DNA of 25,572 nucleotides, from the NCBI GenBank assembly GCA_016789485.1, contig JAEURE010000003.1:1-25572 (forward strand). The letters are read 5' to 3'. The position numbers and the translations under genes were made by a program. The DNA is from Anaerolineales bacterium. Its GTDB lineage: Bacteria > Chloroflexota > Anaerolineae > Anaerolineales > Villigracilaceae. Positions 1 through 25,572 of this stretch are shown piece after piece. Each line of letters begins with the position of its first letter. Position 1 is the first letter of the stretch. The notes beneath the pieces are model-generated. The model did no database searches and was not told the DNA's origin. It saw nothing but the letters and a program-made list of their open reading frames with translations.

Positions 1-45
1 TCGAAATAGTCATCGCGTAGATCAACTTCATCATTTAGGAGAACC

Positions 46-1080
46 ATGCTCCTCAAAAATTTTCGTCCACAGTCCAAACTAGTCACCAAAACCACATTGG
101 TGAACAAACCCAAATTCCCTGTGATCGACGCGCACGACCATCTGGGTGAACCCTTCGGCGGCGGCTGGGATAAGAAACCGTTGAGCGAATTACTCGACCT
201 TCTTGATGAAGCAGGCGTGACTCACTATGTTGACCTCGATGGCGGCTGGGGCGAAGACATTCTCGATGCCCATCTCAAACATTTCAAAGAAGGCGCACCT
301 GAACGATTCCAAGTCTTCGGCGGCGTGGATTGGAACAAATGGCAGGAGTTGGGGAATCAATTCCCAGAGTGGGCGGCGAAGCGTTTGATCGCACAGAAAG
401 AGCGTGGTGCACAAGGACTCAAAATTTGGAAGCCACTCGGGTTACACGTCAAAGACCATCAAGGCAAATTGGTAGATGTAGACGATATACGCCTCTCCCC
501 CATTTGGGAAACTGCGGGGGAACTCGGCTTTCCTGTTCTCATTCATGTCGCTGACCCTGTTGCGTTTTTTGACCCCATCGATGAAACCAACGAACGCTGG
601 GAAGAGATCGGTGAACACCCCGATTGGGCATTTACCAGCCCGCCTTTCCCGCCATTCATGCACATCATGAATTGTTTCAAGAACTTGGTCACTCGCCACT
701 CATCAACTACATTCATTGGTGCACAGGTGGGCTGTTACGGAGAGAATTTGGGCTGGGTCGGGCAAATGCTCGACGATTGTCCGAACTACTACATTGATAT
801 CTCTGCTCGCTTCGGCGAGATCGGACGCCAACCTTATACCTCTCGCCGTTTCTTTATTCAATATCAAGACCGTATTCTTTATGGCTCGGATATGAGTCCC
901 GACCTTGATGCCTATCGTCTCAGTTACCGCCTGCTCGAAACAGATGACGAGTATTTCAATTACAACACCAGCGAAGTCCCTGGGCAGGGACGCTTCTATG
1001 CCTATGGCTTGCACCTGCCTGATGATGTGCTGAAAAAAATCTACCGCGAAAATGCGATGAAAGTTTTGAAATTCAAATAA
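46..1080 (+). CDS. Amidohydrolase_2 family metal-dependent hydrolase
   Basis: This 344-residue protein belongs to the amidohydrolase-2 (ACMSD-like, COG2159) branch of the TIM-barrel amidohydrolases, whose members are hydrolases, lactonases or decarboxylases. The first metal-binding motif DAHDHL is at residues 28-33. A Lys in LKIWKPLG (about 126), His167 in LIHVAD and Asp282 in YGSDMS follow in the expected order. The segment around residue 227 reads FIGAQVG, where I would expect a His (GAHVG) in relatives. The start is supported by AGGAG at 37-41, seven bases ahead of the ATG. There is no signal peptide, so it is cytoplasmic. It opens the operon visible here and stops two bases before the agaS-like gene. 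In this context it could be a deacetylase or lactonase acting on the imported sugar, but it is not of the classical AgaA/NagA type. The family is fairly sure; the substrate is unknown. Confidence 0.8.
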   Translation: MLLKNFRPQSKLVTKTTLVNKPKFPVIDAHDHLGEPFGGGWDKKPLSELLDLLDEAGVTHYVDLDGGWGEDILDAHLKHFKEGAPERFQVFGGVDWNKWQELGNQFPEWAAKRLIAQKERGAQGLKIWKPLGLHVKDHQGKLVDVDDIRLSPIWETAGELGFPVLIHVADPVAFFDPIDETNERWEEIGEHPDWAFTSPPFPPFMHIMNCFKNLVTRHSSTTFIGAQVGCYGENLGWVGQMLDDCPNYYIDISARFGEIGRQPYTSRRFFIQYQDRILYGSDMSPDLDAYRLSYRLLETDDEYFNYNTSEVPGQGRFYAYGLHLPDDVLKKIYRENAMKVLKFK

Positions 1081-1082
1081 AT

Positions 1083-2093
1083 ATGGAAACCTACCACACC
1101 TACAACGAAATCAAGAATCAGACTCAAGCCTGGGCACAGGCATTGGATGTCGTGCGCGCTTCAGACTCACCCAAAGCGGGTGACTACGACCAGGTGCTTT
1201 TTACTGGCTGTGGCTCCACTTACTACTTGTCAATCTCTGCAGCGGCGATGTACCAAGAGCTGACAGGGCATGCCGCACGCGCCGTCCCTGGTGGAGAGCT
1301 GCTGCTGAATTCGCAAACGGTAATAACCGATCAAAAGATCTTGCTGGTTGCCATTAGCCGTTCTGGGACGACGACCGAAACCGTGAAGGCAGTTGAGAAG
1401 TTCAAAGCCGAAAAGCGCGGGGATGTGGTCGTCATCAGCAATTATGACGAAGTCCTTTCACGCATGGCGGATTTTAATTACGTGATCGATAAGGGACAGG
1501 AAGAATCCGTTGCGCAGACTCGGTCATTTGCTTCAATGTATGTCGCAGTCACTGCCTTGTGCGCAAAAATGGCAGGACGTGATGGTTTGCTTTCATCGAT
1601 GAGTGGTCTGCCCAAAGTGGGCGAAGTTTTGATTGCTAAGTATGAGGCCTATGCAAAAGTAGTCGGTGAAAACCTGAACTTCGATCGTTTTTATTTTCTC
1701 GGTTCAGGCATTCGCTATGGACTCGCCTGTGAAGTAAATCTCAAAATGAAAGAGATGACACTCACCCACAGCGAGCCCTTCCACTTTATGGAATTTCGCC
1801 ACGGTCCCATGAGCATGGTTGGAGCATCCACCGTCGTTTGTGGTCTGTTGTCCACGGTCAATCGTCAGCACGAAGCGAAAGTGCTGTCAGAGATGAAAAT
1901 GCTTGGAGGAACTGTGGCAGCCATCGGTGAGTCTGAAACGGATGTTAGTTTTGAGTCCAATATTCCTGAGAGTGTCTATGGCGTTTTATATCTGCCTGTT
2001 TTGCAGTTGATGGCGTTCTATCGTTCGTTAGCTAAAGGTTTGAATCCCGACCACCCGTCCAATTTGACGGCAGTCGTGAAGCTGGATCTCTAA
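1083..2093 (+). CDS. agaS: SIS-domain sugar-phosphate deaminase/isomerase, AgaS-like
   Basis: This is a 336-residue cytoplasmic protein with two SIS (sugar isomerase) domains, like the isomerase half of GlmS and like AgaS. The first phosphosugar-binding segment is TGCGSTYYLS (about 41-50), followed by SRSGTTTETVKA. The second domain has FLGSGIRYGLACEVNLKMKE and the FRHGPMSMV motif typical of the family. AgaS converts galactosamine 6-phosphate to tagatose 6-phosphate plus ammonia, and the downstream tagatose-pathway genes fit that reaction well. It is shorter than E. coli AgaS (about 384 residues). The glutaminase domain of GlmS is absent, so it deaminates or isomerises rather than making an amino sugar. 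Its ATG lies two bases after the previous stop, with no clear ribosome-binding site, which suggests translational coupling. Glucosamine-6-phosphate or fructosamine-phosphate deamination are the alternatives. Confidence 0.75.
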   Translation: METYHTYNEIKNQTQAWAQALDVVRASDSPKAGDYDQVLFTGCGSTYYLSISAAAMYQELTGHAARAVPGGELLLNSQTVITDQKILLVAISRSGTTTETVKAVEKFKAEKRGDVVVISNYDEVLSRMADFNYVIDKGQEESVAQTRSFASMYVAVTALCAKMAGRDGLLSSMSGLPKVGEVLIAKYEAYAKVVGENLNFDRFYFLGSGIRYGLACEVNLKMKEMTLTHSEPFHFMEFRHGPMSMVGASTVVCGLLSTVNRQHEAKVLSEMKMLGGTVAAIGESETDVSFESNIPESVYGVLYLPVLQLMAFYRSLAKGLNPDHPSNLTAVVKLDL

Positions 2094-2109
2094 AATGAAT
2101 TGGTACTTC

Positions 2110-2117
2110 AAAGGAGG
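2110..2117 (+). promoter_or_regulatory. Strong ribosome-binding site without a normal start codon
   Basis: AAAGGAGG is the best Shine-Dalgarno match in the leader between the agaS-like gene and the binding-protein gene, yet no ATG or GTG follows within reach. TTG at 2118 is too close and meets a stop at once. The first sensible codon of an open frame is ATT at 2129, 11 bases downstream. It may drive a small leader ORF or be a relic. Confidence 0.5.
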
Positions 2118-2128
2118 TTGCTCTAACC

Positions 2129-2260
2129 ATTTATAAATTTCCATTGCCATTTAAGTATGGCGAGTGGCGGGGTGCGCCCAACCCGATAGCTGTGTTCCCT
2201 GTCTGGCACGCGCGTGAGCGTGGTGTCGCGGCTATCACAACCAAATGGAGAAGAAGATGA
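2129..2260 (+). other. Possible 43-codon leader ORF with ATT start, or gene remnant
   Basis: The frame beginning at ATT 2129 runs 43 codons and begins IYKFPLPFKYGEWRGAPNP. Its TGA (2258-2260) overlaps the ATG of the binding-protein gene (2257-2259) as ATGA, the usual arrangement for translational coupling. A strong ribosome-binding site lies upstream at 2110-2117. No ATG or GTG is in frame; an in-frame TTG at 2144 would be too far from that site. I do not recognise the peptide. It may be a small leader peptide starting at a rare codon, a decayed gene, or chance. Confidence 0.25.
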
Positions 2261-3561
2261 GAAAGATGTTTTTCGTTCTTGTTCTGGCAAGCCTGCTATT
2301 AGCTGCATGTGGCGGCGGTGCGACTGAAGCACCCGCTGCGGCTGACGAAAAGGTTGAAATCCGTGTGTGGGGGCATCAGGCGCCTGCGTTCAATGAAGCC
2401 AACCAGAAGATGTTCGATGACTTCATGGCGGCGAACCCGAATGTGACCATCAAATACGAGACCTTCCCGTGGGATGTGTTCATTCAAACGATCCAGACTT
2501 CGCTCCCCGCTGGTAATACCGCCGATGTGATCTTGATCCCTGGCGGCTATACCTGCCGTTACGCCTCAGGCGGACAGTTGCTCGAAGTGCCCGCCGATGT
2601 GATGACCGTGGATGCCGCAAAGGGAATTTTCTTCGATGCGCCGCTCGGCGGACAGACCTGTGATGGCAAGTTGTATGGCTTCCCCGCTGAATACAATCTC
2701 GAATATGGTGGCGCGTATGTGAACCCTGCCTTGTTTGAAGCGGCTGGCGTTACCTACCCACCTGCGTGGGAGAACTGGGATGCGGTTTTGGCCGATGCAA
2801 AGAAGATGACCGTGCTTGGTTCCGATGGCGTGATGACCACAGCGGGCATGCACTACACCAACAGCGATCAGTTGTTCACGTATTTCCTGGCTGGCATTTT
2901 GGAGCAGGGCGGAAGTTATTTCGCTGAAGATGGCAAGCATTTCAATTTCAATTCCCCCGAAGCTGTGGCAACCATCCAAAAGTTAATGGATATGGCACAG
3001 ACCGATGGCGTGGTTGACCCGATCATCTTCAATGCGGAGAGTGAATGGGTCGGCGATTCGTTCGCGCAGGGACACAACGCCATTGGCGTGCTCGGCTCGT
3101 GGTACGCGGGCGATGCAAAAATTGGTTACCCTGACCTGGTCTTCGATTACGTTGCTCTGCCGCCAATGATGGGCACGGAACACAAGTTCGTCTCTGTAGG
3201 CGGATGGGGCTATGTGGTGGGTAAGAGCACGCAACATCCCGACATTGCCTGGAAACTTGCCGCCTTCCTCGGCGCGGATCAGGCAAATGTATTGTTCTTC
3301 AACTCCAAATCTGCGACCATCCCTGCCATGAAGTCTGTGGCAGCCGATGCGAAGTATGTGGAAGCTGTTCCGTTCGCGAGTGCAGTCCTGCCGATTCTGG
3401 ATGCGGGCGCGTATCAGGGCAACCTGACCGATCCCGATCAACTCGCCTATGAGATCGTCTACCCGACCATCCTCGATGCGGTTCAAGGCAACCAGACTGC
3501 TGAAGAAGCCGCGAATAGCATTCATGACGCCGCCAACGCTATGGTGGATTCGGCGCAATAG
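2257..3561 (+). CDS. Carbohydrate ABC transporter substrate-binding lipoprotein
   Basis: This is a 434-residue extracytoplasmic solute-binding protein of the family-1 (MalE/UgpB-like) sugar type. I chose ATG 2257 over ATG 2245 because GGAG at 2247-2250 is spaced six bases from it; the longer form would swallow that site. The N-terminus has basic residues, a hydrophobic stretch and a lipobox LAAC with Cys18, then Gly-rich and Ala-rich linker sequence, so it is exported and lipid-anchored. The mature part starts EKVEIRVWGHQAP and contains typical family segments such as GKLYGFPAEYN and HPDIAWKLAAFLG. It would capture an oligosaccharide and hand it to the two permeases encoded next. A hairpin repeat directly after the stop may limit read-through so that binding protein is made in excess. 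The ligand cannot be read from sequence; operon context suggests a galactosamine- or galactose-containing oligosaccharide. Confidence 0.9.
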   Translation: MRKMFFVLVLASLLLAACGGGATEAPAAADEKVEIRVWGHQAPAFNEANQKMFDDFMAANPNVTIKYETFPWDVFIQTIQTSLPAGNTADVILIPGGYTCRYASGGQLLEVPADVMTVDAAKGIFFDAPLGGQTCDGKLYGFPAEYNLEYGGAYVNPALFEAAGVTYPPAWENWDAVLADAKKMTVLGSDGVMTTAGMHYTNSDQLFTYFLAGILEQGGSYFAEDGKHFNFNSPEAVATIQKLMDMAQTDGVVDPIIFNAESEWVGDSFAQGHNAIGVLGSWYAGDAKIGYPDLVFDYVALPPMMGTEHKFVSVGGWGYVVGKSTQHPDIAWKLAAFLGADQANVLFFNSKSATIPAMKSVAADAKYVEAVPFASAVLPILDAGAYQGNLTDPDQLAYEIVYPTILDAVQGNQTAEEAANSIHDAANAMVDSAQ

Positions 3562-3577
3562 ATAAATGAACGAATTT

Positions 3578-3604
3578 GTAGGGGCGGGTTGACCCTGCCC
3601 CTAC
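3578..3604 (+). repeat. 27-nt hairpin repeat, copy 1, after the binding-protein gene
   Basis: This is an imperfect inverted repeat with an 11-bp stem including one G.U pair: left arm GTAGGGGCGGG, loop TTGAC, right arm CCTGCCCCTAC. It starts 17 bases after the stop of the binding-protein gene and ahead of the first permease. There is no U-run, so it is more likely an mRNA-stabilising or attenuating stem than a full terminator. It matches the layout of the hairpin at 9635-9661. Confidence 0.7.
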
Positions 3605-3648
3605 ATTTATTATTCCGTATTCATCCCTCATCCGTTCAAGGAATGTCA

Positions 3649-4641
3649 ATGGAAACCACGCCCATCTTTAAAAAAGAGATTGCCAGTGACAGCGGCAAAT
3701 TGATGGCAAAACAAAGACGTTTTGCCTACACAAGCCTTGTGCCCATTCTGCTTTACATGGGGTTGTTCACTTTATTTCCCATTGCCTGGGCAGTGGTGAT
3801 GAGTTTTTTCAGCTACACTCCCATCCGCGAAGGGAGTGGCTTTCTCGGCTTGGGCGGAGCCAATCCATTCATTGGCATCGATAATTACATTGAACTCTTC
3901 ACAGAAAATACAAAACCCGCCGAAGTTTTTCGCCTCGCATTAAAAAATACGTTCATCTTCACTGCACTCGTTCTGCCTCTCAACCTCCTCATTACATTAC
4001 CCCTTGCTGTCATCCTTGAATCCATCGGCGAACGATTCAAGACCTTATTCCGCGCCATTTATTTTCTGCCGACTATTTCCTCTTCTGTTGCGCTTGTTAT
4101 CATCTGGTCGTATGTGTACGCGCCAGGTTGGGGCCTGCTCAGCCTGATGTTCAAAGCGATTGGACTCGTCCCACCGAAATCGTGGCTGCAAGACCCAAGC
4201 CTCGTTTATTTCGGTGTTCCGCTGGCAATGATCTGCGTGGTCATTGCGCACGTCTGGCAGGATTTTGGCTACAACCTGGTTATTTTCGTCGCCGCTTTGC
4301 AATCGATCCCGAAGACTCTGCGCGAAGCCGCCCGCGTGGATGGCGCCAACGCCTGGCAGGAATTCTGGCTCGTGGTCGTCCCGCTTCTCAGCCGGACTGT
4401 GTTACTGACCAGCGTTCTGACGGTGATCTCTTCGCTGCAAGTGTTTGTCATCTTCCAACTCCTCACCCGTGGCGGACCGCAAAACCAAACCCAAACTATG
4501 TTGCTATCCATTTACGAGAACGCCTTCCGTTTCGCGAACAACCTCGGTCTGTCTTCCGCCATGTCGATGATCCTGTTCATCATCATCTTGATCCTGACTG
4601 TTACCCAATTCCGCATTCTGCGCACCGAATGGGAGTACTAA
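3649..4641 (+). CDS. Carbohydrate ABC transporter permease, MalF/UgpA type
   Basis: This is a 330-residue inner-membrane permease with six predicted helices, the first near residues 30-55 ([21 protein letters not shown]). The EAA loop that docks the ATPase reads [15 protein letters not shown], a good match to the EAAxxDGA consensus. I place the start at ATG 3649, because AAGGA at 3638-3642 is six bases upstream. ATG 3643 overlaps that site, and upstream extension to 3589 would run through the hairpin repeat. It forms the membrane channel with the next gene product, whose ATG follows one base after this stop. No ATPase gene is present nearby, so a shared MsmK/UgpC-like ATPase encoded elsewhere probably energises the importer. 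Confidence 0.9.
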
Positions 4642-4642
4642 G

Positions 4643-5497
4643 ATGACAACTTCATCAAATAAAAAACCTTCCATTGGTTTTGTGCTCGGCAAATCGGGCG
4701 CATATGCCATCCTTATTCTTGGGCTGGTCGGCACATTGTTACCTTTCTTCTACATCATTGTCTCCTCATTAAAGACCACAGAGGAGTTACGCCAGACCCC
4801 ACCCGATTTCTTTCCCAAAAATCCTAGCTTTGAACATTACACCGCCATCCTCACCGATGAAAAAATCCCGCTGACCCAAAATCTTTTCAACAGCATTTTT
4901 GTCTCACTGACGCGTGTCATCATCACACTCTTCACCAGTTCGTATGCAGGCTACATCTTTGCCAAGTATCACTTCAAAGGAAAAAACCTTGCCTTTGGGG
5001 TCATCCTGATTCAGATCATGATACCATTTCAAGTGGTCATGATCCCCAACTACCTGCTCGTCGTCAAACTCGGTCTGATCGACTCGCTCTGGGCGCTCAT
5101 CATCCCCGCCTTCATCGACGCTTACGGCATCTTCATGATGAAACAATTCATCGAAGGCATGCCCTCCGAACTGATGGACGCCGCCCGCATCGACGGCGCA
5201 TCCGAGTTCGGCATTTACAGCCGCATTATCCTCCCGCAAATGGGACCACCCCTCGCCTCTCTCGGCATCTTCACCTTCATGTCCACCTGGAACGATTATC
5301 TCTGGCCCCTCATTGTCCTCACATCACCGGAGAAAAGAACCATTCCACTTTTGGTCGTCTGGTTCCAAACCGCACACGTCTCCAACCAGGGACTCATCCT
5401 CGCTGCCTCCATCCTGACCCTCCTGCCCATCTTCGTCGTCTACATCTTCCTGCAACGCTGGATCGTCGACCAAGCAACATCATCCGCATTCAAATAA
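4643..5497 (+). CDS. Carbohydrate ABC transporter permease, MalG/UgpE type
   Basis: This is a 284-residue second permease of the importer, with about six transmembrane helices (the first near [20 protein letters not shown]) and the EAA-loop sequence [20 protein letters not shown]. The loop [28 protein letters not shown] is characteristic of the CUT1 family. The ATG is separated from the previous stop by a single base, so the two permeases are probably translationally coupled and made in equal amounts. The gene ends three bases before the next one, continuing the operon. Confidence 0.9.
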
Positions 5498-5500
5498 ACC

Positions 5501-6898
5501 ATGAGACACTCCACTTTCCACTTTCTATTCTCCATCCTTCTTCCTTCTTTCCTCGTTGGATGTGTACCCGCCGCCGCCTCCCCTGAGCCTGCTCCCGTGC
5601 CCCATACCTACACCTATTCTGAAGCATCCATCCTCAACCCCGAGCGCGGATTCTTCACCCCCTACGAACTCCCCAGCCCGGCAGGATTCAGCTCCGTGCG
5701 CATCACAGGCAATACGCTCGTCCACTTAAACATCTACCTGAATGACTACCGCGAATCAGACCTCCCTGAGGAATTGCTGAACGGGCTACAGACCAACTTC
5801 GACGATATCAAAGAGGCGGGAGTCAAAGCCATCATCCGCTTTGCTTATAATCAGGGGCCCTATCCCGACACCGAACCCGACGCAAGCAAATCCCAAATCC
5901 TGAGGCATATCGAACAGCTGACGCCACTCCTGCAAGCGAACGAAGATGTTATTGGCTGGGTCGAAGCGGGTTTCATCGGCGCGTGGGGCGAGTGGCACAC
6001 CTCTACGAACGACTTGGACAACATCACTGACAAGCAGGAAATTCTAAACGCCATCCTTGTCGCCATTCCAGATCGTTATGTTCAAGTCCGTTATCCCGCC
6101 AACATCATCGAGATGTATCCAAATCCTGAAGATGCAGTGACTGCGAGAGTTGGGCATCACAACGATTGTTTTCTTTCGAGCGAAACGGACGTAGGCACGT
6201 ACGAACGAGACGGTGAGAATACCATTGAACGCGATCAGGCCTATCTCGCCGAGCTGACTCGCTTTACCCCAATGAGCGGCGAAACCTGTGCTCCTTTCCC
6301 TCCGCGCTCGGAATGTACAAATGCCATCCAGGAAATGGAATTGTTGCATTTCTCCGCCATCAACGAGGCGTATCACAAAGGCATCATCCGTTCGTGGGAA
6401 GACGGCGGCTGTTTACAAGAGATCAGTGATCGTATGGGATACCGCCTCGCATTGACCTCCGCCGATTTCAATGAACAAATACGCCCAGGCGGTGTATTGA
6501 ATCTCACCGTCAATTTGCAAAACACAGGCTTTGCTTCCATCATCAACGAAAGACCCTTGTACGTGGTGCTTTTCGATGGCTCCACGCGCTTCGAAGTCCA
6601 GCTAACAATAAACCCACGCACCTGGGAACCTGGGATCACGACATTCACCGCAAAACTTCACATCCCATCCAACGCTGAGGAAGTCGAATACCAACTTGCC
6701 CTTTGGCTTCCTGATAAATACGAATCTCTGCGCAACAATCCACTCTATGCGATTCAATTTGCCAACGAAGGCCTCTGGGACGAAGTGACAGGACTCAACG
6801 TGTTGGGAAATGTATCGATAACAGAATCAGCTGGCGGTGAGTCTGAACGCGGACAGGATTTCACGGTCCTTTCAGCAGAATCCAGCACATCAAAATGA
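5501..6898 (+). CDS. DUF4874/DUF4832 lipoprotein, putative secreted glycan-active protein
   Basis: This 465-residue protein has a short signal peptide and lipobox LVGC (Cys21), then a Pro-rich spacer. The N-terminal half carries the DUF4874 hallmarks NPERGFF (46-52), an Arg/Asn-containing barrel strand IIRFAYN and the conserved GAWGEWH (160-166). The latter is glycosidase-like, with a Trp and a Glu on a predicted TIM-barrel strand. The C-terminal half is DUF4832, ending in a beta-sandwich-like region (VNLQNTGFASIINERPLYVV). The biochemical role of this family is not established; a glycoside hydrolase-like or glycan-binding role is an inference. Its leader closely resembles that of the GH114 lipoprotein at 8790, and both likely act together outside the membrane. 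The last codon overlaps the next gene as ATGA. Confidence 0.8.
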   Translation: MRHSTFHFLFSILLPSFLVGCVPAAASPEPAPVPHTYTYSEASILNPERGFFTPYELPSPAGFSSVRITGNTLVHLNIYLNDYRESDLPEELLNGLQTNFDDIKEAGVKAIIRFAYNQGPYPDTEPDASKSQILRHIEQLTPLLQANEDVIGWVEAGFIGAWGEWHTSTNDLDNITDKQEILNAILVAIPDRYVQVRYPANIIEMYPNPEDAVTARVGHHNDCFLSSETDVGTYERDGENTIERDQAYLAELTRFTPMSGETCAPFPPRSECTNAIQEMELLHFSAINEAYHKGIIRSWEDGGCLQEISDRMGYRLALTSADFNEQIRPGGVLNLTVNLQNTGFASIINERPLYVVLFDGSTRFEVQLTINPRTWEPGITTFTAKLHIPSNAEEVEYQLALWLPDKYESLRNNPLYAIQFANEGLWDEVTGLNVLGNVSITESAGGESERGQDFTVLSAESSTSK

Positions 6899-7437
6899 CA
6901 GGCCTTCGAGTCCGTTTTATTCGTCACCAGGAAATATCACCAGAGCTTCGAATCGAAATTGAAGAACTGGATCATCTGGCATTTGCAGGAGACGGCATTG
7001 ATAACGACCCTGAATTCGCAAATATTCGATGGGCAACCCCTGATTGGATGGCGCTCGGCTTTCTACATGAAGAATTGGTTACGCAATTGTGCATGCCCAA
7101 ACGCGAGATCATGGTCGGTGTTGAAAAAATTTGGGTGGCAGGGATCGGCGGCATGGCGACACATCCAAAGCACCATCACAAGGGATATGGCTCGGCGTTG
7201 CTGGCAGCAACTGAACCTTTTATACGAGATGAGATTCAAGTCCCATTCGGGTTGCTGATCTGCGCAAATACAACCCGGCCATTTTATGAACGAGCCCGCT
7301 GGCAGCATGCAGCCAATATGCTTTACTATCGTCAAGATGACCAACGCAGGGAACTGCATACAAGCGTAATGACCTTGCAATTACAAAATCAAACATGGCC
7401 CGCAGGTAAGATCGACCTATGTGGAGCACCATGGTAA
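6895..7437 (+). CDS. GNAT N-acetyltransferase, distantly AAC(2')-like
   Basis: This is a 180-residue cytoplasmic acetyltransferase of the GNAT fold. Motif A, which binds the acetyl-CoA pyrophosphate, is visible as GMATHPKHHHKGYGSALL (about 83-100). Beyond the general fold, FAGDGIDNDPEF near the N-terminus, the layout after motif A (FYERARW), and the C-terminal end DLCGAPW resemble aminoglycoside 2'-N-acetyltransferases, which end similarly. The start overlaps the upstream stop (ATGA), so the gene is translationally coupled to the operon. In this setting a plausible role is acetylation of the 2-amino group of an amino sugar; drug resistance or an unrelated amine are alternatives. The GNAT call is firm; the AAC(2') relation is from memory of that family and moderate. 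Confidence 0.75.
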   Translation: MTGLRVRFIRHQEISPELRIEIEELDHLAFAGDGIDNDPEFANIRWATPDWMALGFLHEELVTQLCMPKREIMVGVEKIWVAGIGGMATHPKHHHKGYGSALLAATEPFIRDEIQVPFGLLICANTTRPFYERARWQHAANMLYYRQDDQRRELHTSVMTLQLQNQTWPAGKIDLCGAPW

Positions 7438-7468
7438 TAACCATCCGACTAATTGACCAGGAGACAAC

Positions 7469-8800
7469 ATGACCAAGATCACTTTCATCGGCGCAGGCAG
7501 CCTCGGCTTTACAGGCGAACTCGTGCGCGACATTCTCACCTTCCCTCTTTTGGAAGATGCCACCATCTCATTAATGGACATTCACCCAGAACGACTCGAA
7601 TGGGCGAAAAAGGGAGTCAAAAAATTGATCGCAGCTGGCAACCGTCCCGCCAAAGTGGAAGCGACGCTTGACCGAGCCGAAGCGCTCAAAGGCGCAGATG
7701 TTGTTCTCACTACGATCCTTGCAGGCTCCACCGAAGTTTGGCGGCATGATATTGAGATTCCTAAAAAATATGGCATCGATATCAACGTCGGCGATACGCG
7801 CGGGCCTAGCGGCATCTTCCGTTTCCTGCGCACTATCAATCCCATGCTGGATATTGTTCGTGACATGGAAAAATATTGCCCAAATGCCGTTTTACTCAAT
7901 TACACGAACCCGATGGCAATGTTGTGCGCATCCCTGCAGCGGCAGACATTTATTCCTGTCACTGGCTTATGTCATTCCGTACAAGGCACAGCCATGATGC
8001 TCGCCGAATGGATCGGCGCACCGTTCAACGAAATTGATTATGTCTGCGCTGGCATCAATCATCAGGCTTGGTATCTCGAATACAAATGGAATGGCAAGGA
8101 TGCCTATCCGCTCCTTCACAAAGCCATCACCGAGCGACCTGAAATTTACAACGCCGAACAGGTCCGCAATGAGATGTATCTCGCCATCGGAAAATACGTC
8201 ACCGAATCCAGCGGACACAACTCCGAATACAACGCATGGTTCCGCAAACGCCCTGACCTCATTGAAAAATATTGCACCACAGGCACGAATTGGAATCCAG
8301 GCGAATACGCTTACATCCTCAAAGAGTATCAACATAATGAAGCCACCTGGAAGGATCAGGTTAAGGAACGCCTCGCTGAAACATTAACCGACGAAGACCT
8401 CCAGCGCGGACATGAATATGCCGCCTACATCATCAATGCCCTCAAAGGCGGCGAGATGTTCAAATTCAACGGCAACGTCCGCAACACCAACCTCATAACC
8501 AATCTTCCGCAAGGTGCCTGCGTTGAAGTCCCCGTTGTTGTGGACAAGGCTGGCATTCATCCCATTCATGTCGGCACACTGCCTGCTGAAACCGCCCTGC
8601 TGACGCAACTCTCCAGCGGCATCGAAGAGATGGCGATCACCGGTTCCATCGAAGGCGACCCCACCATGATCTATCGCGCCATCGCACATGATCCGCTCAC
8701 CTCGGCGGTTCTATCCCTCGCGGAAATTCGTCAGATGACAAACGAACTCTTCGCGCAGCACAAAGACTATCTGCCGCAATTCAAACATCATGTGGTTTAA
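7469..8800 (+). CDS. melA: GH4 family alpha-galactosidase-type glycosidase (MelA-like)
   Basis: This 443-residue protein belongs to glycoside hydrolase family 4, which cleaves glycosides by an NAD- and Mn-dependent oxidation-elimination mechanism in the cytoplasm. The dinucleotide-binding loop is [12 protein letters not shown] (4-15). Metal and substrate motifs are NYTNPMAM (144-151), LCHSVQGT (Cys168, His169) and [10 protein letters not shown] (Asn197, His198). The CHSVQGT form and the C-terminal [11 protein letters not shown] region match E. coli MelA rather than the CNVP-type 6-phospho-glucosidases, so an unphosphorylated alpha-galactoside-type substrate is likely. An alpha-galactosaminide would fit the operon but is untested. 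AGGAGA at 7459-7464 supports the ATG. The 3' end overlaps the next gene by 11 bases. Confidence 0.9.
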
Positions 8801-9638
8801 GCAGACTATCCCCCTCTTTCTTCTCTTTCTTGTTGGATGTAGTTCCGCCTCCGACTCACCCGAGCCTGCTCCTGTTTCAACGAAAGAATCCAACCTTATG
8901 CCTTCTTCTGACTCCCAGCCCAACGATTGGTGGCAGCCAAAACCTGGACTCACCTGGCAATGGCAGATCGGCAATGATGACATCGACACCTCCATCGAAG
9001 CCGATGTCTACGACATTGACCTCTATGTTGACCAGGCTATCATCGACGAACTCCACGTCAAAGGACGCAAGGTCATTTGTTATATCAGCGTTGGCTCATG
9101 GGAAGACTGGCGGCCAGACAAAGACCAATTCCCCGCGGAAGTTCTAGGCAAGGATTACGACGGCTGGCCAGGAGAAAAATGGCTCGACATCCGCCGCATT
9201 GACTTGCTCGCACCCATCATGCTCGCCCGCCTCGACCTGTGTAAAGCTAAAGGCTTTGACGCCATTGAGCCAGATAACATGGAAATCTACACGAATGACA
9301 CAGGCTTCCCACTCACCTACGAAGACCAGTTGAAGTTCGCCCTCTGGCTCGCTGACGAAGCCCACAAACGCGGACTCGCCATCGGCCAGAAGAACGCCTC
9401 AGACCAGGTCTCACAACTCGTGGATGTTTATGATTTTGCCATAACTGAGGATTACTTCTATTACAACGAAGCCGAATCCATGCTGCCATATATTCAAGCA
9501 GGCAAACCCGTCTTCGCCGCCGAATACACCGACCTGCCCGGTGATTTCGACGCCTTCTGCCAACGCTCGAAACAACTCAACTTCAGCACCATCCTCAAAC
9601 AACGTGACTTGGATGCCTGGCTCAAAACATGTGAGTAG
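8790..9638 (+). CDS. GH114 endo-alpha-1,4-polygalactosaminidase-type lipoprotein
   Basis: This 282-residue protein has a signal peptide with lipobox LVGC (Cys17) and a Ser/Pro-rich linker to about residue 46. It then has a TIM-barrel domain of glycoside hydrolase family 114. Recognisable segments are [51 protein letters not shown] and [12 protein letters not shown]. Asp157 or Asp162 and Glu220 are the best candidates for the acidic catalytic pair. Known members (for example fungal Ega3) hydrolyse alpha-1,4-linked galactosamine polymers. As a surface lipoprotein it would release oligosaccharides for the ABC importer. It overlaps the GH4 gene by 11 bases and its stop codon lies inside a hairpin repeat. 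The start could in principle be later, but the lipoprotein leader supports this one. Confidence 0.85.
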
Positions 9639-9661
9639 GTCACGCTTGAAGCATGACCTAC
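9635..9661 (+). repeat. 27-nt hairpin repeat, copy 2, at the GH114 stop codon
   Basis: The left arm GTAGGTCACGC and right arm GCATGACCTAC pair over 11 positions with one C/A mismatch around a TTGAA loop. The stem overlaps the TAG stop codon (9636-9638) of the GH114 gene. Length, outer GTAGG/CCTAC ends and the central TTGA coincide with the copy at 3578-3604, while the inner stem differs by paired changes. It probably acts at the RNA level between the lipoprotein gene and the aldolase gene. Confidence 0.65.
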
Positions 9662-9674
9662 ATGGAACCAAAAA

Positions 9675-10634
9675 ATGAAACCTATCTCAATCGGCAAACT
9701 ACGCGGACTACAACAAATATCCTCCCAACGCGGCACATTCACGGCGCTTGCATTGGATCATCGCCAAAATCTACGGAAAGCCAACCCGGCCTTCGTCAAC
9801 AATGAAGAACTCTCCCGTTTTAAGATTGATGTGACCGCCACGCTGTCTTCAAGATCAACCGCTGTACTGCTTGACCCTGAAGTCTCTGCGGCGCAAGCCA
9901 TCGCACAACGCGCCATTCCAAACAATGTCGGTTTGGTGGTGGCTGTAGAGTCCACGGGCTATGCAGGCGATGCCACAGCCCGTCAGGCACAGATCATCCC
10001 AGGGTGGTCTGTTGAAAAGGCAAAACGCATGGGCGCAAGCGCCATCAAATTGTTGGTCTATTACCATCCCGACTCACCTACCGCATCCGAAATCGAATCC
10101 TTTACCAAAATTATTGCTAATGAATGCGCCAAGCATGATCTCGTGCTTATGCTTGAACCGCTGTCTTATTCACTCGATGAAAACAAAAAACTTTCCTCCG
10201 AAGAAAAAAGGTATGTGGTGGTCGAAAGTGCAAAACGCCTGACGCCTCTGGGCGCGGACATTCTCAAAGCGGAGTTTCCGCTTGATACTTCGACTACGCT
10301 CAGCACAAGAGACCAAACGATATGGAAAGAAGCGTGTGAGGAAATTTCATCCGCATCCATTACGCCGTGGATTCTATTATCCGCCGCAGTTGATTACGAA
10401 ACCTTTGTACAGCAGGTTGTAGTTGCATGCAATGCGGGCGCCAGCGGCATTGCGGTCGGTCGTGCCGTTTGGAAGGAAGCCGTCACCTTGAGCGGTGGTG
10501 AGCGCATCCAATTCCTGCGCACCATCGGGCGTCAGCGCATTTCACGCCTCACCTCGTTGTGCCATGCGCTTGCAAAACCCTACACCGATTTCTACACAGC
10601 CGACACGCCATTTGATTGGTACAAGAACTATTAA
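9675..10634 (+). CDS. lacD: Class I tagatose-1,6-bisphosphate aldolase, LacD family
   Basis: This 319-residue protein matches the LacD/DeoC-like class I aldolases. LALDHRQNLRK (25-35) is the N-terminal family signature. Lys125 in AIKLLVYYHPD, Glu161 in LMLEPLSY and the probable Schiff-base Lys198 in ADILKAEFP are in the expected order. GASGIAVGRAVWKE near the C-terminus is the phosphate-binding end. The reaction would split tagatose 1,6-bisphosphate into dihydroxyacetone phosphate and glyceraldehyde 3-phosphate. The related sulfofructose-phosphate aldolases are an alternative, but the agaS-like gene upstream and the kinase directly downstream favour tagatose. The next ATG is one base beyond this stop. 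Confidence 0.8.
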   Translation: MKPISIGKLRGLQQISSQRGTFTALALDHRQNLRKANPAFVNNEELSRFKIDVTATLSSRSTAVLLDPEVSAAQAIAQRAIPNNVGLVVAVESTGYAGDATARQAQIIPGWSVEKAKRMGASAIKLLVYYHPDSPTASEIESFTKIIANECAKHDLVLMLEPLSYSLDENKKLSSEEKRYVVVESAKRLTPLGADILKAEFPLDTSTTLSTRDQTIWKEACEEISSASITPWILLSAAVDYETFVQQVVVACNAGASGIAVGRAVWKEAVTLSGGERIQFLRTIGRQRISRLTSLCHALAKPYTDFYTADTPFDWYKNY

Positions 10635-10635
10635 C

Positions 10636-11547
10636 ATGTTCGACATTCTTGTTGCCGGTGAGATCAACCCTGATTTAATTCTTTCGGGCAATGTCATTCC
10701 TGAATTTGGGCAGGCCGAAAAACTTGTGGACAGCGCAACGCTTGCCATCGGCTCATCGTCTGCAATTTTTGCGTGCGGCGCGGCGCGACTTGGTCTGCAC
10801 GTTGCATTTATCGGCGTGTGCGGCGATGATGTCTTCGGGCGCTTCATGCTCGACGAGATGTCGAAACGAAATGTGGATGTCAGCAATGTCATCGTTCGCT
10901 CCGATCAGCAAACCGGGCTCAGTGTGATTCTCAATCAGGATGCCGACCGCGCGATTCTGACTCACCCCGGCCTGATCGCCGCGCTGCAAGCAGCAGACGT
11001 CTCTGACAATTTATTGCGCCAGTCGCGCCACTTGCATGTGGCGAGTTATTTCCTGCAAACAAAACTCCAGCCCGATCTTCCTGCATTCTTTAAACATGCT
11101 CGTTCCCTTGGATTAACCACTTCCCTCGACACCAACTACGACCCCTCTGAAAAATGGCTCGGCTTTGATGAACTGCTTACGGCCACGAACGTCTTTCTAC
11201 CGAATGAAAAAGAGGCCATGTCGCTTTCAGGTGCAGATAATATCAAAGAAGCAGCAACCAGGCTTCAGTTCAAGGTGGAGGCGCTTGCAATCAAACTTGG
11301 AGCGGATGGGGCATTGGGAATCCGCAATAACGAAATCGTCAGAGTCCCTTCCATCCCGGTGAAAGTTGTCGATACCGTTGGTGCCGGAGACAGCTTCGAT
11401 GCTGGCTTTATTTATGGCTATTTGCAAGGCTGGACGATGGAGAAATCATTGCGCGCCGCGGCGATATGTGGAGCGCTCTCTACACAAAAATCCGGCGGAA
11501 CGAGCGCGCAGCCAACGCTGAATGAGGTGATGAGTGAATTATCTTGA
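10636..11547 (+). CDS. PfkB-family carbohydrate kinase, probable tagatose-6-phosphate kinase
   Basis: This is a 303-residue ribokinase/PfkB-family sugar kinase. The start is ATG 10636, one base after the aldolase stop; a longer frame would overlap the aldolase by 140 bases. The N-terminal part shows DILVAGEINPDLILSG and CGAARLGLHVAFIGVCGDDVFG. The C-terminal anion-hole motif VDTVGAGDSFDAGF carries the catalytic base Asp252. Sitting between LacD and GatZ homologues, its simplest role is ATP-dependent phosphorylation of tagatose 6-phosphate to the 1,6-bisphosphate. It might instead phosphorylate the incoming hexosamine, since no other kinase is visible. The 3' end overlaps the next gene by 14 bases. 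Confidence 0.8.
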   Translation: MFDILVAGEINPDLILSGNVIPEFGQAEKLVDSATLAIGSSSAIFACGAARLGLHVAFIGVCGDDVFGRFMLDEMSKRNVDVSNVIVRSDQQTGLSVILNQDADRAILTHPGLIAALQAADVSDNLLRQSRHLHVASYFLQTKLQPDLPAFFKHARSLGLTTSLDTNYDPSEKWLGFDELLTATNVFLPNEKEAMSLSGADNIKEAATRLQFKVEALAIKLGADGALGIRNNEIVRVPSIPVKVVDTVGAGDSFDAGFIYGYLQGWTMEKSLRAAAICGALSTQKSGGTSAQPTLNEVMSELS

Positions 11548-12817
11548 CTTCGTTGTTGCCTCTCAAAAATTTGGAGAAGCGCGCGGAATCACGTCGGTGT
11601 GCTCGGCACATTCCTTTGTGCTGGAAGCGGCCCTGCGGCATGGCTTATCCGTCACGCCGAATATACCTGTGTTAATCGAAGCAACCTGCAATCAGGTTAA
11701 TCAATTCGGTGGATATACTGGCATGAAGCCGGTTGATTTTGTGCGCTTTGTATATGAGATCGCAGACCGCGTTGGGTTTCCACGTCACAACATTATTCTG
11801 GGCGGCGATCATCTGGGGCCGCTGGTCTGGTCGAACGAGCCTGCAGAAAACGCGATGGAAAAGGCAAAGGAGATGGTGCGCGAGTATGTGCGTGCGGGCT
11901 TCAGGAAAATTCATCTCGATTGCTCCATGCCTTGTGCCGATGATCAGGAATTACCGGTGGAACTGATCGCAAAACGTGCCACAGAATTGACAGCGGTTGC
12001 AGAAACAATAGCGGCAAAATTTGATTTCAAACCGCGTTATGTGATCGGTACAGAGGTGCCACCCGCTGGCGGAGCAAAAGCTGGGGAAGATCATGTCGTT
12101 ATCACGAATCCTATGGATGCGGAGGCAACCATTGATGTGACCCATCAAGCATTTTCTGCACGCGGATTAAATTCAGCATGGGAACGAGTCATAGCAACCG
12201 TTGTTCAGCCCGGCGTGGAATTTGGAGACGAGACCATTCATGAATACGACCGCTCGGCAGCTGTTGGTCTGGCGCGTTTCATCGAAACAATACCAGGCAT
12301 GATCTATGAAGCCCATTCAACGGATTATCAATCCCGTTCCACGCTGCAGTCATTGGTGGAGGATCACTTCGGGATTCTCAAAACTGGTCCCAGCCTGACG
12401 TTTGCATTTCGTCAGGCTGTGTTTGCCCTTGCTGATATGGAAAAGATCCTGAAAAAGGAAGATCAACTCTCCCATATCAATGAAGCGCTCGAAACTGCAA
12501 TGCTGAATCAGCCTGTATACTGGCAAAAGCATTATGCAGGCGCATCGCAACAACAAAAGTTTGCCCGCTTCTACAGCTTTAGCGACCGTATTCGATATTA
12601 TTGGAATGCCACCAATGTACAAACATCCTTTGAACACTTGTTGAGCAATCTGGGCGATGCACCGCTTCCGCTTTCACTGGTCAGTGAATATCTGCCGCGC
12701 CAATATGAAAAGATCCGCAGCAAGGAAATAGAAAATCATCCGCGCACATTGCTGCTTGCGCAGGTGATGGATGTCCTGGAGAATTATCGATTCGGGGTCA
12801 GTCAGCCTGTGTCCTAA
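11534..12817 (+). CDS. gatZ: GatZ/KbaZ family protein (tagatose-bisphosphate aldolase subunit or tagatose-6-phosphate epimerase)
   Basis: This is a 427-residue homologue of GatZ/KbaZ along its entire length. Diagnostic stretches are GITSVCSAHSFVLEAAL, LIEATCNQVNQFGGYTGM, ILGGDHLGP, KIHLDCSMPCADD, VIGTEVPPAGGA and FEAHSTDYQ-like YEAHSTDYQ. The GTG start at 11534 has GAGG at 11524-11527 and lies inside the kinase gene. E. coli GatZ/KbaZ stabilises the class II aldolase GatY/KbaY, but no such partner is here and the operon already has a LacD-type aldolase. Some stand-alone homologues are, as I recall, tagatose-6-phosphate 4-epimerases giving fructose 6-phosphate, which would make sense here. Family membership is certain; which activity applies is not. 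Confidence 0.85.
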   Translation: MNYLDFVVASQKFGEARGITSVCSAHSFVLEAALRHGLSVTPNIPVLIEATCNQVNQFGGYTGMKPVDFVRFVYEIADRVGFPRHNIILGGDHLGPLVWSNEPAENAMEKAKEMVREYVRAGFRKIHLDCSMPCADDQELPVELIAKRATELTAVAETIAAKFDFKPRYVIGTEVPPAGGAKAGEDHVVITNPMDAEATIDVTHQAFSARGLNSAWERVIATVVQPGVEFGDETIHEYDRSAAVGLARFIETIPGMIYEAHSTDYQSRSTLQSLVEDHFGILKTGPSLTFAFRQAVFALADMEKILKKEDQLSHINEALETAMLNQPVYWQKHYAGASQQQKFARFYSFSDRIRYYWNATNVQTSFEHLLSNLGDAPLPLSLVSEYLPRQYEKIRSKEIENHPRTLLLAQVMDVLENYRFGVSQPVS

Positions 12818-12847
12818 TATTAAGAAAAATTCGCTGACTATTAAATT

Positions 12848-12883
12848 AAGCTCACCTGCATGACGGCAGGCGAGTTTGTTTTT
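12848..12883 (+). terminator. Rho-independent terminator of the sugar operon
   Basis: A stem with arms CTCACCTGC (12851-12859) and GCAGGCGAG (12866-12874), one A/C mismatch and an ATGACG loop is extended outward by AAG/TTT pairing. It is followed by TTTGTTTTT (12875-12883). It lies about 30 bases after the gatZ stop and ahead of the membrane-protein gene, so it closes the long + strand operon. Confidence 0.8.
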
Positions 12884-12947
12884 AAACACAAAAGACGCTT
12901 CATAATCAATTAGAATAGAATTTTTATTTCGAAATCCCAGAAATCAA

Positions 12948-12953
12948 AAGGAG
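12948..12953 (+). promoter_or_regulatory. Ribosome-binding site fixing a TTG start
   Basis: AAGGAG lies six bases before TTG 12960 and is the only good Shine-Dalgarno match near the N-terminus of the membrane protein, supporting the unusual start codon. The 12884-12947 stretch between it and the terminator is AT-rich. CATAAT at 12901-12906 could be a -10 box, but no convincing -35 box is visible. Confidence 0.6.
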
Positions 12954-12959
12954 TTAAGG

Positions 12960-14636
12960 TTGCCAATTATTGAACGAACCCAGGGCTTGAGAAAGGCCTA
13001 TATAAATAAGAATTTCATCACTCTTATTATCTTGATATTAACCACAACCTTTTACCTGTACACACTTTCACCTTCACTTGCCTGGGGGGATGGAGTAAAG
13101 CTCCAAAGTGATGCCATTTTGGGGGAATCGTTCATCCTGACCGAAATGAGCAGCACTCAATTCACACCAGACCCCTATCCATTTGCCAAGGTAGGCGTAG
13201 CCGCATGGGATCATCCGCTATACATCATGCTGTGCCATATCCTTGTAAAAGCATTTCCATTTGTCAACTCGCTTTGGTTGGTCAACTTCATCTCTGCAGT
13301 TTTCGGAATTGCATCCGTTATTTTGGTCTTTCGGCTTTGTTACCAATACACTGAATCGCTTTTTGCATCGAGCTATGCTGCCCTTTCATTGGCGGTCTCG
13401 CACACTTTTTGGTGGCACTCAATTACACCGGAAGTATATACGCTCTTCGTTTTCCTCCTGCTTCTCAGTATGTATTTCTTTGGTCAATTTGAACAAAACA
13501 GTAAAATTTCGGCTTTAATATACAGCGGATTCTTTTTGGGGCTGGCGGCTTCAAATCATATTCTTGCCTTTCTTGCACTTCCGGCATGGGGGCTGTATAT
13601 TCTCCTCGCAAAATATCATCTTCATTTTGACATCAATAACTTTAAAAAGATAATGTTGGCATTGTTTGGTTTCCTGGCTGGCTTTTCCATTTACATCGTT
13701 CAATTCATACGTGTCTCCCGAAGCATTCCACTTGATAAACTTACAGGGTCATCCGTTGGGTCTACTTTTTTAAGCAGTCTTGTCGCAATTTCTCCAGCGG
13801 TATTGGGAGAAAGTTTGCTGAACTATCTTCTCTTCCTTGTACTTCAATTTGGTCCGATCGGAGTCATTTTAGGCGTCATCGGCATTCGCAGAATATTTGC
13901 AAATACCGATCCGCACGTGCGCAAGATCATTGCGTGTTTCATCGTTTTTACATTCTTTGGGATTCTGTACCGGGTGACAGACCAATTTGCTTTTTTTCTG
14001 ACCTCGCACGTTTTCTTTGCGATGTTGATGGGAGTTGGCCTAAATCACATCCTCAAGACGCTACAGGAAAAACTTCGCCTCATTCTGACCTCTATCCTGA
14101 TCCTCACCATTCTGCTGACACCACCCTTCTACCACTCCATTCCCCGCCTCGCCGAACTCAACGGCGTGGACGACTCCTTTCTCAAGATCCCACAAATCGG
14201 CACAGGCGTACGCAACGGGTTCGCTTACTATCTTGACCCATATAAACGCGGGGATTTCAACGCCTATCACTTTGGACGTGAGACGATCTCAAACTTGGCT
14301 CCAAACTCAATTGTTGTCGCTGAATGGTACACGGATACAGACGAATATTTTGTACTCCGTTATTTCAACAAAGTGGAAGGTTTGCGTTCAGATGTGATAA
14401 TCCTTGGTTGGCCCACTGATGACCCGTTTTCATTTGATTCCCAACTTGTATTGAAGGTGATCGAAGACTCTTATCCTGACCACCCCATCTATCTGGCATC
14501 TCTCAGCGACAAATTTTACGCCTCTTCAACATTAGTTGAGCTGTTTTGTATCGTGCCCGAAAACAATTTGTATCGCTTGTATCCAAAAGAGGCTATGACT
14601 CTGGATTGCCTCGGCGTTGATTCTGTCACTGAGTAG
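12960..14636 (+). CDS. DUF2723 (TMEM260-like) multi-pass membrane protein, putative GT-C glycosyltransferase
   Basis: This is a 558-residue integral membrane protein with about ten hydrophobic helices up to residue 390 and a soluble C-terminal domain (about 395-558). The first helix (18-37) is followed by LSPSLAWGDGVKLQSDA, whose acidic residues are typical of the first external loop of GT-C enzymes. AAWDHPLYIM and HTFWWHSITPEVYTLF are characteristic of the DUF2723 family. Relatives include eukaryotic TMEM260, a protein O-mannosyltransferase, so transfer of a lipid-linked sugar outside the membrane is the likely chemistry. Translation starts at TTG with AAGGAG six bases upstream. The first two thirds look AT-richer than the end of the gene. 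It stands alone between the two clusters and overlaps the convergent PPTase gene by 11 bases. Confidence 0.8.
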   Translation: MPIIERTQGLRKAYINKNFITLIILILTTTFYLYTLSPSLAWGDGVKLQSDAILGESFILTEMSSTQFTPDPYPFAKVGVAAWDHPLYIMLCHILVKAFPFVNSLWLVNFISAVFGIASVILVFRLCYQYTESLFASSYAALSLAVSHTFWWHSITPEVYTLFVFLLLLSMYFFGQFEQNSKISALIYSGFFLGLAASNHILAFLALPAWGLYILLAKYHLHFDINNFKKIMLALFGFLAGFSIYIVQFIRVSRSIPLDKLTGSSVGSTFLSSLVAISPAVLGESLLNYLLFLVLQFGPIGVILGVIGIRRIFANTDPHVRKIIACFIVFTFFGILYRVTDQFAFFLTSHVFFAMLMGVGLNHILKTLQEKLRLILTSILILTILLTPPFYHSIPRLAELNGVDDSFLKIPQIGTGVRNGFAYYLDPYKRGDFNAYHFGRETISNLAPNSIVVAEWYTDTDEYFVLRYFNKVEGLRSDVIILGWPTDDPFSFDSQLVLKVIEDSYPDHPIYLASLSDKFYASSTLVELFCIVPENNLYRLYPKEAMTLDCLGVDSVTE

Positions 14637-15354
14637 CATTCCAGTCCCAATATCTAAATTCCAAGCCTTCGCCTTCAACGGCAAGTGCGCCTGCATACCC
14701 CGAATCCACGCTCAACGATACTAATGTCCAGCGGGAGGCAAGATTTGGGTCTGGGCGAGTGGCACGAAGAATCGCAGGTTCATTTGGAGCAAGCGACACA
14801 TCGAAACTGTCCAGCGATAGGGATAAACCGAGTCCCTGCGCTTTGATGTACGCTTCTTTACGAGTCCAGCAATTGAAAAATCCACTTATTCTTTGCTCGG
14901 GAGATAATGCCATTAATTCTGAAACCTCGCCTGGCGAAAAGTTATGGCTGGCAATGCTTTCGAGCGCCATATCTTCACGGACACGTTCAACGTCTATGCC
15001 AACTTTGCATCCACGTGTGACTGCTATCAGTGCATAATCATCTGAGTGAGAGAGGTTGAATTCCAGATTCAGGTCGAAAAGTATGAAAGGCTTGCCATAA
15101 TTGTTCTTCTGGAAAGTTATTTGCCCGGGCTCACAATGAAGATAGCGTGTAAGGATATTGCGCAGGCTGGTATGAGACGCAATGAAGCGATGTTTATCCG
15201 AGTCAAAGTGAAAGCGCGAGGCACGCTGGGTTTCCTCCGCCGACAGGGTGGATTCGCTCAATTTAACAGAATCAGGCAAAATGTCCAGAAGGATGCGCCA
15301 AACATCCACTTGATGAAGAGTCAAATCCAGATGATCAGGCGGGTAAGTCCACAT
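14626..15354 (-). CDS. Sfp-type 4'-phosphopantetheinyl transferase
   Basis: This 242-residue enzyme moves the 4'-phosphopantetheine arm from coenzyme A to the conserved Ser of carrier domains, converting apo- to holo-synthase. The Mg-binding motif GIDVE (119-123, Asp121 and Glu123) and the family motif NCWTRKEAYIKAQGLGLSL (161-179, with Trp163, Lys166, Glu167 and Lys171) are intact. The NLSHSDDYALIAV segment at about 100-112 is the third family signature. The length fits the Sfp/Gsp group rather than the short AcpS group. It starts eight bases after the thioesterase stop and would serve the three carrier domains of the megasynthase encoded upstream. Its 3' end overlaps the DUF2723 gene on the other strand. 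Confidence 0.9.
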   Translation of the reverse strand: MWTYPPDHLDLTLHQVDVWRILLDILPDSVKLSESTLSAEETQRASRFHFDSDKHRFIASHTSLRNILTRYLHCEPGQITFQKNNYGKPFILFDLNLEFNLSHSDDYALIAVTRGCKVGIDVERVREDMALESIASHNFSPGEVSELMALSPEQRISGFFNCWTRKEAYIKAQGLGLSLSLDSFDVSLAPNEPAILRATRPDPNLASRWTLVSLSVDSGYAGALAVEGEGLEFRYWDWNATQ

Positions 15355-15362
15355 TTCGGAAT

Positions 15363-16130
15363 TTATTTCGTCGAATCCAACACCGAAAGAATTTCAGCAA
15401 TGACAGATTTTCTGGCAGTATGTATGAAGAAATGATCGCCAGGGAAATATTTTAATTCGAAATGTGCGTTGGCATGTATGGCCCAGCCCTCCAGGCGTTC
15501 GCGGCTCACACGCGGATCGTCGAGCCCGCCAAACACAAGAACGGGGCAATTCAGCGGCGAAGTCATTGCAAATCGATACGTTTCGATCAATTCAAAATCG
15601 GCGCGCAGGGTGGGCATAAGCAACTGCATCACATCCGGTTGATTCAACAATTCGGCAGGGATGCCATTTAGTTCTTTTAGCGATGTTAAAAATTGAGCAT
15701 CAGGCAAATTATGAAGAAGCAGATGATGATCAAGGATATGCGGCGCGTCACATGCGGAGATAAAAAGTGCGGTGGGTTGAGGCAGGTTGTTTTGGTGCAG
15801 GGTTCGCGCAAGTTCAAAAGCAACCAGGCCTCCCAAACTGTGACCAAAGAAGGCAAAAGGTTTATCCAACAAAGGTTGAATGGTCTGAAAGATTTTTTCA
15901 ACCAAAACAGCAAGCTCTTTGATCGGAGGCTCGTTATAGCGCGAACCTCTGCCAGGATAGTGAGCTATTCGCGCTTCAATATTAGCAGGAAGGTCAACAG
16001 CCCACTTATTGAATACAGCCGGACCGCCGCCCGCGTATGGAAAGAAGAACAGGCGAGTCTCAGCTTTTGGATTCGGTTGTGGACAGACAAACCATTGATT
16101 TGAATTTAATGACGAAGATGGTGAATGCAC
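15363..16130 (-). CDS. Type II thioesterase (GrsT-like editing alpha/beta hydrolase)
   Basis: This 255-residue external thioesterase clears wrongly loaded or stalled acyl groups from carrier domains of NRPS/PKS lines. The fold signature FFFPYAGGGPAVF (28-40) is followed by the nucleophile elbow GHSLGG with Ser98. The catalytic Asp is Asp204 or Asp205 in FGGLDDPRVS, and His233 sits in FPGDHFFIH. The start is a GTG at 16130, seven bases after the methyltransferase stop, without a clear ribosome-binding site, which suggests coupling to the gene before it. Since the megasynthase ends in a reductase and has no TE domain, this protein is the only hydrolytic thioesterase in the cluster and is probably for proofreading rather than release. 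Confidence 0.9.
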   Translation of the reverse strand: MHSPSSSLNSNQWFVCPQPNPKAETRLFFFPYAGGGPAVFNKWAVDLPANIEARIAHYPGRGSRYNEPPIKELAVLVEKIFQTIQPLLDKPFAFFGHSLGGLVAFELARTLHQNNLPQPTALFISACDAPHILDHHLLLHNLPDAQFLTSLKELNGIPAELLNQPDVMQLLMPTLRADFELIETYRFAMTSPLNCPVLVFGGLDDPRVSRERLEGWAIHANAHFELKYFPGDHFFIHTARKSVIAEILSVLDSTK

Positions 16131-16137
16131 GCTGTTG

Positions 16138-16950
16138 TTAATCGCTTAGAGTCCGTCTGAATGTGTTCAACCGCGAAAGCACAGGTTTGGTAACGGCATC
16201 CCATGCCTGTCGAGCAAATTCCTTTGCCAATATGGCAGGAGCAAGCAACGGTGAATGCGGCTGTTGATTTTCAACACCATCAGGGAACATCTTTTGCAAG
16301 TTTGCGAATATGGCCTCATCGCGCACCCCCAAAACCATCTCGCAGGATGTAGGCAGCCACAACCAACGCATTCCTTGTTTCTCAGCAACACGCAGGCATG
16401 GAACTATGCCTGACAGCCAGAAATCATGCCAGACGAAGATCGTTTTGGAATCGGTAAATGGAAGAATGGCTTCAAAATCATATGTAACTTGAGGATGGCT
16501 ATGATCGGCGTCAATGAATACCAGGTCATGCCGGGCCGCCTCAACAGCCCATGCAGTATCGGCAGGCGAGCGTCCCTTTTTATTCTTGAGCAATGTTAAT
16601 TCCAGTTTATCGGCCAGGCGTCGAGCCACGGCGGCGCAGTCCTGCCCATTCCCTTCGATCTCACTATCAAGCGTCACCAAACTCTTTCCACCGTGATGAC
16701 GCATTACGTCTGCAATATAGCAGGACGAAAAACCAAACGCATTACCAACAATAAAGGCATGCGCAGGCCGAAACTGCTCGATCAACCTTCCGAATACAGC
16801 ACATTCATCCTCCCCAATACTGATCGGAAACAACGTGCCGGATAACACGCGGTGCGGACCACCCGTATTCAACAAGCCACGCTGCCATACTAGTGAAGTC
16901 TCGGCTACCTCATTCAGTGCATTTACAACGCGATTCAAGCTGTCAGTCAC
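16138..16950 (-). CDS. Methyltransferase_24-like SAM-dependent methyltransferase
   Basis: This is a 270-residue Rossmann-fold protein resembling class I O-methyltransferases of the Methyltransf_24 group. The SAM-binding glycine loop reads FIVGNAFGFSSCYIA (67-81), lacking the usual acidic residue just before it. LVTLDSEIEG supplies the acidic residue (Asp95) for the ribose. FIDADHSHPQVTYDFEAILP (145-164) and VWHDFW (173-178) contain Asp and His residues placed as in metal-dependent members. The start is GTG 16950 with AAGGAG seven bases upstream. It is encoded 41 bases after the megasynthase in the same direction, so it may tailor the product, for example by methylating an enol or hydroxyl. 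The substrate is unknown. Confidence 0.7.
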   Translation of the reverse strand: MTDSLNRVVNALNEVAETSLVWQRGLLNTGGPHRVLSGTLFPISIGEDECAVFGRLIEQFRPAHAFIVGNAFGFSSCYIADVMRHHGGKSLVTLDSEIEGNGQDCAAVARRLADKLELTLLKNKKGRSPADTAWAVEAARHDLVFIDADHSHPQVTYDFEAILPFTDSKTIFVWHDFWLSGIVPCLRVAEKQGMRWLWLPTSCEMVLGVRDEAIFANLQKMFPDGVENQQPHSPLLAPAILAKEFARQAWDAVTKPVLSRLNTFRRTLSD

Positions 16951-16978
16951 AGGCGTTCTCCTTTGTTCGTTATTCCAT

Positions 16979-16990
16979 ACTTTATAAAGT
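16979..16990. repeat. 12-bp perfect palindrome between synthase and methyltransferase genes
   Basis: ACTTTATAAAGT is a perfect palindrome one base beyond the synthase stop codon. It contains a TATAAA-like core on the minus strand about 20 bases before the methyltransferase ribosome-binding site. No matching -35 box at 16-18 bp is visible, so promoter or operator function is speculative. Confidence 0.3.
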
Positions 16991-16991
16991 C

Positions 16992-19900
16992 TTAATTTTG
17001 TATACTGGATACAAGACCCGAACTTACAAAATACTTTACGTAGATATCAATTAAATTTTCGTCCACTGATGGGCACACAATGGACGAGCCTTCCAATCCG
17101 GCAAGCGTGTTGGATAGGTCGAGGCGCGGAAGGCTCAGGCTTCCCTTCCCAACCTGGTTGATCAATGGAAGAAAGGCATGGAAGGATTCTTCTGGAAATT
17201 GCTTTGCCAGATTGTAATAATCCGCCTTCCACTGTACGAAGGGAAGCTGCTTGATCGGCACGCCCCTCTTTGCAATCATGGCAAAGACATCAATGAAGTT
17301 TGCCTGTTTCAGTGACGAGAGATGAAATGTTTTTCCAAAAGAGGCTGGCTGGCTGGCAAGATGAACGATGGCATTGCTGACAAAATCCACAGGCACAATG
17401 CCGCCCATAATCTCCACATCAGGGACCGAGCCCATTTTGAAGATCGCGCGTACGAGGCTATAGGTCATATCACTGGTATTCAGGATGCCCGTGCGGCTAT
17501 CACCAAGGATGTTGTCGGGTCTAAAAATCGTAATAGGGATGCCACGCTGCGAGGCGGCACGCATCAAACCTTCTGCCACCCACTTGCTTTGACCATAACC
17601 ACCGAAAGGAACCCCAACTTCCTCAAGATTTGCGTTTTCGTAACACAGGGTTTTGTCGCGCAAATCACCTTTCATGAAAACCGAAAGCGAAGAGATAAAA
17701 TGAACAGGTTTAATTCTCTTTGTACTCGCCAGTTGCAGCACTTCGTGTGTGCTATCCACATTGACAGATTTAAGCGCGTGATACGGATATACAAAATTCA
17801 CCATCGCGCCGTTGTGATAGATCACATCCAACTCATCAGCCAGTGATTCGTAATCTGTGTTGGAAAGTCCAAATCGTTTGCTATCCAAATTGCCAAGGAC
17901 GATGCGAATACGTGGAATTAAATTTTCATTCCAGAGTTCATAATATCCAAGATTCTTCTTGATCCTGTGCAAACCATCTTCTTCACTATTTGCCCGAACA
18001 AGGCAGTGAATGACGGCATGAGTCCTTTCCAACAAACTACTCAGTAAATACGCTCCCAAAAAGCCTGTTGCGCCCGTGAGCAGGATATGCCTTGGGTCAT
18101 CCACATGCTTATAAGGAGTGCCATTTACATGCACCATGTCATCTATAAAAACATCATTTTTTAGTTCATCCAATGTGACCACATCAAAATGATGATCGAC
18201 ATTGGTAGGCAAGGCACGAGCTTCTTCCACGGCCTTTGCAAGGCCAGCAACAGTTGGCATTTCAAAGAGGCGCACAAGTGGAAGCCTTACCTGAAAATGT
18301 TCCTGCAATTGGAAGATCAGTCGCGTTGCGATCAGCGAATTACCTCCGATGTCAAAGAAATTATCATGGATACCCACCCGTTCCAAATTGAGCACCTCGG
18401 CACAAATATTAGCAATGGCCTGTTCGTCTGCATTGCGCGGAGCGATATATTCCGTCTTTGCAGCAAGATTCCCCTGCGACAGTGCAGGCAACGACTTGCG
18501 GTCTACTTTACCGTTGGGAGTCATTGGCAATGAATTGAGACTGACAAACGCGGAAGGGATCATGTACTCAGGAAGTTTCGTACGCAGGAACTCGCGCAAT
18601 TGACCAGTATCCGCTTCCTTCTCAGCCGAAGCTGGTACTACATAAGCAACCAGACTCGCCTCTGAGGATATATCCCTGCGAACCAGGACGACAGCCTGCC
18701 GCACAGACGGATGCTCTGCCAACGCGACTTCAATTTCGCCTATCTCGATACGGTAACCGCGCACCTTCACTTGCTGGTCACTGCGCCCAAGGAATTCAAT
18801 ATTTCCATCGGAGAGATAACGGGCAAGGTCGCCTGTTTTATAAATGGAAGACGCTGGATCAAATGGATTGGGAATGAATTTTTCGGCCGTCAACTTGGGG
18901 CGATTCAAATACCCGCGACTGAGTCCATCACCGCCAATATATAGGTCACCGATCACACCAATGGGAGCAGGTTGCAAATTTGAATCCAAAATATAAATTT
19001 GCGTGTTGGCAATGGCGCGGCCAATGGAAACTCCGCCTGAAATATCGCGCTGAGATTTTTCCACGCGATATATCGTTGACCAAATCGTTGTCTCTGTTGG
19101 GCCGTAAAGATTCCACAATTCAGCGCCACGCTCCATTAACTGGTCAGCTAGATCGTTGGGTAGGGCTTCGCCGCCGCACAAAATCTTTAGGTCAGGTTTT
19201 CCCTTCCAGCCAGCGTCGATCAACATGCGCCAAGTGGCTGGGGTCGCTTGCATCATCGTGGCATTCGTGCGTTCCATTTCTTTCATCAGCAAGTTGGGGT
19301 CAAAAGCAGTTTCTTTGTCAGCAATGACGACTTTTGCGCCTGTCACAAGCGGAAGATACAACTCCAATCCAGCAATATCGAATGAGAGTGTCGTTACAGC
19401 AAGAAGTGTGTCGTTTGCAGTTAAGCCAGGTTCCTTCTGCATGGAGGCAAGGAAGTTGAGCAAAGCCCGATGTGGAATCATCACACCTTTTGGTTTGCCA
19501 GTGGAACCGCTTGTGTATAAAACATAAGCGAGATTGTCAGATGTATGCTTCTCGTCTTTTTTGCGTGCCGTGCGTTTTTTAGTTTTGGATATATCAGTTA
19601 ATTCATCCAGTAAAATGACTTTCTCTGCGTATTCAGGGAACAGTGATGCAAGCGATGTTTGCGTGATGAGCACGGGCGCAGCGGAGTCAGCCAGCATAAA
19701 GGCGAGGCGTTCCAATGGGAATGTGGGGTCAAGAGGCACGTACGCGCCGCCTGCTTTGTGAATTCCCAGTAGAGCAGCAAGCATGTGAGGCGAACGATCT
19801 ACACAAAGACCAACAAACGTTTCGGGCTTCACGCCTTGCTTTCGCAGAACAGCAGCAACCTCATTTGCGCGTTCATCAAGTTCTCGATACGTCCACTGTT

Positions 19901-22900
19901 GTTCATGGAAGACTACCGCAATTGCATCGGGTGTCTTTTCAACTTGTGCTTCAATCAATTGATGCAGACATAGGTCGCGCGGATAATCTGCGTCGGTGGC
20001 ATTTAGCTGATCGAACAGGATCCGCTCAGAGTGAGAAAGAAGCGGAATCCTAGAGAGGAGTTGATCTGGTGAAGCGGAAATTCCATCCAAAAGGTTTTGG
20101 AAGTGTTCCCCAAATCGCGTGATAGTAGATGGGTCGAAGAGGTCAGGGTTGTAAATAAACGCAGCCGATAAACCGTTGCCAGTTTCTGCCATCATCAACG
20201 TGAGATCGAATTGCGAAGGCTGCCGCAAGAGGCTCATCGATTCGAGAGTCAGGTCGTCCATTTTGAGGCGTGCGCCAGGGATGCCGAGCGCAAGAGAATT
20301 CAAATCGCGTACGCTGTCAACGTGAGCCTTTTCATAGATAAAAGTTGTTTCAAATAACGGCGGACGACTTGCATCGCGGTGGAGGATTTGCAGACGTTCC
20401 ACCAACAATGCGGGTGGAAAATCCTGATGGTCGAGCGCATCCAAAACTGTTTGACGAATCTGTTCAAGCAACGTGACAAAGTTCGGATCATTCGAGAAAT
20501 CTGCGCGCATGGCAACAGGATTCACAAAATATCCCATCAGACCAGCAAAGTCAGAATGAGTGCGGCCCGCCATTGCCGAACCCACAAGGATATCGGTCTG
20601 GCCGCTATAACGATGCAAAAGGGTTTGAAACGCAGCCAGCAAGGTCATGTAAAGAGTCGCGCCGTTTGCCGAAGCAAGTTCCTTGAGTCTTTGTGTGCGT
20701 TCAGTGTTGATATGCAGATGCTGTGTTTCGCCGCGATAGATCTGAATAGGCTTGCGAGGCCTGTCAACAGGAAGATGCAGAATCGGTAATTCGCCCGATA
20801 ACTGTTCGCGCCAATACTCCCAATGGCTTTCTCCATCAGAACCTGCCAGTGTTTCATTTCGCCAATGTGCAAAATCCACATAGGAATGATCGAGATGCGG
20901 CAAAGGCGAATCGAGTCCATGTTTGATAGCGGTATACAATGTCATTAACTCGGAAGCCAGCAAAGTCATTGACCAGAAATCAGTGATGATGTGATGGACT
21001 GCCACCAGGGCAACAGTTTCCAGTGCAGATCTTTTGAATAGGACAACACGGAAGGCTGGCTCATTTTCCAGGTCAAATGAACGGAAAGCAGACTCTTCCA
21101 AGCGGGATTGAAGCGCCTCTTCTGTCCATTCAGCTGCTTCTGTTTCTTCAAGCGGTAGATGCATCTGGAGATGAACTCGCTGCATAGGTTCGCCGTCCAT
21201 CACTTTGAAAGTTGTTCGCAGCACAGCGTGACGCGCCATCAAAGCTGCAAACGCTCGACGGAACGCATCGCGGTCAAGTTCGCCAAGTAGACGAACTGCT
21301 CCAGATACGTTGAATGAGACGCCCTCTGGCATTAATTGATCGAGAAGCCACATCGCCTGTTGATTATGTGTAAGCGGATGAAAACCTTCAACGCTTTGCG
21401 ATACGACCATCGTGATGTTGTTCACTGGCTCGTCAATATGTTCAAGAATTTGGGCCGCCAGCCCGGAGACAGTTGGGCCCTGAAGCAAACTGGAAACAGG
21501 CACCTGGATTCCAAGTTTTGACTCCAGTGAGTTCTTGAATTCGATAGCCATTAGTGAATCGAGTCCCATCGTATCCAAGGGCTGATTCAAGTTCAAACGT
21601 GCAGTATCCATCCCCAGAATGCGGGCAGCTTGTCTTTGGAGAAAATCCTCCAATACTTTTTGTCGTTGAGTTGGGTCAGCAGCTGCTAATTTTTTATGAT
21701 TTAACTCGTTCGCATCACGCGGTGTGACAGTTTTTTGTGAGGGCAGAGACTCTGTTTTTGCTCTTCCGTTTCCACCAGCCATCAATTCTTCATGCGCCGC
21801 ATGTGACTTTCCATTCGAGCGCAAGGGAAGGGTCGCCCCATCAGCATCGCCAACCACAAATTGTTGCTCAGGCCTTGGCCTCGAAGCCTTCTCTATAACA
21901 CCCCTGTGAGTTGTCGCTACTGGTTCGAGCCAATAATGTTGACGGTCAAAGGGATAAGTGGGCAACACAACTCGATGGCGTATATATCCATGATCAAATT
22001 CACGCCAGTTTATTTCTGCGCCTTGAACATAAAGTTTTCCAAGGCTGTCTAAAATTACCTGCCATTCATCCTGATTTTGTCGAAGAGATGGCAGCCATGC
22101 GGCTTTTGAATCAGGAAGGCAATATTTTCCCATTCCAAGCAGCACGGGGCTGGGGCCAATCTCAATGAACGTGTCAATTCCTGAATTCGCCAGCGCTTGC
22201 ATCCCAGCAGAGAATTTCACTTCTGCGCGGATGTGATTCCGCCAGTAAGCAGCATCAGGAATTTGAGAAAGTACTTCGCCAGTTATGTTGGAGATTAATG
22301 GGACTTGAGGATTCGTGAAGTGAATGCGTCTGGCAAATGATTCAAACTTATCCAGAATCGAATCCATTAGTGGGGAATGGAAGGCATGTGAAACGGTCAA
22401 CGGTTTGGATGAGATACCAAGTTTCGTCAGTTCATCTACAATGCTTTGCACTGCTATCTTCTCGCCAGAGATAACAGTATTATCCGGTCCGTTGGTCGCT
22501 GCTATGGAAACTTTATCGAGATGAGGTTTCAATACATCTGTGATAGGAGCTGCATCTGCAAAAATGGCGACCATTGTCCCATGCTGGGGCAACGTACCCA
22601 TAAGGCGTGCACGTTCAGCGATAAGTCGCAATCCATCTTCGAGACTGACCACACCCGCGATACAGGCAGCGACATATTCACCGACACTGTGACCAAGCAC
22701 CGCCTGCGGTTCAATACCCCATGAACGCCACATCTGTGCAAGCGCATATTCGAAGGCGAAGAGTGCTGGTTGGGTGTAGGTAGTCTGATGAATTGTTGAA
22801 TCATTTTTATTGGCAAAAATAATTTCGAGCAGCGAACGATTCAAAACAGGGTTAAGAATTTGCGAACACTCATCCAGTGTGGCGCGAAATGCAGGTTGAG

Positions 22901-25571
22901 TTTCGTATAACTGCTTTCCCATACCCGCATATTGCGACCCCTGACCCGTGAAGAGAAAAGCTATTTTCGGCCGGGCACCTGACTTTACCTGACCAGTTAT
23001 AAAGGATGATTCTGTCTTATTTAGAAAATCATCAATTTCCCTTTTCAATTCGTCGGTCGAATGGGCCTGAATCGAAAGCCGATGCTCAAAGTGCGAGCGC
23101 GTTGTATTGGCAGTAAATGTCAAATCTTGTATCGGCTGCTTTTTTGTATCGAGAATTGCACGGACTCTCTCCGCAAATTCCTGCAAAGCAAACTCGGTCT
23201 TTGCAGACAAAGCAAGGATATGCCGCGGGCGTTCAAAGGTATTTAATTCTTGATTTGTTGCCGAAAGCGGAGCATCAGAAAGAACAATGTGTGCGTTCGT
23301 ACCGCCGAAACCAAACGAACTCACACCTGCAAAACGCGGTTGCTCGCGGCGTTTCCAGGGCCGAAGATATGTCCCGATCTCAAGCCGAGAGTCTTCTATC
23401 GCAAGATAGGGGTTGATCTCTTTTAGGCGAAGATGTGGTGGAATGGCTTCATTTTGCATCGCGAGCACCACTTTGACAAGCCCCGCAATGCCCGCCGCTG
23501 ATTCGAGATGACCGATATTGGTTTTGACCGAACCCACCAAGACACGATTGTTTGTTTGTTCATCATGAAGCACAGCACGCAGTGACGCCATTTCAATTGG
23601 GTCGCCTAACGGTGTGCCCGTGCCGTGGGCTTCGATATAACCGATTTGATTCGGTGTAACCTGTGCCTGATTCAAAGCCTGACGAATAACATCCTGTTGA
23701 GCCAAACCATTTGGAGCCGTGAGCCCGTTACTGCGCCCATCTTGATTCACTGCCGAGCCGCGAACCAGCGCAAGGATGTTATCTCCATCGCGCAAGGCAT
23801 CGGATAAGCGTTTCAAAATCACAACGCCGCACCCCTCACCGCGCACGTATCCATCTGCATTTGCATCAAATGTTTTGCAACGGCCATCGGGAGAGAGCAT
23901 CCGCGCCTGCGAGAAGGTGATGGTCAACTCGGGCGTCAGGATGAGATTTACGCCTCCAGCCAACGCCAAATCTGATTCCCCGCTTCGTAGACTCTGACAT
24001 GCGAGATGCACAGACACCAATGACGACGAACAAGCCGTATCCACCGCCATGCTGGGGCCGCGTAGATCAAAGACATACGATAGTCGATTCGCTGCGATGC
24101 TGTGTGCATTGCCAGTACCAGCATAGGCATCGATTCTTTCGGGGTCGTCAAATTGTAGCCGTGAGTAATCGGAGCTGCTGATCCCAACGAACACGCCCGT
24201 GCGAGTCCCGGCTAAAGATTGAGGCAGAATAAATGCGTTTTCGAGCGCTTCCCAACTTACTTCAAGAAGGAGGCGTTGTTGAGGGTCCATTCGTGCGGCT
24301 TCACGCGGAGAAATCCCAAAGAAGTGCGGGTCGAATAGACCCACATTATCGAGGAATCCGCCAAAGCGAGTTGTCACTTTCCCCGGTGAAGGTTCGGTTG
24401 AATGAAATGCATTCACGTCCCAGCGATCTGATGGGACTTCAGTAATGGCATCCACGCCATTACGTAATAATTCCCAAAAAGCCTGTGGATTATCCGCTTG
24501 TGGGAAGCGACAGCTCAATCCAATGATGGCAATCGGTTCGTTGAAGTTATTGAAAACAGGTTGATGAGATACAGGTGTTGGTATAGTTTTGGCAGGCTGT
24601 GAGGCACTCGCAAGAAAATTTGCAAGCGCTTCAATCGTCGGATAATCCCACGCCAATGTAGGGGAAAGTTTGCGGTTGAGAAAAACTTCAAGGTCACCGG
24701 TCAAGCTGACAGCCTGCACCGAGCCCAACCCATAATATGTGAACGGCTGGCGTGGATCAATACCTGATGCATCCATTTCCAGCATGGATGCGATCTGTGC
24801 AATCAGCCAGGACTGAAGCTCTGATGATGTCTTTGGTTTGGCTTCTGGAATTGCCGAGTGAGCCTTTTGCGCTGCATCTTTCTTCAACGCAATGGACTTT
24901 GTTCGCCATTCACCAACCACATCCAGTTGTCCATCCAAAAAGGCAGTTCTCGTTGCACGGCGTTGGATTTTTCCACTGGATGTTTTTGGGACACTCATCG
25001 GTTTGACAAGCACAATGGCAAAAACCTGCAAATCATGTTTTTCAGAGACCGCCTGACGAATCGCAGAAGTCACTTCGTCCATATTTCCCTGTCTACCCTG
25101 CCGCGTGACCTCTTGAACAATAACCAGGTGCTCTTTGCCATTCTCAGTAACCGAAAACGCGGCCCCTCCCGCTGGCTGCAAAGCGGGGTGGGAAGACTCG
25201 ACAGTTAATTCAATATCTTGAGGATAGTGATTACTTCCATTTATGATGATCAGATCTTTGATACGTCCTGTGACAAACAGTTCCCCATTTTGCAAAAAGC
25301 CAAGATCGCCCGTGCGCAGAAACGGACCTTCACCAGTGTTGGAAACAAATGCTTGAAAAGTCCTGTGCGTTTCCTCTTCCAAGCCCCAGTATCCCTGTGC
25401 AACGCTCGGGCCAGAAACCCAGATTTCACCCACCTGGTTCGAATCACAAAGCTCCAGCGTTGTTGGATTAACGATCACGATCTTCTGGTCAATGATCGAC
25501 GGACCGCAATTGACCATGGTTACTGAACCTGTATCACCAGTTGACAAGGGGACAACGCGGTCATTTTCCAA
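16992..25571 (-). CDS. Hybrid FAAL-PKS-NRPS megasynthase with terminal reductase, 5' end outside the window
   Basis: At least 2859 residues are encoded; the frame is open at the right edge, so the true start and most of the first domain are missing. Domain order by visible motifs is: fatty-acyl-AMP ligase C-terminal part (to about 228), ACP (248-322, Ser284), ketosynthase (345-765, Cys514, His649, His688), malonyl-type acyltransferase (868-1170, Ser962), ACP (1303-1380, Ser1339), condensation (1396-1845, HHIITD at 1526-1531), adenylation (1868-2366), PCP (2378-2450, Ser2412) and thioester reductase (2493-2859, Tyr2659/Lys2663). There is no KR, DH, ER, MT or TE domain. All active-site residues I could check are present, so the line should be functional. 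It would load a fatty acid, add a C2 unit keeping the ketone, attach an amino acid (predicted glycine) and release the chain reductively. Downstream genes supply tailoring, editing and activation. Confidence 0.93.
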   Translation of the reverse strand: MENDRVVPLSTGDTGSVTMVNCGPSIIDQKIVIVNPTTLELCDSNQVGEIWVSGPSVAQGYWGLEEETHRTFQAFVSNTGEGPFLRTGDLGFLQNGELFVTGRIKDLIIINGSNHYPQDIELTVESSHPALQPAGGAAFSVTENGKEHLVIVQEVTRQGRQGNMDEVTSAIRQAVSEKHDLQVFAIVLVKPMSVPKTSSGKIQRRATRTAFLDGQLDVVGEWRTKSIALKKDAAQKAHSAIPEAKPKTSSELQSWLIAQIASMLEMDASGIDPRQPFTYYGLGSVQAVSLTGDLEVFLNRKLSPTLAWDYPTIEALANFLASASQPAKTIPTPVSHQPVFNNFNEPIAIIGLSCRFPQADNPQAFWELLRNGVDAITEVPSDRWDVNAFHSTEPSPGKVTTRFGGFLDNVGLFDPHFFGISPREAARMDPQQRLLLEVSWEALENAFILPQSLAGTRTGVFVGISSSDYSRLQFDDPERIDAYAGTGNAHSIAANRLSYVFDLRGPSMAVDTACSSSLVSVHLACQSLRSGESDLALAGGVNLILTPELTITFSQARMLSPDGRCKTFDANADGYVRGEGCGVVILKRLSDALRDGDNILALVRGSAVNQDGRSNGLTAPNGLAQQDVIRQALNQAQVTPNQIGYIEAHGTGTPLGDPIEMASLRAVLHDEQTNNRVLVGSVKTNIGHLESAAGIAGLVKVVLAMQNEAIPPHLRLKEINPYLAIEDSRLEIGTYLRPWKRREQPRFAGVSSFGFGGTNAHIVLSDAPLSATNQELNTFERPRHILALSAKTEFALQEFAERVRAILDTKKQPIQDLTFTANTTRSHFEHRLSIQAHSTDELKREIDDFLNKTESSFITGQVKSGARPKIAFLFTGQGSQYAGMGKQLYETQPAFRATLDECSQILNPVLNRSLLEIIFANKNDSTIHQTTYTQPALFAFEYALAQMWRSWGIEPQAVLGHSVGEYVAACIAGVVSLEDGLRLIAERARLMGTLPQHGTMVAIFADAAPITDVLKPHLDKVSIAATNGPDNTVISGEKIAVQSIVDELTKLGISSKPLTVSHAFHSPLMDSILDKFESFARRIHFTNPQVPLISNITGEVLSQIPDAAYWRNHIRAEVKFSAGMQALANSGIDTFIEIGPSPVLLGMGKYCLPDSKAAWLPSLRQNQDEWQVILDSLGKLYVQGAEINWREFDHGYIRHRVVLPTYPFDRQHYWLEPVATTHRGVIEKASRPRPEQQFVVGDADGATLPLRSNGKSHAAHEELMAGGNGRAKTESLPSQKTVTPRDANELNHKKLAAADPTQRQKVLEDFLQRQAARILGMDTARLNLNQPLDTMGLDSLMAIEFKNSLESKLGIQVPVSSLLQGPTVSGLAAQILEHIDEPVNNITMVVSQSVEGFHPLTHNQQAMWLLDQLMPEGVSFNVSGAVRLLGELDRDAFRRAFAALMARHAVLRTTFKVMDGEPMQRVHLQMHLPLEETEAAEWTEEALQSRLEESAFRSFDLENEPAFRVVLFKRSALETVALVAVHHIITDFWSMTLLASELMTLYTAIKHGLDSPLPHLDHSYVDFAHWRNETLAGSDGESHWEYWREQLSGELPILHLPVDRPRKPIQIYRGETQHLHINTERTQRLKELASANGATLYMTLLAAFQTLLHRYSGQTDILVGSAMAGRTHSDFAGLMGYFVNPVAMRADFSNDPNFVTLLEQIRQTVLDALDHQDFPPALLVERLQILHRDASRPPLFETTFIYEKAHVDSVRDLNSLALGIPGARLKMDDLTLESMSLLRQPSQFDLTLMMAETGNGLSAAFIYNPDLFDPSTITRFGEHFQNLLDGISASPDQLLSRIPLLSHSERILFDQLNATDADYPRDLCLHQLIEAQVEKTPDAIAVVFHEQQWTYRELDERANEVAAVLRKQGVKPETFVGLCVDRSPHMLAALLGIHKAGGAYVPLDPTFPLERLAFMLADSAAPVLITQTSLASLFPEYAEKVILLDELTDISKTKKRTARKKDEKHTSDNLAYVLYTSGSTGKPKGVMIPHRALLNFLASMQKEPGLTANDTLLAVTTLSFDIAGLELYLPLVTGAKVVIADKETAFDPNLLMKEMERTNATMMQATPATWRMLIDAGWKGKPDLKILCGGEALPNDLADQLMERGAELWNLYGPTETTIWSTIYRVEKSQRDISGGVSIGRAIANTQIYILDSNLQPAPIGVIGDLYIGGDGLSRGYLNRPKLTAEKFIPNPFDPASSIYKTGDLARYLSDGNIEFLGRSDQQVKVRGYRIEIGEIEVALAEHPSVRQAVVLVRRDISSEASLVAYVVPASAEKEADTGQLREFLRTKLPEYMIPSAFVSLNSLPMTPNGKVDRKSLPALSQGNLAAKTEYIAPRNADEQAIANICAEVLNLERVGIHDNFFDIGGNSLIATRLIFQLQEHFQVRLPLVRLFEMPTVAGLAKAVEEARALPTNVDHHFDVVTLDELKNDVFIDDMVHVNGTPYKHVDDPRHILLTGATGFLGAYLLSSLLERTHAVIHCLVRANSEEDGLHRIKKNLGYYELWNENLIPRIRIVLGNLDSKRFGLSNTDYESLADELDVIYHNGAMVNFVYPYHALKSVNVDSTHEVLQLASTKRIKPVHFISSLSVFMKGDLRDKTLCYENANLEEVGVPFGGYGQSKWVAEGLMRAASQRGIPITIFRPDNILGDSRTGILNTSDMTYSLVRAIFKMGSVPDVEIMGGIVPVDFVSNAIVHLASQPASFGKTFHLSSLKQANFIDVFAMIAKRGVPIKQLPFVQWKADYYNLAKQFPEESFHAFLPLINQVGKGSLSLPRLDLSNTLAGLEGSSIVCPSVDENLIDIYVKYFVSSGLVSSIQN
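16995..18095 (-). other. Domain: terminal thioester reductase
   Basis: Residues 2493-2859 are a short-chain-dehydrogenase-type reductase: NAD(P)H loop TGATGFLG (2499-2506), a Ser pair in FISSLSV (2627-2628), and the YxxxK pair Tyr2659/Lys2663 in YGQSK. Such domains release the chain as an aldehyde or, after a second hydride transfer, an alcohol. Confidence 0.92.
18222..18440 (-). other. Domain: peptidyl carrier protein
   Basis: Residues 2378-2450 carry NFFDIGGNSLIATRL with phosphopantetheine site Ser2412. Confidence 0.95.
18474..19970 (-). other. Domain: adenylation domain, predicted glycine
   Basis: Residues 1868-2366 show core motifs A1 to A10 (for example YTSGSTGKPKGV, NLYGPTETT, YKTGDLARY, PNGKVDRK). 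Aligning by eye to GrsA gives pocket residues Asp2065, Ile2066, Leu2069, Gln2108, Leu2131, Gly2133, Leu2155, Ile2163, Trp2164 and Lys2355. This is DILQLGLIWK, which I recall as a glycine code. Confidence 0.85.
20037..21386 (-). other. Domain: NRPS condensation domain
   Basis: Residues 1396-1845 hold the C3 active-site motif HHIITDFWS (1526-1534) intact, plus C1-like LTHNQQAMWLL and C5-like MGYFVNPVAMR. It would join the 3-oxoacyl chain to the amino group of the loaded amino acid. Confidence 0.95.
21432..21665 (-). other. Domain: second acyl carrier protein
   Basis: Residues 1303-1380 contain MGLDSLMAIEF with Ser1339. The stretch between the AT and this carrier (about 1218-1300) is low-complexity linker with no reductive domain in it. 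Confidence 0.9.
22062..22970 (-). other. Domain: acyltransferase, predicted malonyl-CoA specific
   Basis: Residues 868-1170 include the entry motif FLFTGQGSQYAGMG and nucleophile Ser962 in GHSVGEY. The specificity motif is HAFH (1062-1065); HAFH marks malonyl-CoA and YASH marks methylmalonyl-CoA. Confidence 0.9.
23277..24539 (-). other. Domain: ketosynthase
   Basis: Residues 345-765 are a modular type I ketosynthase: Cys514 in DTACSSSL, His649 in EAHGTGTPLGDP, and Lys683/His688 in KTNIGHLESA. All catalytic residues are present, so it is an elongating, not a decarboxylating (KSQ), domain. Confidence 0.95.
24606..24830 (-). other. Domain: first acyl carrier protein
   Basis: Residues 248-322 carry the phosphopantetheine site YGLGSVQAVSL with Ser284. 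This carrier receives the fatty acyl group from the FAAL and presents it to the ketosynthase. Confidence 0.85.
24888..25571 (-). other. Domain: fatty-acyl-AMP ligase (FAAL), C-terminal part
   Basis: Residues 1-228 show FLRTGDLGFL, then GRIKDLIIINGSNHYPQDIE and a C-terminal PKTSSGKIQRR. The NHYPQDIE form is typical of FAAL enzymes, which load free fatty acids onto a carrier as acyl-adenylates, rather than of amino-acid adenylation domains. The core ATP-binding part lies outside the window. Confidence 0.85.
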
Positions 25572-25572
25572 T

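Follow-up and report, generated by a model that had tools for sequence, protein, structure and literature searches.

A contig-truncated copy of a PKS-NRPS locus that recurs in Anaerolineales, with two types of back half and a predicted fatty-acid/glycine product

The window analysed here, meaning the whole stretch of 25,572 nucleotides, comes from contig C333 of G000, an Anaerolineales metagenome-assembled genome (MAG) of 2.83 Mb in 477 contigs that is 75% complete. It carries a hybrid synthase cut by the contig end, followed downstream and on the same strand by genes for a methyltransferase (MT), a thioesterase (TE) and a phosphopantetheinyl transferase (PPTase), in that order. The features are as follows.

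12960..14636, plus strand: TMEM260-like membrane protein, converging on the PPTase gene (PF11028)
14626..15354, minus strand: Sfp-type 4'-phosphopantetheinyl transferase, PPTase (PF01648, PF22624)
15363..16130, minus strand: putative editing type II thioesterase, TE, with GHSLG (PF00975)
16138..16950, minus strand: methyltransferase, MT, marker of type I loci (PF13578)
16992..25571, minus strand: whole synthase frame, 2859 aa, truncated at its 5' end where the contig stops
17013..18089, minus strand: TD (thioester reductase), residues 2495-2853, TGATGFLG at 18054-18077 and YGQSK at 17583-17597 (PF07993, TIGR01746)
18228..18422, minus strand: PCP, residues 2384-2448, GGNSL at 18333-18347 (PF00550)
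18489..19952, minus strand: A domain, residues 1874-2361, code DILQLGLIWK (PF00501/TIGR01733)
20025..21389, minus strand: C domain, residues 1395-1849, HHIITD (type I) at 20979-20996 (PF00668)
21426..21662, minus strand: ACP2, residues 1304-1382, GLDSL at 21552-21566 (PF23297)
21675..21911, minus strand: AT-ACP2 linker, candidate border of the exchanged cassette (per-domain trees, identity drop)
22002..22958, minus strand: AT, residues 872-1185, GHSVGE at 22677-22694 and HAFH at 22377-22388 (PF00698)
23247..24539, minus strand: KS, residues 345 to about 775, DTACSSS at 24021-24041 (PF00109/PF02801)
24582..24839, minus strand: ACP1, GLGSV at 24717-24731, ends set by eye (PF00550)
24882..25571, minus strand: C-terminal part of FAAL, the N-terminal core lying past the contig end; end set by eye (PF23024, FAAL models)

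Open reading frames and matches to Pfam and NCBIfam bear out the positions and the common minus strand that a sequence-only reading had given for the synthase, MT, TE and PPTase. That reading listed the synthase as FAAL-KS-AT-ACP-C-A-PCP-reductase; all of these domains are present, but the ACP between FAAL and KS had been omitted, and PF00550 matches three stretches of the protein. Neither KR, DH nor ER occurs among the Pfam matches of the 2859-aa synthase, and the carrier, KS, AT, C, TD, TE and PPTase motifs are all intact in the window. The TD scores 340.9 bits on TIGR01746, above the cut-off of 213.35, and carries both SDR motifs, TGxxGFxG and YxxxK, and the synthase as a whole falls short of the PKS_plus_SDR model NF045894 (1278.8 versus 1740 bits). 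As a stand-alone PF00975 protein with GHSxG, the TE belongs with the type II thioesterases, its editing role being putative. The PPTase is Sfp-type by its PF01648 match only and lies below the HetI equivalog NF042922 (189.3 against 370 bits).

Two complete orthologous synthases, of 3197 aa in G004 (locus L006) and 3209 aa in G085 (locus L010), carry the FAAL core at their start and are trailed by MT, TE and PPTase, as in the window. Aligned with them, the window synthase lacks about 350-360 N-terminal residues. The order FAAL-ACP-KS-AT-ACP-C-A-PCP places it among FAAL-primed hybrid PKS-NRPS proteins, the FAAL core being seen in L006 and L010 only. The full layout, as these relatives indicate, would be FAAL-ACP-KS-AT-ACP-C-A-PCP-TD, with only the FAAL core missing from the window. 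Additional upstream modules in the protein, which the earlier reading had flagged as able to change the logic of the line, are ruled out by both orthologues. Identities to the window are 80% (L006) and 71% (L010) for the synthase, 79% and 74% for MT, and 56% and 62% for PPTase, which in L006 runs off the contig end. The TE is 61% identical in L010 and is matched in two frames in L006, the longer at 67% over 177 residues.

The left part of the window, 46-12817 on the plus strand, is a separate sugar locus. Its scanned proteins comprise an amidohydrolase, a SIS protein (AgaS-like), a DUF4832/DUF4874 lipoprotein and a GH114 lipoprotein; an ABC sugar transporter, a GNAT protein, a GH4-like hydrolase and LacD-, PfkB- and GatZ-like proteins were named by eye. 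Together they look like a set for the uptake and breakdown of a galactosamine polymer. Related DNA occurs in G048 (70-84%), and G027 contains nothing that matches positions 1-12900 at E 1e-20.

Conservation of the motifs was followed in an alignment of the best 120 of 7970 scored protein matches plus P0122. Removing 22 of these 121 rows for lengths outside 2300-3450 left 99, some of them partial (P0001, P0139, P0206, P0208 and others). The KS Cys is kept in 98 of the 99 rows, with a gap in the other one, and its two His are also kept. GHSxGE of the AT is found in nearly all rows and VSHAFHSP in 93, other forms taking its place in 6; from HAFH we take the AT to be of malonyl type. The second His of the C domain is present in every row, and TGxxGFxG and YxxxK of the TD in 97, the remaining two being gapped there. 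These domains and motifs support the logic first read from the window: activation of a lipid, a single ketide extension without reduction, one amino-acid module and reductive release.

Pocket positions of the A domain were placed by what we take to be the GrsA numbering. The resulting code is DILQLGLIWK in 65 rows, DILQLGVIWK in 21 and another DILQLG code in 8; the exceptions are DI[GA]Q[VI]TLVWK in 3 rows and a cut code in 2. The second A domain of LgrA, presumably glycine-activating, has different pocket residues in the alignment, judged by eye. The exact code DILQLGLIWK was not found in the literature searched, and the call uses near-identical codes that are assigned to glycine in the available parts of two reports (PMC5466765, PMC12283262); on these the A domain is predicted to activate glycine. 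Three type I relatives, P0128, P0129 and P0141, carry DIGQVTLVWK or a near form instead of the glycine code and may have switched to another amino acid within the same scaffold.

For the assembly itself, FAAL would load a fatty acid onto ACP1, KS and the malonyl-type AT would add a single unreduced ketide, held on ACP2, and the C domain would join this 3-oxoacyl chain to glycine activated by the A domain. From the motifs, the glycine code and the lack of a reductive PKS domain, the tethered intermediate is predicted to be N-(3-oxoacyl)glycyl-PCP. The TD would release it with NAD(P)H as an aldehyde, whose carbonyl may condense with the beta-ketoamide at its acidic methylene, forming a 3-acyl-3-pyrrolin-2-one. 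The TE would clear mis-loaded carriers and the PPTase would activate the carriers. In type I loci, an O-methyltransferase of metal-dependent fold would methylate an enol or hydroxyl oxygen, after or before release. A bacterial analogy exists for the ring: according to the available text on mutanoclumpin, its terminal R domain is proposed to form an aldehyde by two-electron reduction, with facile aldol condensation to a five-membered lactam (PMC12403116). We put the chance of closure to a 3-acyl-pyrrolinone at about even.

The TD might instead reduce twice, freeing N-(3-oxoacyl)-ethanolamine (an N-acylglycinol) without a ring, in which case the MT would cap its hydroxyl or enol. Among solved chains, the TD comes closest in sequence to MxaA, from the myxalamid synthase (4u7w, 299 bits, E 5.9e-88), and the title of the corresponding reference ties MxaA to primary alcohols, so that four-electron release to the ethanolamide is a real rival. 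It is nevertheless a doubtful one, since two- and four-electron release are indistinguishable from sequence and mutanoclumpin, the one bacterial precedent, has an aldehyde proposed, in the text available, to cyclise readily. Beta-ketoaminoacyl thioesters, the usual tetramate precursors, would speak for a tetramic acid or other non-reduced product, with the TD acting as a Dieckmann-type cyclase; redox-dead fungal R domains have lost the catalytic Tyr. Such a product is very improbable here, even though the accessible part of one report also gives a DILQLGVI pocket for the synthetase of nocamycin, a tetramic acid (PMC5466765), because the nucleotide motif and the YxxxK pair are kept in 97 of the 99 TD rows, with gaps in the other 2, and TIGR01746 is passed.

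The window is not a lone oddity, at least 99 length-filtered rows aligning along its layout, some of them partially. Of 400 genomes of the order queried with the TD, 42 had a match at E 1e-60, and in many of these the frame is close to 3200 aa long; roughly the ten weakest matches belong to other TDs, whose frames are for the most part near 1580 aa. The source MAG contains further synthase fragments. C442 (L040 1-3223) encodes FAAL-ACP-KS in two reading frames that overlap within the KS region, which may reflect misassembly, gene decay or a mixed bin. It was considered as the missing piece of the window and ruled out, the overlap showing 74.6% DNA identity over 2078 bases, which makes it another synthase copy. 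Its transporter, adjoining this second synthase fragment, is 97% identical to that of G027. C209 (L085 1-3750) carries a C-A-PCP-TD end; its TD motif is of type II, whereas its C motif, DQNFITDFW, departs from the usual one. The GC content of the window, C442 and C209 is 48-50%, a value that does not tell two loci from a mixed bin.

Beside the synthase, relatives encode a Ser/Thr kinase, a lipoprotein and a transporter in which three FHA matches accompany ABC and ABC-2 domains, which departs from the earlier picture of a largely self-sufficient four-gene set. This Rv1747-like combination of FHA, ABC and ABC-2 with a putative cognate kinase nearby occurs in relatives and on C442 only, not in the window. 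Of 10 stretches read upstream of the synthase in other loci, 9 (L075-L082, L084) contain it in divergent orientation, the tenth, L083, having ended at its contig. The set is also upstream on C442 and in G004 and G085, the two complete type I loci; the G004 transporter gene contains a run of N, and in G085 an extra gene, P0244, stands between synthase and transporter. In G048 the set is on the downstream side, its linkage to the synthase kept. P0244 is a membrane protein without a Pfam match, and a 51% relative of it sits about 13 kb upstream of the synthase in G004 (L007 14608-15309 and L044 2432-3139 for the two).

Among 35 genomes belonging to one genus, 15 of them having a TD match and 20 listed as lacking one, the transporter at 76% identity or more occurs in 13 of 13 genomes with the synthase and in none of the 22 without it. 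Here, with the synthase means a TD match of about E 1e-115 or better, a limit set after the TD search, and the 22 include G012 and G003, which have weaker TD matches (41 and 34%). Synthase and transporter being physically linked, this co-occurrence shows co-inheritance, not function. The transporter, lipoprotein and kinase may export the product under phosphorylation control. Tentatively, they could also be bystanders that serve some other function, such as envelope lipid transport. That possibility gains from Rv1747-PknF of Mycobacterium, an FHA-ABC/kinase pair described in the available source as a two-gene operon, and from the remote transporter relatives in G003 and G001 (51 and 47% identity); it loses from the 13 of 13 against 0 of 22 distribution and from G048, where the set has moved downstream and is still linked.

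The C motif divides the 99 rows into 27 with HH (type I, including the window) and 72 with DH (type II). The TD motif follows the same division, with GYGQSKW in 25 of the 27 type I rows (the other 2 gapped) and GYAQSKW in all 72 of type II. Mean identities to P0122 for type I and type II, the type I values being raised slightly by P0139, a near-identical partial copy of P0122, are 76 and 73% in FAAL, 87 and 84% in KS, and 73 and 72% in AT; further along they are 70 and 60% in ACP2, 78 and 50% in C, 76 and 64% in A, 82 and 53% in PCP, and 79 and 47% in TD.

All trees were short searches under LG+G4. According to the PCP-TD tree (97 rows), a single branch with support 100 parts the types. The KS-AT tree (99 rows) has 14 type changes, at least 8 of them forced by starred branches. 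When seven long, odd or partial rows (P0206, P0208, P0216, P0223, P0231, P0235, P0239) were left out, here and in the per-domain trees, 12 changes remained, at least 9 forced, and holding type I together was rejected (p-AU 5e-5, log-likelihood 537 lower). Domain by domain (92 rows unless stated), the front shows 7 changes in FAAL (86 rows, 6 forced), 11 in KS (3 forced) and 12 in AT (5 forced), forced changes being fewer in these single-domain trees than in the joint KS-AT tree. In the back there are 2 in ACP2, 1 in each half of C, 1 in PCP and 1 in TD, with 2 each in the core and the subdomain of A. These counts place the border between AT and ACP2. Because the ACP2-to-TD trees part the types and the FAAL-KS-AT trees mix them, it seems that repeated swaps have joined one or other ACP-C-A-PCP-TD cassette, at the AT-ACP linker, to a common FAAL-ACP-KS-AT front. 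Per 100 residues, P0129 (type I) and P0146 (type II) are 74-97% identical up to the end of AT; the figure then falls to 50-63% in C, is 70-83% in A and only 28-54% in PCP-TD, so that A has a history of its own in that pair.

Gene conversion between two co-resident synthases, homogenising the front half without any swap of the back, would produce the same conflict, and the MAG bin does contain fragments of both types: C333 is type I, and it is accompanied by C442 and by C209 with its type II TD motif. We consider this unlikely. Among the 42 genomes with TD matches, scoring at most 4 candidates per genome, two matches above 40% identity were found only in G000, and the type I synthase of G085 has the flanking genes that go with type II elsewhere. 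Under either reading, swap or conversion, the border falls at the AT-ACP2 linker.

The MT is the variable part of the locus. The protein adopts the fold of cation-dependent (COMT-type) O-methyltransferases, and D147, H150, H175 and D176, candidate metal ligands, are invariant in 23 of 23 rows. A sequence search of solved structures gave no relative, its single match at E 0.016 being taken as chance. As a core gene the MT was rejected: a strong match exists in 2 of 400 order genomes, a further 22 having matches only at E 3e-9 or weaker, in 1 of 400 phylum genomes at E 1e-40 (the window's own) and in 3 of 151 relatives (G000, G004, G085). More distant MT-like proteins show about 50-60% identity, one of them from Polyangiales, and a scan of genome contigs with one protein as query returned only the two loci already known.

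The MT is present in all three type I loci read (window, G004, G085). Thirty loci were read around TD matches, and of these the window and G004 have it; it is found in none of the 26 GYAQSKW loci within about 1.5 kb beyond the TD, where the TE occurs in 21. The GYAQSKW loci L070-L074 have no TE in the stretch read (flanks of about 1.5 kb), and three of the five are without a PPTase too. L056 (G257) has GYGQSKW, yet its TD is only 50% identical, its TE match is weak (36%) and its 2610 bases contain no MT, and the TD of L054 (G203) carries neither type motif. From its presence in type I loci only and its absence from the 26 GYAQSKW loci, the core operon looks like synthase-TE-PPTase, with the MT going with the type I cassette. 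G017 (L090 1153-1968) has an extra reading frame between TE and PPTase, and in G349 and G284 (L102, L103) the TE-PPTase gap is roomy enough for one frame; the extra frame gave no match to the window MT.

The recurrence with a transporter set, the two back-half types and the cassette swapping go beyond what had been read from the window. Taken together, the window holds, somewhat more probably than otherwise, a truncated copy of a PKS-NRPS locus with swappable cassettes, found widely in Anaerolineales, that produces a small fatty-acid/glycine compound and probably exports it. A bolder proposal, which we hold only tentatively, is a kinase-gated lipid factory at a largely conserved locus, in which one FAAL-PKS front and two interchangeable ACP-C-A(Gly)-PCP-TD cassettes, one of them accompanied by an O-methyltransferase of its own, would supply exported 3-acyl-pyrrolinone (or O-methylated) lipids. 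If so, these would form a class of signal or matrix lipids without description in the literature searched.

Several known systems resemble parts of the locus. The nearest solved thioester reductase by sequence, MxaA of the myxalamid synthetase (TD 4u7w), is the terminal module of a long polyketide line that is not known to have a FAAL and has an alaninol end. CurL KS-AT (4mz0), of the cyanobacterial FAAL-ACP-KS-AT type, matches the KS-AT of P0001 at 1013.7 bits; to our knowledge, such cyanobacterial proteins have no fused C-A-PCP-TD of the window kind and lead to other products. Mycobacterial Pks13, an ACP-KS-AT-ACP core fed by FAAL and, as far as we know, without an NRPS part, gives a partial match only (NF040607, 852.6 bits against a cut-off of 2100). 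Rv1747-PknF, in the source available, is alike in its FHA fused to an ABC-2 exporter with a kinase gene near, whereas the Anaerolineales set has three FHA matches, a lipoprotein gene between transporter and kinase, and an adjoining PKS-NRPS operon.

Anaerolineales are abundant in sediments and sludge and are hardly cultured, and few secreted compounds have been predicted for them, a list to which a conserved small lipid, if exported, would add. The core (a synthase of about 3200 aa, TE and PPTase) is small enough for whole expression. A natural recombination border after the AT, used repeatedly, would be a testable guide for joining PKS and NRPS parts, and the pairing with an FHA-ABC transporter and kinase offers a handle on the cargo of such exporter/kinase pairs.

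The mutanoclumpin (mcg) PKS-NRPS of Streptococcus mutans, compared by description only and from part of its report, is alike in its FAAL-loaded fatty acid, malonyl extension, amino acids and reductive release, and differs in having several modules and proteins, a separate FAAL and a terminal serine (PMC12403116). Unlike mcg, the window line joins one PKS and one NRPS module in one protein with a fused FAAL and glycine. The searches found no characterised cluster of the same architecture and close identity, which the earlier reading had named as grounds for refuting it, characterised-cluster collections such as MIBiG lying outside the comparison. Literature searches on Anaerolineae/Chloroflexi FAAL/NRPS/PKS clusters and on reductive pyrrolinone release found no description of the system, and a search of the recombination literature listed nothing on it. 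NRPS/PKS clusters in Anaerolineae MAGs are described in the available text of two papers (PMC11748557, PMC10681181), and a third, in the part available, concerns Ktedonobacteria (PMC6497799).

Past the PPTase, the window and G085 both have a TMEM260-like gene, as do 13 of 18 other downstream stretches; G085 and 11 of these 18 also have a FabF gene there. One or both recur there in both types (L086-L092, L097-L103, L010).
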